Source: Entrophospora sp. SA101 (lineage: Eukaryota > Glomeromycota > Glomeromycetes > Entrophosporales > Entrophosporaceae). Taken from it: a stretch of DNA of 64,000 nt. A model generated the notes under the pieces. That model was not told the origin of the DNA. It was given only the letters and a program-made list of their open reading frames with translations, and ran no database searches. A program made the position numbers and the translations under genes. Shown here in pieces: positions 1 through 64,000 of this stretch. Each line of letters begins with the position of its first letter. Within the stretch, counting starts at the first letter, position 1. Location of the stretch: NCBI GenBank assembly GCA_958430865.1, contig CAUDNR010002347.1, positions 1,161 to 65,160 of the forward strand, in the 5' to 3' direction.

Positions 1-1640
1 AACTACAGCACCACCCTTTTCCCCAGACATATATCCAGTATTGTCAGTAAGCCAGTACAGACATTTATTTGTACATAAGTAGGTAACAATATAGTGCAAG
101 TAGGTAACAATATATATATATTGTTACCTACTTATGGTAGACTGTTACCTACTTATACGATTGGTTCGTATTTTTGTCGTACTTTGAGGTACGACGAGTT
201 TGCATTTGTGTCGTACTTTTAGTGATCGTTATTGACGTCCATAATGATGGACTTTTGGTGACCTATTGACTTCAATACTAGGACGAGGCACGAAATGCCG
301 ATTTTTATGAGTACAAAAATAGTCTAATAAATTACTACAAAAACGTATAAATAGAACCTCTATCCCCCACTTTGGACCAAAAACCAATTCGTAAAAAAAA
401 ATACGTATCTCCTATACCACTATAAACAATACATTTCCTAGGCGAATTGCCAACTTTTTCGATTGCGGAGATGGGGCATGAAATGCCGAATTGGCAATCC
501 GTATTTTGGCTTTTTACATTCCATTCGAATTCGAGAATGAGGCACGTAGTGCCGAAACTGTATACTTACCTGGTGTTATCCAAAGGTACAATTTTTATAA
601 TATATATTTTGTATTAATTATACTTTTGGCTATCACTTTTTTCTATACCTGAATCGTATCTACTTGGTGATATGCAAAAGCACAATTTTTATAATATATA
701 TCTTTCTATAATAATTATACTTTTGGCTATCACCGAAAGTATACTATGTTTTGGAGCTCTAGAAACCTTTCTTGTATAGTTGGTGCTTTTGAGTATCATT
801 TTTTCTTGTCAAAAAATCGACCTATGTTTTGTCGTTTTACTATCAAAAAATTGTTCTTACTTTTACATATCACTTTTGCGTATCACTTTGGATCAAAAAA
901 TTCCTAAAAAATCGGATCATTACTGAATCAAAAAATTTGTTTGCACTTTTCGTATCACCATATAAAAATTGGATACATCAAAAATCGGATTATACTTTTG
1001 CGTATCACTTTGGATCAAAAAAATTGGATCATACTTTTATGTGCTACCGATTCGAAAAATTTATTCTTACTTTTACGTATCACCATATAAAAAATTGGAT
1101 CATACTTTTACGTACTACCAAATCAAAAAATTGGATACCTTTGCGTATTACTTTTACGTATTACCATATCAAAAAATTGGGTTGAAAATTTTAATCTTAC
1201 TTTTGGGTATCACTTTTACGTATTAGTATCAAAAAATTAGATCATACCTTTGCGTATCACTTTTCCGTATAAAAAATTGGATCATACTAATACCTTTGTG
1301 TATTACTGGAACGAAAATTTTAATCTTACTTTTATGTATCACCATATCAAATTTTAAATCTTACTTTTGCTATCACTTTTATGTATCAAAAATTTTGATT
1401 ACTTTTGCGGATCACTATATCGAAAATTTTAATCTTACTTTGCATGCTACTGAATCTAAAAAATCGGATCAATCAGAATCGCGCAACACAAAAATCCCCA
1501 TGGTACCTTGGTATTATTTTCCTGCAATTATTTTTCGATTTGAATTTTTTCTTATTAATTGTAAGAGGCAACAAAAAATCCCCTTACCTGAGATGAATGG
1601 TTAGTTAAATATAGGAATCTCCTGCCAGAGGTATACTACT
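1..1640. repeat. repeat-rich non-coding region
   Basis: No credible gene is seen. The stretch holds a perfect palindrome at 98-133, a palindrome around 175-194 built on GTCGTACYTT, several GGCAC(G/T)..GTGCC-type short palindromes (about 284-305, 474-493, 538-557), and from about 590 to 1480 a very degenerate tandem array of units resembling CTTTTRCGTATCACYATATC with AAAAATTGGATC spacers. The open frames here are translations of this array and have no protein-like composition. The 20-mer at 538-557 is the exact reverse complement of the core of the minisatellite at 56.55-56.82 kb. Confidence 0.75.
98..133. repeat. 36-bp perfect palindrome
   Basis: AAGTAGGTAACAA, a TATATATATA centre, then TTGTTACCTACTT. 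A further single arm lies on each side (about 78-92 and 142-156), so the site is a cluster of GTAGGTAAC elements in both orientations. It could form a cruciform; no function can be read from it. Confidence 0.8.
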
Positions 1641-1664
1641 AAACTAGATCATTGGTACACTGAA

Positions 1665-4600
1665 TTAATTGGTAAATTTTGAGTTGGTATCGGCAACAGA
1701 TATTGAGTCAAAGAGTTCTTGAATATAATTAGCTGATGATGAAGAGCATTGAACCTCTGGTTCTTCTGGTTTATATGGCGGAAGTATTGGAGTCCCCGCT
1801 TTATTGAAACCAGTTTCACCGTATGGTTCACGATCAATCCAATAAGTACGTTTCCACATTCACTGATCTTTTGGTCCTGAAAGTTTTGCTCTACTCTTAA
1901 TGGTATAACCGCACCAATTTCCTGCTATAGCATTAATCAATTTCACTGTAGCCTTGAGATCAGGTAATTCTTTAAAACCAAAGAGTAATAATGCGTCTTG
2001 TCGAATTTTAACAATTTTTTCCCATGATTGTTCGAACGCTTTCGACACATCATCACCCGAGAGAATTTTCGTATCATCGATATCAGAAAAGCCTAATGAT
2101 TGGAATAGGTCATGAACTGCCTCCCATTGTTTTGCCGAATAGGATTTATGCAAATCATTTGAGGCCGGATCCAAAGAATCTTGTGATTCCTCCCATTGTA
2201 TGGTTTCTTTGAATTTTAAATTTTCTATGGCTTTAATCGTATTAGAACCTTGTCTTCGGAAATAAGCAAGTCTTCTAAAATGTTGTAAAGGTTCAGGACT
2301 ATTAAATTTTTTTACGAAATCTATATCACAGAGTTTAGTCCAGTCAGTGTTATCCATACTCCAATCTCGAATGTCATTCTTACCTCCAATATCTCCCGAA
2401 GCATAAATTTTCCATAAATAATGCCGTTGTAGAATCATATTATCAGTAAAAGAACGTGTAGGAATCTGCTTAAGTAATTCAGCTTCACTGGGATCAATAT
2501 CTGTGGAATTGGCTATTAATTCCGCTTCAGCAACTTCGATTTTTTTTGCAGTTCCTTTAATATCATTAGATACATTTACACGATCAGCCTTAGCCAAGTT
2601 GGAATTTTCTACTGAAACTAGATCAAGAGATGCTCCAGTACTGGCGATAAGACTGCAAAGAATTTCGGGAAAATATTTGGCTGATAAGCGTCTTTGATAT
2701 TCGACCTCGATATAAGTCTCTACTGTTGGGGATGAATCAAGTGTATAACAATCGGCAATTTTATCCCATTCACGACGCCCCTTTATAACAGTTGGCAAAT
2801 CTCTGGGTCTTAAAGCTGAAAGTTCTGCACGAATAAGATCACGATTTGGTTCTTTAAAAATCTCGGAAGGTTTTTTGCTATGATAAAGAGAAACTATACG
2901 CGATGGACAGTCACGAACTCTGTAAAGCATTTGTGCAAAAGCTTCAACGTGAACTCCTGTATTGATATTACTAATTGCTATTATTGCATCGAAATGATTA
3001 GGAATTTCAAAGGAGATACCAGCTTCCACAGTGCTTGTATAAATTACGCAATCAAGACCACTCCAGGTAGCATTAATATCAACAAAATCCTCTTGACGTT
3101 GTTTTCCATCCATTTGACCAAAATAAACACGTGTCAAGATAGGTGAACCATCTGGTTTTCGTAACTTGTAGGTTTGAAGCGCCAAAGCTCAAGCCTTTTT
3201 GCATGAAGTCATAGAAAAGACAACACGCTTACCTTCTTGAAGCATCCAAAGACCTTTACGCATAGCCTCTGATCCTTTGTCTGGGTCATAAAGAATTTTT
3301 ACAGATTCACTTTTACGTGTCCGATACTTGTTATCAAAAATTCGTATATCTCTACCTCGATATTGTCTTAAGAAGGTTAAAGTTGATTCATTCGCAAAAG
3401 CATCCATAGCCACAACGTGAACAGCAAACTTCAACAAATCACGCATAGCATTTTCTGATTCTCGGGCATGGATCCCACTGGACATTTGACGCATGATAGC
3501 GTTCGCTTCATCTAAGATAACTACATAAGAACGACCTCCATAAAGAGAAAGACGATGTGTACTTTCGACCTGGACGATGATAACATCCCAGTCGTGTATA
3601 GCTAAATCACCGCCATTTTCCTGATAATGGCACACGCGAAGTCCTGAATTTTGTAATATTTCAACTTTAGCTTTAGTCTCATTGCTAAGAGTTTTACGAT
3701 ATGAAATCCAGTTAAAGCAAGGTAAATTCGCTTCGCTTTTGGCTAAAGAATTAAGAATCTCTCTTAAAGTTTTTGTTTTCCCTGTAGCAACGGGTGAACG
3801 AATTAAGGTTGTAGTGGGTTCGTCACTCGAGAAATCCGGATAAGCTTCTGGTGCATCTTCCATCTCTTTAACATTAATATTTTTCCCGGATAAATCTACA
3901 AGTGGACGTGGATGCTTTATGATATTGACTATTCTTTCACTTAATCCCCATTTAGGTCTTGGTAGATTATTAGTTACTTCGCCAAATACTAATCCCTTGT
4001 GAGCTGGTTTATATTGTTTTTGCCGAAAACATTTGAGTATAAAACGCCCGTCTTTTAGAAGAAACCTGTGTAATTGATTTTTTTCATGTATAACTTCGCA
4101 AATAGGACATTCTTTAGATGATTGCGCTTGAAAGTTAATTAACCCTTTTCCGATTTTTCCGATCCCAAGCCATTCATATTTTTCAGTAACCAAATTAGCA
4201 CCTTTAACCAGTGCATTTTCATCTTCAATAGGCTGGAATTTATCGGCTGGCTTCTCAGAAGAAAAGGTTTGTGGCCAGATCACAAAATTATCCGATTTTG
4301 GTTGAACTAAATAATCTTCTAGCTCGTGAAATCCATTCTTGAATGAAGATAATGCCAGTTTTTTTATTCTTTTTTCTTTTGCTGATCCAAGAAGGCGAAG
4401 ACTAAAACGTGACTTGGGAAGGCCAACATCTATAAACTTCGAGTAAGGTTTCCCTACCAATTCAATGACTTTTTCCGTAAAGCCTTTGAGATCTCTATAG
4501 TCAATAAATCGCCCATAAGGGTAAATAATATGCCAGCTACATTTATCAATATTTGATGAACTAGCTAAAGCAAAATCCTTTAAGATCGGTATACATTCTG

Positions 4601-5147
4601 GTATAAGATTTAATGCATCGGCACAGGCAATTAAAATTCGAGACATCAAATCATCACGAGTAATTTTTTCGCCATCTAAAGAAGGAAGTTTCGGATTTGC
4701 AGGATCCGGTTTTTGTCTTGCATCAATATCTAATATAGGACGAAGGGGCTTGTTCCCGTTAATGCATTCATGTGCATCCGGTATTTTATAAATTTCAGAA
4801 GGATGATCTATTGCGGTAAAGCCTTTTCCTGCAACCCGAATTATATATCGAGAATTAATCTCTTCTGGATAATATACATCCAAGAGTGCTATATTCTTTG
4901 CATCATCTTCCGAATCATCTTCTGAGTCATCTTCCGAATCATCTTCTGAAGTAAGTGTACTCTGTCCATTAGATGGAAGTAAATATTTAAAATAAATACG
5001 TTCTCCTCTATAACCAGTTTCATACTCAAGATCCGTTAAATCTGCGAAAAGACTTTTTGCCTCACTGACTTCAGCCAATTTTTGACTTTGGCGCTGTTGT
5101 TGGAATGATTTATATAGACGTTTTTTTTCCTCGCTAGACAGACCCAT
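1665..5147 (-). pseudogene. PrimPol / origin-binding-protein-like helicase, interrupted by two in-frame TGA codons
   Basis: The longest open part (3189-5147, 652 codons) carries an archaeo-eukaryotic primase core: a DxD catalytic pair in PILDID (residues about 137-142), an SxH motif in KCSWHI (about 202-207) and RFSLRLLGS (about 247-255). A CPIC..H..C zinc motif follows (347-373), then a superfamily 2 helicase Walker A SPVATGKTK (451-459) and a DEAN box (546-549). After TGA at 3189-3191 the same frame continues (1860-3185) with the helicase C-terminal half, including TSTVEAGISF and a YRVRDC motif. After a second TGA at 1860-1862 it continues again to a TAA at 1665-1667. This order matches viral-type primase-helicases related to herpes origin-binding protein. 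An acidic SEDD tandem repeat lies near residues 67-82. The ATG at 5147 lies 264 bp from a divergent tyrosine recombinase gene. It is either a pseudogene with two nonsense changes or a gene read through TGA. Confidence 0.82.
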
Positions 5148-5411
5148 TTTATTACTTGATCAGTTCGTATGAATAATGATACAAAAAGTTCAATTCAAAA
5201 AGTATACAAAATTGAAAGTTATTACCGCTATTAGTAATGGGATTTTATTCTTGACCGTATACTTACATGGATGGACGTGTTTGTAGAAAAGGCTCTAAAA
5301 TTCTTTTTTGTATAGTGATATCTATGAATGAAGGGCGGGTAATTAATTTTGATTTGAAAAAATAATAGGTAATAAATATATCGCAATCTACTTATCGATA
5401 TACGTATTATC

Positions 5412-6668
5412 ATGAACACTGCTTCAAAAACCCGAAAGCCCCAAATTAATAATTTTACCTCAATTTTGGACCAGATCCTAAAAAAATATAACTTGTCCGC
5501 CGAATCTAATCCATCACAATTAAGTATCTATGCTAGTGAACTCGGTGCTATGTTACCAGATTGGAAAGCTCGTAAAAATGTGAAAGAAGCTCTTCGCCGA
5601 CGTCAATTTAAAGAAGAACAGATCAAGGCTCTTGTACCGGATAAAAGGAATGAAAAACTTACTATTAGGGAAAGAGTTCAATATTGCGCTAAAAGTGGTG
5701 ATCCGTATGATATTTACTTACATGCTTTAGATTTAGTCAAGACAAAAAATGATAGTGATGAAGAAATTGTTGCATCCAGCTCACGTCTTTCGCTTTTCCG
5801 TAAGGAATTGAAAGAATCTGGAGTTGATTCTAAAGTAATTGATATATATGCTAAATTTCCAGCACTTACTCAAGATTCTAACGAAGTTCAGAAGAAGCAA
5901 CTTGTACAGCGATTAACCGATCCGTTTAAAACTCCTAATACTCCTAAACACTTCTCCTTAGATGAGGGACTTAGAAGAATTCAAAGTATCGATACTACTA
6001 AAATTCCAACAATGCAGGATCTCGCAGACGTGATTATGATGCTGAGCATGAGACCTGCTGAAGTTACTACTCTTCGTATTATCCATTATGAACCCGATGA
6101 AACAGACCCTCCGGAATGGTACAAACCCGGTTATTCTTGGTATTGTACAGGATATATTAAGAATAAGGGAGAAAAGAAGGTTAATCCTGAGCCTCGACAA
6201 TTCCTTTCCATGGAAAAGAATCCAAAGCGTGCAAGAGAATTACTTACTTGGATCCAAAATGCTATAGCAACGAAAAAGTTACGTCATCCTGTATATAGTG
6301 ATAATGGAAAACGTAATACCAGAGCATTTAGCAAATTTTTAAAGCCATATGGTATTATTGCCAAAAGATTGAGAAAAATAGGAGGTAAGCACGCTTCTAG
6401 AGTTCATGGTGGCCAAAATCCAACATCCCAACGTCTTAATTTACTTGCTAGAATTGCAATGAGACATAAGATAGACCGTTTTGATTCTGGAACTTATTAT
6501 GCTGAGGGCGACACTTCTTCTGATTCCGATTCCGATTCCGATTCCGATTCTAAACCCGAACCTAAATCTCAGCCTAAGAATAACGATCTTTCAAATAAAG
6601 TGCACTATGATCCTTTTGAAGTCCAACTCGCGGAAATAGATTCGATGTTAGCAGAAATGCGTAGCTAG
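5412..6668 (+). CDS. tyrosine recombinase (Crypton/phage-integrase type)
   Basis: 418 codons from ATG to TAG, intact. The C-terminal half shows the full tyrosine-recombinase set with family-like spacing: Arg214 in LSMRPAEVTTL, Lys250 or Lys252 in the GYIKNKG hairpin, His327-x-x-Arg330 in KHASR, His352, and Tyr362/363 as nucleophile. The N-terminal 180 residues are basic and helical and probably form the core-binding DNA domain. A Ser-Asp dipeptide tail (about 368-380) is encoded by a GATTCC tandem repeat. It is divergent from the PrimPol-helicase gene, which suggests one mobile element that integrates by site-specific recombination and supplies its own replication protein. The assignment rests on motif spacing only. 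Confidence 0.75.
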   Translation: MNTASKTRKPQINNFTSILDQILKKYNLSAESNPSQLSIYASELGAMLPDWKARKNVKEALRRRQFKEEQIKALVPDKRNEKLTIRERVQYCAKSGDPYDIYLHALDLVKTKNDSDEEIVASSSRLSLFRKELKESGVDSKVIDIYAKFPALTQDSNEVQKKQLVQRLTDPFKTPNTPKHFSLDEGLRRIQSIDTTKIPTMQDLADVIMMLSMRPAEVTTLRIIHYEPDETDPPEWYKPGYSWYCTGYIKNKGEKKVNPEPRQFLSMEKNPKRARELLTWIQNAIATKKLRHPVYSDNGKRNTRAFSKFLKPYGIIAKRLRKIGGKHASRVHGGQNPTSQRLNLLARIAMRHKIDRFDSGTYYAEGDTSSDSDSDSDSDSKPEPKSQPKNNDLSNKVHYDPFEVQLAEIDSMLAEMRS

Positions 6669-6831
6669 ACTATCCGGATTTATATGCTGTATGCATTGCT
6701 GTGGTTAAAAAAATAGGTATATAGTCATAAAGTGTTTGTGAAGCAATAAGCTAGTATTTCATATTATTAAAAACGTACATTGATTCAAACATTTTATTTT
6801 TTACCGAAGAATCATGCTTCCGCATCTAAAA

Positions 6832-8450
6832 TCACCCATATGCAATAAGGGCTAAAGAACGCTCTTTTAGTTTATTTTTATATGGTGTAGTAGGGACGCC
6901 CGTAGCCTCAAATTTTTGTTTATATTCTAGGAAGTCGGCTTCTATCATACTTTCGCGATCTTTTTTCCAGTAATCAGTGTTATCCCGCAATTCAAAACTA
7001 ATATCGTCTCTCCATCGTTCTAATGTTTTTTCTGTCATTTTGTATTTTTTCTTTAAAATATCGATAAGAGTGCCTATATCTGATTCATTTTTGATGAGCA
7101 CTTCTGGCAATTTTTTCGAAATGTTTTTAGACAACGTACTTATCTTAGCTTCTGGCAAACTTTTCGAATCGATAGATGATTCCAAGGGAATCGATTCATC
7201 AGATATACTTACCTTAGTGTTTGATATATCGTTTGAACTAGATAGTTGTATCACGTGCGAGTTCGGTTCCGCAATGCCTATTACTTTTTAACTGTATCGT
7301 CCATATTAGTAGACTTTTTAGGGAAACAATTTATAATATTTTGAATCTGATCATCTTTTAAGCTTGAAATAGCGCTTGCACTACAAGTTACTTGTCTAAT
7401 TCTATCTATCCCAATTCCCATAAATAATGTATAAATTTTTTTAGCTTTAAAGGTTCTCTGTCGCAAATTTATATCAGTAATATCAGGAAGAAGTAATTTT
7501 ATTTCGTTATATACCAATGTTCTTGCCTTTTGATCATCAATATTATTTATACGCTTAATATCTTCGATTCGATCCTCATTTGCTTTATAGTAACAATACC
7601 AGCATAAAATCTCTTTTTGTCTAGTCTTCGTAGAAACATTAAATACATCAACTATATTTTGTGTCGTAATTTTTCCAGATCCTCTTATAATTGTTTCTAA
7701 AGATAATTCGGGAATCTGTATATCAAATACATTATGTGCCTTGGCACTAGCTCCGCTATTAATTTCACTGCTATCATTTTTGACGCAAACAGATAATTCA
7801 TGCCTTAAATATTGCTCTACTTTCTGGTTATAGGGAATTTTATTTAGTTTCGTTATTTCGGAAGAAAAAGTTTGTGATGAGTCTTCGACTCTGGGCTTTG
7901 CCCATTCCGATTCCGATTGAATTATTTTTCGATCATCGTTTATAGTAGATATGGTATCTTGGGAAATTTCAGTTGTAGAATTTATTCCGGAAGAAATGGT
8001 ATGTTGAATCTTCTTTTCCCTATTTCTCTTTCTTATCTCATTACTAACACTTCTTTTATGTTCTGATTCCAGGAATGCATCGATCTTTTTATCTTCTAAC
8101 GATTTAGTCTCTGTGCAGATAGATGTATTTGACTTCTGGCAAATGTCGGAGGCAGACGTATTAGTCGGGTTAGCTTTGCTAATAGTTATATCAGATGCGG
8201 TAACATCCTCACTTCGTGAGACTTTTTGTTCAGGAATATTCCCAATAGAAGGCGTGTCTTGCACATTAGTAATGACTTGGGTTTGCTGTTTGAGCTCCTC
8301 AAAATCATGCCTTAATTTCGTTACTTCGGCTTTAAGCTCAACATTCTCAGCTTCGCGTCTGGTACTCTCTCCCACAACATGTTCCAATTCCGCAATTCTA
8401 GCCATAAGTCTGGCATTCTCTTGTTTCAATGATTCAAGTTCCGATGTCAT
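6832..8450 (-). CDS. coiled-coil protein with C-terminal KARKIYxLF-type domain
   Basis: Exon 1 (8450-7285) starts MTSELESLKQ and has an N-terminal leucine-zipper-like coiled coil (residues about 1-60) and a Ser/Thr-rich low-complexity middle. A conserved C-terminal domain (about 255-375) holds a QKEILCWYCYY helix, KARTLVYNEIK, then RTFKAKKIYTLF, GIDRI and SASAISSLKDDQIQNII. The frame stops at 7281, but a 47-nt GTAATA...CTAG intron (7284-7238) joins it in frame to a second exon (7237-6832) with a helical tail that lacks its own ATG. This tail resembles the extra C-terminal segment of the homologue at 31.4-33.0 kb, which supports the splice. Without splicing the product is 389 residues. Function unknown; the coiled coil suggests self-association. 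It is divergent from the RING homologue at 8919. Confidence 0.62.
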
Positions 8451-8579
8451 GTTCTTTTATATAGGAAATAGATTTATTCAATATATCGTAAAAAAACACG
8501 TGCGCGTTGTGATTTATAACGCCGATCACTTTGGCAAGAAAAAATATCTAATGTCGTGTAATATTATGCGATCACCAGA

Positions 8580-8780
8580 TCTTCTCGTTTTTACGAATAA
8601 ATAAGAGGTACCTATTGTTGTTGTATAAAAACGATTAAGCTTATTTTTTGACATCGAATGAGGGTCTGTGCGTCGTATGAGATGTGCCAAAGTTTTCGAT
8701 TTTACCTATCAGATAAATTCACAAACAATTAAGATCGGCAAAGGTAACGGATCGCTCATAGAGAATAAATTAATCCCATT
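8580..8780. repeat. dispersed ~180-bp repeat, copy 1
   Basis: From TTTTACGAATAAATAAGAGG to about TATCAGATAAA this is near-identical to 27010-27150, including the stretch around GAGGGTCTGTGCGTCGTATG. It lies upstream of the RING-KARKIY gene here and upstream of the membrane-protein gene at 27536 there, so it may carry promoter sequence or be a mobile fragment. Confidence 0.8.
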
Positions 8781-8918
8781 CATGATAAATATTGTTCCGA
8801 AATTACCAATTTTTTGATTTTTTGACTTGCGGAAATACTAGCATCACTTCGCGACTATAAAATGGCTATAAAAACACTACTTATTATTTGATTGAAATAT
8901 TTGCATAATATCAACAGT

Positions 8919-9917
8919 ATGGATATTACGTGCCTTAGAACTCTTGCTTTGAATATTCTCAAAAACGGCCATCCTGAAAGTATTGCAAGTAATATTGACA
9001 TTCCCGAATTAGAACCATGCTCAATATGCAATGAAGAAATTTTTTTGCATATATTTAAAAAATCTTTCACCGTATTAACTTGTGGACATATTTTTCATCG
9101 TCTTTGCCTTGAGAACATCAGAGAAACTATAACCAAATGTCCGGTTAAAAATTGTGGTGCGGATATCGAAAGCATAGAAAAGTCACCGCAAATGCGAGAA
9201 CCATCTCGAAGAAGTATGAGCATAGATAAATCAGGTGATTCAGCATTAGACCCTTTTTTGGGGAATGATCCATCATATCCAGATACGATGGTGGAAGACC
9301 CATCTGAAAATAATCAATCGCAAAGCATGGAATCTGACATACCTGGAACATCGAGTGCAAGTACTTTACCATCCAAGCGTGTTGGGGATCCTACGTCTGC
9401 GGATAAACCCTCTAATAAAAAACCGAAAACAGTTAATAGAGAAGATTCATCAAATCTGAAAAAACTTATCAATGAATTATCATCTACTGAAAACTCTCCA
9501 CAAGTTACCGGAATTATAGAAGAGAATGCTCCCTCAGAAAAAGCAACCATTTTTTTATATCTATTTAGCAAAATTGACCGTGCCGAATCTAGAAATGAAG
9601 TTACGAATAGAGAGGTTATCAATAGTTATTTTAATTTCGGTGAAGCTTTAAAAAAACGGCGCACGGAACTTAAAAAAAATAATAGTGGAAGTGCGTCTGG
9701 TGCTATACTTAACAGAGAACTTCGTGATCAAATCCCTATAACAATTACAAAGGAAGCTCTTCGTAAAAGAACCGAAAAAGCTCGAAAAATCTATAAACTT
9801 TTTGATGCCGTTGGTAAAGAAAAAATAAACCAAGTCAGAACTTTTACAGCGTCATCCATATCGAGATTAAGTACAGATGATATCGATTGCGTTATAGTCA
9901 AAGTTTTGGAAGGATAA
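8919..9917 (+). CDS. RING-finger protein with C-terminal KARKIYxLF-type domain
   Basis: Start taken at the first ATG (MDITCLRTLALN); the frame is open upstream only through non-ATG codons. An N-terminal RING finger is clear: CSIC near residue 35, then CGHIFHRLC, then TKCPVKNC, giving the C3HC4-type ligand order of an E3 ubiquitin ligase. A Ser/Pro-rich low-complexity linker holds a basic KKPKT patch that could be a nuclear signal. The C-terminal 100 residues are the same domain as the coiled-coil proteins nearby (RKRTEKARKIYKLF, then TASSISRLSTDDI). It shares an upstream region with the minus-strand coiled-coil gene. A ubiquitin-ligase role is family knowledge; the target is unknown. Confidence 0.7.
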   Translation: MDITCLRTLALNILKNGHPESIASNIDIPELEPCSICNEEIFLHIFKKSFTVLTCGHIFHRLCLENIRETITKCPVKNCGADIESIEKSPQMREPSRRSMSIDKSGDSALDPFLGNDPSYPDTMVEDPSENNQSQSMESDIPGTSSASTLPSKRVGDPTSADKPSNKKPKTVNREDSSNLKKLINELSSTENSPQVTGIIEENAPSEKATIFLYLFSKIDRAESRNEVTNREVINSYFNFGEALKKRRTELKKNNSGSASGAILNRELRDQIPITITKEALRKRTEKARKIYKLFDAVGKEKINQVRTFTASSISRLSTDDIDCVIVKVLEG

Positions 9918-10440
9918 ATCTCATATTCTTGACGTGTTGTTAATAAAATAATATTTGAATTTATATCCACATTACTGCGCCACATTACTGCGCCCGTGAG
10001 TTCAAACTCACGCTTTATCATATATATATTTTGATCTTTGCGAAATTTTTTAGATGCGTGAGTTAGAAGCCTCTCATTCAATCCCTGACCCTGATTCTTC
10101 ACAACTCTTTTTAAATATACCTACCTTCTATATATTCTCTGACCATATCTTCGCGAAATCAGAGGGAAATCCATGCTATGTGAGTAGCCTTCCTATGCAA
10201 GAAATATATGAGTCAACGACTCTATGATCTGCATATTCTATGGATATTTCTTAAACGCAGGTATAAAATAGTTGAGCGCCTTTTTCATATTTTTCTAATC
10301 GTAAAGAAGAAATTCATAATCGATCAGATAATTTAATTAATATGTTGTACGCATTTAATTGGGGCTGTGCAACAAAAATTATTTTTAGAAATTTAATGTG
10401 TCGTACACACGACCATAATATGTATGCACGATTCTTTGTG

Positions 10441-10550
10441 TGAATTCCTTGGCGTAAATACTTCTTTCTTCCACTTTATTATACCCATTCTATAGGTCCA
10501 AAAGAAGACATACAAAGAGATGAACAAAAACGGTTTAAAAAGGGCAGTAT
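10441..10550 (+). promoter_or_regulatory. shared upstream module, copy A
   Basis: CTTTATTATACCCATTCTAT followed by AGRTCCAAAAGAAGA, then AAAGAGATGAACAAAAACG and RGGCAGTATA. The same ordered block occurs before the gene at 28927 and, degraded, at about 36.6-36.77 kb. Its position 75-180 bp before two unrelated coding starts suggests a promoter and 5' leader, not a gene. Confidence 0.6.
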
Positions 10551-10623
10551 AACGAAAATATATATGCTAATTGTTTTTTTTGTTTTTCGCAACATACAAC
10601 TTCTAATACATAATTATTATATC

Positions 10624-12075
10624 ATGTCCGTTGCTTCTGCTTCCCACATCCGAGAAAACTCATCCACCTGTCACAGTATTCCATATGAAAAGTACTTCGA
10701 ATTTTTCCCTTACGAAAAGTGGTCACTCCAGCATTATATTTCTTTGGTCATCGATAATTACGAACACGCTGAAAAGGATAAAGCCCATCTAGCATTTTTT
10801 AACACGTTACATAATATCAGTAATGATTCAAATATATCACAAGACATCCGAGAAATTGCTGAAAAACTTATAGAGAACAAAAAGGTATGCATATTAAGGG
10901 CGGTAAATTTAGATAGATGGGACTTTTAGTCAGGTTCTTGTACCTATTGGATTCGTTCTAATGGGGGTGGGGTAATACTTACTCTTACAAGTTCTGAATT
11001 GGATGCGTTTATTGGATTCGCTCTAGTAGACATCATGGGATCTACCAATATAAGTTTTTGATAAAGGTCTACTGATTCTGGAGAAGGAATTGGTTATGTA
11101 CCTTCCTTTATAATACAACAAAAACTTAACTGTTGGTATATTCCTGCATCCAGCTATCTTAATCTTATTTTTCGTCTAATTATGCTTACTGGGAAATATT
11201 TCTCACTCGATTTTGTTTTTATATAGACCGATGTTAATAAAGTAAATAGCTTGTGGAACAAAGCTAACAAGAATAAAAAGGTATCGACATCACCATTATC
11301 ATCGACATCGCCATTATCATCGTCATCGTCTACATTATCATCGTCATCTACATTAAGGGAAAAACGAAGTGCTACAAATATAATAGGCCCTTTACCAAAG
11401 AAAAAGCAATATGTAGTTCCAGAAATGAGTCACCTTTTCCCCAATGAAGATGTACCTATGCAAGCCAATGGTTCAGTAAATATTCTTGAGGTGGTGAAGT
11501 CCGTTGTACGAACTTTTGACAAGAATACTATTGCACAGGGATCTTTCCGCTCTTACAAAAGTTCGAATCATTTATGCATAGATTCTAAGAAACGTGCAAA
11601 AGTTCCTAGGGAGAGCGTCTATGACGCAGAGATGTACCGAATCTTGCATAATTGGCTTGTAAAGGTACATGGTTTTGAAATAACTGGACAATGGCATCTA
11701 GAGAGTATATGTGCGGATGGTGATTTCCATCATTTTTATTGCGACCTCACTATAAAGAAACATGATGCCACTAATCCTGTGGCTATATTAGAGTTATTGG
11801 CAACAGTATCCCAACCAAAATTAGATAATCATTTTGAACAGGTATTTAAGTATGCCGAGCAACTTTGCCCTCTGGAAGTTTGGATCGTGCATTTTTCTCG
11901 CGAGGATGCTGTTGTAACGGATCCATATTGGCCTTGCAATGAACTTCAGGATAAGGGGCTTAATGTTATCCATTTATGGCACAACAAAGAATTTACAAAT
12001 GTCCGAATGAGTTCCAGATCACTAGATGCAATTGGTAATTTTTCCGAAACAATAGACCAACAGATTCTTCCTTAA
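10624..12075 (+). CDS. two-exon gene with PD-(D/E)XK-nuclease-like C-terminal domain
   Basis: Exon 1 is 10624-10884 (87 codons from MSVASASHI). A 342-nt intron (GTATGC...ATATAG, with a CTAAT branch-like site) joins it in phase 0 to exon 2, 11227-12075, giving about 282 more codons and a TAA; AATAAA follows near 12.10 kb. Exon 2 begins with a Ser/Thr tract encoded by a TCATCG repeat and a KKK patch. The domain from about residue 190 has conserved E..YRILHNWLV, YCDLTIKK, AILELLATVSQP and HFEQVFKYAEQL, then VWIVHFSRED and a DPYWP motif. The D..(E-x-L) arrangement resembles PD-(D/E)XK nuclease folds known in Crinkler-like proteins of these fungi; the Lys expected after ExL is not evident, so activity is uncertain. 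Confidence 0.6.
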
Positions 12076-12213
12076 CATTAATTATAGATTATATTTGCAA
12101 AGCAATAAAGTTTCGCTCATACTGAGTTTTTTATTTTTTCCTATATTAATGAACTGACCCAGGTGGTCAAAAAATAAGCTAATTAATTATTACACATATC
12201 CAATAATTTTCCA

Positions 12214-12444
12214 CTACATGCTGAGAATATTTGAATCGAGATTATTTACCTCTAAATATCTGCATAATTCTACATAATCAAATATCGCTTTCGTATCTTG
12301 CGTATTCCTATTTATGATTGTTATAAAATTTTCGTCGATTACATGCATATACTTAACCAGATTTTTGAATTGCATATACTGTTTAGGATTATCGGTAAAT
12401 CTACTTTGAGTTTTTCGTCTGTTATTCTTAGATTTTCGAGACAT
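12214..12444 (-). CDS. small basic MSRKSK protein
   Basis: 76 residues from the ATG at 12444; an upstream in-frame ATG would add 13 unconserved residues. Highly basic N-terminus (MSRKSKNNRRK), then FTDNPKQYMQF, then IFDYVELCRYLEVNN. A homologue at 31053-31265 is conserved end to end, and 5' remnants occur near 33.05 and 36.89 kb, all beginning at the same MSRKSK codons. In both full copies it is head to head with a coiled-coil/KARKIY gene. No known family is recognised; a nucleic-acid-binding or adaptor role would be guesswork. Confidence 0.6.
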   Translation of the reverse strand: MSRKSKNNRRKTQSRFTDNPKQYMQFKNLVKYMHVIDENFITIINRNTQDTKAIFDYVELCRYLEVNNLDSNILSM

Positions 12445-12719
12445 ATTTGATATATCTATATTAATATGGATAAATGACTTCAATTTTTATCTTCCGTAAA
12501 TGTATCAATGGTCAAGGAAATAAAAAATATATTATATATAAATGGTTTACCATGGGTTTTTTTCAGATTCTACCATATTACATAATACATTTTTTTTCAT
12601 TTCGTGCATATAGTATAAAAACATTAGATTCGATTTTTCTCAACAAAATTGAATTACAATATTTATATGTGAATAAGCTTTTGAATATATCTTGCATATA
12701 GTATAAAACAATCGCAAAC

Positions 12720-13199
12720 ATGCAATCTACAATGGAAAACATGCAATCTACAATCGATTCATTGAGGGAATTAAATTCCAAACTCGTAGCCGAGATTAAT
12801 GAACTTAGAAAAGAGAATGGCGATATTAAGGCCGAAACTATCGAGGTTAAAGCCAATATTGCAAAATTATATGATGATATTAAGGAAATCAAACAATCTT
12901 CGGCTAGGAATTCGAAAGAAAGGTCAGCTCAAAAAAACAAAATTAATTATCAAAAGGCAAGTACAGAGATATTTAATCAAATGATTTTAGCACGTCCAGA
13001 ATTAAAGATAGAGGATTTGCGTGAGACGACTGAAAAGGCTAGAAAAATTTATACATTGTTTAATGGAATTGGGATAGATAAAATCGGATTCTTTTCTGAA
13101 TGTAGTATTGATGATATTTCTAGTTTAACAGATGCTCAAATACAAGATATAATAATATATTATACTGATAAACTTGCTATTCTCAAAAATTTTAGATAA
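12720..13199 (+). CDS. short coiled-coil protein with KARKIYxLF-type domain
   Basis: 159 residues, ATG to TAA. The N-terminus holds a short duplication (MQSTMEN / MQSTIDS), then a coiled coil beginning SLRELNSKLVAEINELRKEN, nearly the same as the start of the 31.4 kb gene. The C-terminal half is a compact form of the shared domain: RETTEKARKIYTLF, GIGIDKI, then SIDDISSLTDAQIQDII. The QKEILCWY sub-block seen in the longer relatives is missing, so this may be a minimal or internally deleted member. It is divergent from the MSRKSK gene 275 bp away. Confidence 0.7.
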   Translation: MQSTMENMQSTIDSLRELNSKLVAEINELRKENGDIKAETIEVKANIAKLYDDIKEIKQSSARNSKERSAQKNKINYQKASTEIFNQMILARPELKIEDLRETTEKARKIYTLFNGIGIDKIGFFSECSIDDISSLTDAQIQDIIIYYTDKLAILKNFR

Positions 13200-13305
13200 G
13201 CATTACAGTTGATATTTCGTATCATGTAAGTAATGAATTATAAAACTAGCACCCAAAAAAGGCGTAAAAATATTTTATTAAATATATATATAAAAAACGT
13301 ATATA

Positions 13306-13871
13306 TTATTCTCTCTTAATGCTACCACCGCCTGCATCTTCTTGGAAGGTTCCCGGTTTAGCACTAATGTATTCTAAGTTTAATCGTAATCCTCCTGTTG
13401 TCTGAATTTCTAGTTGTCCCGGATTATTAATGATATTATCAAGAGGTATTCTTTCGTTATTGACCAATAGATACGAATCCTTTTTTTGAACTTTCCTATG
13501 ATCATACAGAGCGATGAAAATGAGTTATATACTATATAGAAAAACAAAAATCGTTTCCTTCCAAACCAATTAGAGAAATCATGCAACTTACAACATAGTA
13601 GGTTCTCCTTGACTTAGTGATCCATCGTCAAATCTTTTACCGCCCCCATTATGAACAGCGAGATAAATGTTATCAAGTCCCACTATGTAAAAAAGTATTA
13701 TTGTTTTATAGGATTATGTCCATGCATTCCATACATTATTAAAGTCAATAGAAGAATTTATTTACCGAATTTAACTGAAAGTGTTCCTTCCATTGTAATT
13801 GTAGACTTTTTTCCGTTAAAAAATATAAGGGTGAAATCCACCTCATAAATCCGCCTTATTTGTAGTTTCAT
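13306..13871 (-). CDS. small three-exon gene of unknown function
   Basis: Found by splicing. Exons 13871-13766, 13682-13592 and 13495-13306, with GT-AG introns at both joins, give one continuous 128-codon frame ending in TAA. The product is beta-rich, with LAVHNGGGKRFDDGS in the middle and a Gly-rich tail ending near DAGGGSIKRE. The ATG at 13871 falls inside a sequence block that is non-coding beside two related loci (33.8 and 37.55 kb), so the true start may be the later ATG of MEGTLSVKF. No family recognised. It occupies the same slot as the small minus-strand genes at 33.2 and 37.1 kb. Confidence 0.5.
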
Positions 13872-14290
13872 TTGTTACCTGAGAACCTGCTAGAAGAAAA
13901 AATTACATGATTGGTAATTACGTTACCCCAACCATTTTCCAGATCCTTTCTTCACAAGGCAATTCTATTAGAATCACAAGGACCAAGCACTAAATATATT
14001 TCGTCATTCTGGGGAATTTAAACCCTTTAGCCTGACGATCTCTCATTCAAAGTGTAAAATAAGACAAATTTCGACGATCTTCGGAGATTGTAAAGATCTC
14101 AAGTTCCATAACGTATGAAATTTGATATTATTACTGATAAGAACAATAAACCTTCCATTCTTTTATCCTTTTCAAGTTTCATTAGCATTTCTTCTTATCG
14201 GAGAAACCATACACAATAAGAAAAGGCTTTATTATTAATAACGATAGAAAATAATTTTTAGCGGTATCACAAAAAAAAAATCATTGTGAA
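13838..14290. repeat. conserved cassette block, copy 1
   Basis: Starts around CCTCATAAATCCGCCTTATT and runs through GAGAACCTGCTAGAAG, GGTAATTACGTTACCC, GATCTCAAGTTCC and ATTATTACTGATAA to a TTAGCGGTATCAC end. Copies lie at about 33.80-34.21 and 37.54-37.99 kb with the same order of sub-blocks. It has no open frame of note. It lies between a small minus-strand gene and, at two of three loci, a C2HC/IQ-like gene, so it may be a bidirectional promoter region. Confidence 0.75.
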
Positions 14291-14424
14291 ACGAATAGAT
14301 ATATTAATATGTTCTGGATAAAAATCGCTATTTTTCATATATCGAATATTAATATGTTTACGTTTGTGTTTTCATGTGCAATCGAGCTAATTTGGCTATT
14401 ATTAGAAGTTCATATAACGTGTAA

Positions 14425-14520
14425 GAGGTCAGTTGATGTCTTGTGCGACTATATGCAGGGATCCCTAAAATTGGATTAACCGCACACGGTTTAGATTCTT
14501 AAAAATCATGCGTATTAATG
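14425..14520. promoter_or_regulatory. conserved block with core CTTGTGCGACTATATGCAGG
   Basis: The core continues GATCCCTAAA and then GGTTTAGATTCTT. Near-identical blocks lie at about 34268-34312 and 39326-39425. Two of three precede genes of the C2HC/IQ-like family (14759 and 39589), which suggests a promoter or leader role, though spread as part of the duplicated cassette is also possible. Confidence 0.55.
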
Positions 14521-14758
14521 TGTGTATATATATATATATTTCGATTTTTCCCATATTAATATATCAGTATTACTATAGATTATCTCTGCTTTATTAAAAA
14601 TGAATCATGTATTCTTAGACTATAGGTTAATAAAAATCACATATAAACCATTAAACTTATTATAATTGCTAAATATTTCTGGTTTAGATATCACTATTAT
14701 TCTCGGTAACAAACAAAGACAACTACCCAAACCGTTTAATAACCGTCCTGGATATGAT

Positions 14759-15670
14759 ATGAAGTATGTTATGATATATCTCAACTATTATCATCCTATT
14801 TATTATGGTGAAAATCTTGAGAAACTCTTTGATACTGAAAAAAAATATGACAACTTGTCTATAGTAAAACGAGACGAAAAACTTATTCAATGGGCAGTAC
14901 GAGTTAGAATCGATCTTCAAGATTTATTAAGCGAGAATAAACTTGGTATGTATCATAGATATTGCTTATTTGCTTCTTATCCTGGAGGTAGACTTGTAGG
15001 TTATGATGATTACCAAAATTACTACAGACCAAAACCGCTTAAGAATGGGACTGCTATCTGTTTCGGGTGTTGGAAGGTATTTCGTGCTGATGTGGATATA
15101 AAGCCTAAAAAAACGTTTGACCATGCTTATAAAAGATTTGCGGAAATGGTTGAACCTAAAGACCTGATGCAGGATCATTGGGATAACTACTGTTCTAGAC
15201 CTAAAACCGATTTTGGACGTGCAAGGATTATACAACAAGCTTGGAGAAATTTCAAGAAGAGACCTGAATCATTGACATCCAAAGTTTGGAATGCTGTAAA
15301 AGCGGATATTATTCCCGATGAAAAGAAATTCTTAGGTGTAACTCCTTGTAAATTGAAAAATCCTGTATCTCTGGATCAATTTAAATTACGTTACTCTAAG
15401 GAATTTTCTGAGTTTATAAAAGAATATAACAGATATCCACCTGATATTGAATTTAGAATTAGAACATACGAGGAATATTATATTCCATATGATTGGATAG
15501 GTTCCAAGAAAAACCAATTACACGATAGATTGCAAAACTATGTTATAGAATTATTACGTCAACGAGGCTATAGAGTAGTTCATGGAAATTCTTGGTATGT
15601 TATGGTAAAATGGATCGAGAATCCAGATTGTTATGCTAACAAGACATATCCGAATATTGTTAGAATATAA
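14759..15670 (+). CDS. C2HC zinc-type protein with IQ-like helix
   Basis: 303 residues from the first ATG in frame (MKYVMIYLNYY); the frame is open back to 14666 without an ATG, so an upstream exon is possible. A putative zinc site is formed by AICFGC...DHWDNYC, as in the two relatives at 38350 and 39589, where it reads AICFSC/AICHSC...HW..(R/N)C. An IQ-like segment ARIIQQAWRNFKKRPESL follows. The C-terminal third (DQFKLRYSKEFSEF to the end) is absent from the two relatives and holds a WIGSKKNQLHDRLQNY helix. Function unknown; IQ-like helices bind calmodulin-type proteins in known families, but the match is weak. Confidence 0.6.
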   Translation: MKYVMIYLNYYHPIYYGENLEKLFDTEKKYDNLSIVKRDEKLIQWAVRVRIDLQDLLSENKLGMYHRYCLFASYPGGRLVGYDDYQNYYRPKPLKNGTAICFGCWKVFRADVDIKPKKTFDHAYKRFAEMVEPKDLMQDHWDNYCSRPKTDFGRARIIQQAWRNFKKRPESLTSKVWNAVKADIIPDEKKFLGVTPCKLKNPVSLDQFKLRYSKEFSEFIKEYNRYPPDIEFRIRTYEEYYIPYDWIGSKKNQLHDRLQNYVIELLRQRGYRVVHGNSWYVMVKWIENPDCYANKTYPNIVRI

Positions 15671-16147
15671 TATGTTACTACAATTTTATTTATCGCCATT
15701 TCTGGGATAATGGTATCTTTTTTTTGTTAAATGCCTCAGTTTACCAAGGTTTGATGGTATATTTTTTCATACAAACTAATTACATACGACAGAGTGGTGA
15801 GTAAGACATAACTATATACTATATTCTATATAAAAAAAATGGCGGAAAAAAAAATTTATTATTTGATTAAACTTAGACATCTTTTTTATATGAAATCGAA
15901 GAAAAAAAGTTACAATTGCAGAGGATAAAGATAAGTTATTCAAGCTTAGCGGAGTTAGTTTCACTAAAAAATCTCGATCATAATTTATTTTCTTTATTAC
16001 GCTATTAATGATTTGATCTCTTCTTCCAGATCTAGAGGATTCATCTTCAATTTTTTGCAAAAGTGATCAGCATGATTTTTAGCTGTGCTAGCTTCGCTAT
16101 TTTATTTTGAATATATCGACCTCTTATATAAAAAAATATTATTGATA
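15671..16147. other. intergenic region with duplicated segment
   Basis: Contains the block around AAACTTAGACATCTTTTTTA at 15865-15930, repeated near 40.60-40.66 kb. The minus-strand open frame inside is AT-rich and unconserved. Otherwise nothing is seen. Confidence 0.5.
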
Positions 16148-16604
16148 ATGTCGTCAGAGCTTGATTTATTGAGACAGCGACTTTCCAGACTTGAGGCTAA
16201 AAATACTAAACTTGAGGCTGAAAATACTGAATTAAAACGAATCATAAAAGAAATTGGTAATCTTAGGATCGAAAATGCAAAACTAAAACAGATCATAAAG
16301 GGAAATCAAACTACGAATGATAATGCACCAAATTCTGAAAAAAAACGACCCATTCGTACAGATCCTAAATCGACGGAAGATAAAAAGATTGACGATTCTC
16401 CAGATTTGATAGGAAAAGAAAGCGTTAGTAATATGATGGAGGAGAGAAACAGAGATAAAAAGATTCAACGAGAAATGGTTATCCAGGACTCATCGAAGAG
16501 TAGTTCAGAAACTATTCTCTCAAAAAATGATCAGGATACGCATTTATCAGCTCCAAAAGAACGACTCTCTGAGTCATGTGATTCAAAAACCGTGACAAAA
16601 TGTC

Positions 16605-16815
16605 TAGGGATGGGGACGGTTTATGACACGTCCGGCGACGAATAATATTTTTATAATTGATCCGTGACGATTAATATACTAAATTATAAGTAACAATTAA
16701 TTTGTCTTGTTTTGGCAATATAAATGTCACCTGCAATTTAGTATATTAATCGTCACGGATCAATTATAAAAATATTATTCGTCGCCGGCCGTGTCATAAA
16801 CCGTCCCCATCCCTA
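16605..16815. mobile_element. hAT-type MITE, copy 1 (211 bp)
   Basis: Terminal inverted repeats begin TAGGGATGGGGACGGTTTAT and extend about 80 bp inward, with a short non-palindromic core around TTGTCTTGTTTTGGCAA. It is flanked on both sides by AAAATGTC (16597-16604 and 16816-16823), an 8-bp target duplication. An 8-bp duplication with TIR ends of the form YARNG is characteristic of the hAT superfamily. No coding capacity, so non-autonomous. Confidence 0.85.
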
Positions 16816-17574
16816 AAAATGTCACGAATCAAATCGATGGTAATTTTTCTGATATTGAAACATAAAAAAAAAAAGCATTACTCACAAATATTTAATACAA
16901 ATAATATTTTATTTTTATGAAAATCTTGTTGTATCGCATTATGAATTGATCACATGTTTATGATTTGCAAATTCCCTTTTTCTATAATAGTCTTTTTTTA
17001 CCAAAACAGAAGGTCCGTTATAAAGAGTGTCTACTGTATAGAGAGATGTGACATGCGCATGAAAAAAAAATGCGACCCGCAGTATTTTTCAAATAATGCA
17101 ATGTCACATACATAATTCTATTCAAAAAAGAAAAAGCAATTTTTAATTTTTACCAAGTTGTTATTGATTATATATTATTACAAAATCAAAAATTTGGCCT
17201 CATTTTGTTAAACTAGATAGAATTGATAATTTCGGCTTCTGTTTCATCAGCTTGCTTTTAAAAGGAGTTGGTCTGCCTTTTCTTTTAATTACAAATTAAA
17301 TGCAAAAAAGTACCAACAATGATAATATGGATATTATAATTGATGATGATGATGGAAATGTGAGAGGCGATAATGATGAAACGATTAGGTGGTGATATAT
17401 TTAGATTTTTTTTTTAGATATAAAAAAGACCAAAAATTTAAAAAAAAAATGCCTGTATAACAAAAATTTTTTAAATGACTAAATTAAAAAACTAGAAAAG
17501 ATTTTAAATGAAGCTTTGCATACATTTTGTACAACGATATTAACTAAAACCTTATCCATGAACCCTTAAATAAA
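16816..17574. other. 759-bp segment between two MITE copies
   Basis: Its first ~40 bp (AAAATGTCACGAATCAAA...) resemble the sequence following the second MITE, so it begins as a diverged copy of the interrupted gene. The rest is AT-rich and shows no gene. Confidence 0.6.
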
Positions 17575-17785
17575 TAGGGATAGGGACGGTTTATGTCACT
17601 TTAGGCGACGAATAATATTTTTATAATTGATCCGTGACGATTAATATACTAAATTATAAGTAACAATTAATTTGTCTTGTTTTGGCAATATAAATGTCAC
17701 CTGCAATTTAGTATATTAATCGTCACGGATCAATTATAAAAATATTATTCGTCGCCGGACGTGTCATAAACCGTCCCCATCCCTA
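17575..17785. mobile_element. hAT-type MITE, copy 2 (211 bp)
   Basis: Same length as copy 1 and nearly identical, differing at the left end (TAGGGATAGGGACGG, TGTCACTTTAGGCG). The right flank is AAAATGTC (17786-17793) but the left flank is TAAATAAA, so this copy lacks its own target duplication. Together with copy 1 it bounds a 1181-bp unit (16605-17785) flanked by AAAATGTC. Confidence 0.85.
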
Positions 17786-18704
17786 AAAATGTCACGATCA
17801 AAATAATAACCCTGATAATATTTCTGAAATATCGATATCTGAATCTGATAACCAAATAATAGAAGGTTTAATTCAAGAACTAACCTCTAATTTTCCTGAA
17901 ATTGATACAAATAACGGTGAAATAGAAATTAGTAAATCTTGTATACAGGATATGGTTCCCGGTTCTACCCAATGTTTATCCGATCTATTCGATAAAGCAA
18001 TTAAATTGGGTCAAAAACAAATTTTGTGCTGGTATAATTACTCTTTTGAATTTGAAAATAAGGTTAAAAGTCTTACAACGGATAGTAAGATTAAAGATAA
18101 GACAGCAAGATCTCAAATATATAAAGAAATGAAACCTTTTCTACCTAACATTACTGATGTAAATTTGCATAAGAAAACTGAAAGAGCCCGAAAAATTCTT
18201 AAACTATTTGGAGAAGGGGGTATATGTATAAATAAAATTAAATATATTACATATAGTGCAAGTACTATTTCGGGTTTAAAAGATACTCAAATTCAGTATA
18301 TAATAAGTCAAGTGAATTCAAAAACCGTTGCCAATAAAAACGATCAGACTTCTGGATCAAATTATTTATCAAAAGTTGAGGCAAGTGGGAAAACAACGCT
18401 TCGAGTCTCTGACTCATTAGTCACATCTTCTAATACTTCAAGTATTGACAAGGATTTCTTTATTGATGAGACAAATGAGATAAATGAGATAAATGAGATA
18501 AATGATATAAGTGAAATCTTATAATTATATTCGTTAAAGGTAATTAATCAAATTTGGTTAATCACGTACATGTTTACATCATTATTATGATCAGGTGTAT
18601 AAATTGAAATTTTAATCTAAAAATAATTTTTGTTCTACGCTGTATAACATATCAATTATCTGATTTATTATGTAGATGAAATATCAAAGGGATGAAATAA
18701 TATT

Positions 18705-18938
18705 TTTTTATTGTCTTTATACTACTTTTTTTCTAAAAATCGAATTAGCGGTTGTTAAAGATGATTTACTATATTTTAGCGGAGCTAACATGGCTAATAT
18801 TACGATTTACTATATTTTAATATTATGATTTACTATATTTTAATATTATGATTTACTATATTTTAATATTATGATTTATTATATTTTAGCGGAGCCTTTA
18901 GTGTAACTAAAGATATTATGATTTACTATATTTTTAGC
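18705..18938. repeat. ATTTACTATATTTTA repeat block, copy 1
   Basis: Four to five tandem ~25-bp units (ATTATGATTTACTATATTTTA), preceded by TTAGCGGAGCTAACATGGC and followed by TTAGCGGAGCCTTTAGTG. The block matches 41725-41957 almost base for base. Its right edge is exactly where the HIS4 fragment begins. Confidence 0.85.
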
Positions 18939-21018
18939 AATCAAATCTATAGGTTTAACTGGAGATGTAATTATATGTATACCAAGTATTAATGACATAA
19001 ATCTACTTTCAGATTTTCTTAAAACCTATCAATTGGGCTCTTATTGGGTGTATCCAATAAAAGATATAAACTCCAATGACATGGAAAATGTTATAAAAAT
19101 TCTTGATCAAGGTTGTGCAAAAATTGTCATTCCTGGTTCTTTGATTTTATCATCACCAACTTCTTTACCAGAAAAAATTTTTGATATTCCATCAGAAAGG
19201 TTGGCAATAAATTTAAATCTCTATGATTTATCAGGACAAAATAGTAAAGTTGACCAATTGGTTAACAAGTTATATTCATTGGTTTCTGGGTATATTATCA
19301 CTATTTTGGAACAAGATTTATCTGAAAAATTAAAAAATTCTTATCCTGAAAATCTTTTTAAAACATTGGAAAATTTTATTGATTTAAATCAAAAAAATAT
19401 ATTATCATCAGGAGGACTTGCAAAAATTAGTGTCAATCTCTTGAAAAAAGATTTTAATTATTCATTAGATTTGATAAAAAAATTTTCAGATAAAAATTTA
19501 GCACCAGTAGTTCCAATTGAAAAGCTTACTTTGGAGTCAAATCATGACAATTCTACTATTAATTTAGCTGATTCATTTAGTTGTACTCTAAAATCAGATC
19601 GTCCTGACAATTTGTTTACTACAGTTGTGGTAAATGAAAGTGATGAAGCATTAGGTGTTGTTTATTCTTCAATTGAAAGCATAAGAGAAGCAATCAAAAC
19701 CAGAACAGGTGTTTATCAAAGTCGAAAACGTGGATTATGGTACAAAGGTTCAACATCGGGTGCAATCCAAGAATTAAGAAAAATTCTGATTGATTGTGAT
19801 AATGACTCATTAAAGTTTGTTGTTAAACAATTTGGAAGTGGTATGTTGTTGACATTAAAAAAATTCCATCTTTATTTTTTTTTGCTTCTATTTTTTTTTT
19901 GAAATAATTTTGTTTTGAAATTGCAAGGATTTTGTCATTTAAATACACAAACTTGTTTTGGTTCAAGCAACGGCTTATCACAATTAGAACAAACACTCTT
20001 AAGTCGTAAAGCATCTGTACCACCTGGCTCTTACACCCAAAAATTATTTCAAAACCCTGATTTGCTTAAATCAAAAATCATGGAAGAAGCTGATGAATTA
20101 TGTGCAGCAACTAGTAAAGAGGAAATTATATGGGAAGCTGCTGACTTGATATATTTCACTCTTGCCAAATGTGTAGCTAATGGGGTTTCATTATCAGACA
20201 TAGAATCACATTTGGATAAGCGAGCAAAAAAAATTTCTAGAAGACCAGGTGATGTGAAACCAAAATGGGATGTATCAAAAAAACAAGAAAAAGAAACATC
20301 AAATAGTGAAGTTGATCAAAAATCCAATTCCATAAACCAAGAAATGATAAGCATGCAAAATTTTACTTTATCTGAAATTGATGCCACCAAAAGATTATCA
20401 TTACTTCAATGACCAATTATTGAATCAGATGATATCATGTCCAGAGTACGTCCCATTGTTGATGATGTACATAAAAGAGGTGATAAGGCTCTTATTGAAT
20501 TGACTGCAAAATTTGATGGCATAAAGCTAGATTCGCCTGTGATTTCTGCACCTTTTCCTTCAGAAGCAATGATGTTGGATGATGACACACGTAATGCTAT
20601 TGATCAAGCTTATGAAAATATTTATAAATTTCATGAAGCGCAGTATGATCGTTCTACTTTGGTTGTTGAAACTATGCCTGGTGTGGTATGTTCACGTTTT
20701 AGTAGACCGATTGAGCGAGTTGGACTTTACGTTCCTGGTGGCACTGCAACATTGCCTTCAACGACACTTATGTTAGGAATTCCAGCCAAAGTCGCAGGTT
20801 GTAAACAGATTACTATTGCCAGTCCACCCTGTAAAGATGGCAGTGTTATACCTGAAGTTTTATATGTTGCTCATAAGGTTGGTGCTTCCAAGGTTCTACT
20901 AGCTGGTGGTGCTCAAGCTATTGCAGCTCTTGCTTATGGAACTGAATCAGTTCCCAAAGTTGACAAGATATGTGGACCTGGAAACCAATATGTTACTGCT
21001 GCCAAAATGTTAGCTCAG
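18939..21018 (+). pseudogene. HIS4: HIS4 (histidine biosynthesis trifunctional protein) fragment
   Basis: Contains the phosphoribosyl-AMP cyclohydrolase core (SRKRGLWYKGSTSGA, DCDND, then GFCHLNTQTCFG across an 87-nt intron at 19841-19927). The phosphoribosyl-ATP pyrophosphatase domain follows (EEADEL, WEAADLIYF), then the first ~200 residues of histidinol dehydrogenase (GDKALIELTAKFDG, YVPGGTA, AGGAQAIAALAYGTES, CGPGNQYVTAAK). It stops at a retained exon/intron border, CAG|GTAAGA, at 21018/21019; the rest of histidinol dehydrogenase, including the catalytic zinc site, is absent. The 5' edge abuts a repeat, and an in-frame TGA lies at 20410-20412 at the start of the HisD domain where fungal proteins have Arg-Pro-Ile. 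A functional HIS4 must be elsewhere. Confidence 0.85.
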
Positions 21019-21289
21019 GTAAGATGAGAGAGAGTTTAACTTTTTAAAAACATTAAAAATAATATTTTTTAATCAATTCTATAAATAAACTTATATATTA
21101 ACTCTCATAATTCATTTAATGATTAAAAAAATCTAATTATAAATTTAATAATAGAATGATAGTTTTAGTAATATAACAGTGGGCGTTTTAGGACAATTTG
21201 GGTGTAAAAAAATAAAACATATTGTTTTTCTATAGATTTCAGTCTTTTTACTATGTTTCTGATAAACTTATATAAAATCTCTATGCAGT

Positions 21290-21900
21290 GTATTTTTTTA
21301 TATATGACACCTTGTAGTGTATTTTTTTGATATCTATTTTGATTACTATTTAGTTTTCTGACGCGGAGGAGCATAGCGACTCCGTATGCGGAGCGAAGCG
21401 GAGCATAGTTATCTGTTTAGTTCACAATTAGCTTTCTAACACTAAGGAGCTCACACCTTAAGGTGTGTGCAACGCAGTTGCGGAGCGAAGCGGAGCATAG
21501 TTATCTTATTTGATTGCTAATTAGCATTCTATCACTGTGAGCATAAACCTTTAGGGGGAATGCAAATATGGTGTATTTTTTTGATATCCTATTTTGATCA
21601 CTATTTAGTTTTCTGTTATTGTGAGCACATCCTCTCTATTCGATGATAAAAACTCGATTGTGACATCAAAATCAATGATGATTTGTTCACGTTTGGTGTA
21701 TTTTTTGTTAAACTATTTTGATTACTATTTAGCTTTCTGACCCGGAGGAGCATAGCGACTCCGAATGCGAAGCGTAGCGGAGCATTAGTTATCTATTTAG
21801 TCAACAATTGGTTTCTTAACACTAAGGAGTATACACCTAAGGTGTGAGCGATGCAGTAGCGGAGCATAGTAATCTTTTAGTTATCAATTAGGTTTCTATG
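21290..21900. repeat. GC-islet repeat cluster
   Basis: Three imperfect repeats of GTGTATTTTTTTGATATC...CTATTTAG(T/C)TTTCTGA (about 21290, 21570, 21700), two of them carrying the GC-rich insert GGAGGAGCATAGCGACTCCG and GGAGCGAAGCGGAGCATAG. Such short GC-rich palindromic inserts occur elsewhere in the window, including inside genes. Confidence 0.65.
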
Positions 21901-21956
21901 GTAAAAAAGATAGTTAAATTTTATTGTCTTGCAGGCCCGAAGGGCGACTCGAAGAG

Positions 21957-22232
21957 TCATGGGTGGTCTTCAAGCATCTGAAGTTGTCGAGCATAAAATT
22001 GCATGACATAATATCCTTTAGAATGTTTTTTGCAACGCCCACAAGCAGAAGCTGTAGGTTTTCCACAATCATCACATAAAACACATTTTTTAGATCTCCA
22101 ATGTTCATGGCACCCTTCAGGACGTCGACACCCACGTCCGCAGACTTCTCCAGAATTGTGTATATATTCACATGTATATTTACCCCCTGACTTTTTGATA
22201 TATTTACCTCCCTCGATATAATCAATAAACAT
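21957..22232 (-). CDS. small Cys-rich (zinc-type) protein divergent from polymerase
   Basis: 91 residues. The core is YTCEYIHNSGEVCGRGC, then PEGC, H, C..C, C..C, H, close to YRCPYILRTGEVCNRPC...PNGCKVH...C..H in the 86-residue protein at 55630-55890. Conserved Cys/His positions suggest one or two zinc-binding modules. It starts 78 bp from the family B polymerase gene on the other strand; the homologue is arranged the same way beside a different polymerase. It ends at TGA inside a GACTCGAAGAGTC palindrome, so the C-terminus may be altered. Function unknown. Confidence 0.65.
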   Translation of the reverse strand: MFIDYIEGGKYIKKSGGKYTCEYIHNSGEVCGRGCRRPEGCHEHWRSKKCVLCDDCGKPTASACGRCKKHSKGYYVMQFYARQLQMLEDHP

Positions 22233-22310
22233 TTCAATAAATGAATAATTAATTTTTATTTAAACAAAAGATCTGGTATATTAATAAAAAACACTGAAAA
22301 ATATATTACT

Positions 22311-25300
22311 ATGGCTAAGATACTTAAATGTCCAGGTTGTGATCGAGAAATAAGAACTGGTAAAACTCGAGATCTTAATAAACACATGAATTTAAATGGA
22401 AACCTTCGTAAAGGACAATGCCAACCAGCTTTGCTTATAATGCAAAATGTAGGAAACGTTACCCCAGAGCAAAATACACCTCAAACTGAAAACGTTACTC
22501 CAGAGCAAAATCCGCCATCAACTCCTGAAGGTGATCTCATATCGTTCGATGAAAACCCACCAACACTTCAGCCGAGAGAGGCAAGTGCGCCAGCAGTCGA
22601 CCTTTTAACTGATGATGTTCCAAATACAGAAGCAGGATCAAGTTCTAATACTCAAGAAGAACAAAAAAAGAAATCAATTTTAACGATAGATGAATTAATA
22701 AAATGGTTATCAAAGCCGGAAATAAAAAACAATAAAAAAATTAGATCAAAGCATATACCTAAAAACAATAAAGAATGGTATGATTTAATGGAAATAGATA
22801 ACGAAAAAGATAGCAAACCAAGTGATTCAGAATATGATACTGCCGAAGAAGAACCAGATATTCATTTCGAAAAAATCAAGGATCCATACATTAATAGAAT
22901 AGCAGAAGCCAGAAAATTTAATGAAGGTGAGGTATGTGATTATTATGCATTTGTACCAAAAGGATACTATGCCGAGGGTGAGCCATTAGCTTTCTTCGAA
23001 TCAATCGAAGAAAAAATTGCAGATATTTATAAAAAAGAATTGGTTCTTAAGGGTGGATTAAAGGTAAGAATCGTGTTAATAGCATATATGAAGAAAATTC
23101 AACCAGAAACGTCAGAACCCAAATATAAAACTTTTCCATTCAAGCATGAAACTATAGAAATTATTAGAGAAGATCGAATCAATGCAACTATAGAAAAAGG
23201 ATATAATGAAATTATAGATCAAATAGAAGACGAGGCATTGCAAGAATCGGGATGTCTTTTGTTCGAGCAGAAGAAGTATTTCTTGAAATAAGCGCATTCA
23301 GACCATTACAAGGTAGTAGTTGGCTATCTTTACCAGAAGATTTAGATAAGCCACAGCTCGGTTTAATTAATCTGCAAAATTTCAAAGACAATGAATGCTT
23401 TAGAGATTGTGTTAATATATACCATGCAAGAGAAGATGCACTAAAAGCAGGACAAAAACCTACACATCTTGAACGTGTAAGCAAGATTAGACGATATGGT
23501 AATATAGCTAATTTTGAAGGCATAAATTTTCCAGCAACACTACATGATGTTGATAAATTCGAGGAAAATAACCCAAACTATGCTATAAATATATTTAGGC
23601 CAGTGTATAAAGAAGTGTTCGGAAAAATAAAAGTAGATATAGACCCATTACATATCTCTGAAAGAAATTATCAAGTCGAACATATGTTAGATTTATTATA
23701 TTTAACAGAAGGTGAAGAGAATTTAAATGACCGAAAAAATACAAATGATATACCAGAAGGATTAAAAACGCATTACGTATTTATAACAGATTTTACTCGA
23801 TTAATGCGTAAGTGGAATAACCATCATGGAAAAAAATACTTTTGCCGAAAATGCTTACGATTTCCTTATAGTCGACTAGATTTATTAGAAAAGCATATTC
23901 CAACATGTCCAGGACCAAGTAAAGCACCACAACGATTAATCCTTCCTGAAGAGGGTAAAAACTATGTGAAACCCAAGTATTTCAAAAACATGCTAAAGAA
24001 ACCTTATTTAATTACTATGGATCTTGAAGCAGAAGAAATCGAAGTAGAGAAAAAAGATAATGAAGAAAATACTATAAAATTAGCAGAGCAAAAAGCAATT
24101 TCATATGGATATACAATACATTGTTCAGATGGGACTACACAAAAACCAGTAATTAATTGAGAATCAGAAAATATAATAAAAGACTTAATGGAAAACCTTC
24201 AAGAAGATCTAGAAGTTATTTTAGATAAGCTTCGTGAAATAGTTCCATGTGAAAAAATGACACCTGAATTATGGCGAAAATATCAAACTGCAAACAAATG
24301 TTGGATATGTGAAGAAAAATTACATGAAGCTGGATATAATAAAATTCGTGTATTCGATGCTGAAACCAAAAAATATTTGGGTGCTTCACATAGAAAATGT
24401 CACGGGAAAAAATCAATGATTCAAGGTAAGTTAGATGATGAGCAAAAAGAAAAACATAAATCTTGTAAGGTATGTATGTATTTGCAAAACGCAATTACCA
24501 GACGAGGAAAAAAACAGAGTGATAGATCATGATCATATTACAGGAAAGTTTAGAGGTCCTGCTCATAGTGGATGTAATATAAAATTACGAATCAATCCAG
24601 AAACAATAAAAATTCCGGTATTATTGTGTAATGGAAGTGGCTACGATTTTCATCATCTAATGCAAGAAATAGCAAAAGTGACGGATGAAAAAATAGTGCC
24701 TATAGCAAATAATTCTGAACAATATATCACTTTCTCAGTCGGGCAACTTCAATTTATAGATAGTATGAAATTTTCGTTACCGGGTTTAGCTAAGATGGCA
24801 GAAAATTTACAAGATGAAAAAAAGGGGGAAAACAAAACACCAGAACAACTAGCCAAATGTTTTCCAATTATGTCAAAATTCATCTCACCTCATTTGTTAT
24901 CATTGCTTACGCGTAAAGGAATTTTTCCGTATCAATGGTTAAATAATAAAACAAAATTTAATGAGACACAGCTCCCACCACGTAAAGATTTTAATAGTGA
25001 TTTAGATGGGTTTAATTACTGTGATCATAATTGTAGAATAGAAAAATGTGAGCATGGAGAGAAGATAGGGAAATGCAAACATAAATGTCAGAAATGTAAG
25101 CATAAAAAAGAACCAGGTAATTGCAATGAATGTGAAGAAAATAAAGAATGTGAACACGAAAAAATTTATACCATATCTCAAAAGGATTATGATTTTGCAC
25201 ATATGATCTGGCGAGAAACAGAATGCAAGACTTTTGGAGATTATCACGATATCTATCTTAAAACTGATGTATTAATTTTAGCAGATGCATTCGAGGCATT

Positions 25301-26897
25301 CCGTAAAGCCTCATATTCAGCATTCAAGCTCGACCCAGCAAATTATTTAACCGCACCAGGTTTAGCATGGGATGCTTGTATGAAAGTAACAAAAGTTAAG
25401 CTAGAATTATTTAATGAGCATCAAGGGGATATGCATGATTTCTTTACAGCAATGAAGAGAGGAGGAATGTCTTTAGCAAGACGACGCATAGCCAGAGCAA
25501 ATATTCCTGGATTAGAGGGATATGATGGAAAAAAAGCAAAAAAATGGCTTTTGTATCTAGATGCTAATAATCTATATGGTTGGGCAATGTCTCAATATCT
25601 TCCAACCGGTGGATTTAAATGGTTAACATCAATACCTGTCGAGCCATCTTCACCTTTAGTGCAGAAAATTTTAACGATAAAAGAAAAATCAAATCAAGGA
25701 TGTTGTTTAGAAGTAAAGTTATCAATTCCAAAAGAATTGCATCCCAAATTTCGAGACTATCCAATGTGTCCAGAACGAATGAAAGTACCATATGATTGGT
25801 ATGGATCAAAGCAAAAAGAATGGATAGGAAAACAACGTCCCGATACAGAAAAACTTATACTAACTCTACATGATAAAGACCATTATGTTATTCATTATAG
25901 AAATCTACAGCAGTGTATAAGAGAGGGGTATGTTCTAGAAAAAGTATACAGAGTTTTAGGTTTCGAACAATCTCCTTGGATGGAACCCTATATAGCAATG
26001 AATACACAACGACGAGCAAAAGCGAAAAATGCTTTCGAAAAAGACTTCTGGAAATTGATGAATAATTCAGTATTTGGAAAAACTATGGAGGATGTGAGAA
26101 AGCGAGTGAATATAGATTTGGTTCGTCAGGTAGGTGAAGAACACAGACTACGAAGACTAATTTCAGATCCTGCATTTGTTAGTAGGAAAATCTTCTATGG
26201 GGCGAACTTAGTAGCTGTACACCAAAGGCAGACTAATGTAAAACTAAATAAGCCGGAATATGTAGGATCATGTATTCTTGATCTTTCTAAATATTATATG
26301 TATGACTTTTGGTATAGTTATCTCAAAAAGAAATACGGGGATAAAGTAAAACTCCTATATACTGATACAGATTCATTAATCATAGAAATTGAGACCGAAA
26401 ATATTTATCAAGACATGATAAACGATTGTGATTTATTTGATTTTAGTGATTATCCTGAAGAGCATTGGGTGGTAAAAAATCTTCCAGAAGATCAATGGAT
26501 AATTAATGAAGAAGGTAAGCGTGTATTAAAAAATACTAAAGTAATAGGTAAGTGGAAGGATGAAAATGGAGGAGATAGAGCTATCGGCTATGCAGGAGTT
26601 CGTGCAAAATGTTATAGCGTTGTGTGTGAAAATTCACGAAAAAATATGATCAAGGCCAAGGGTCTTAAAAAGTCTCTCATCAAGAAAGAGCTTACACATA
26701 AAATATTCGAGGACTGTGTTTTAGAAGGGAAAGAAGATCAACCATGAACTGCTCAATTCCTCCGAAGTTACAGACATCGAATGTATAGGATATCGCAAAC
26801 AAAGAGAAGTGTTAACCCACTAGATAGAAAATTGTGGATAGCACAAGATATGGAAACGACATATTTATATGGAGATTGTGAAATTCCGGAAGAATAA
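22311..26897 (+). pseudogene. protein-primed-type family B DNA polymerase, decayed
   Basis: N-terminal CPGC...H zinc-like motif, acidic/Pro-rich linker, then a conserved region (PLQGSSWLSLPEDL, LINLQNFKDNECFRDCV) and a CxxC/HNH-like segment (CWICEEKLHE, then RVIDHDHITGKFRGPAHSGCN). Polymerase motifs follow: motif A YLDANNLYGWAM, motif B KLMNNSVFGKTMEDVRKR and motif C LYTDTDSL. This layout is that of the large polymerases of Maverick-like and related eukaryotic elements. The frame is broken by a shift near 23255-23280, a TGA at 24158-24160, a shift near 24480-24490 and a TGA at 26745-26747, then ends with TAA at 26895-26897. All catalytic motifs persist, so decay is recent. No integrase or terminal repeat was recognised within a few kb. 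Confidence 0.82.
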
Positions 26898-26989
26898 AAT
26901 AAATCGTTCTACTTATTGTAAAAAATATATCTATTTAGTCGCATATAAAAATAATTTTCAATGTTATCATAATAAGTATTTCTTATCTG

Positions 26990-27200
26990 AAAATGCATAT
27001 TAATCTCTCTGTTTTACAAATAAATAAGAGACATCTATTGTTGTTGTATAAAAATGATTAAGCTTATTTTTTGACATCGAATGAGGGCCTGTGCGTCGTA
27101 TGAGATGTGCCAAAGTTTTAGATTCTACCTATCAGATAAAATGCACAAATAATTAGGATCAGCAAAGATAATAGATCGTCCATAGTAGATAAATTTTTAA
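26990..27200. repeat. dispersed ~180-bp repeat, copy 2
   Basis: Matches 8580-8780, with AGGATCAGCAAAG replacing AAGATCGGCAAAG and few other changes. It lies 340 bp before the membrane-protein gene. The rest of 26.9-27.53 kb shows nothing recognisable. Confidence 0.8.
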
Positions 27201-27535
27201 TGAGATGACCGCGTAATTCGAAAAAACCAATGATTATTGATAACTTTAATAGCGTGTACCCATAGCAAATCGACAATCAACGCCAGGGAGATTCTGAAAT
27301 GCGTATAAAAACAGCTCGAATTCGTATAATTTTTCTACTTCATAACTATAACATTCAAATAAATATAATAAAAATCTGCTAAATCACGTTAATAAAACGT
27401 CATAAATTAATCAAAACATAAATTATATTAAAAAATATCATTCTTATATTCGTCAAAATCAAAGGTATGTTAGGATACTTGTATATCCCGTTGTATTATA
27501 AATGAACCACCAGACTGACTGATATTATTTTTTAG

Positions 27536-28343
27536 ATGACGCCAACTGAAATTTTCGAAGCTTTCAAAAAAATGCCATTAGAAAGTTATTTTATTTCAAT
27601 TCCTATCTTGATTCTCATCGTGACATTGATATTTGGAGAAAAACTATTTATATACCTATTTATTGTCATCATATGCTTCGTTTTCTATATTTTCAAACAA
27701 CAAATCGATATGGAACTTAAATTATTAAAAGAGAAGTGAAAAAACGAATCTAATGAAATATATAATAAAATAGACGATCTTACCGAAAAAATTTCTTTGT
27801 TTTATGAAGAGTTCCAACAACAAAGATTTCAGGAAGATGATACGTTAAATAGTAATCTTTCGAGTAATAATTCAAGAAACTTTTCAAGTGGTTCTCGAGG
27901 TAAGATTATTTCAACGTATAAATATCTGTTACTCTGAGAGAGTCATAGAAGGCTCAAAGAGCCATTGCTTTGCAATAAATTAATAATTTTGTATCGTATT
28001 AGGTTCAAGACGCACTTCATTTTCAGATCCACTTTTTCCGAAATTTAAAAACCTTTTCGACGAGACCATGCGAGAAAACGATTATTCTAAAGCCGATATG
28101 ATTGCTGAAGTTGTAAGCGATCTTCGAAAGGAGAAAAAGATCAAGGTTATTTCGAACAAAGCGGTGGAAAATTATTATAATCAAACAACGAAACCCGACG
28201 CCAGGACTATAGGAGCGATCAAAGCTTGGATCGAGATCAAGACTAAAGGAAAAAACAAATCTACATTTAACGATAATGATAATGTTAATGAAGTTAGTGG
28301 CGATGATAGCGATGATGGAAAAAAATATAACAATAATAAATAG
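27536..28343 (+). pseudogene. two-exon membrane-anchored protein with an in-frame TGA
   Basis: Exon 1 (27536-27899) begins MTPTEIFEAF and encodes two adjacent hydrophobic segments (YFISIPILILIVTLIF and LFIYLFIVIICFVFYIF), then a charged stretch. A TGA at 27737-27739 interrupts between KEK and KNESNE, after which the same frame goes on as a coiled coil. A 103-nt intron (27900-28002) joins in phase to exon 2 (28003-28343), a helical domain (FPKFKNLFDETM, ADMIAEVVSDLRKEKK, TIGAIKAWIE) and an acidic Asn/Asp tail ending in TAG. The product would be a membrane hairpin with a cytosolic helical domain. Without read-through only 67 residues are made. No family recognised. Confidence 0.55.
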
Positions 28344-28353
28344 TTTTTTATTT

Positions 28354-28424
28354 GGTAGAGCCAAAGTAAAGGGATGTATAATAATGGTCTAGGGGCCATA
28401 CGTTCTCTCCCTTGCAACTCTACC
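28354..28424. other. 71-nt hairpin-forming sequence
   Basis: Three nested complementary arms: GGTAGAG with CTCTACC at the ends, AAGGGA with TCCCTT inside, and ATGG with CCAT around TCTAGGGG. It lies 10 bp after the stop of the preceding gene. The length is tRNA-like, but no T-arm GGTTCRAAYCC signal exists on either strand. It may be a structured 3' UTR element or a tiny foldback element. Confidence 0.45.
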
Positions 28425-28714
28425 GTAAGAAACCAATATTAATTCCTATTTATTATTATCCATGTATCTTTATTTCTTTAGTTATACTAAAGGCTTCGCT
28501 ATTTCGCTTGATTAATCATTAAAATTTAAAATAAATCATTCGAATTCTTATTTCTTTCTTAACTTCTAAAAATCATGTTGTATGACATATATAATTATTT
28601 GCAATCCGAAATGCAGTGCGACTATATAAATTATGCATGCATGTTTATTTGTGCGATTAACCAAATTCGATTAATTACCTCATGTACATACTTTTTCTTT
28701 GTAAGAAATTTTTT

Positions 28715-28820
28715 TTTGACGTAAATACTACTTTCTTTCACTTTATTATACCCATTCTATAGATCCAAAAGAAGATTTGGAAAGAGATAAATGAAAACGT
28801 TTAAAAGGACAGTATATTTG
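28715..28820 (+). promoter_or_regulatory. shared upstream module, copy B
   Basis: CTTTATTATACCCATTCTAT, AGATCCAAAAGAAGA, AAAGAGATAAATGAAAACG and AGGACAGTATA occur in the same order and spacing as in copy A at 10441-10550. It ends about 105 bp before the ATG of the seven-exon gene. Confidence 0.6.
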
Positions 28821-28926
28821 CGTTGTGGTTGTTTGTCGCTTTTTATTTAGTGATTTTTTGTTGCTTGCGATTTATTCAAACTCTCAATTTTTGTGATTTT
28901 CTTACTATTAACCAATAACTATCAAT

Positions 28927-30971
28927 ATGTCTACTGAAATTTATGAAAAAGTCTACAATTTTCTCACTACCTCCCCCATAAAACATATAACTGCTGTTTC
29001 TGTCATATACCAGGTTATAGAAGATGAACCCTGGATTTCAAAAGAAGAATCGAGAACAATAGTGCAGAATGCTATTAATTCCTCATTAAATATATATTCT
29101 CAGAGTACGTTAACCCAAAATAAGCTTCTCAAGATTCTTACCCAGGTTAGTTATTAATTTTTTAAAATAAGTTTTATTATAAATCGAATGATTAAGGCGC
29201 AAATATTGGTTCATCTCTGAGAAAGTGGGCATAACAGTTTAGACATCCTATTAGCCCGCAAGTAGGGGATATCATCCTTGGACGCGTGGAGGGTGTTAAT
29301 CTGTACTCATATGCAAACTTTAATGTTGTTTACTATGAACCAAGCAAAGTCTATTGCGTATTGGCCATATGTAATAGTAACTTTGAAACCATCTGACGAC
29401 GTGTGTGAATTTTTAAATATTTATTTCCGGAAAGATCATGATCTAATTTATTTTTATTTTTCTGCGCCAGTACGATGATGCTTTTGAAGGAGTGTGTAGT
29501 TTACGAGATATTGGAGCAGTAAAAACGGTATCTTATTCAGTATATATTAAAAAAAACATATTGTATTATACTAACTTTTCTCATATAAAGAAAAAAGAAA
29601 AACCTCTCAGTTCCAAGCAGATTGAGAAAAACATATCGGAGTTGAAGTCGAAACTTATAGTAAGTATTAATTGTTTATTAGGTAATAAATTCCATCTCTA
29701 ACTCCTAAATATAATTCATTAGCAAAATTCATCACCGCTTTATGACGAATTACTTAGCTCTTTGGGGGATGTAGTGGTTTCTGATTTGTCGTGGAAAGAT
29801 CCTATCGCTAGCCAGGTTATTAGCGATGACTCAGAGCTAGTTAAGAAATTGCTGAAAAAATTAAAAAGGGTCTTTATGGTAGGTAATGATGTTACTATCA
29901 CACCTTATGTAGGATAATATCTTAACTTATTTATAGGAACCAGCTCGTAAGATGATACCTACCTCCTTACCACCAATTGTTCGAGAAACATGTAAAGAGT
30001 TTGCATCGGATTATAACGAATGACAGATGGAGGTCTTACCAGAAAAATTGGAACATGATAAATCTTGGAAAGAAGGAGACGTAATTCTCGTGGAAGTTAC
30101 AAAAGGAATCCTCAGCGTCTTGAGTGATACATGGAAAAACCCAGCATTTAGTCCAGAATTTATAGAATCACAGAATGAAGGGACTTATGTGACAAACATC
30201 ATTGTACCTACAATTCGAGCTGTGTTAAAAGATCTTCCCTTTGGAAAATCTTCATATGTTAGCACGTAAGTTATGTTTTCTACATTATTAGGCGTATTTA
30301 GAGTGATATTAATTTTATCTTATTTAGCTCAGAGAAACAAAGTATTGCTAGTGCGGATAGAAGAGGTGAAGGGCATTCTGGAAGACGACCGGATATAATG
30401 TTTGTATTAAAATATGGTGATTATGTTTATGAACTCATATATACTGAATGCTCCCGCATAATTTGCACCGAGCGTAAAAAAATAAATGATAGTGTTAAGT
30501 TGTGGAGAGAGGTTAATGATGGAGTTTTTTGGACTCGTAAAGGATGTTATCCGGAGAAGGATAAATTTGGGATAATTGGAATTCAAGTTGCTGGTATGTT
30601 TTTTTTTCTCTTATTTTTATTTTATAACAAATCTATTTTTAATATAAAACAAATTTTTATAGGGCGTGAATTACATCTTAATGTACTTATCAGGGATTCG
30701 GGTGATGTACACAGATATTTTCATCTTAAATCAACAAAAATCCCCATCCAACAAGCTGAAGAGAAAGATGTAACAGAATTCGTGGAAACTTTGTTGATTT
30801 TGCGGGTATGTTGTAACGAGAACACAACTTGGAGTTTTTACTAGTAGCTAACTTATTTATATTTCATAGAATATTTTAGTAGTCAATATGAGTCTTATAT
30901 TTCATGCACAGGTACCTAGATCACGTAGGCGTATGGAAAAAAGTTCAAATGTTTCCTCCGATCCTGAGTAG
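28927..30971 (+). CDS. seven-exon PD-(D/E)XK-like gene of an expanded fungal family
   Basis: Exons 28927-29145, 29471-29659, 29723-29878, 29937-30265, 30328-30593, 30663-30805 and 30870-30971, each bounded by GT-AG and in consistent phase, give 468 codons including the stop; AATAAA follows near 31.0 kb. The C-terminal half is strongly patterned: GRRPDIMFV, YVYELIYTECSRI, KLWREVNDGVFW, FGIIGIQVAG, LHLNVLIRD, HRYFHLKSTKIP and FVETLLILRN. PD....E-L-x-x-x-E-C resembles a PD-(D/E)XK nuclease fold. One TGA interrupts exon 4 at 30021-30023, so the copy may be dead or read through. The sixth intron (69 nt) is a multiple of three without stops, so its retention would stay in frame. The first intron is unusually long and holds a coding-like segment. 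Confidence 0.65.
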
Positions 30972-31052
30972 ATTATAATTTATTTTTATTTTTTACTACA
31001 TCAATAAAGCCGACCCTGGTGGTTGAATTATCATATATATACTGTAAACATA

Positions 31053-31265
31053 TCAATCGTAATTATTTACCTCTAAATATCTGCATAATTCTACGTAATC
31101 AAAAATCGCTTTCACATCTTGCGTATTCTTATTTATGATAGTAATGTGATCTTCGTCTTTTCTTTGCATGTACTTATCCCGGTTTAAAAATTGCATATAC
31201 TGTTTAGGATTATCGGTAAATCTACCTAGAGTTTTTCGTCTGTTATTTTTAGATTTGCGAGACAT
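31053..31265 (-). CDS. small basic MSRKSK protein, second copy
   Basis: 70 residues. It differs from the copy at 12214-12444 by about 15 substitutions plus a shorter C-terminus, while the MSRKSKNNRRKT start, FTDNPKQYMQF and AIFDYVELCRYLEVNN blocks are kept. It is head to head with the long coiled-coil gene (154 bp between ATGs). Conserved length and pairing argue that it is a real gene. Confidence 0.62.
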   Translation of the reverse strand: MSRKSKNNRRKTLGRFTDNPKQYMQFLNRDKYMQRKDEDHITIINKNTQDVKAIFDYVELCRYLEVNNYD

Positions 31266-31418
31266 ACCTTATGTGATGTATTATATCAAAGTATTGAGGC
31301 ACATTCAAAATTTTTTTCTTGGCATTTTTCTGAGACATTATGTCCCGCAAAATTTAATCACGTGAATTTAACTTTGTACCTTGCACAATTTGAATGAATG
31401 CGCTTTTTATATAAAGTA

Positions 31419-32975
31419 ATGTCGAACACTCAATCCAAAAACGATTCATTGAAGGAGTTAAATTCCAAACTTGTAGCCGAGATTGCCAAGCTTAGAAAGG
31501 AGAATGCAAAGTTGAAGCAGATTATTGAGGAGAATACAAAGCGCGATGTTAGAGTTGAGGAACTAGAGCAAAAGAATACAGAGCTTGAGGCCAGACTCGC
31601 GATATTGGAACAGGGTGTTACTGGGGTAACTGGACAGTCACAGAATAATGATATTCCAGAAATAACGGTATCAGTTGTTGATGTATCCGATTCCGTAGTA
31701 GAGAATCTCAATAATAAAGTTGGACGAGCAGTTACCTGTGATAATGTACCTAATGATAATACCAACAACAAGTCATCAGAAAATAAGGAAAAGAAACTTC
31801 AAGCTCAAGATCTCAACTTGGTTACTCAACCATGCAATAGTGCAACATCCGAAGCATCAGCTACAAATATTCCGGAATCCTCTCATTCAGATAGTAATGA
31901 AATTATTTCCCAAGACGAAACTGGTAAGATACATAAGAAAACGGGAGTAGAACATAAAAAAGGTGAGGGATTAGACAAGCTTAAAAATGAATTGTTCGTC
32001 TCGGAAACATCACAGGAACCATCAATAGAACAAAATCTTGTGAACGAAATTTCTGAGACATTATGTCCTGGAAAAATTACCTTTGATAACATATCTAGCA
32101 TTGATGAGGCCTCTCAACATTTAGCCCAGTTATGTAATAAAGCTTTTGATGCTGAAGATAAAGCAAATAGAGCTAATCAGGAAGAAATTTTATGTTGGTA
32201 TCTCTATGCGAAGGATTTCAGAATTCAGCTCAATGGAATTATAGAAAATAGTGAAGGTAAATTCGGTGAAAAGAAGGCAAGAAGTTTGCTGTATGATTCA
32301 ATTACAAAACAGCTTAATTTAATTCGCAAACAAAGATCTCAAGAATTAGGGTTACAACTTCGAGATATATCACGAGATAGTTTACGCAAGAAAACTCAGA
32401 GAGCTGAGAAAGTATATAAATTTTTCGAACAAGTGGACATAGATAAAATCAGATATATTAAATCCTACAGTGCAACTTCTATTTCAGAGCTTACTAATGA
32501 GCAAATTCAAGAGATTATAGATTATGGAATATCTTTGGAAAAAATACCTCCCGAAACGGATTATGTGACAGAAATTTCCGAGACATTATGTCCCGGAAAA
32601 AATTTACCTAATAATACACCGATTCCTAGGACTAATCCAAATAAGATGGAATGTCTTTATCAATATGCTGTTGATAATGACCTCGATCCCGAAAAATTTT
32701 CGGTTATTACTAAGGCTGAGAAAGATAGGTGGATCATGGGATGTTTTCGCGATGACCTAGAAAGAGATGTACGCTTCTATCGTGGTGGAATAGAGAGTAA
32801 GGAAGATCCTAGAAAATATCGAAAATTTTTAACAGATCGGGATAGGCTAATCGGAGAAGAGTTATTACGTCGCAGTATTCTAAAGAGTGGTTTAAGTACT
32901 GCATGGCTAGACGATCTGATGAAAGAATGGGAAGAAATCCATAGCCAATTCGTACAAATTTTTAGCCAGACATAA
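31419..32975 (+). CDS. long coiled-coil protein with KARKIYxLF-type domain
   Basis: 518 residues from the ATG of MSNTQSKND; an ATG 21 bp upstream is also in frame. N-terminal coiled coil (residues about 8-75: LKELNSKLVAEIAKLRKEN, then ELEQKNTELEARLAILEQ), a Ser/Asn-rich linker and the shared domain (about 225-375: QEEILCWYLYAK, KKARSLLYDSI, KKTQRAEKVYKFF, SATSISELTNEQIQEII). A C-terminal extension (MECLYQYAVDNDLDPEKFS..., about 408-518) resembles the spliced second exon of the 6.8-8.45 kb gene. The phrase EISETLCPGK occurs twice in the protein, and the same DNA occurs a third time in the 5' flank at about 31328. Confidence 0.72.
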   Translation: MSNTQSKNDSLKELNSKLVAEIAKLRKENAKLKQIIEENTKRDVRVEELEQKNTELEARLAILEQGVTGVTGQSQNNDIPEITVSVVDVSDSVVENLNNKVGRAVTCDNVPNDNTNNKSSENKEKKLQAQDLNLVTQPCNSATSEASATNIPESSHSDSNEIISQDETGKIHKKTGVEHKKGEGLDKLKNELFVSETSQEPSIEQNLVNEISETLCPGKITFDNISSIDEASQHLAQLCNKAFDAEDKANRANQEEILCWYLYAKDFRIQLNGIIENSEGKFGEKKARSLLYDSITKQLNLIRKQRSQELGLQLRDISRDSLRKKTQRAEKVYKFFEQVDIDKIRYIKSYSATSISELTNEQIQEIIDYGISLEKIPPETDYVTEISETLCPGKNLPNNTPIPRTNPNKMECLYQYAVDNDLDPEKFSVITKAEKDRWIMGCFRDDLERDVRFYRGGIESKEDPRKYRKFLTDRDRLIGEELLRRSILKSGLSTAWLDDLMKEWEEIHSQFVQIFSQT

Positions 32976-33010
32976 CATAGCGAGTTCCATCAAAGAATAC
33001 ATAAAAATGA

Positions 33011-33060
33011 TTAGGTTTTCGTCTGCTATTTTTAGATTTACGAGACATATCTTATGTATA
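33011..33060 (-). pseudogene. MSRKSK 5' remnant
   Basis: Minus-strand ATG near 33047 opens MSRKSKNSRRKP, then diverges into the 3' flank of the coiled-coil gene and stops. Only the first 12 codons and the upstream leader are homologous. It marks a cassette edge. Confidence 0.55.
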
Positions 33061-33225
33061 TATTAATATGGACAAACGACTTTAATTTTTTGCAAAAGTG
33101 ATTGTAACTCGCATTAACGACATCAAAAATTATGATCTCATAGGATCTTATTTTATTGATATAAAAACGTTGCTAAAACAACGATATATAAATAAATAAA
33201 TATATATATATATATTGGTGGAGTT

Positions 33226-33651
33226 TCACATTTGATCTAACATGTCGTTCAGTTTACCAGGATTAATCATACCATTGTAGTCATTTTCTCTATCTTCTTC
33301 TAATTTTTCTCTCGAAAGATTTTCCCAGTGTCTACCATTATCAACGTTATAGTCATCGTCTTCTAAGGAGGGATTATAGGTCGTCAAATTATCTGATTTA
33401 ATGCATAGAATACACAGGTAAAATGAGAGTTAGTCTTGCTAATTTCACTAATATATGAAGAGCATTTTTTAACGAAGACACTTACCAAAACTATCTTTCT
33501 TATTTTTGCGATTGGTTTTAGATGATTTTGGTCTAGAAGATTTTTGTTTGAACGATGTTGAGTTATTAGTATTGTTAGTATTAGAATCGCTAACACTGGG
33601 AGCATTAGAATCGCTAACATTGGGAGCATTAGAATTATTGGTATTACTCAT
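33226..33651 (-). CDS. small two-exon Asn/Ser-rich protein
   Basis: Exon 1 33651-33486, intron 33485-33393 (GTAAGT...TCAG), exon 2 33392-33226, giving 110 codons ending in TGA. The N-terminus has an SNAPNVSD / SNAPSVSD tandem repeat and a basic patch (SSRPKSSKTNRKNKK). Exon 2 is acidic and polar (YNPSLEDDDYN, NGMINPGKLNDML). No family recognised. It sits in the same cassette slot as the genes at 13306 and 37117. Confidence 0.5.
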
Positions 33652-33799
33652 TTTGCGCTTCTAAATATAAAATTCATAATTAGTAGAATATCACTTTCTT
33701 TTTTGTAACGTAAATGCCCAATCTACATTACCTTAGAAATAAGTTGCGAGTATTTTTTGAAAAATAAATAAATATATAATAGCGATGTTATTGCTAACC

Positions 33800-34312
33800 C
33801 ACCTCACAAATCCGGTTTATTTATATGATTTCATTCGCTAAATCTGAGAACCTGTTAGAAGAAAAAAATACATGATTAGTAATTACGTTACCCCAACCAT
33901 TTCTCGGATCTTTCTTCGTAAGGCAGGTCTATTAAGTCATGGGTGTCAAGAACTAAATATGTTTCGCCTTTTATGGGGAAATTAAACCTTCCAGTTTGGC
34001 GATCGCTTTTGTAGAATAAAAAATAAGACAGATTTTGGCGATCTCAGATCTCAAGTTCCGTAACATATGAATTTGATATTATTACTGATAAAGAACAATA
34101 AACTCTCCTCCTTCATAACCTTTTTGAGTCTCATTCATAGTTGTTCTTATCAGAAAGCCATATACAATAAGGAAAGCTTTATTGCTATATACTATAATAA
34201 ATATAGTATATAACGACCTTTGTTCCACAAGATTAATTGTGATACAACTATATATAGTAATAGAATGTCTACATCTTGTGCGACTATATGCAGGGATCTC
34301 TAAACTTAAATG
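33800..34312. repeat. conserved cassette blocks, copy 2
   Basis: 33800-34215 matches 13838-14290 (GAGAACCTGTTAGAAG, TAATTACGTTACCCC, GGCGATC, ATCTCAAGTTCCG, ATTATTACTGATAA). It is followed at 34268 by TCTTGTGCGACTATATGCAG, as at 14.43 and 39.33 kb. No C2HC/IQ-like gene follows here; 34.31-34.74 kb holds nothing recognisable. Confidence 0.72.
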
Positions 34313-34748
34313 GGTTCAGATGATTGAGCTTCTCTAAATAGAAAGTTGTCATACAACATTATTCCAAAAAAAGAAAATTCTGCGGTGAATTTTGTATTAT
34401 CTGTGAAATTATGTGAATCACAGAAAATCATTGTCCCTGAATCATGTATATATTTGCATTCTTTTTTCGATCTTTATTGGATCAACAACCAGATAAATAC
34501 TCCTAATAACATTAGGCTAGATTAAGCTATTAGGCTTCAAGATTTGAGTATAAAAATCAAAATCCCCAATGTACAACAATTCTTCCGAATTAGATCACTG
34601 ATTCACGTAGGGGTGTAAGTGAATACCAACTCGCTACTCAATTGTATTGAAAAATCATAAATTTATAACATCATGAGCTTTTAATTAGCAATAAAAGGCA
34701 TTAATGACATTAAGTATACCTATATTTTTTTAAAAAATGTTAATGGCC

Positions 34749-36430
34749 TTATTTAAGGAACATATTAGCATTTTCTCGGATATAGTATTCTACTGACTGA
34801 GACTGAAACGTCACAGTGTTTTTTTCTGGATGATATGCAAATACATTGTATTCCAACATTTTATCAGATTCCTCTGCCCTATTGAAAAATTTCATATATG
34901 TTATATAGCTAAGCTCTTTGGATTTTAATAAAGAATTGATGACACGCTTTCCCACTTCATGGTATGGTTGATTTTCATAGAGTTGTGCATTTTTAAATTT
35001 CTTCTCGACTTCAGTTAAGATTTGCCATTTAATGACTACAGAAAAAGGGAAAAGCAATTAATCCAAAGTAGAAAAATGCAAATTTGATTGATGCAAAATA
35101 TAAATCATTATTACCTTTGAAGGACTTTCCATCCAGAAAATCATCCGCCACAGCCTTCAGCTCTACGATACGACCACCAACTAATTCATAGATTTTATTT
35201 GCTTCTGAAGAGCTAATTTTGCGCTTGTTGACCAGATAATCCATTGATTCCTTCTCGCTGAGATCACCAATTTCCATTACTGGTTTCTTTGCACGTGACC
35301 AAGAATTACGTGCTAGAAATAAGAATCACAATCTGTAAATAATACAATTTTTTCGAGAGCACCAAAAAACATTGTCAAATACTTACATTCCATTCTTCGG
35401 GGAACACTTCCTTCACTGCTGACAAACACGGCGATGTATTTTCTGTCATCGGCATTATTCTTGGCATCATCCTGAAGGATATCAAGGATTTCCGGATTCT
35501 TGTAAACTAGTTGGCTGATATTATCATAAACAATAATTGGTGGTTTTCCGTACTTCTTTTTGTATATTATGGAAGCATGCTTAAAGGCATCCAAAGCTCT
35601 CACCCACTCGGGATAATCGATTTTCTCTGTAAAAGAGAATCAGTGTTAAAAATATGTTGTTGTTAAAAACAAAGCAGTAATAAACTCACTACTAGTATCG
35701 CCCAAGATTTTCCGTAATAGCTGTGCCGTGAAAGAGATATCCTCCTCAAATGAAAAGTTAATGGCTTTTCCAATCGCTTCGCCCAATTGCATGATATTTG
35801 CAGGAATATCAACATATATAACTCCCTGTCCAACTTCTTTTGCCGAAATTCTAGTCAGTGTTGTCTTCCCGGTCCCGTGTTCACCGCAAACCATATGATA
35901 AAATGATTGATTTTTATACGGCTGAAAAATTCTCTTAAGGCGTTCTACAACTAGAGGTCGAGGAACGAATTCATCATCCGAAACATCAGTTTCAGGTCGA
36001 GTGCCTTTTTCTATTGTATTGGTAATTAGACGTTCATTGTGCCAGTTCCGATACCAAGCGTATAGAAGGTCCACTGATATGAAACCAAGAAAGCCAGTTA
36101 CAAATATTTTCGCCAGTATGGCAGTCTGCAAATAGTGAAAAGATGGTGAGAAACTCAACCGAGTAATGCAACAAACAACAAATATGTTCATACCGGAAGC
36201 CGTTTTGCAGTTATACTTGTAAGTTTCTTCCAATTGGAGGAGGCAGACTCATCAGGAGAGGTGTGGCGAGGTGGAGGAAGTGTGGAAATTGCGTAAGATC
36301 TTGAGAGATATGATGGAAATAGGTTAAGTCTTAAGTTTCTCAACATAGGATTTTGTGGCTGAAGGAACAAGACTCGACAGGTAACAGAGCGACTCCACTG
36401 AAAGCACTGCAAGATACCGGAGGAAGACAT
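34749..36430 (-). CDS. five-exon P-loop ATPase with mitochondrial-like leader
   Basis: Exons 36430-36194, 36125-35690, 35626-35387, 35312-35115 and 35035-34749; all four introns are GT-AG and phases agree, giving 465 residues. The N-terminus is Arg/Ser/Leu-rich without acidic residues (MLRNLRLNLFPSYLSRSYA), like a mitochondrial presequence, and is followed by a hydrophobic segment (AILAKIFVTGFLGFISVDLL). Walker A is GEHGTGKTTL and Walker B is PPIIVYDNIS, followed by AVFVSSEGS (sensor-like). The C-terminal half is helical, as in STAND or MJ-type ATPases. It probably acts at the inner mitochondrial membrane; related ATPases also occur in Crinkler-like proteins. It looks intact. Confidence 0.68.
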
Positions 36431-36569
36431 TTCTGTTAGTTGGATCAAGTAAAGAATTTGATAAGAAAGACTTTCAAAAATTTATTTAATTATTGACCAT
36501 AATTACATCATCATGCATTTTGTTATCGATCGATAGTGCGGTGCAACATAGATGTTCAATCTGTAAGAA

Positions 36570-36895
36570 ATTCTGCATGCATAATAATAATTGATCATGC
36601 GACAAATCTGACAAAAAATCAAATTCGATTAATTACTTCATACTAATACTAATACATTTTGAGAGGAATTCTTGGCATAAAATACACCTGCATTATTCAT
36701 TCTTTAGAGGGAGGCATGGAAGGAAAACGTTTAAAATGTCAGTATATCGAAGTTATATACATTAATGATAATTATATATCCCTCTTCCATGTTATTATTA
36801 TGCATATACTCATTCCAGTTTTGATATTGCAAATACTGTTTTGGATTCATAGTAAATTTGCCTTAGATTTGCGAGACATATCTTATGTATAGTGA
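36570..36895. other. degraded shared upstream module (copy C) and MSRKSK remnant
   Basis: 36570-36770 retains CAAATTCGATTAATTACTTC, GAATTCTTGGCATAAA and AAAACGTTTAAAATGTCAGT, in the order of copies A and B but without a downstream gene. At about 36845-36892 the minus strand carries an MSRKSK start that is stopped after ten codons. Confidence 0.5.
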
Positions 36896-37116
36896 TACAT
36901 TCAATTTTTTTCTAACAAAGTGATCTCCGTTCCAAATTGGAACGCACGTGATTTTGATGAAAATAAAGCATGGACGTCCACATAATTAGATTGAGACAAA
37001 TGGTTACATAGAACCTTACTTTATTGATATATAAAAAATGTTACCGAAATAACAACATAAAAATAAAAAAAAATCATATCGCAGTTACATACTGCAGACG
37101 TAAATAAAAAAAATAA

Positions 37117-37422
37117 TTATGTTCCGCTATTGGCGTATGCAACAACGTGATATACATTTTCAGGAGGATCCCCATTGAAAAAACTAGAGATTAGAGCTGG
37201 TGATCGCATACGTCTTTCGTCTACAGGTCCAGGATGACAAATTTGACGAATATCAAGAGAAATGTTAGATTCTAACTGATTCTGAATTGCAGTTTGGAGA
37301 TCATCGACTGTTCCATCACTGGGAATTGTAATTATGAGGGAAACAATATTGGCTGAAAGTTGATTACGTGGATTATTAAGAATAACGATACAATTGAGAA
37401 TGATATTGTTGGCCATTTCCAT
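37117..37422 (-). CDS. Crinkler N-terminal-like (ubiquitin-fold) protein
   Basis: 101 residues from ATG to TAA. The pattern ILNCIVILNN...VSLIITIPSDGTVDDLQTAI resembles the ubiquitin-like header of Crinkler proteins (conserved LxCxVxG, then a strand ending in a TVxxLKxxI helix). There is no C-terminal effector domain, so it is a header-only protein. The similarity is judged by pattern only. It occupies the small minus-strand gene slot of the repeated cassette. Confidence 0.45.
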   Translation of the reverse strand: MEMANNIILNCIVILNNPRNQLSANIVSLIITIPSDGTVDDLQTAIQNQLESNISLDIRQICHPGPVDERRMRSPALISSFFNGDPPENVYHVVAYANSGT

Positions 37423-37539
37423 GTTTCCTAGATAAGTAAAAATTCATTTACAATGGATAGAGTCCTTATTGCAAATAATGCATAATGAACACCAGCAAAC
37501 CAAACACGTTACCTTATAAAAATTGCGAAAAGATAAGAA

Positions 37540-37990
37540 ATGTGCCTCACAAATCCAGTTTATTTATATCGCTTCATTCACTACTCGCTAGAAAAAAAAA
37601 ATACACGATTAGTAATTACGTTACCTGATCATTTCTCGGATCTTTCTTCGTAAGGCAGGTACATTAAGTCATGGGTGTCAAGAACTAAATATATTTCGCC
37701 TTTTATGGGGAAATTAAACCTTCCAGTCTGACGATCGCTTTTGTAGAATAAAAAATAAGACGAATTTTGGCGATCTCGGATCTCAAGTTCCGTAACATAT
37801 GAATTTTGATATTATTACTGATAAAGAACAATAAACTCTCCTCATTCATATCCTTTTTGGGTCCCATTTGTATTTTTTTCTTATCGGAAAAGCTATCTAC
37901 AGTAAGGAAAAGGCTTTATTAACTCCATAATCTATAAATATAGTGAGAAAATAATTTAGCGGTGTCACAGAAATAATCTCGTGGAACAAA
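37540..37990. repeat. conserved cassette block, copy 3
   Basis: Shares the series of sub-blocks with 13838-14290 and 33800-34215, and is closest to the latter (CTTTCTTCGTAAGGCAGG, GTCATGGGTGTCAAGAACTA). It is followed within 360 bp by a C2HC/IQ-like gene. Confidence 0.78.
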
Positions 37991-38349
37991 GACTCATAAT
38001 TATATGAATCATTATTTTTTTCTTCACGAAAAATAAACCTATCATTATATCGAACAAAAATGAATTGTGATATGTTTATCCCTCAAATTACGAACAATGA
38101 TACAAACTATATTTATACCTATATATCTCACTCATTCTCATCACAAATACCCCCACAAAATATGGCGAATATAACACTCTTGAAGAGATGGTTCGAGGAT
38201 CCAGGCCCTATGGGGCGCTCTTCGAGCATCTGGACTAAAATTGAATCGTATTATTCTAGAGTATAAAGTTATTAAATCTAATAGGTCTAAATCCTTAAAT
38301 TCGACATAATCACATAATCTCGAAAAACACTACAAATAGGTTATATACA

Positions 38350-39018
38350 ATGGCTAGTTTAAGTGAAAGACGTGGAACTGATTGTACCGATGCTGAATGG
38401 GATGAATATTGTAAGATGCCACAAATTCGTGATAATGAAACTCCCAGTGAGTGGATGAATCGAATTTGGCCTCGTTTACAATATTTTAGAGAAAATGATC
38501 TCTTACCTTATAATAGTAAAAAATATCTTGAAGCCAGAAAATTAATAACATATTGGTCTGAGGTTAATGGATTTTATAAAAGCTATGCGCCTGAAATTGG
38601 TATTGCTATCTGCTTTTCTTGTAATCAATTAGTATATACTGGAAAACGAACCAAAAATACAGGCAATTACAACCATATAGGAATGGAGAGACATTGGGCT
38701 TCTCGTTGTACTGGAAATTCCTTTTGTGGTGTAAATTATGATGAATATTTACTGAAAATCGAACAAAAATCTATTTCGGGATATATTTATGATAATGAGT
38801 ATGCATTACACCGTTATGAATTGTGGATGCAAAACGCCGTTAGAAGAATTAAGCGTGCAAGAGAAATCGGTAGAAAAATTCGAGCATGTAGAATTATACA
38901 GAGAAAATGGTTAGAAATTTTCTTCAGACCCGAAGGTATGTGTGCTACCGAATTAGCATTACATTATCAGTTATTATGGGCGGTTCGTGAAGAAATGCGA
39001 CAAATTAACAATGTATAG
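38350..39018 (+). CDS. C2HC zinc-type protein with IQ-like helix (tandem copy 1)
   Basis: 222 residues. Order: WDEYCKMPQIRDNETPSEWMNRIW, AICFSC...HWASRC (C2HC-type zinc site), RRYELWM-like HRYELWMQNAV, IKRAREIGRKIRACRIIQRKWLE (IQ-like helix), FRPEGMCATELALHY, LLWAVREEMRQ. About half of the residues match the next gene, and the 3' flanks (TCACCTAAGGTATTCC...) are near-identical, so the two arose by tandem duplication. It relates to the 14.76-15.67 kb protein through the zinc site and IQ-like part. Function unknown. Confidence 0.68.
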   Translation: MASLSERRGTDCTDAEWDEYCKMPQIRDNETPSEWMNRIWPRLQYFRENDLLPYNSKKYLEARKLITYWSEVNGFYKSYAPEIGIAICFSCNQLVYTGKRTKNTGNYNHIGMERHWASRCTGNSFCGVNYDEYLLKIEQKSISGYIYDNEYALHRYELWMQNAVRRIKRAREIGRKIRACRIIQRKWLEIFFRPEGMCATELALHYQLLWAVREEMRQINNV

Positions 39019-39588
39019 CTTAATTTATTATAACATATCATTTATTCGATTTAATCTATTTATTAATGTATAACTTATTCATATATATTTTAAAATAAAA
39101 TCACCTAAGGTATTCCTTGAGGGCTAGTACTTTAGACTTTATTTCGATACCCCTCGAGGGCTGGTATCTTTTTTTTTTGTACCAGATTCCCATGTAAACC
39201 GAAAATATTGTTACTTATTAAAATTTACAACATCTAAATTTCATGTCATCAAACTAATTTGGCTAAGTTCATAGAAGAGGCAAAGCCTCGGGACTAGGTC
39301 CCAACATCTAAATCGTGCAAATATGGTCAGTTGATGTCTTGTGCGACTATATGCAGGGATCCCTAAATTTGGATTAACTACACATGGTTTAGATTCTTGT
39401 TAAAAATCATGCATATTAAATGTCGATTTTTTCCATCAGTATTACTAAATTTCTCAACTAGAATTTACACAAAAATGAATCCACTTATTCTAGAGTATAA
39501 AGTTATTAAATTTAATAGGTCTAAATCCTTAAATTCGATATAAATCACATAATCTCTAAAAACATTAACATTATCTTAATCATTAAAT

Positions 39589-40233
39589 ATGGTCTATACG
39601 GATAAATGTCCAGTTTTGAACGATATTGAATGGAGAGATAACTGTCAATTTCCAGTAATCCGTAAAGGTGAAACTCCATCTGATTGGATAAAACGAATTT
39701 GGGATCAGTTGACGAATTATAAGAATAATAATCGTTTGACTGACGATAAAAAGCGATATCTTATTGCCAGAAAAATGAAATATTTATGGGAAGGCGATCT
39801 TGGTCATGCTGTAGGTGTAAGTATAGCAATATGTCATTCATGTAACAATCTCGTTTATTCTAGAATCGGAAGTGGTTATGAGTGTGGATTTCCTCATTTC
39901 ATGGATAAACATTGGAGCACAAATTGCACAGGAAACGCATATTGTGATATTAGTCATAAAGACTATATGGAACTTAAAAGTAGATCAGAAGCTAGTAACT
40001 CCTACTTTGAAAAAGATGCGATTCGTCGTTATGAATTGTGGATGTCCAATGCTATCAAAAAAATTCAACGTGCAAGAGAAGTTGGAAAAAAGATCCGAGC
40101 TGTAAATATCATATCTCAAAAATGGTTGGAATATATGTACAGACCCGATGGTCTCTGTGCTTCACAATTAGCTGAACATTATAAATTATTATGGGCGGTT
40201 CGAGAAGAAATGCGTCAAGTTAGTAATGTATAA
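39589..40233 (+). CDS. C2HC zinc-type protein with IQ-like helix (tandem copy 2)
   Basis: 214 residues. Same layout as the gene 570 bp upstream: GETPSDWIKRIWDQL, AICHSC...HWSTNC, RRYELWMSNAIKKIQRAREVGKKI, IISQKWLE, RPDGLCASQLAEHY, LLWAVREEMRQ. The upstream side carries the CTTGTGCGACTATATGCAGG block, absent before copy 1. Divergence at nucleotide level with conserved protein blocks suggests selection on the protein. Confidence 0.68.
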   Translation: MVYTDKCPVLNDIEWRDNCQFPVIRKGETPSDWIKRIWDQLTNYKNNNRLTDDKKRYLIARKMKYLWEGDLGHAVGVSIAICHSCNNLVYSRIGSGYECGFPHFMDKHWSTNCTGNAYCDISHKDYMELKSRSEASNSYFEKDAIRRYELWMSNAIKKIQRAREVGKKIRAVNIISQKWLEYMYRPDGLCASQLAEHYKLLWAVREEMRQVSNV

Positions 40234-40589
40234 TACACATATCTATTTATTCGATTTAATCTATTTATTAATATATAACTTATTCATATGTATTTATTTT
40301 AAAATAAAATCACCTAAGGTATTCCTCGAGGGCTAGTACTTTAGACTTTTATTCACTGCTATTTCGTGATGATTAATAGCTTTTTTTACTTTAATTTTAT
40401 ATATCAACCTGTTTTATGGGTCACAAAAATCCCTAGTATAGATAATAGATCCTGCTTGTTATTATTACACATCCACTTAAATTTCACATCGGCTGGAGAC
40501 GATCAGCTTCTCAATAGAAGTGGCTAATAAGATGTATACTATATTATTGTATTAATAAATAACGGAAAAATAAATAATTATTTGATTGA

Positions 40590-40880
40590 TTGCTTACATT
40601 AAACTTAGACATCTTTTTTATATGAAATCGAAGAAAAAAAGTTACAATTGCAGAGGATTCTTTATTTATGATATAAATGAGATAAATGATATAAGTGAAA
40701 TTATATAATTATTATATTCGTTAAAGGTAATTAATCGAATTTGGTTAATCACGTATTATTATGATCAGGTTCGTACAAATTTTAATCTAAAAATAATTTT
40801 TATTATACAGCGTACAACATATCGTTATCTGATTGATTATGCGGATGGAATTTCAGGATTAAATAATATTTTTTTATTAA
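40590..40880. repeat. deletion derivative of a coiled-coil gene locus
   Basis: 40600-40660 matches 15865-15930, then jumps directly to sequence matching 18476-18720 (GATATAAGTGAAAT..., GGTAATTAATCGAATTTGG). The 2.5 kb between them in the split gene is absent here. This is the remnant of a second copy with the coding region deleted. Confidence 0.65.
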
Positions 40881-40882
40881 TT

Positions 40883-41672
40883 TTATCTATCATTATCTTC
40901 TTGAACATTATTCTCAATATTACTATTGTCCGAAATATTTTCAGCGAGAACTGGTATACGAGAACCCATGTTTTGTATATCTATTTCAAAGCCTTGATTA
41001 GACTGATTAATATTAACGTTCCTCCTACTATCATTAGATACTCTGCGAGGTGATCTGGATCGTCCCCTTTGGCTAGTAGAAAATTCCCGGAGATCAAGCA
41101 TCGATGAAACTTCTTCATATGATGGCGGTGGTGTACGGCTACGTTGTCTTTCTTCCCGTCTTCTAGATGATCGGTTTACATTATGAATTTGGTCGAATTG
41201 CGTTTCTATTTTTTGTAAAAAATTAGTCTTGTTAACTCTACTAATGGCTTTCAACATATTCATATAAAGTGAAATTACCAGGTCTTTCCCAAAAGCGAGA
41301 ACGAAATTCATCGAAATATCTTTCAGCAACTCTGGTTCTCCGACCCGTTCTATTTCCAGCCCCATACCGACATAATGACTAGTATAATTGGGAAATTGTT
41401 AGGAATGTAATCATAGTGAGATATCTTGGTACATATATATAGATATTTCGTAATTGCAAAAAAAAAATAATACTTACATTATGACTATTAACAAGATTTC
41501 TAAACTTGTCCTTACATTGATGACCAGTATAATTAGTGCGAAATTCTTCATTGATTTTATTTGCGATTTCATTCCAAAAATCAACTCTGCTACTGCCAAC
41601 AATATTATGGTATTCAATATTTCTAGATTTACGTTCGTTAATTAATAATCGTAATTGGTCATTGGTCCACAT
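40883..41672 (-). pseudogene. SANT/Myb-like (trihelix-type) DNA-binding gene, frame unclear
   Basis: Exon 1 (from 41672) encodes a SANT-like domain: MWTNDQLRLLINERKSRN, FWNEIANKIN, GHQCKDKFRNLV, ending at SHN|GTAAGT (donor at about 41480). The acceptor ATACTAG| near 41379 joins to a frame that reads GRRTRVAERYFDEFRSRFWERPG before a stop, while the other frame (40883-41365) reads on as ...FDQIHNVNRSSRRREERQRS...PPPSYEEV. Both look protein-like in succession, so a frameshift near 41240-41300 is likely. The domain is typical of expanded fungal and transposon-linked transcription-factor-like proteins. Confidence 0.5.
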
Positions 41673-41724
41673 CGTGAAAATGGAAATAATAGATATGTAA
41701 AAGGTATGGAGATAGACACAAAAA

Positions 41725-41957
41725 ATAACTTATATTTATACTACTTTTTTCTAAAAATCGAATTAACGGTTGTTAAAGATGATTTACTATATTTTAGCGG
41801 AGCTAACATGGCTAATATTACGATTTACTATATTTTAATATTATGATTTACTATATTTTAATATTATGATTTACTATATTTTAATATTATGATTTATTAT
41901 ATTTTAGCGGAGCCTTTAGTGTAACTAAAGATATTATGATTTACTATATTTTTAGCA
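41725..41957. repeat. ATTTACTATATTTTA repeat block, copy 2
   Basis: Near-identical to 18705-18938, including both TTAGCGGAGC flanks. It is followed by TCTAGC-rich sequence, whereas copy 1 is followed by the HIS4 fragment. Confidence 0.85.
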
Positions 41958-42174
41958 TGATTCTAGCTCGACTCTAGCACAAGTATGATATTTTACATAT
42001 AATTATATAGAAAAAATCTAGCGTGACTCTAGCTTGATTCTAGCATGATTCAACCACATTTAAACTCCGGTTTTGGATAATTTTCATAATTTCCATTATT
42101 TCCATAATTTTCATAATTTTTATAAAGATTTTTCTATTTCTCTATATGTTGAATATAATTATACCAGCTACAAC

Positions 42175-42669
42175 ATGTCGGCAAAATTTAATCAAGCATA
42201 TTCAGAATTAATCCGGAAACTACCACCCTCACTAGTGCACGAGACTTGGAAACGTCTTATTTTCAGAAAGCGGGATCCAATACCAGAAGAAGATGCTAGT
42301 GCTGTAAATCCATTAATAGAAGCATTTTTAAGACATGAAGTTAATAGGTACCAGAAAAAAATAAAATTTCAGCATCGAAGTTGGCCTTCATTTGAAAATT
42401 TATCGTATATATATAATAACGAAGTTAGCAAGGCTATAAAAATGGGTAATAAAGAAACTCAAACTCAAAATACTGAACCGATTTGTATATGTAATCATGA
42501 GGAGGAAATTAATTATCGCGTTAAGAAAGAAGTTGAAGTCTTATTCCAGCACTTACTGAAATTTAATGAAAGAACATTTGGGCAATTTATGCAGGAATTA
42601 GATAGAGATTATAAAGAAAGAGACGATATAAGTAAGAAATTACGTTGTGAAATCGAAGAAAAAAGTTAG
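42175..42669 (+). CDS. unknown 164-residue helical protein
   Basis: Start taken at MSAKFNQAYSEL; the longer frame upstream is translated from a CATAATTTCCAT-type repeat. The protein is charged, with HETWKRLIFRKRDPIPEED, CICNHEEEINYRVKKEVEVLFQHLLKF and a C-terminal helix rich in Arg/Glu. No known family. It faces the ATPase gene at the edge of the Maverick-like gene set, so it could be an element gene. Confidence 0.5.
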   Translation: MSAKFNQAYSELIRKLPPSLVHETWKRLIFRKRDPIPEEDASAVNPLIEAFLRHEVNRYQKKIKFQHRSWPSFENLSYIYNNEVSKAIKMGNKETQTQNTEPICICNHEEEINYRVKKEVEVLFQHLLKFNERTFGQFMQELDRDYKERDDISKKLRCEIEEKS

Positions 42670-42765
42670 AATTACGACATGCAGAAAAAGCACTTGCATG
42701 TATGAAACAATAGCAGAGCCTTTAGTAGCAAAGCTAGCACGGCTATAACTAAAGATTTATTCATC

Positions 42766-43508
42766 CTATTCATTAGAAATTTCAAGAGGTTGATCCCAAC
42801 CAGCACGTATAAAAAATGGATCATTTTTTTCTCTTGTTAAATCTATAACTATAAATTTACGACCATGTAAATATTTATCAATCACTTTGACTACATTACG
42901 CCAATTATCAATATATCGACGAAGAATTCTGGTAAGATCATCTGTATTACAACTACCATTAAAGAGAACTATATAATCTAAATTTTTTCTTATTATTGAA
43001 GGACAATCAAAAAAACTTTGAGAAATATAAATCGAGCTAATATTAGAATGTCGTCCTTCAGTAAAATAAGGAATAATTTTTTCTTGTATCTTTTTAGATT
43101 CGCTACATACATCTTCAAATACAGCAACTGTACTTCTTTCAGGAGAATATGAATCTATACTTGGAATTTTATCCGGTTTCATAGTCCGGAACGTAATATT
43201 TTCATGATATGGTTTTGAACTATTAGCGATCATTTTATAACAGTCTCGTAGATATAAATATTTTGGTGATGACCAAAAAGAATTAGATCATCGTTTCGAA
43301 TATAACGACTTCCTCCTTTTTTACCAGTAAACATTCGATAAAGCTTGTCACCAAGTAAGAGATTAACGACCATATTAGTTTTTCCGGAATTACTTCGCCC
43401 TGAAACTAACATTTTAAATGGCCATCTAGGTCCAGCTTCATGTCCGTTGTTTTTTTCTGCGTTTTTAATTTCATCGATGTTATATACAAAAAGTTGCATA
43501 GCTTTCAT
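42766..43508 (-). pseudogene. A32/FtsK-HerA-type packaging ATPase, frameshifted
   Basis: The upstream frame (43508-43230) has Walker [11 protein letters not shown] in [21 protein letters not shown]. The second frame (43233-42766) has Walker [10 protein letters not shown] and the conserved [18 protein letters not shown], then [10 protein letters not shown]. These are the marks of viral and Maverick/Polinton genome-packaging ATPases. The frames overlap by ATGA, and the upstream codons of the second frame (RDCYKM) read as the natural continuation. So the gene is one ATPase with a single-base indel shortly after FGHH (about 43255-43270). It is the last gene of the minus-strand pair with integrase, 48 bp apart. 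Confidence 0.72.
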
Positions 43509-43556
43509 TCTAGTTAAGCCAAATAACGGTAATTTTTAATTGTTATATATTTTATA

Positions 43557-45197
43557 TTATAGATAACCTTTTTCAATTAAAACGTTTTTAATATAGGGAT
43601 ATAAATCAGCCGTATAGGGAATCTCAATAAGATCTATGCTTTCTCTTTTACATAATTTGCGCTTTTTCTGATCTCGATTTTTCTGGCTTATTAAATCTAC
43701 TTCTCCATTTTTTCTATGGTATAAACTATTACGATTAAAGTGTTGGACTCCATTATACTCCCAAGCTAATTTCAATTCTTCATTATATCCATCTAAGCGT
43801 AAACCATCTAGAAATTTTGGCGCACATGGTGTAAATTTTTTATCTAATAAATCCTCAAAAATATATCGGCATCTGCGTTCTTCTTTAAAATGAGGACAAA
43901 TAGGACACCATTCAAATTTCTTAGCAATTAGCGGAAATGGATATTCGAATTGATGAATCCCGCAAGACCAGAGAAATACTTCCTCATCATTAATTCTACC
44001 GGTTTTTTCAAGACAACTTCCGCCATGTTTCTTAGCATAGGTACAAGCTTGATCTAGTTCGTTATTTAAAACCAGAATAAAATGAACTAATCGGGGATGA
44101 TTCTTTTCCGATAATATACTTTGGGGTGGGTATTGAAGCTTTTCTAAATCTACATAAAACAATTCCTCCCTTACAAATCCTCGCTTAGGCGTAAATTCAT
44201 TACCTTCAAGATAATATAATATAGGTTCGTTTTTTGAAACTATGATTTTTCGAATTTTATGAATAGATGGCGAAAATGTTGGATCCGTGGCTCTTTTCTG
44301 ATTCTCCATACCTCCTTCCCATTCTCCATTGGCAAGTAAGTAACGAACTGTATCGCCCTTTTTTAACTTTTTTTCATCTCTTCCAACCGGACGTTTATAT
44401 TTCGTAGATGGTCTAGATTCAACCTTTTCTAACTTAATTGCTTTTATAGGCGCTAATCCCCATTTCTTCGACCCAGGAGCTTTAATAAGTCGAGTTGCAT
44501 AATTATTTAGGTAATTGATAACTTCTGGCAAATACTTAACCCACTCTCTTATTAATTTAGGATTTGAGGATATAGTTTCAACGGCATATTGTACTTTATA
44601 CAACATTTCTGCAAGAGTTTTATTAAATCTTTCCACGATTGCGAGTCCTCGATGGGAATATAGACCAATTACTCGGATTATAACATTATGTTCTTGCATT
44701 AATCTTGAAGTTTCGCCCATAAATTCGCGCCCTCCATCACATTGTAGTAACCGAGGCCAAATAAGAGGATTATCCGGATTATTATAAATTTTCTTAAAGG
44801 CTTTGGCAACTTCTGAACTATTTTTGGAAGTGAGCGGAATGGCGTATTTAAATCTACTGGCGATATCTACAATAGTAAGTACCCATTTATATATTTTTCT
44901 ATCTACTATATCATTGGTAAGACGTAAAAGGTCGCACTGATGTACGTAATTTGGGCAAGTAATTTTACCATAACTAACTCGCGGAATATATTTTGGTGAC
45001 GGTGCATGTTTCTGCCATTCATTCTGATTCATAAGCCAATCACGCACTTTTTTGAATGGAAATCGATATCCTTCTGTTTTTAGATCTCTATATAATAATC
45101 GAGAATTGGAATGATAACCGGTAGTTTGATAATAAAGCAATCTACAGACTAGATCTAACTCTTCATCTGGATCGACTCTAATAATAGGTTTATTCAT
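43557..45197 (-). CDS. Maverick/Polinton-like DDE integrase with C-terminal zinc/nuclease-like domain
   Basis: 546 residues, intact. DDE catalytic triad: Asp89 in HQCDLLRL, Asp154 in LQCDGGREF and Glu189 in [13 protein letters not shown] (34 residues between D and E), preceded by an N-terminal helical region. A KPV-like basic linker and an SH3/chromo-like segment ([25 protein letters not shown]) follow. The C-terminal third is unusual: CPICPHF...C then [47 protein letters not shown], a pattern of VSR/PD-(D/E)XK-type small endonucleases. It is divergent from the Gag gene (70 bp apart) and followed by the packaging ATPase. It would integrate element DNA in the nucleus. Confidence 0.8.
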
Positions 45198-45267
45198 TTT
45201 CGGTGTAAGTTAGTTAACGTAAATGATTAATGAATTTTACTATGTAACTATAGTTTAAGGACAAAAA

Positions 45268-48228
45268 ATGGATTATAAATTCGATCCAGCATATTTACAA
45301 CTGTTAGACACCAACCGGGAATTACGGCAAGAGATAAATGATGAAGTGAATAATAATAATACAAATGAAAAAAAAATCCGGCATCTCATAAAAGAGTTAG
45401 AGCAATGTAATAGGACCGTTTTTCATCAAGATTCTACTATTGTATACTATGAATCAGAGATACAGGAACTTAAATTCCGGATTTCCAATCTTGAAAAGCG
45501 TCTACAGAAGGCATTAGTAGATATTGAGCATAAAGAGGATTCGTTGGTTATATCAGATAGTAGAATAAATGAACTTCAGGAAGAAATAAATACTCTCAAA
45601 AATAGAATTCGAGATTTGACGTCGCGAAAAAATAAAAAACTTTCCATGTCTCAAGTATCTAATATGAATGAGACCAGAACCATTGTCGAATCAGTTCGAA
45701 ACGCATTCAATAATATTGATTCCGTATTACGAAGAATACCAGGTCTCCCACGAAATATTGAGAGTGAATTTACTGATATTAAAAATGCCGTGACTAGACT
45801 TCAAGGTGTAGCTAATAGGGAAAAAAATCGAGCGGATCAGATTCAAGTCCAAGTAGCTAGACTACGGAGAGAAATTAAAGCATCTGAGGATGAAAATGCA
45901 TTATCACTCATGGCGTATAACAATGAAAAAGAAGCACGCCGTAGTTGGTATTTCTCATATAAAGATAAACATAGGCGAGTTGGAGAAATGATACGAGAGA
46001 AATTTGCATATAAATTTTTAATCCGCCATTATGCAAAAAAGTTAAAGGAGTGTCAGGATCACGGTAAAGCTCTCAATTTCAAACTCAATTCCATAGAAAA
46101 AGCAAAAAATAAACAGTTATTGCAAAAACATCTATCTGAATGGGAGTATAAAACACGAGAAGCAAAAGGTTTAACGATTAAAGTTCCAATGCCTAATTCA
46201 CCTGATTTCTCGTCATCTTTTTACTCAGATTCTAGCGATACTGGAAGTCTAACAGGAGGTATGCGCCAAAAATTTGATACAATCCATAGACATAGTAGAA
46301 GAACTAGTGATATTTTGGGTAATATTGAAGAGGAATTACATTCTAGCGATAATGAGGATAGTGAAAATTCATCAAACTCCATAATTATCGAAGGTACGTC
46401 TAATACTGATATACCGCCCCTATTTAATGACCCGAATTCTTCTAGTTCAGATGATTCAGATGATGAGGAAATTCGAAGTTTATCTTCTTCAGATGATGAT
46501 ATTCATACAAGTTGTAGACAAATCCACATTCAGAATATTAGATTACGACGTAAGGCAGAACAAGATTTACTAGAATGCCGCAATGAAAAGGGCCTATTGG
46601 AATTTAATCGAGATCGCCTTGTGAATGATCTTGAAATAGCTGAGGATGATATCATCGATCAGAACCGAATAATAAATATTTTAAATCAAGAAAATTTATT
46701 GCTTCGGAATAATAATCCGCATATAAATAACAATCGAACAGGTATGGTTGGTTACGAATTAAAAAAATTTCATGGATCTCCTACTGAAGATCCCGAAGAA
46801 CATATTGAAGAATTTAGATTGTGGCTTGTAGGTTCTGGAATAGATGTAGGTGCTGGCCATGCTAATAGAATTAATGCTCATGGTGTTTTTATAGCGTCTC
46901 TCAAAGGTGATGCTAAAGATTGGTATGAAAGAACCATCCATGGAAAAAATTGGGAATTGAGGAATTTACTTGATAATACGGCACAAGCTAATTTAGGTGC
47001 CGTTCAAGGACAAAATGCAGGCCAATTGGGAGCACAAGCATTAAATCGTGCAAATGGGCAGAATGGTAATGTTATAATTCCAGCTCATACAGTATTTGAT
47101 GAAGACTGGTCTTTTGCTGATGGACGACCAACTGATCGTTTACCTAATGCACCAAATACTAATACAGGTAATACTGTAGTTGTACCTGGTATTCGACTCG
47201 GACAAGTATTATACTGGTTTAGAACTAACTATCCTACAGTTACTGCAGAGAAACAACGAGTACTTTTTGGTTCAACTGTTCAAGGAAGTGATCCTGTTGG
47301 CCGTTTCTATTCTAATTTGCGAAGGTTAGCTAGGCTTGCAGGTATAGATGTACAACAAATTCGATTACAATTTATTCGTGGACTTTCACCCGCCAACCAG
47401 ATAGAAGTTCGTCGTTTAGGGCTTGAAAAATCTGTAGATGAATTACTTCCAAAACTTGAAGAAATCGAAAGATATACAGCAGAACAGTTATCTGGAGCTT
47501 ATTTACGTCCAATTTCAGATCCAACGTCAACAAATAAAATTCGTAATAAAGATAATGTTTCAGATAATACCGGTATGACTGAAACTGATATCAAAAACTT
47601 AGTAAAATCTATGATTTCCTCTTCAGAACAAGATGAATCTTCTCAAATTCACGAAAGAAAATTATTACGTCCTAGTCAAATGGAACCAGGAAAAATATAT
47701 CGGGGTCCAGGTTTGCGCTTAAATGACCAAGAATGGCTTCGAATGGATGAGGCAACAGATCGTCTTAGTGCTTTAGCAGGTCCATCTTATCTACAAACTT
47801 TCATGGATAAAATTAGTAAAGGAATAATGGATAGAATTACGCCTCTCTTACCCCAAAAGAAAAAAAATACTTCTAATGATGGTATGGATGAAATTACTAA
47901 TGGTATGGCAGAATTATCAATAAATAATGCTATAGCAAAAGGTATTGAAGCAGGCGTCAATGCTGTTATTAAATCATCCAAACACCGTTGTTCGAATTGT
48001 AATAGAACTGGACATAATTCTCGCAAGTGTACTCGTAAGAAAAGGTCCAAGAGTAGATCCAAAAAGAGAGGCAGTGTTAATAAGGTTGCTGTAGATTCGG
48101 GTTCAGATACAAACTCTTCCAATAATGATTCTTCAGATAATAACTCCGATTCTGGGGATTCCTCGTCTGAAGTTGAATCTGATCATAGTTTTGATGTACA
48201 CGTCTCTAAAGCAAAAAAAAACAAGTAA
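45268..48228 (+). CDS. Gag-like capsid polyprotein with long N-terminal coiled coil
   Basis: 986 residues. Residues about 10-110 and 140-300 are coiled coil, followed by Ser/Asp-rich linkers (SSSDDSDDEE) and a second coiled coil (about 420-490). The retrotransposon Gag domain starts near 495 (KKFHGSPTEDPEEHIEEFRLW, ASLKGDAKDWYERTI) and continues past a Gly/Asn insertion (FYSNLRRLARLAGID, FIRGLSPANQIEV). A CCHC zinc knuckle CSNCNRTGHNSRKC lies near 910, then a basic and Ser/Asp tail. The N-terminal coiled coil is not usual for Ty3-type Gag. The frame ends at TAA right after an A-rich slippery site, with the protease in the -1 frame. Confidence 0.8.
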   Translation: MDYKFDPAYLQLLDTNRELRQEINDEVNNNNTNEKKIRHLIKELEQCNRTVFHQDSTIVYYESEIQELKFRISNLEKRLQKALVDIEHKEDSLVISDSRINELQEEINTLKNRIRDLTSRKNKKLSMSQVSNMNETRTIVESVRNAFNNIDSVLRRIPGLPRNIESEFTDIKNAVTRLQGVANREKNRADQIQVQVARLRREIKASEDENALSLMAYNNEKEARRSWYFSYKDKHRRVGEMIREKFAYKFLIRHYAKKLKECQDHGKALNFKLNSIEKAKNKQLLQKHLSEWEYKTREAKGLTIKVPMPNSPDFSSSFYSDSSDTGSLTGGMRQKFDTIHRHSRRTSDILGNIEEELHSSDNEDSENSSNSIIIEGTSNTDIPPLFNDPNSSSSDDSDDEEIRSLSSSDDDIHTSCRQIHIQNIRLRRKAEQDLLECRNEKGLLEFNRDRLVNDLEIAEDDIIDQNRIINILNQENLLLRNNNPHINNNRTGMVGYELKKFHGSPTEDPEEHIEEFRLWLVGSGIDVGAGHANRINAHGVFIASLKGDAKDWYERTIHGKNWELRNLLDNTAQANLGAVQGQNAGQLGAQALNRANGQNGNVIIPAHTVFDEDWSFADGRPTDRLPNAPNTNTGNTVVVPGIRLGQVLYWFRTNYPTVTAEKQRVLFGSTVQGSDPVGRFYSNLRRLARLAGIDVQQIRLQFIRGLSPANQIEVRRLGLEKSVDELLPKLEEIERYTAEQLSGAYLRPISDPTSTNKIRNKDNVSDNTGMTETDIKNLVKSMISSSEQDESSQIHERKLLRPSQMEPGKIYRGPGLRLNDQEWLRMDEATDRLSALAGPSYLQTFMDKISKGIMDRITPLLPQKKKNTSNDGMDEITNGMAELSINNAIAKGIEAGVNAVIKSSKHRCSNCNRTGHNSRKCTRKKRSKSRSKKRGSVNKVAVDSGSDTNSSNNDSSDNNSDSGDSSSEVESDHSFDVHVSKAKKNK
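48216..48222 (+). promoter_or_regulatory. candidate -1 ribosomal frameshift site (gag-pro)
   Basis: Heptamer A AAA AAC in the Gag frame (GCA AAA AAA AAC AAG TAA). Slippage by -1 continues as CAA GTA AAG CGG, which is exactly the frame of the protease region and stays open for about 327 codons. This is the classical slippery heptamer of several retroviruses. No clear pseudoknot was found by eye downstream. Confidence 0.65.
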
Positions 48229-49205
48229 AGCGGAAGAGTAAATCGGATAAATCATTATATAAAAAGTCTGGTTCAAAGAAGAGACAGAGTCTCGAATCTC
48301 CGATTCAACGTTCTTCACAAAAAATACAAAAGAAATCAGGTACGATTATCGACTCACAAATTCGAAAAATTATTCTAGCTATGTTTAACGATCCAGAGGT
48401 TATAGAAACGATTAAAAACAATATTAATAATACGAATTTATCTATGACTCGAAGAGTCGCCCCAAGGCCTGCAAAACCTGACTTTACTGCAAAGCAGGGC
48501 ACTTCGTGCTTAAATTATCGAGAGCCGGCCCCAGAAATACCCGAATCAGATGACGAAGAGGAGACACTGAACGATCCTATGGAGATAGATTTTGTTCGAA
48601 GAAAGGAACCTACCACAAGCCTTGCAACTATACCAGTTAAAATTCGACGATTGAAAATTCCAGCAATGTGTCTTGACAGTGGAGCTGAACCTGCAATTGT
48701 ATCAGAAGATATTGTTAAACGTGTAAATTGGCCAATTGATAAATCAGAAAAATACGATCTTAGTGGTGTTGCAACAGTTCCGACAAAATCTATTGGTATT
48801 GCTCGTAATTTCCCAATAACATTCCCTCTAGGTTTTACTATACGTGAAGATTTTGTAGTTGTACGACCTCCTAAACCAACTTTGATATTTCCAAATCCAC
48901 TTCTCAAGAAATATAAATGCGCTATAGATTGGGGGAAAGATGAATTGAAAATTCCTTTCAATGGGAAGGATCACATTATTCCAGTAACTATGCACAAGGT
49001 AAAAAATAATCTTGAAGTAAATTGCGCTACCGCATCTCAGAATGATAAGTCTTCGGTATCTGATCAAATTTCTCAAGAGACAGATAGTGATAAGGATGAC
49101 AATATAACATTGGAGGAATGGCATGCTCCTGTGCGTTTTATCCCAGATTCTGACGATTCATCATTAGCAGAGCAAGTACCAAAGGTGTTAAAAAAAAATG
49201 CGTAA
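48222..49205 (+). CDS. retropepsin-like aspartic protease domain
   Basis: Reached by -1 frameshift from gag; an internal ATG at 48381 could start it independently. Catalytic motif MCLDSGAEPAIV with one Asp-Ser-Gly per monomer, and a downstream hydrophobic strand with GIARNFPITFPLGF and FPNPLLKKYKCAIDW, as in retropepsin dimers. The segment upstream of the protease contains the short palindromic repeats GACTCGAAGAGTC and GGGCACTTCGTGC in frame. Ends with TAA at 49203-49205 next to a second slippery site. No reverse transcriptase or RNase H follows. Confidence 0.75.
   Translation, partial: QVKRKSKSDKSLYKKSGSKKRQSLESPIQRSSQKIQKKSGTIIDSQIRKIILAMFNDPEVIETIKNNINNTNLSMTRRVAPRPAKPDFTAKQGTSCLNYREPAPEIPESDDEEETLNDPMEIDFVRRKEPTTSLATIPVKIRRLKIPAMCLDSGAEPAIVSEDIVKRVNWPIDKSEKYDLSGVATVPTKSIGIARNFPITFPLGFTIREDFVVVRPPKPTLIFPNPLLKKYKCAIDWGKDELKIPFNGKDHIIPVTMHKVKNNLEVNCATASQNDKSSVSDQISQETDSDKDDNITLEEWHAPVRFIPDSDDSSLAEQVPKVLKKNA
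49193..49199 (+). promoter_or_regulatory. second candidate -1 frameshift site
   Basis: TTA AAA AAA AAT GCG TAA in the protease frame contains A AAA AAT. A -1 shift enters a 38-codon open frame that begins CVNCERYEKE and ends with TAG at 49313-49315. The CxxC start makes coding plausible; the small size leaves doubt. Confidence 0.4.
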
Positions 49206-49355
49206 ATTGCGAGAGGTATGAGAAAGAAATGTATGATGCAACAAAAATTATCACTAATCTTAATACTCTTGTTTATCACTACATTGGATTACCTGGTAAA
49301 GAAAATAGAGAGTAGGGTCGCCCTGCTTTGCAATAGAATAGACAAAATTCGGAGA

Positions 49356-49943
49356 TTATAACTCATCAATTTTATATTTCGAATTTGATAAATTTTCCTT
49401 GCCTTCTTCTACTGCACGTCTAAAAGAGGCTAATGTATCTGTAGAATATGCAGGCTTTTCATCTATTTTTTCTATTAAGTCTTTGGTGATAATAGGCAAG
49501 TTGGATTTTCGAACAGATTTGGATCTCTTTGTTTTTGTTCGTTTACTTGGTTCTTCTGATATATTATAACCCTTTAGGGTTGACTCTTCGGTCCTACATA
49601 GCAATGGGACTTTATCTCTATCTAAAGACAGGGATTCTATATGAAGAACATCTGTAGCAGAATTTGATATATTAGCGGAGCTAGTGTCAGTGGCAAAGCC
49701 ACGAGTCTCCGACTCAAGACACTTAGTATCGTGATTATATGTTTGAGGTATAGGTTGATCCCAAGCAACCCTATTAGCTTCTTCTCTCCAGATTTGATAA
49801 ATCCGTTTTGATGATGTTCTATATTTTTTTAATAAATCCTTTAAAATTTCATTTCTTGGTTCCAAATCACGGCATTGCATAATATAATCATAATCTGCTG
49901 AAGAAAATAAAGGTGTGCCAAATTTTATACGTGGTCTAACCAT
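49356..49943 (-). CDS. unknown protein with helix-turn-helix-like N-terminus
   Basis: 195 residues from MVRPRIKFGTPLF; the frame upstream is an ATATATC repeat. The segment YDYIMQCRDLEPRNEILKDLLKKYRTSSKRIYQIWREE has the look of a resolvase/HTH helix pair. The remainder is polar, with a KRTKTKRSKS basic patch that may be a nuclear signal. At 49681-49722 the coding sequence carries a short palindromic repeat (GGCAAAGCC, GAGTCTCCGACTC) found elsewhere between genes. It lies tail to tail with Gag-Pro and could be an element regulator. Confidence 0.5.
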   Translation of the reverse strand: MVRPRIKFGTPLFSSADYDYIMQCRDLEPRNEILKDLLKKYRTSSKRIYQIWREEANRVAWDQPIPQTYNHDTKCLESETRGFATDTSSANISNSATDVLHIESLSLDRDKVPLLCRTEESTLKGYNISEEPSKRTKTKRSKSVRKSNLPIITKDLIEKIDEKPAYSTDTLASFRRAVEEGKENLSNSKYKIDEL

Positions 49944-50216
49944 AATGCTGGAAGTAACTACACAGTAGCTATTTTTATTTGGAAAATACAATATATTAAA
50001 ATATAAAAAATAATGGAAAAATGTAATATATCGGAAAAATGTAATATATCGAAAAAATGTAATATATCGGAAAAAATATGTAGAATAAAAAAAGAGTTCC
50101 CTAATATTCGAAAAAAAATAAAACATATCAAATATATCAAATATATCAAATATATCAAATATTCCTATTGCTTTCAAAATTTTTAATTTTTTAACGAAGC
50201 AAGTTTTATTAATATT

Positions 50217-51245
50217 ATGGATATCAATGAAGAATTGCGTTATGGTGTAAAAATTATATCCGAATTAAATGCTTGCAATAAAACATTGCGAGATACTCAA
50301 TTAAAACAAAATAAGAAGTGGGATCGGGAAAGAAAACAGTGGGACCGGGAAAGAAAGCAATGGGAAAGTGCATTTGATAATGTTAATAGTGATAAACAGA
50401 AGTTACATACCCACGCTTCAGAACTTATTGGTGAGACTAAGCGGTTGAAAATTGAAAATACTAACCTTACCTCTGAGAATATTCGTAAAGATCTTTCTCT
50501 TGCTGAATCCAAGGCTGAGAATGATATAAAATCTAAGAAAATTAGATCACTTGAGTCTATGATCAAGATATTGGAAGGTAAGTTGAAATCGGCTCAGATG
50601 GATGTGCTTTCGATTCAAAATGACTCACTAAAAAAAGATTCCGAGATATTATCCCTCAAATCCAAAATAGCTGAATTAGAAAATATAAAGAGCTCATTGG
50701 AATCAAAGGTCAATGAGCTTGAGTATCTGAAATCGGAGGCTATATTGAAACCCATAGTTGGTGGTGATGACGGAAAAAATATTACTAAGTCTGATAATAT
50801 ATCTTTGGGTAGTACTGATCTCAGTAAATATTTTGTACGCAGAAAAAATATGGATCAAGCTGGAAAAATTGATACTATTATACCGAATTACACTGATGAT
50901 GAAAGTACTCCTATACCCAAATCTCCGAGAGTAAATACTGAGATTACTCCCAAGGTAAGTGATGAAACTAACATTAGCGAAACTAACAAGCCTATTATGT
51001 TTCAAAACCAAGAAATAAAGAATCTGACCCCATATCTTGCACAACCAGAAAATTATATCCTCTCTCCGATCAAACCACATCCTCAGATTTCGGTGGGAGG
51101 AATAGAAGCAATAAGACCTAGTCTTGAGGCTTTGCCTCTTTCTGCTGTGGCAAGCACTTTGATGTCACTGCTATCAGCATATATTTGTCTTATTTTGTTT
51201 ATTATCACGGTTATGTGGTTCGTGAGAACGTACATGGGGGTTTGA
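50217..51245 (+). CDS. coiled-coil protein with C-terminal transmembrane helix
   Basis: 342 residues. Coiled coil from about residue 10 to 185 with a KKWDRERKQ / RKQWDRERK tandem repeat near 30-45. A polar linker follows, then a single hydrophobic helix at the end (STLMSLLSAYICLILFIITVMWFV) leaving a five-residue tail, the layout of a tail-anchored protein. The coding sequence at 51114-51143 contains a GAGGCTTTGCCTC palindrome also seen at 39.28 kb. It ends TGA TAG. It lies between the HTH-like gene and the polymerase, so it may be a structural or membrane protein of the element. Confidence 0.58.
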   Translation: MDINEELRYGVKIISELNACNKTLRDTQLKQNKKWDRERKQWDRERKQWESAFDNVNSDKQKLHTHASELIGETKRLKIENTNLTSENIRKDLSLAESKAENDIKSKKIRSLESMIKILEGKLKSAQMDVLSIQNDSLKKDSEILSLKSKIAELENIKSSLESKVNELEYLKSEAILKPIVGGDDGKNITKSDNISLGSTDLSKYFVRRKNMDQAGKIDTIIPNYTDDESTPIPKSPRVNTEITPKVSDETNISETNKPIMFQNQEIKNLTPYLAQPENYILSPIKPHPQISVGGIEAIRPSLEALPLSAVASTLMSLLSAYICLILFIITVMWFVRTYMGV

Positions 51246-51369
51246 TAGGAAAAAACATGATCGGTTACTGGATACGTGGATTGGACATTAGAAGTCATCT
51301 ATTTAAACTTGGGATTTATTTATGTACGAAAAAATATTAATTCTATTGTATAGGTATCTTAGTAGATAT

Positions 51370-54300
51370 TTATAATGGGCTCACCGCTTTATTCCATGTA
51401 TTTAGAAAATCGTCAAGTGCCATTTGATCGGATTTCGTTATATTGGATAAGGTAGGTTGCTCGGCAATAATCTCTTTTTTTCTCATAGTCTCTGGTTGGC
51501 CAATTTTATCTGGGATTGTTATATGTTCTTTATATCGCATATGATATACTAACTTATGGAAGAAAACATCATATTTCTCGATAATTGGGATAAGTACATT
51601 TAGATGTTTCGTAAAATCCACGCATATAGATTCTTTTACTTCATCACTTACCAAAAGATCATCATTCTCAGTATATGCTCTGGCGTATTTCAAAAACTTT
51701 TCCCACAATCTTTCGATAGAATCATTACCTTTAAAATCCTCAAAATTGATCCATTCACCCTGAAGAATTTCATATGATTTTCCTATATTTTTTGATAACA
51801 TCTCTCTTCCTTTTTTCACAGCATTTTTATAAGCACGTTTATAGGCGTACCCACGATTAGATATTATTTTAGAATCTATTCCATTTATCTCCTTAATATA
51901 CGACTCAAGCCACTTCTTGGCCTTATTTTGAGTATAGATATCAATCTGTTTATACTTCTCATCCAAGTCAGAAATTTGCATAATCTCATCGGTAGGTGGT
52001 GGTTCATATCTTTTATCATACATTATGAATCGGGCACAAAGTGCAGTAATAGTATTTTCAAAGTAATGGGATAGATCCAACTCCTTATTTAATTCTTTTA
52101 CAACATCCACGAATTCCATTTGGTCACTCTTTTTCAGTGTAAGCTTTTTACCAGATAAACCAAAGAGTGAATCCGGGTGGATCATTACATAACTAAAGTG
52201 TTCTCCTGGATCTGGAATCTTTTTTTCATATTCTTTTCTCATCCGTTTTATAAACTTTTGAACACGTATATTATTTTTATTAGGCTTCCACACAGCTGAC
52301 TCTATAAACTGCTCGAAATCCCATTGTTTAGGATTGGATACAGCTTCTTTAAGAACATCTTCAACAATCTGATGGAGTGAACGTACATTATTGATATCCA
52401 TAACTCCCCACATGATTCGATCTCCTATAGTTCTAAAAAGTTGGGACTTACCTTGTTTTATGGTATCAATCCCTTTGATGAAAAGTTCATCTGGTTTGAA
52501 GTTCACAGCTTCCTTGTGTGCTATACCAAAATACTTCTTCTTACCAGTAAAACAGACGGGAAATAATACCTCTTCATATGCCATTTTTAGGTAAACCGAT
52601 CTGCTTTTTAACCTAAGAAATGAATTTACCTCATTACATAGTCTTTCCATTACCTTCATAGTAATTTCAACCATTTCCGTCCAATACTCTAACTTTGAGA
52701 TTGTACCTTTGCCATTATTATAAGCGAGATCACATTCTTTATAATAATTATTGGGGGATTTAAGATACAAAGAGTCTGTATCACCATACATAATTTCAAA
52801 ACCTTTCTTTTTCACGTATTCTGCAACAAGCTTAATATTATACTGCCCCGCTGATGTAACGCCACCAGCAAGCTGGCGTATATAAAAAGGTGAGAGACTG
52901 TTGCCCGTTTCACCATAAAATGAATTCATATACACTTTTAATGCTTTCTGCTTTGAATCTAAGTAGCTGTAGTCAAAACAAATTGAATCATATTCTTCTA
53001 TAAAATTCTTATAATGTGTTCCAATAAAATTATTTAGGGTTTTGGTCACGTCTAGGCATTTCTTTTCATCTTTTATATCTTCCAGAATACCTTTAATGGT
53101 TTCTACAGTTACTATCGAATTAACTTCAGAATTTATTCTACTTTTCACAAGTCCCATATGCTCTATTTTCTTTCCAAGGGGTTTCAATTGGGTCTTCATC
53201 TCATTTCACTTATTAAGTAAATATTCTAATAGAGATGGATATAAGCCTTTTTGGTTAGATTTGTTTTCATGTCGTATGCTCCATGCATGAATGGTTCCAC
53301 CAAACTCAATTGTATGAAGTACTTTGTTTTCTTTCTTTAGTACATTTGCTTCAGTTAATGTATATACCATCTTTTCTGGTGATAAATTATAAGTCATAAT
53401 AAGACTCGGATACAATGATGCAAAATCCAAACCTGTAACTGGACGTTTATCTTCAAGCCTTTATCTGGAGGGTATACATAAGCTCCTGGGAATGATCCTT
53501 TTTCAGTTTTTTTCATTATCATGGTAACTAGAATATCTCGCTTCCATGCTTCGGCACCTAAGAGATTACGTACCTTCATACCTATAGCATAATAATGTGA
53601 ATCGAATAAAGATATATAAGCAATAGATGCTAAGCCCCTATAGTCATTTATCATATTTTTCTCCACCATAAGTCGCTGACAAGATTTAGCATCCACGATA
53701 CAATACTCTGCAATTTTATGCATATATTTGGTAGTTTCAGTCGTAGTAGAGATTTTGCTTTGCTCATAATATTTTCTCATATTCTTTATAGATAAATCTA
53801 TTTTACTTTCGAGACCATTGATTTCTAAGTAATGGTTAAGTGTATTTATCTCAGAATCCGGATGAAGTTTTTTACAACATACTATCACATCAATCGGAAC
53901 ACATCCGGGAATTTTAAGAAAGGTGGATGTAAACGTTTTGTCGGGAGTGATTTTAATTTCTATTCCTTCCCGATTCTTTATTTTTTTTTCTTTGATATTA
54001 TGATTATCCTTTTTCCCTTCCGATTTCACTTCCCATGTGTTTTCCTTATGAAAGAAATCTTTATAGAAAGGTTCGCCTACCCCTCCATAGTAATTCCAAC
54101 GAAGAATACCATCAATTGTAGACTTTTTACGTGGATTTGCTGACATTTTTGTCAACATCCAATCTAAGATTTTCCACTGAGTAGCTCTTTCTACTATGAA
54201 TGGCCAGTCATATTTAGATCCATAATATGTAAGTTCGATATCGGGGGCTAATAATTGCCAGCATAAAGCAAATGCTTTTAGTAGATTTTTTTCATTTCCA

Positions 54301-55517
54301 CAAATAATCGTTATCCAATTTGGATCTGGTGCAGTTTCCATATCAACGAGACAAATCTGTTTCAATGGTTTTGGATCATCCTTCCAGTGAACAGTCATAC
54401 AAATCATAAATATGTTATCTTCTTTATATCTTGCCATAGGGACATGGTCCAATCCAAGCGTTGAATGCGTTTCTATATCCCAGGTAAGAACTAGTGCTCG
54501 ATCATGAGTAATGAATGAAGATGGATAAGCCTTATATAATACTATAGGATCCTCTACAGAATGATAATTATTAATAGATACATAGAAAGCGTGTCCACAA
54601 AGTGGAGAACGAACACTATAAGGCATCCTGCCATTATTATATTCATACTTGGTTAATAAAGCCCATCCAGAGAGTGGTATCCTATATTCTCGAGCAACTT
54701 TTCGGTAATATGCTCTCAAATCATCTGAGGCGGTTTCCAGTTTGTGCTCGTCGGCGATTTCTAAATTGTAATTTAAAATAATTGTAAGAGCGATTGATCT
54801 TTGCTTAATATCAGTTGTAACGATGCGAATATGAGGTTTTGGTTCTTTATAATATCTACTGATTGGAAATGCTTTTATATGTTCTGTCCGGAGGTTGGTC
54901 ATATCTACGACCCCCCTTTCATCTTTTCCATTGGCAAGAATATTTTTTATTTCGATCTCAAATACGTCAATATTTTTATTATCAGGGACGCGAATATCAA
55001 AGAAAACTTTTATACCGGAAATAGTTACTACAGCTTTTTGACCATCAACAAGAAAACCATAAATACGTAAAATGTAATGTGGGATATTATTTATATATTC
55101 ATTATATTCTTCAATGTCTATTGGCATAAAAGGTATATCTTCTCCATTGACTAAAGCCTGTTTAATAGTTGCCATTGATCCGTAGTCATCATTTTCTGTA
55201 ATTATCATATTGCGACTTGGATGGACTGGTAAATACTCTCTCCCATTGTATCGATATACTTCGCTTACTTTTTTACTTTCCGAAATCTGTGATTGAGGAA
55301 AAGCTTTAAACCCCCAGTGGTAGAACGCCCCATTATTTTCTGCCTCTAACTCTGGCTCGAAATTTTCAGCAATTTCTGGGCTCTCTGGTCAAGAAAGTGA
55401 TACTTCCGCCTCTGTTGGCGCATGATTGATGTTTTCTTGGAAATTTTGGTTTTCCACAGTTGGTATATCGGATGATACAGGTACAATAGGCATGCTATGT
55501 TCACTTTGGGTACTCAT
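51370..55517 (-). pseudogene. family B DNA polymerase, NCLDV/eukaryotic-replicative type, decayed
   Basis: Reading from ATG at 55517 to TAA at 51370-51372. An exonuclease domain shows TWDIETHS (Exo I), TYYGSKYDWPF (Exo II, with Ser at the usual Asn) and YCIVDAKS (Exo III). Polymerase motif A is in the 53206-53430 frame ([11 protein letters not shown]), motif B is [12 protein letters not shown] and motif C is MYGDTDSLY. Three lesions break it: TGA at 55389-55391, a one-base deletion near 53455 just before motif A, and TGA at 53206-53208 at a place where relatives have Arg (LLxxRxxxK). The motif set differs from the polymerase at 22.3-26.9 kb and resembles polymerases of large DNA viruses and of eukaryotes. 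All catalytic residues remain readable, so loss is recent. Confidence 0.82.
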
Positions 55518-55629
55518 GTTTTTTCTGAAAGTATAATATTCGGAATTAAAAAGTTCAAAATGAAAATTAATTCTAAAGAATATTGATCAGTACATATTAT
55601 ATACTCAATCAAGATAAACATCAAAAAGA

Positions 55630-55890
55630 ATGGCATTTTATCGTTGTCCCTATATCCTTAGAACTGGAGAAGTCTGTAATCGGCCATGTTACCATCCCAA
55701 TGGGTGCAAAGTTCACCGGGATTCACCTATTCGTTACCCTTGTAAAGAATATGGTTGTGTTAAGTTAACTTATTCCGATTATGGTTATTGTGACCCCCAT
55801 GCACAGAAACATCGTAGAAGAGAGTATAATCAACAGAAGAAGCTGGAGAAGATGTCACAAAAATCAGAAGCACTTGGAGAAAATACATAG
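55630..55890 (+). CDS. small Cys-rich (zinc-type) protein, second copy
   Basis: 86 residues. MAFYRCPYILRTGEVCNRPC, PNGCKVH, CKEYGC, YGYCDPH, then a basic coiled tail. Homologous to the 91-residue protein at 21957-22232 by Cys/His spacing and the GEVC..R.C...P.GC..H string. It is divergent from the polymerase (112 bp between ATGs), the same arrangement as at 22.2 kb. Confidence 0.65.
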   Translation: MAFYRCPYILRTGEVCNRPCYHPNGCKVHRDSPIRYPCKEYGCVKLTYSDYGYCDPHAQKHRRREYNQQKKLEKMSQKSEALGENT

Positions 55891-55894
55891 TGAT

Positions 55895-56490
55895 ATTGGC
55901 TGTCACAAGTTGTCACGAGTTCGTCACAAGTAAAAAAATCAGTAGAAAGGTGTGTTCTTGAGAGTCTGAGTTCGAAAAAAACTGTTCTCGATAACTGTCA
56001 CAACTGTCACAAGTTACTTAGGTTGATTTTTCGATTCCTACCTTATTTTTTTTTCTATGGGTACACCATATGTATATGTATCAAAGGTAGGTATACATAT
56101 TGGGTATATAACATAGGTATATATTGAGGTATATGCGCATATAACATATGTAGGTATTGGGAATATATCATAGGTATATATCATAGGTATATATCATAGG
56201 TAAGTATCGGGTAAGGGCGAAGCCCATTGCTTTGCAATTAGATATAGTACATATAACATGGGTTGGTATCAGGTATATGTCTTATAGGTATACCATAGGA
56301 AAGTTTTTTTTTTTCCCTTAGAATTCTACTAGTTTACTTAAGTAACTTGTGACAGATATAAATAAGTAATCAAGAGAGAAACGAGAAGGCTCAAAACTCT
56401 CAAACAACTGTCACAAGTTCTGTCACAAGTACCTGCAAACAACTAGTGACATCTAGTTACAGCTCGTGACAAAAATTTCAGATACGCAAA
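55895..56490. repeat. iteron-like GTCACAAGT cluster and GGTATATATCATA array
   Basis: About ten copies of CTGTCACAAGT or near variants in both orientations, grouped at 55.90-55.93, 56.00-56.02, 56.34-56.35 and 56.40-56.47 kb. Between them (about 56.05-56.29 kb) is an AT-rich array of GGTATATRTCATA-like units. Direct and inverted short repeats around an AT-rich stretch next to a polymerase gene resemble an origin or a regulator-binding region, but nothing proves it. Confidence 0.55.
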
Positions 56491-56547
56491 GGCAGAATAT
56501 TATAAGGAAACAGATAAAATAAATTTTTGCTTTTACGTATCACCAAG

Positions 56548-56823
56548 TAAGGATAACCATTCGGCACTACGTGCCTCATCATTGGATGCTTTGGTGTATT
56601 ACCAGATATGTTAACAATTCGGCACTACGTGCCTCATCCTTGGGTTACCAAATAGGATAACAATTCGGCACTACGTGCCTCATCCTTGGGTTACCAAATA
56701 CGATAACAATTCGGCACTACGTGCCTCATCCTCGCGTTTCCAAATAGGATAACGATTTGGCACTACGTGCCTCATCCTCACGTTTCCAAATAGGATAATG
56801 ATTCGGCACTACGTGCCTCATCT
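56548..56823. repeat. 46-bp minisatellite
   Basis: About six units with core TTCGGCACTACGTGCCTCAT and a CTTGGGTTACCAAATAGGAT spacer. Each core is itself a palindrome (GGCACTACGTGCC). The core occurs inverted at 538-557. Confidence 0.9.
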
Positions 56824-56990
56824 TTGACGAGGCAAATGCAAAACGTACGTCATTCGAATGACGAGGCAAATGCAAAATGTACGTCACTCGAATGACGAGG
56901 CAAATGCAAAATGTACATCATTCGAATGACGAGGCAAATGCAAAATGTACGTCACTCGAATGACGAGGCAAATGCAAAACGCTCGTCATT
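56823..56990. repeat. 34-bp minisatellite
   Basis: About five units of GACGAGGCAAATGCAAAATG plus TACGTCACTCGAAT, with ATTCGAATGAC-type palindromic joints. It directly follows the 46-bp array. Confidence 0.9.
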
Positions 56991-57016
56991 TTCGGGTGGG
57001 TTATAGTCCGCACTAA

Positions 57017-57056
57017 GTGGGATACTTGGAGTCTGTACAGACTCCAAGTATCCCAC
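57017..57056. repeat. 40-bp perfect palindrome
   Basis: GTGGGATACTTGGAGTCTGT followed by its exact reverse complement, without loop. It lies at the 3' edge of the decayed gag and at the right edge of the minisatellite region, so it may mark an element terminus or a recombination junction. Confidence 0.9.
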
Positions 57057-57558
57057 TCCATGTTAGAATAATCAAGCCTGGTGTCTTCCTCCAGACTTCA
57101 GCTTGTCCTTTCAAGCATGTTGGTGCTATTTGAAGTCTTTTTTCAATAGAAGTATTATTCGCCTCACATGCTTTGTTAAAACTTCTCCACTACTGATGTG
57201 GGTCATCTACTTCTCCATTGAATTTAGGCAATTCCACTAGCCTTTGTTCCCCTCCTCTACTTGGACGTTCCATTCTGTTTGCTAAATTTAACAATGCATT
57301 CACTAGATCTCCTGCTGGGGGCACTGGTCCTCCTCATCCTCCTGCTCCATCTCCTTGTGGTGCTGGCCCTCCTCCACCTCCACCTGCTCCATCTGGTGCT
57401 GGTTCTCCTCCACCTCCACCAAATCCTCCTGGTCCACCCCCTGCTCCATCATATGGTGGTTGTGGTGGTGGATAAAAATGGAGTCCTCCTCCATTATTTA
57501 GCAGTGGTGGTTGATTATTGTTATTGTTTGTTATTAAGTATTGACACATAAAAAACAA
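57057..57558 (-). pseudogene. Ty3-type gag fragment
   Basis: Minus-strand start MFFMCQYLITNNNNN leads into a Gly/Pro-rich tract. After a TGA (57334-57336) comes NALLNLANRME, LVELPKFNGEVDDPHQ, a TAG (57190-57192), then WRSFNKACEANN, IAPTCLKGQAEVWRKT. FxGxxxDP...W...F....aN...LkGqAxxW is the Gag signature of Ty3/gypsy elements. The zinc knuckle and pol are absent. The proline-rich open frame on the plus strand is its antisense shadow. Confidence 0.68.
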
Positions 57559-58275
57559 TTACATTCCAAATAGTGTTGTGTTGTGAACAATTATTTGTTT
57601 GAGTGAAGGAATAAGAACAGGTAACAAAATTTTAACCCATGCAATTGTTGATCAATCATGAATTTGAAATGTTGGTTTGATTCATTTTTGTCAACAATCA
57701 CTTCACCAACAGTTGTTTCATTAACAAATGGTTTGAATTTAAGAAGTTGGAAGCAACCATATGACAAACCTTTGAAATAGTCTAATAAATTAAATTGTAC
57801 TACTCAAAATTTATTTAAAGGGTTGGTTTTCGACATAACTCTCTTCTTAACTCTTCTCTTGACATATCTCTTGATATAATCAAAATAACCTTAATATAAT
57901 GAATGTCTATGAAATGATTATAAACACAATCAATATTTAAGATATACGATTAAGACAAGACATGAGTGATGTATGGAAATCAAACAAATTTATTTAATAA
58001 AACAATTGTTGCTGATTCAACAATGTTACTCAGATCATCATCAACTGTATTTTCAATCTTTTCAATGCACAAATGAGCAAAAAAAACAAAAAATTTGAAT
58101 AACAGTGGGTTTGTTTTTTTTTTGTTTTTTTTTGTGCACTATTTAAAAATACAAATATAATTTATTTGTTGAGCAAAAAAAAGCTTTTTTTAAATCAAAG
58201 AGTACACACTGACAAGACTGTTTTCATGAAAGATATAAAAAGTCATTTTTCGAATTATTGAATTTATTTCTTAGA
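57559..58275. other. AT-rich intergenic region
   Basis: No gene, repeat or RNA signal recognised. Confidence 0.6.
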
Positions 58276-59775
58276 CTAGTCAACAAGTAACCTTTTTGCA
58301 TTTTCTATATTATATGCAGATCTATTAATTGGTAAAAAAATATAGACTAATAATTCATCAAAAAAATCTTTTAATTTTGGTTCATGTTGTTCAATCATAT
58401 CCTTAAAGTTTTGAAGGTTTAACTCAATATCTAAATTTAATTGTCTTTGTCTTTTATATAAGATTTGTGACAACAATTTAATTCTTTCGCCAAATTCATT
58501 GAAGTGTTTTTTTGTATTTTTTTCATATTCATTTAAATTTTTTTGCATTCCTTTTATTTTATTTAATAAGATATCAAAATTTTCTTTTGATAAAGACTTT
58601 TTTTCATCCTCATGGTACACAGTGAGTCTCGGTATAGTGTATTTGGGGGTTTAGTGGATAATTTTTCAAAACCAAATTTTTCTATAACAATTTTATTTCG
58701 GTTTAACGGATTTAACGGATTTTTCATATAAATTCGGTTTACCAGATATTTTTTAAAAATTCATACGTGTCACTTACAATAAATTTTTCTCGATATTACG
58801 ATAATGATGATCTTTACTATTTTGGGCTAATAAGAGTAATGACGCGCAAATATTAAATATTAATATTAAGAATGTAAAATAATCAGCAATACATCCGCAA
58901 TTTCGTCTAACATATTTTTAACTATTTCTTGGCAATGACACTATAAATATGTCATTTCCTTTTGTTTTTTTATATGCTAAAATCGTAAATATTGTAAAAG
59001 GACAAAGTGAGGTCGATGACGATGAAACAAATGAAACAAATGAACCTGAGCTGATGATCATCAATATGGAAGCTATAAAAGTTCCGGAAACTATACTTAA
59101 ATATGTACAGCAAAAGATTTTAGATATTGATTTTCAAGTAATTAGAAATGTCAAAAGATTAAAAAGTGAAATCCTCAAGAACAAGTACAAACAAGAATGG
59201 AAGATTATTATAATGTCAACGTTTAAGTGAATGAATTGTTTTTTCTTTAAATTTTTTATCAACTGTATTTTTATTATCATCATTATTATTTGCATTCATA
59301 TTATTAAAATAAAATTAATTTTTTACGTAACATGTATCACATGATTTAATCAAAAATTCGATTTTTTACGAATATCTCGGCATAGCGGATAAATTTCCTG
59401 GAACAAACATATCCGTTATACTGAGACTCACTGTGTAATTGATATTTATATCTAACCAATAATCAAAATTTACATCAACATCATCAGTTAAATTTTCCAA
59501 AATATGAGATAATTGTAATCATTTTCAACAATATGAATTTCTCCAAATTCTCCTGATATTTGCTTTTTAACAGCATTTTTTCCACCTCTATCTGGCACCA
59601 CAATTGATAAATAATGTAAATGACAAAGTTGATCACCAACTTGAAGGTAATTATAAGTTTCATATGTTTTATTTATTATAGAACTGCATTTAGCAGCTTC
59701 AGTGAATTTTCTAAATGGATCATGAGATTCACAACCTTCAAGAACACATGGGCCATGAATTTTAGGTCTTGACAT
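58276..59775 (-). pseudogene. zinc-type/coiled-coil gene split by a pogo-like element
   Basis: The 5' part (59775-59438) begins MSRPKIHGPCVLEGC and has a C..C...C...C..H pattern (FTEAAKCSS, LCHLHYLS). The 3' part (58617-58276) is a coiled-coil segment with HEPKLKDFFDELL and ends NAKRLLVD. Removing the 818-bp element and one TA of the target duplication joins ...DINI to YHEDE in frame. A separate small indel near 59508-59512 shifts the 5' part. The ending EPKLKxFFDEL is a pattern I associate with a repeated fungal family, but I cannot name a function. Confidence 0.55.
58618..59435. mobile_element. pogo/Tc1-mariner-type element
   Basis: TIRs CACAGTGAGTCTCGGTATA (left) and its complement ending GTGTC-type ...TATACTGAGACTCACTGTG (right), flanked by TA on both sides, the mariner target duplication. 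The interior contains TTCGGTTTAACGGATTTAAC. A 93-codon plus-strand frame (58949-59230) with DDDETNETNEPELM resembles the acidic C-terminal end of pogo transposases, so it is a deletion derivative. Confidence 0.75.
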
Positions 59776-60915
59776 TTTAAATTATTTAAATATTTGGTTT
59801 TTGGTTGTTATAACTTTTTTTTCCCCTAATTAACTTGTAAGAAAGTTGCTTTTACATTAGGTCGAAATCAAGTTCTTTATACACATGTTCATTTACATAT
59901 TAGCCCGAATTGTGCGAATCCGCTCGGTTTGGGTGATTCCACTCACTCAAATTGTGCGTTTTTCGCTCAGATTGCGCGAATTCGCTCACTTTGTATCTGG
60001 GCGAATCCGCACGTTTTGAGCGATTCCTCCTATTCCGGGAGAATCGTCATTAATCTCTACTAAATAAAGTTAAATAAATATGAATATGTTACGGATTGAT
60101 TAATAAAATTAAATACGCGAAACGTAACACGAATTCAGATGATAATAAATAATTATACATGTTATTGATAAATAAAAATAGAAATAATAAAATAAAAATA
60201 AAAATAAATAAAAAAATAGATTAAAACAAAATAATAATAAAAGTAAAAATAGAAATAAATTTAATTTGACCCAAAATTTAAAGGGTTCGGCCAAATTATC
60301 GTCGTCATCATCTGATCCTGGTAACACTTGTCCTTTTATAATGATTTTTAAAAAACAAAAAAAAAAAACATTACCTTGTTAGAAATGCAAATAAAAAAAT
60401 TCACCTTGTTAAAAAACGGGAAAACCGTCGCCTTGTTAAAAAGATTAATTAAAGAAACTTAGTTAAAAATTATTATGTAAAATTAACCAATAAAAATTAA
60501 TCTTATGAAGGGTGATCGTCAAAAATATCACAATTTAGCCAATGAAATCAAATGTCCACTATGCTACTTACCTTACGTTAATAAATTTGAAGACAGGATG
60601 TTGATGATATACCCTGGTATTAATCAAATATGTTACATAAGCAAGCTCTTTCTAAGAACAACCAACGTAAACTCGTAGTAAAAACATCACAAATCCCAAG
60701 CAAGCATTATGACTCAATATAATTGATTTGACTCTCCAATTAATTTGACTCAGTTAATTTGACCCCTCATTTTTATTTCCAAAAACAAAATGATTTTCTC
60801 TATTACTATACAATTACGCGGCAAATAATTATAAAATAGTAATGCTCTCGAAAAATTTAAAATTTTATCGTTTTAAAATTTCATTATTTTCATTATTGTT
60901 TAAATTTTTTTAAAC
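59776..60915. other. intergenic region with GCGAATCCGCTC motifs
   Basis: From about 59.90 to 60.05 kb, five to six copies of a degenerate GNGCGAATYCGCTC element occur. Elsewhere the region is AT-rich with homopolymer-like AAATAAAAATA stretches; no gene seen. Confidence 0.55.
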
Positions 60916-62585
60916 ATGTCATTAAATAAACTTCGTGATGAAGTACTTTCTAATCAAGCTGGCGAAGAAAGAGTTGAAATTAATCAAAGACACTTAATTG
61001 ATAAAATTTTAGCAAGGTATTATCAATTGTCAATTATCGGTATTATTATTACAAAAGTCTTTTAACTTACCGTAAATTTCTTGATATTTTTAATCAATAG
61101 ATATTCCAATGAATTTGTTGTTTATAGAGAATTATTACAAAATTCTGGTAAATGTTTTTTATTTTTCGAGTAAAATAATTGATATATAGAAAAATCGATC
61201 AACTATTAAATTATTGTTTTTAGATGATGCTAAAGCTACAAACATTGAAATAATATTTGAGACTAAAAAGCCTAAAAATGTTAGCATGTCGGATAAATGT
61301 GTGAGAATATTGTTCAAAAACAATGGTTTTTTATTTAGGCCTGAAGATTGGAATAGATTGAAAAAAATTGCTGAAGGAAATCCTGATGAACAAAAGGTTT
61401 ATATATATATCTTTTAAAATTTTACGATTCATATACACATGTATGCATTTATATTATATACATAATACTTAATAGATTATATATAATTGAATTTAGATTG
61501 GTGCCTTTGGTGTTGGATTTTATTCCTTGTTTTCAGTTTGTGATGATCCTTTGTAAATAACTATTATTAAAAATTTCTTTTTTTATTATGGATTACAATT
61601 ATTCTTTTAATTATTAATCCCATGAATAAACTATTACTACTTTTTTACATATTTAAATAGTGTATCATCAGGTACACAAGCTATGGCCTTTTATTGGCGT
61701 GGAGATCAATTATTTTTTAAACGAAAGGATATCAAACAGAATGATAATATTTGGACAACATTTTTGATGGATACTATTGAAAATGGAAAAAAAGTAAGCC
61801 TATAATTTATTTTTGTGATAGTGATATGTATATATTGATTGATTGATTGATTGATTTGTTGGTTGGTTCTATTTTAGTTACCTGAAATAGAAGTTTTTGG
61901 ACGTTTTCTAGTAACTTCACTGGTAATAATGATCGTTTATATTTAAAACTGATATTTTTAAATTAAAGCATATGACAGAAAGATATAAATATATAAACAA
62001 GTAATCATTTATTATCACCATCACTATTATCAACTTATTTCAGGGCTTCACAGGGAATCTTAATAAAATTACAGTCTACTTTGATAACATCCAAGTAATT
62101 CAATTAACAAAAAAAATGGATGTACCACGACCAATGTCAATCAAACATGGAATAAAAAAAAATTCACCAAATAATCTGTTTGAATTGAAATCAGTTAATG
62201 TCTACAAAGCTCAATTAGATGTTAATATCTTAATTACTTCAACAAAATCTCCAATAAAAAATTTTTTATCTGGAAAATCCACAATTTTCCTAAAAATTGC
62301 TAGTGGTAATGTTGATTTAAAGATTCCAGAGCCATTTCGTGTGGAAATGGAACGTGCCACCAAGAAATGGCCTCCAAAAAATACAAAGATACAAATGATT
62401 TTTACTAGTTATGATGAACAATGTTCTTCAGATCAAAATAAATATATTTCAAATGTATTCAGAGATTTATTGGCATTCCCTGAACAAGGTAAAATATTTA
62501 TAGGGTTTCCTACTTTTCAAACAACTGGTTGTTCTGCGCACCTTGCAGCTAGACTAATTCCTACAGTAAGTAACCATATTTGTTA

Positions 62586-62623
<38 letters not shown>

Positions 62624-63455
62624 AAATAGTTTTTCATCAAAAAAATACATATTTATTTGTCCCTTTATTATTATTATTATTATTTTAAGGTTGAACGTGA
62701 ATCAGTTGATTTGGCACATAAAACCCTAGCAAAATATAATGAAGGAATGTTATCTTTAGCTGGTACATTGTCTCGTATAATATATGAAGATGAGCTGATA
62801 CAAATTTCAAAACTGTACAAGAGCTTGTTTGGTTCAAAGCCTGCAACATTTCAAAAGAAATCTGAATTTGAAGATTTTCAAAAACGTGTAGCACATGTTT
62901 TGGCACATTTTACATTTAAACAAAGTACACCTAGAAATGAGATCTCAACAATCAGTGAATCACAATTTTTTAATTGTATATCAACTCCATTACCAATATT
63001 ATCTACTCATGGTATTTTACCAATTGAATCTATTAGAATACCAACCCCTGAAACAGTGCTTTTTATCAAGAGCATCCCAATTGTTCCACCATTATTGTTA
63101 AATAAATGTTGTGAATTTTTCAAAAAAGCAAAAGATACTTTAAAGCTCATGTCTGAAATCTCAATAAATGACATTTTTAAGGAATTAGAAGGTCGTGCAT
63201 TAGATGAAGACGAAATAATAAGTTTATTGAAATGGTGGATAGGTTATGAACCTAAAAATTTAGCTGAAACGGAGAAACTCATGAAACTTGCTACTATACA
63301 AGTTAAAAAAACTAAGGTGCCTCTCAGTAATATATCTTATTATTTAGATCCGACTGTTATTCCACTTGATGTGGAAGTTCCTTTAAATGTTTTACCTTAT
63401 TCAATAAGTAAATGCTTTGATAAAAAAGACATTGAAACTTACTTTAGGTCAGTGC

Positions 63456-63489
<34 letters not shown>

Positions 63490-64000
63490 TCCATTTATTT
63501 CAATAATTTCTAAATATTAACTTGATAAATTTATTGTGTTCATATTGTTAGTGGTTGGTCCAAATTAAATTTGATTACATGGATTCAATTTATTACCACA
63601 AAACCTTCATTTGAACAAGATCCAGCATTTTCAGAAGAAATTCTTAGGATCATTTCACGTCAATCTGGACATGATTTTGAATTTGTTTCTGAACAAGATC
63701 AAGCAACTATTAAACAGCTTTTGGCCAACAAAGAATGTATACCAACATCAGTTGGAATGAACAAGCCAAGTCAATCTTATTTTCCAGGTGTGGATTTATT
63801 CACAGATTTACCTATAGTTTGCTTTCGATATAAAATAAGTGACAAATTCCTTGCTTTCTTGGGAGTTAGAAAGGTAAAGTTTGTAGTATTATTTATTAAT
63901 TAATTTATTATATATAATGCTTATTAAATTGATTGATTAATCAATATTTTTTTTTTCTAAAATTAATTCAGCATATTGAACCACAACTTTTATTTGATCG
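60916..64000 (+). CDS. DUF3684-like HSP90-type ATPase-domain protein, 5' part
   Basis: Ten exons, all GT-AG and phase-consistent: 60916-61016, 61101-61147, 61224-61396, 61496-61551, 61661-61793, 61878-61922, 62044-62565, 62690-63447, 63552-63873 and 63972 onward, open at the window end. The N-terminus holds a GHKL ATPase core: VVYRELLQNSDDAKATNIEIIFET (helix with the Asn/Asp ATP-site residues) and IGAFGVGFYSLFSV (glycine loop). The rest (FPTFQTTGCSAHLAARLIPTVERESVDLA, LLKWWIGYEP, FFPGVD-like YFPGVDLFTDLP) fits the large fungal DUF3684 proteins, typically well over 1000 residues. The biochemical role is unknown; the fold suggests an ATP-driven chaperone-like function. It looks intact and ordinary. 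Confidence 0.8.

Follow-up and report, generated by a model that had tools for sequence, protein, structure and literature searches.

The window analysed here is a stretch of 64,000 nucleotides from Entrophospora sp. SA101, and the Gag encoded in it is 100% identical to a known protein of that fungus. It contains a virus-like DNA element of arbuscular mycorrhizal (AM) fungi in which genes for an asfarvirus-type family B DNA polymerase (PolB), an rve integrase and an A32-like ATPase occur together with genes for Gag and protease of retroelement type. These genes had been named at this place in a preliminary description, and Pfam, motif and family-profile matches recover every one of them. From left to right, a conserved small ORF (42175..42669, plus strand) adjoins the packaging ATPase gene (42766..43508, minus strand), which is followed by the gene for an rve/DDE integrase with a C-terminal nuclease-like domain, the latter recognised by eye (43557..45197, minus strand). 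Gag (45268..48228, plus strand) and a retropepsin-type aspartic protease, Pro (48210..49205, plus strand), come next. A small ORF that is helix-turn-helix-like by eye (49356..49958, minus strand) sits between Pro and a coiled-coil gene (50217..51245, plus strand), whose product has a C-terminal hydrophobic anchor, again seen by eye, and is a candidate membrane or tegument-like protein. PolB occupies two minus-strand stretches, a C-terminal part (51370..53199) and an N-terminal part (53394..55208), beyond which lies a short cysteine-rich ORF (55630..55890, plus strand; frame read by eye). Tandem arrays of 46-bp and 34-bp units (56599..56990) stand close to the probable right terminus, a perfect 42-bp palindrome, AGTGG...CCACT, at 57016..57057.

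Related copies elsewhere in the genome, referred to here by short designations such as C2085 and C638, share the minor features to differing degrees. The small ORF beside the ATPase is found in the same place in C2085, C638 and C253 with 42-54% amino acid identity, and its dN/dS is 0.22 and 0.23 in two comparisons. The coiled-coil gene adjoins Pro, at 28-71% identity, in both C638 copies and in C253, C2085, C1736, C505, C1476, C1348, C1095 and C1399. The helix-turn-helix-like ORF is 100% identical in C1348 and 29-33% identical in C253, C1736 and C1399, the similarity of the cysteine-rich ORF to C505, C2085 and C1736 is at the DNA level only, and arrays related to those near the right end occur in C505, C638 and C1348.

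Within Gag, an N-terminal coiled coil (by eye) is followed by a capsid-like region (46744-47493) and one canonical CX2CX4HX4C knuckle at residue 908 (47989-48030); Retrotrans_gag and zf-CCHC matches are obtained in family members. The capsid region of the window copy matches Retrotrans_gag weakly (E 0.031), that of a relative scores 26.6 bits, above the 24.1 cut-off, and two of the five capsid regions scanned singly give no Retrotrans_gag match. A PDB search with a capsid-region profile found no Gag, and the capsid alignment, run against viral contigs, gave 74 pattern matches and no relatives. The C1399-type Gag matches neither the Pfam Gag nor the zf-CCHC model, its knuckle being recognised by pattern match. 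The capsid fold is putative, judged from sequence profiles, and the capsid function is predicted. Gag dN/dS ranges from 0.22 to 0.71 in 14 comparisons and that of Pro from 0.17 to 0.47 in 12, all below 1. Indeed, dN/dS is below 1 in every comparison with usable dS, the copies compared not being independent of one another.

Pro lies in the -1 frame relative to Gag, with its first ATG at 48381 and its catalytic DSG, present as a DSGAE motif, at 48675. Searched alone against the PDB, the window Pro gives a weak best match (E 0.2); the family profile matches the retroviral-type proteases of DDI1 (E 4.6e-5) and Ty3 Gag-Pol (E 0.0018). The heptamer A AAA AAC (48216..48222, plus strand), a slippery sequence when read in frame with Gag, starts 10 nt upstream of the Gag stop. 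The heptamer, the -1 Pro frame and the overlap are all present in 8 of 10 Gag-Pro junction segments, the other two, both from C1095, being unscored with the Pro motif outside the segment; this set leaves out C1348, and the Gag frame of C1476, in which the knuckle region reads N, was placed by its end motif. The copies with the slippery site and the -1 Pro frame include C1399, whose integrase is 43% identical. The heptamer is probably a -1 ribosomal frameshift site, and retroviral gag-pro, with its A AAA AAC site and pro in the -1 frame, offers the parallel. Gag and Pro could instead be joined by an intron. Since the folding energies of the RNA 3' of the site (-5 to -17 kcal/mol in four copies) come without a shuffle control, we do not claim a frameshift stimulator.

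The ATPase of the window matches Pfam Pox_A32 with an E value of 9.1e-5 (22.5 bits, just under the 22.8 cut-off). That of C638, whose P-loop reads GRTNSGKS, does so with an E value of 3.7e-4, slightly under the curated cut-off. In the window the gene is divided between two overlapping frames, 43230-43508, which holds the P-loop, and 42766-43233; in C638 and C2085 it is uninterrupted, with ORFs of 255 and 263 aa. ATPase dN/dS is 0.16-0.26 in three comparisons. The integrase matches rve (PF00665) at E 3.5e-7 (30.9 bits, slightly under the 32.6 cut-off) and carries the motif residues D89, D154 and E189, the last two 35 apart. A search of the PDB with it returned nothing significant (best E 0.57). 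There are 82 matches to it genome-wide, and we assume its affinity to be with Polinton integrases. In C1399 the nuclease-like domain and the integrase are encoded separately, on different strands, and the integrase there has a lysine at the glutamate position.

The two PolB parts of the window match PF00136 (C-terminal part, with a YGDTDSL motif; E 1.1e-25) and PF03104 (N-terminal part, with the 3'-5' exonuclease domain; E 1.1e-16), and the frame is broken between them. The PolB of C2085 matches the same families with E values of 3e-42 and 5.8e-14, and its best PDB match is a 1206-aa polymerase, which we take to be that of African swine fever virus (E 6e-217, against 2e-19 for Pol delta). As judged from its sequence, the element polymerase is of the PF00136/PF03104, asfarvirus type and is not protein-primed. 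Elsewhere PolB is uninterrupted at 1143 aa, with open frames of 1399 aa, and its C-terminal part is 96-97% identical in C1295 and C343. As both the ATPase and PolB are split over two frames here and uninterrupted in other copies, the window copy is partly decayed. In a PolB tree it clusters with Paraglomus and Diversispora, as expected of an agent that moves between hosts. Rhizophagus is absent among the Gag relatives found, though it is rich in related PolBs.

The ATPase, integrase, Gag, Pro and PolB are parts of one recurring unit. Copies with the same gene order had been proposed as a check and were found: the set is intact from the small ORF through PolB in C2085 and in one C638 copy. It is incomplete in the second C638 copy and in C253, C1736, C505, C1476 and C1399, and rearranged in C1095; several copies are partial or truncated by contig ends. 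C1348 carries Gag-Pro with neither integrase nor PolB, and C505 lacks an integrase match despite 4.9 kb available on the expected side. With Pro as the genome-wide linkage anchor and all 69 Pro matches used (65 loci), an integrase or PolB lies within 10 kb of 35 loci. The arrangement of the window is kept in 24 of 26 Pro-integrase pairs and 15 of 16 Pro-PolB pairs. Because the order is repeated at other loci, the grouping is more than chance, and the proposal that Gag-Pro belongs to the same unit holds for most pairs in both position and orientation. Integrase copies without Gag-Pro neighbours had been named as evidence against such a unit, and here the result is divided: among integrase matches of at least 700 bp, 25 of 39 lie no more than 10 kb from a Pro match and 14 have none at that distance. 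This count used 46 of the 69 Pro coordinates, the omitted ones being absent from the contigs of the 14 Pro-less matches; one of these (C1388) is at a contig end, and the genome searches give lower bounds.

The preliminary description also allowed for nested insertion, in which a DNA transposon was invaded by a Gag-Pro retroelement without reverse transcriptase (RT) or by what was left of such an element. Gag, the CCHC knuckle and the retropepsin are all retroelement types, and the capsid/CCHC/retropepsin layout and DSGA active site are those of Ty3/Gypsy and retroviral gag-pro; moreover, 30 of the 65 Pro loci have neither integrase nor PolB within 10 kb. Against this, comparison of the window with itself reveals no LTR-like direct repeats around Gag-Pro, and RT was found within 10 kb of 0 of the 65 Pro loci genome-wide, as the preliminary description had held for this locus, whereas 12 of 17 ordinary (canonical) retrotransposon Gag loci, taken as a control, have one within that distance. 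Unlike in Ty3/Gypsy elements and retroviruses, the integrase has a gene of its own on the opposite strand and the polymerase is of a DNA-virus kind. Gag-Pro has the same position and strand in the majority of the diverged copies, and the dN/dS values given above likewise speak against this reading. Finally, Gag-Pro and PolB are on contigs of equal length in two further genera, at 10,132 bp in Paraglomus brasilianum (gene numbers 5240 and 5237) and 150,949 bp in Gigaspora rosea. We consider nested insertion highly improbable.

In all six copies whose right flank was examined, a palindrome is found beyond the PolB N-terminus at a distance of ~1.2-4 kb, and the AGTGG...CCACT right end is present in five copies. 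At the left end, an inverted copy of the right end, other palindromes and the terminal 14-mer were sought and nothing convincing was obtained; a search for a terminal inverted repeat and target duplication likewise found neither. Position 41957, where homology between two repeats of the window stops, was considered as a left edge. Homology to C638 and C2085 runs past that point, continuing rightward and, at a lower level and in blocks, leftward, so we do not regard 41957 as the end of the element.

The term Maverick-like, used at the outset, fits in part. Like a Maverick/Polinton, the element is a multi-copy integrated DNA element with an rve integrase, an A32/FtsK-type ATPase and a family B polymerase, and its probable right terminus reads AG...CT, as Maverick termini do. 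It departs from that group in its palindromic right end, in its polymerase, which in Mavericks is protein-primed, and in having Gag and a retropepsin where Mavericks have a double-jelly-roll capsid and a cysteine protease. Ten element ORFs scanned with Pfam gave no match to a jelly-roll capsid, which if highly divergent could escape such a scan, or to an adenoviral-type cysteine protease. PF04451, the NCLDV major capsid protein, has no match in the genome, nor in the control genomes. A true Maverick that kept its integrase/ATPase backbone and exchanged capsid and polymerase is a possible, if doubtful, account, with polymerase type, capsid and protease all different; as an origin, it is compatible with the reading we favour.

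The polymerase type also raises the question of giant-virus debris, that is, of repeated insertions in which PolB, integrase and Gag came together by chance. In Rhizophagus irregularis, PMC10640383 (2023) describes a 1.5-Mb asfarvirus-like insertion and 15-33 asfarvirus-like polB genes per genome at strain-variable sites, which in its account are a sign of ongoing, widespread infection. The polymerase family is common to both systems: among the matches listed, R. irregularis PolBs reach 71-73% identity to that of C2085, and those placed in the tree fall within the AM-fungal clade. The loci of that study differ in being reported as lone genes in regions of <300 kb and interpreted as vestiges of viral infection; its main text contains neither the word 'integrase' nor the word 'gag'. 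The unit described here is a short gene set, found repeatedly, that brings an integrase of its own and ends in a palindrome on the right, and it has an A32-like ATPase, whereas PMC10640383 reports neither an A32 ATPase nor a major capsid protein in any of its five analysed strains. No match to RNA polymerase, capping enzyme or VLTF3 was found in the 20 window ORFs scanned. Chance assembly from debris is, in our judgement, very unlikely.

The element, repeated in an AM-fungal genome, has genes of DNA-virus type beside Gag and protease, and none of the capsid genes usual in DNA viruses was seen in it, so it may be a DNA element with a borrowed retroelement shell. We put the probability at roughly 65% that it is an integrating, self-synthesizing DNA element of AM fungi, either an endogenous virus or a virus-like transposon, in which Gag-Pro replaces the jelly-roll capsid. 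PolB would copy the element as DNA, and Gag with a minority of frameshifted Gag-Pro would form a shell that binds nucleic acid through the CCHC knuckle and is matured by the retropepsin. The A32-like ATPase would load double-stranded DNA into this shell, the integrase would insert the element DNA in the genome of a new nucleus, and the palindromic ends may serve as replication or resolution sites. Gag-Pro would thus stand in for both the jelly-roll capsid and the Maverick cysteine protease.

It is also conceivable that Gag-Pro does not package the element DNA and makes RNA/protein capsules or a transposition nucleoprotein, the element then being a transposon and not a virus. CCHC knuckles are mostly RNA-binding, capsule-forming domesticated Gags exist, and the ORFs scanned include no recognisable gene for an envelope protein or a receptor. 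We hold this to be unlikely, as the A32-like ATPase is constrained within the same unit and the Gag:Gag-Pro frameshift layout is what particle assembly requires. There is a somewhat better than even chance that these elements constitute a new class of dsDNA virus of fungi, with a Gag virion processed by a retropepsin and filled with DNA by an A32-type ATPase, of which the multi-copy AM-fungal 'asfarvirus' polymerase genes would be the visible provirus part.

Virus classification at high rank is built on capsid type, and our reading, if true, would amount to a capsid swap out of reverse-transcribing elements into the DNA virosphere. Among the titles listed in searches of the open-licence PMC literature, none described a capsid module exchanged between elements that reverse-transcribe and DNA elements that encode a polymerase. 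The element bears on the question of which capsid the 'Polintons' of AM fungi use: that of Glomus intraradices, compared here by description only, is likewise AM-fungal, and according to PMC7805220 (2021) no major capsid protein could be detected in it; the same source considers fungi as possible hosts of some Polinton-like viruses. It bears equally on why R. irregularis carries many asfarvirus-like polB genes without the major capsid gene, which PMC10640383 reports as absent. According to that account no dsDNA virus of fungi is known to date, and the element is a concrete candidate for one.

The gene set of Gag, protease (Pro), integrase, ATPase and family B DNA polymerase (PolB) is a real, conserved, multi-copy unit; the preliminary description had considered that these genes might form a single unit and had proposed looking for other copies with the same order. 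In the window copy (42.2–57.1 kb), a small ORF (+), the ATPase (−), an rve/DDE integrase with a nuclease-like tail (INT, −), Gag (+) and Pro (+) are followed by a small ORF (−), a coiled-coil protein with a hydrophobic C-terminus (+), PolB (−), a cysteine-rich ORF (+), tandem arrays and a palindrome. Genome-wide searches covered the 101-Mb assembly containing the window, and the window proteins were compared by tblastn with 20 stretches of eight other contigs (C638, C253, C1476, C2085, C1736, C505, C1348 and C1095) and with contig C1399. C2085 and one C638 copy carry the complete unit, from the small ORF through PolB. Six partial copies keep the window order and strands in the genes present: a second C638 copy (ATPase missing), C253 (PolB truncated at the contig start), C1736 (Gag interrupted by the contig end), C505 (no INT match), C1476 (neither INT nor Gag match by tblastn) and C1399, where the stretch compared begins at the nuclease gene. 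The C1095 copy is rearranged, and C1348, which has neither INT nor PolB, carries Gag, Pro and the coiled-coil gene. Identities to the window range from ~23% (parts of Gag) to >90%; those of C1399 are 43% for INT, 45% for Pro and 55% for the coiled-coil gene. In the window copy the ATPase spans two frames, as does PolB; both are uninterrupted in other copies.

The C1399 integrase (586–1770 of locus stretch L045) has lysine at the catalytic glutamate position, and the nuclease-like domain there is encoded by a gene of its own on the opposite strand. At C1348:45976–64964 (L041/L042), Gag-Pro and the coiled-coil gene adjoin an ORF resembling the helicase-like ORF at 1.9 kb of the window. Two 80-bp palindromes (50411–50490 and 60450–60529) flank this Gag-Pro region, and ~5 kb on each side are 100% identical in inverted orientation; the locus could be a deletion derivative or the product of an inverted duplication, or the assembly could be at fault here.

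Linkage was scored by positional comparison of genome-wide matches, with Pro as the anchor, a 10 kb limit and 69 Pro matches merged into 65 loci; all counts rest on lower-bound searches. INT lies within 10 kb of 29 of the 65 loci and PolB of 14, with at least one of the two near 35 and neither near 30; among Pro loci of ≥450 bp, INT or PolB is nearby in 31/44. The window arrangement recurs in 24 of 26 Pro-INT pairs (INT >700 bp) and 15 of 16 Pro-PolB pairs. Integrase copies lacking a Gag-Pro neighbour, which the preliminary description had regarded as contrary evidence, do occur: Pro is within 10 kb of 25 of the 39 INT matches of ≥700 bp and absent from the other 14. Reverse transcriptase (RT), which it had noted as lacking, has matches within 10 kb of 0/65 Pro loci versus 12/17 control Retrotrans_gag loci. 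Canonical Retrotrans_gag matches are likewise within 10 kb of 0/65 Pro loci.

The family profile of Pro supports its identification as a retropepsin, with matches to DDI1 retroviral-type proteases at E 4.6e-5 and to Ty3 Gag-Pol (7q5b) at E 0.0018; the window Pro used alone gave PDB matches no better than E 0.2. The protease motif is DSGA in the window and in four further copies from the same genome; three copies have DSAA, and C1399 has DPGA. By pattern match, Gag contains a CX2CX4HX4C knuckle. Across the Gag family (n = 30, E up to 1), zf-CCHC is matched in 21/30 and Retrotrans_gag in 10/30; the capsid region alone matches Retrotrans_gag in 5/8, the window at E 0.031. When five Gag relatives were scanned singly, Retrotrans_gag scored above the curated cut-off in one (26.6 bits, E 7.2e-6), below it in two and not at all in two. 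A second capsid-region type, seen in C1399 and in the Gigaspora Gag-Pro P0050, has no Pfam Gag match and retains the knuckle and Pro. The capsid profile matched no Gag structure in the PDB.

An intron, instead of a frameshift, could join the Gag and Pro frames; the junction has the layout of retroviral gag-pro, with a slippery heptamer and Pro in the −1 frame. Read as a frameshift site, the window Gag frame terminates A AAA AAC AAG TAA, and the −1 frame of Pro is open from 16 nt upstream of the Gag stop, far upstream of the first Pro ATG. Heptamer, −1 shift and overlap occur together in 8 of 10 junction segments; in the remaining two, both from C1095, the slippery run is seen and the Pro motif lies beyond the segment bounds. 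The heptamer is A AAA AAC, the MMTV and HTLV site, in 7 of the 8 scored junctions, while C1399 has A AAA AAA immediately 5′ of the stop with a 7-nt overlap.

Comparing the window with other copies over matches of ≥80 residues gives a Nei–Gojobori dN/dS of 0.22–0.71 for Gag (n = 14 comparisons; coiled-coil part 0.22–0.25, n = 5), 0.17–0.47 for Pro (n = 12), 0.14–0.18 for INT (n = 5 with usable dS), 0.16–0.26 for the ATPase (n = 3) and 0.13–0.36 for PolB parts with usable dS. Many of these comparisons have high or saturated dS values, C638 contributes two nearly duplicate copies, and a stop codon falls within one match each for Pro, the ATPase and PolB. Of two comparisons of the small ORF at 49.4 kb, one gives 0.67 and the second shows no differences. 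Because dS differs from gene to gene against the same copy, C505 (Pro dS 0.09, PolB C-part saturated), the copies are seen to be mosaic.

The preliminary description had suggested seeking terminal inverted repeats around 42–56 kb; a probable terminus was found on the right side. A palindrome lies ~1.2–4 kb outside the PolB N-terminus in 6/6 copies with a right flank (window, C505, C1736, C2085, C638 and C1476), five of the six reading AGTGG...CCACT. Only 8 palindromes with arms ≥13 and >20% G+C occur in 198.6 kb of element loci, and the window has two with arms ≥16 versus none in each of five mononucleotide shuffles. On the left, no end was found using an inverted right-end copy, other palindromes or the terminal 14-mer. 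Since collinear ORF blocks extend left of the element (window 6000–18939 and 27000–42000; C638:70000–84700), the entire element may extend over 30 kb or more. In the C638 block, one ORF encodes a DUF5906 protein (E 1.9e-18) and another resembles the RING ORF at window 8892–9917.

Elsewhere in the window, ORFs at 1860–5147 match Herpes_ori_bp (best E 1.3e-14); near them lie an 18-bp-arm palindrome (98–133) and repeats related, inverted, to the right-end repeats of the element. By eye, ORFs at window 5412–6668 and C638:72770–73858 are tyrosine-recombinase-like (no Pfam match), and pieces of a HIS4-like host gene at 19033–21027 separate two repeat blocks. A second polymerase-like region at 22311–26747, with an Endonuclease_7 match below the cut-off (E 2.2e-4) and no polymerase Pfam match, looks by eye like a protein-primed PolB. 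The palindrome at C638:56411–56446 (L025) has a left flank resembling the right end of a different element and a right flank resembling the right end of the unit described here, apparently a tail-to-tail junction.

In C2085, where PolB is uninterrupted, the protein matches both PF00136 (E 3e-42) and PF03104 (E 5.8e-14); the top PDB match, 8ywg (1206 aa), presumably the African swine fever virus polymerase, has E 5.8e-217, compared with 2.3e-19 for Pol delta. In a quick tree built from 60 of 120 listed relatives, picked by name and spread, and five Entrophospora pieces (65 rows), a branch with support 100 separates 38 PolBs of arbuscular mycorrhizal (AM) fungi from 27 metagenomic ones; some rows are short, and long branches were flagged among the metagenomic rows. 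The window PolB clusters with those of Paraglomus and Diversispora, that of C638 with Cetraspora and that of C2085 with Gigaspora; host genera intermingle in the tree, suggesting either transfer between hosts or the retention of old lineages in several of them. Among the 8000 candidates sharing most words, a protein of Entrophospora sp. SA101 (Glomeromycotina) matches the window Gag at 100% identity over 92% of the query, and the named relatives are AM fungi throughout (Entrophospora, Diversispora, Paraglomus, Cetraspora and Gigaspora), several further matches carrying no name. In Paraglomus brasilianum, Gag-Pro P0030 (gene 5240) and PolB P0081 (gene 5237) are each assigned to a 10,132-bp contig, and in Gigaspora rosea, P0050 and PolB P0077 are each assigned to a 150,949-bp contig; the equal lengths within a species indicate that the two genes probably share one contig. 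Identity between the window Pro and the protease portion of P0030 is 84%.

The R. irregularis PolBs fall inside the AM-fungal clade of the tree. One report describes scattered polB genes in R. irregularis, 15–33 per genome, and an asfarvirus-like 1.5-Mb insertion, and for five strains reports neither a major capsid protein (MCP) nor an A32-type packaging ATPase (PMC10640383); an MCP was also not found in G. intraradices Polintons, according to another (PMC7805220). Among the titles and abstract starts listed from the open-licence literature, none describes a DNA element combining PolB, integrase and Gag-Pro. Because of the gene content, the selection and the frameshift layout, we infer that a shell built from Gag would package the DNA of the element.
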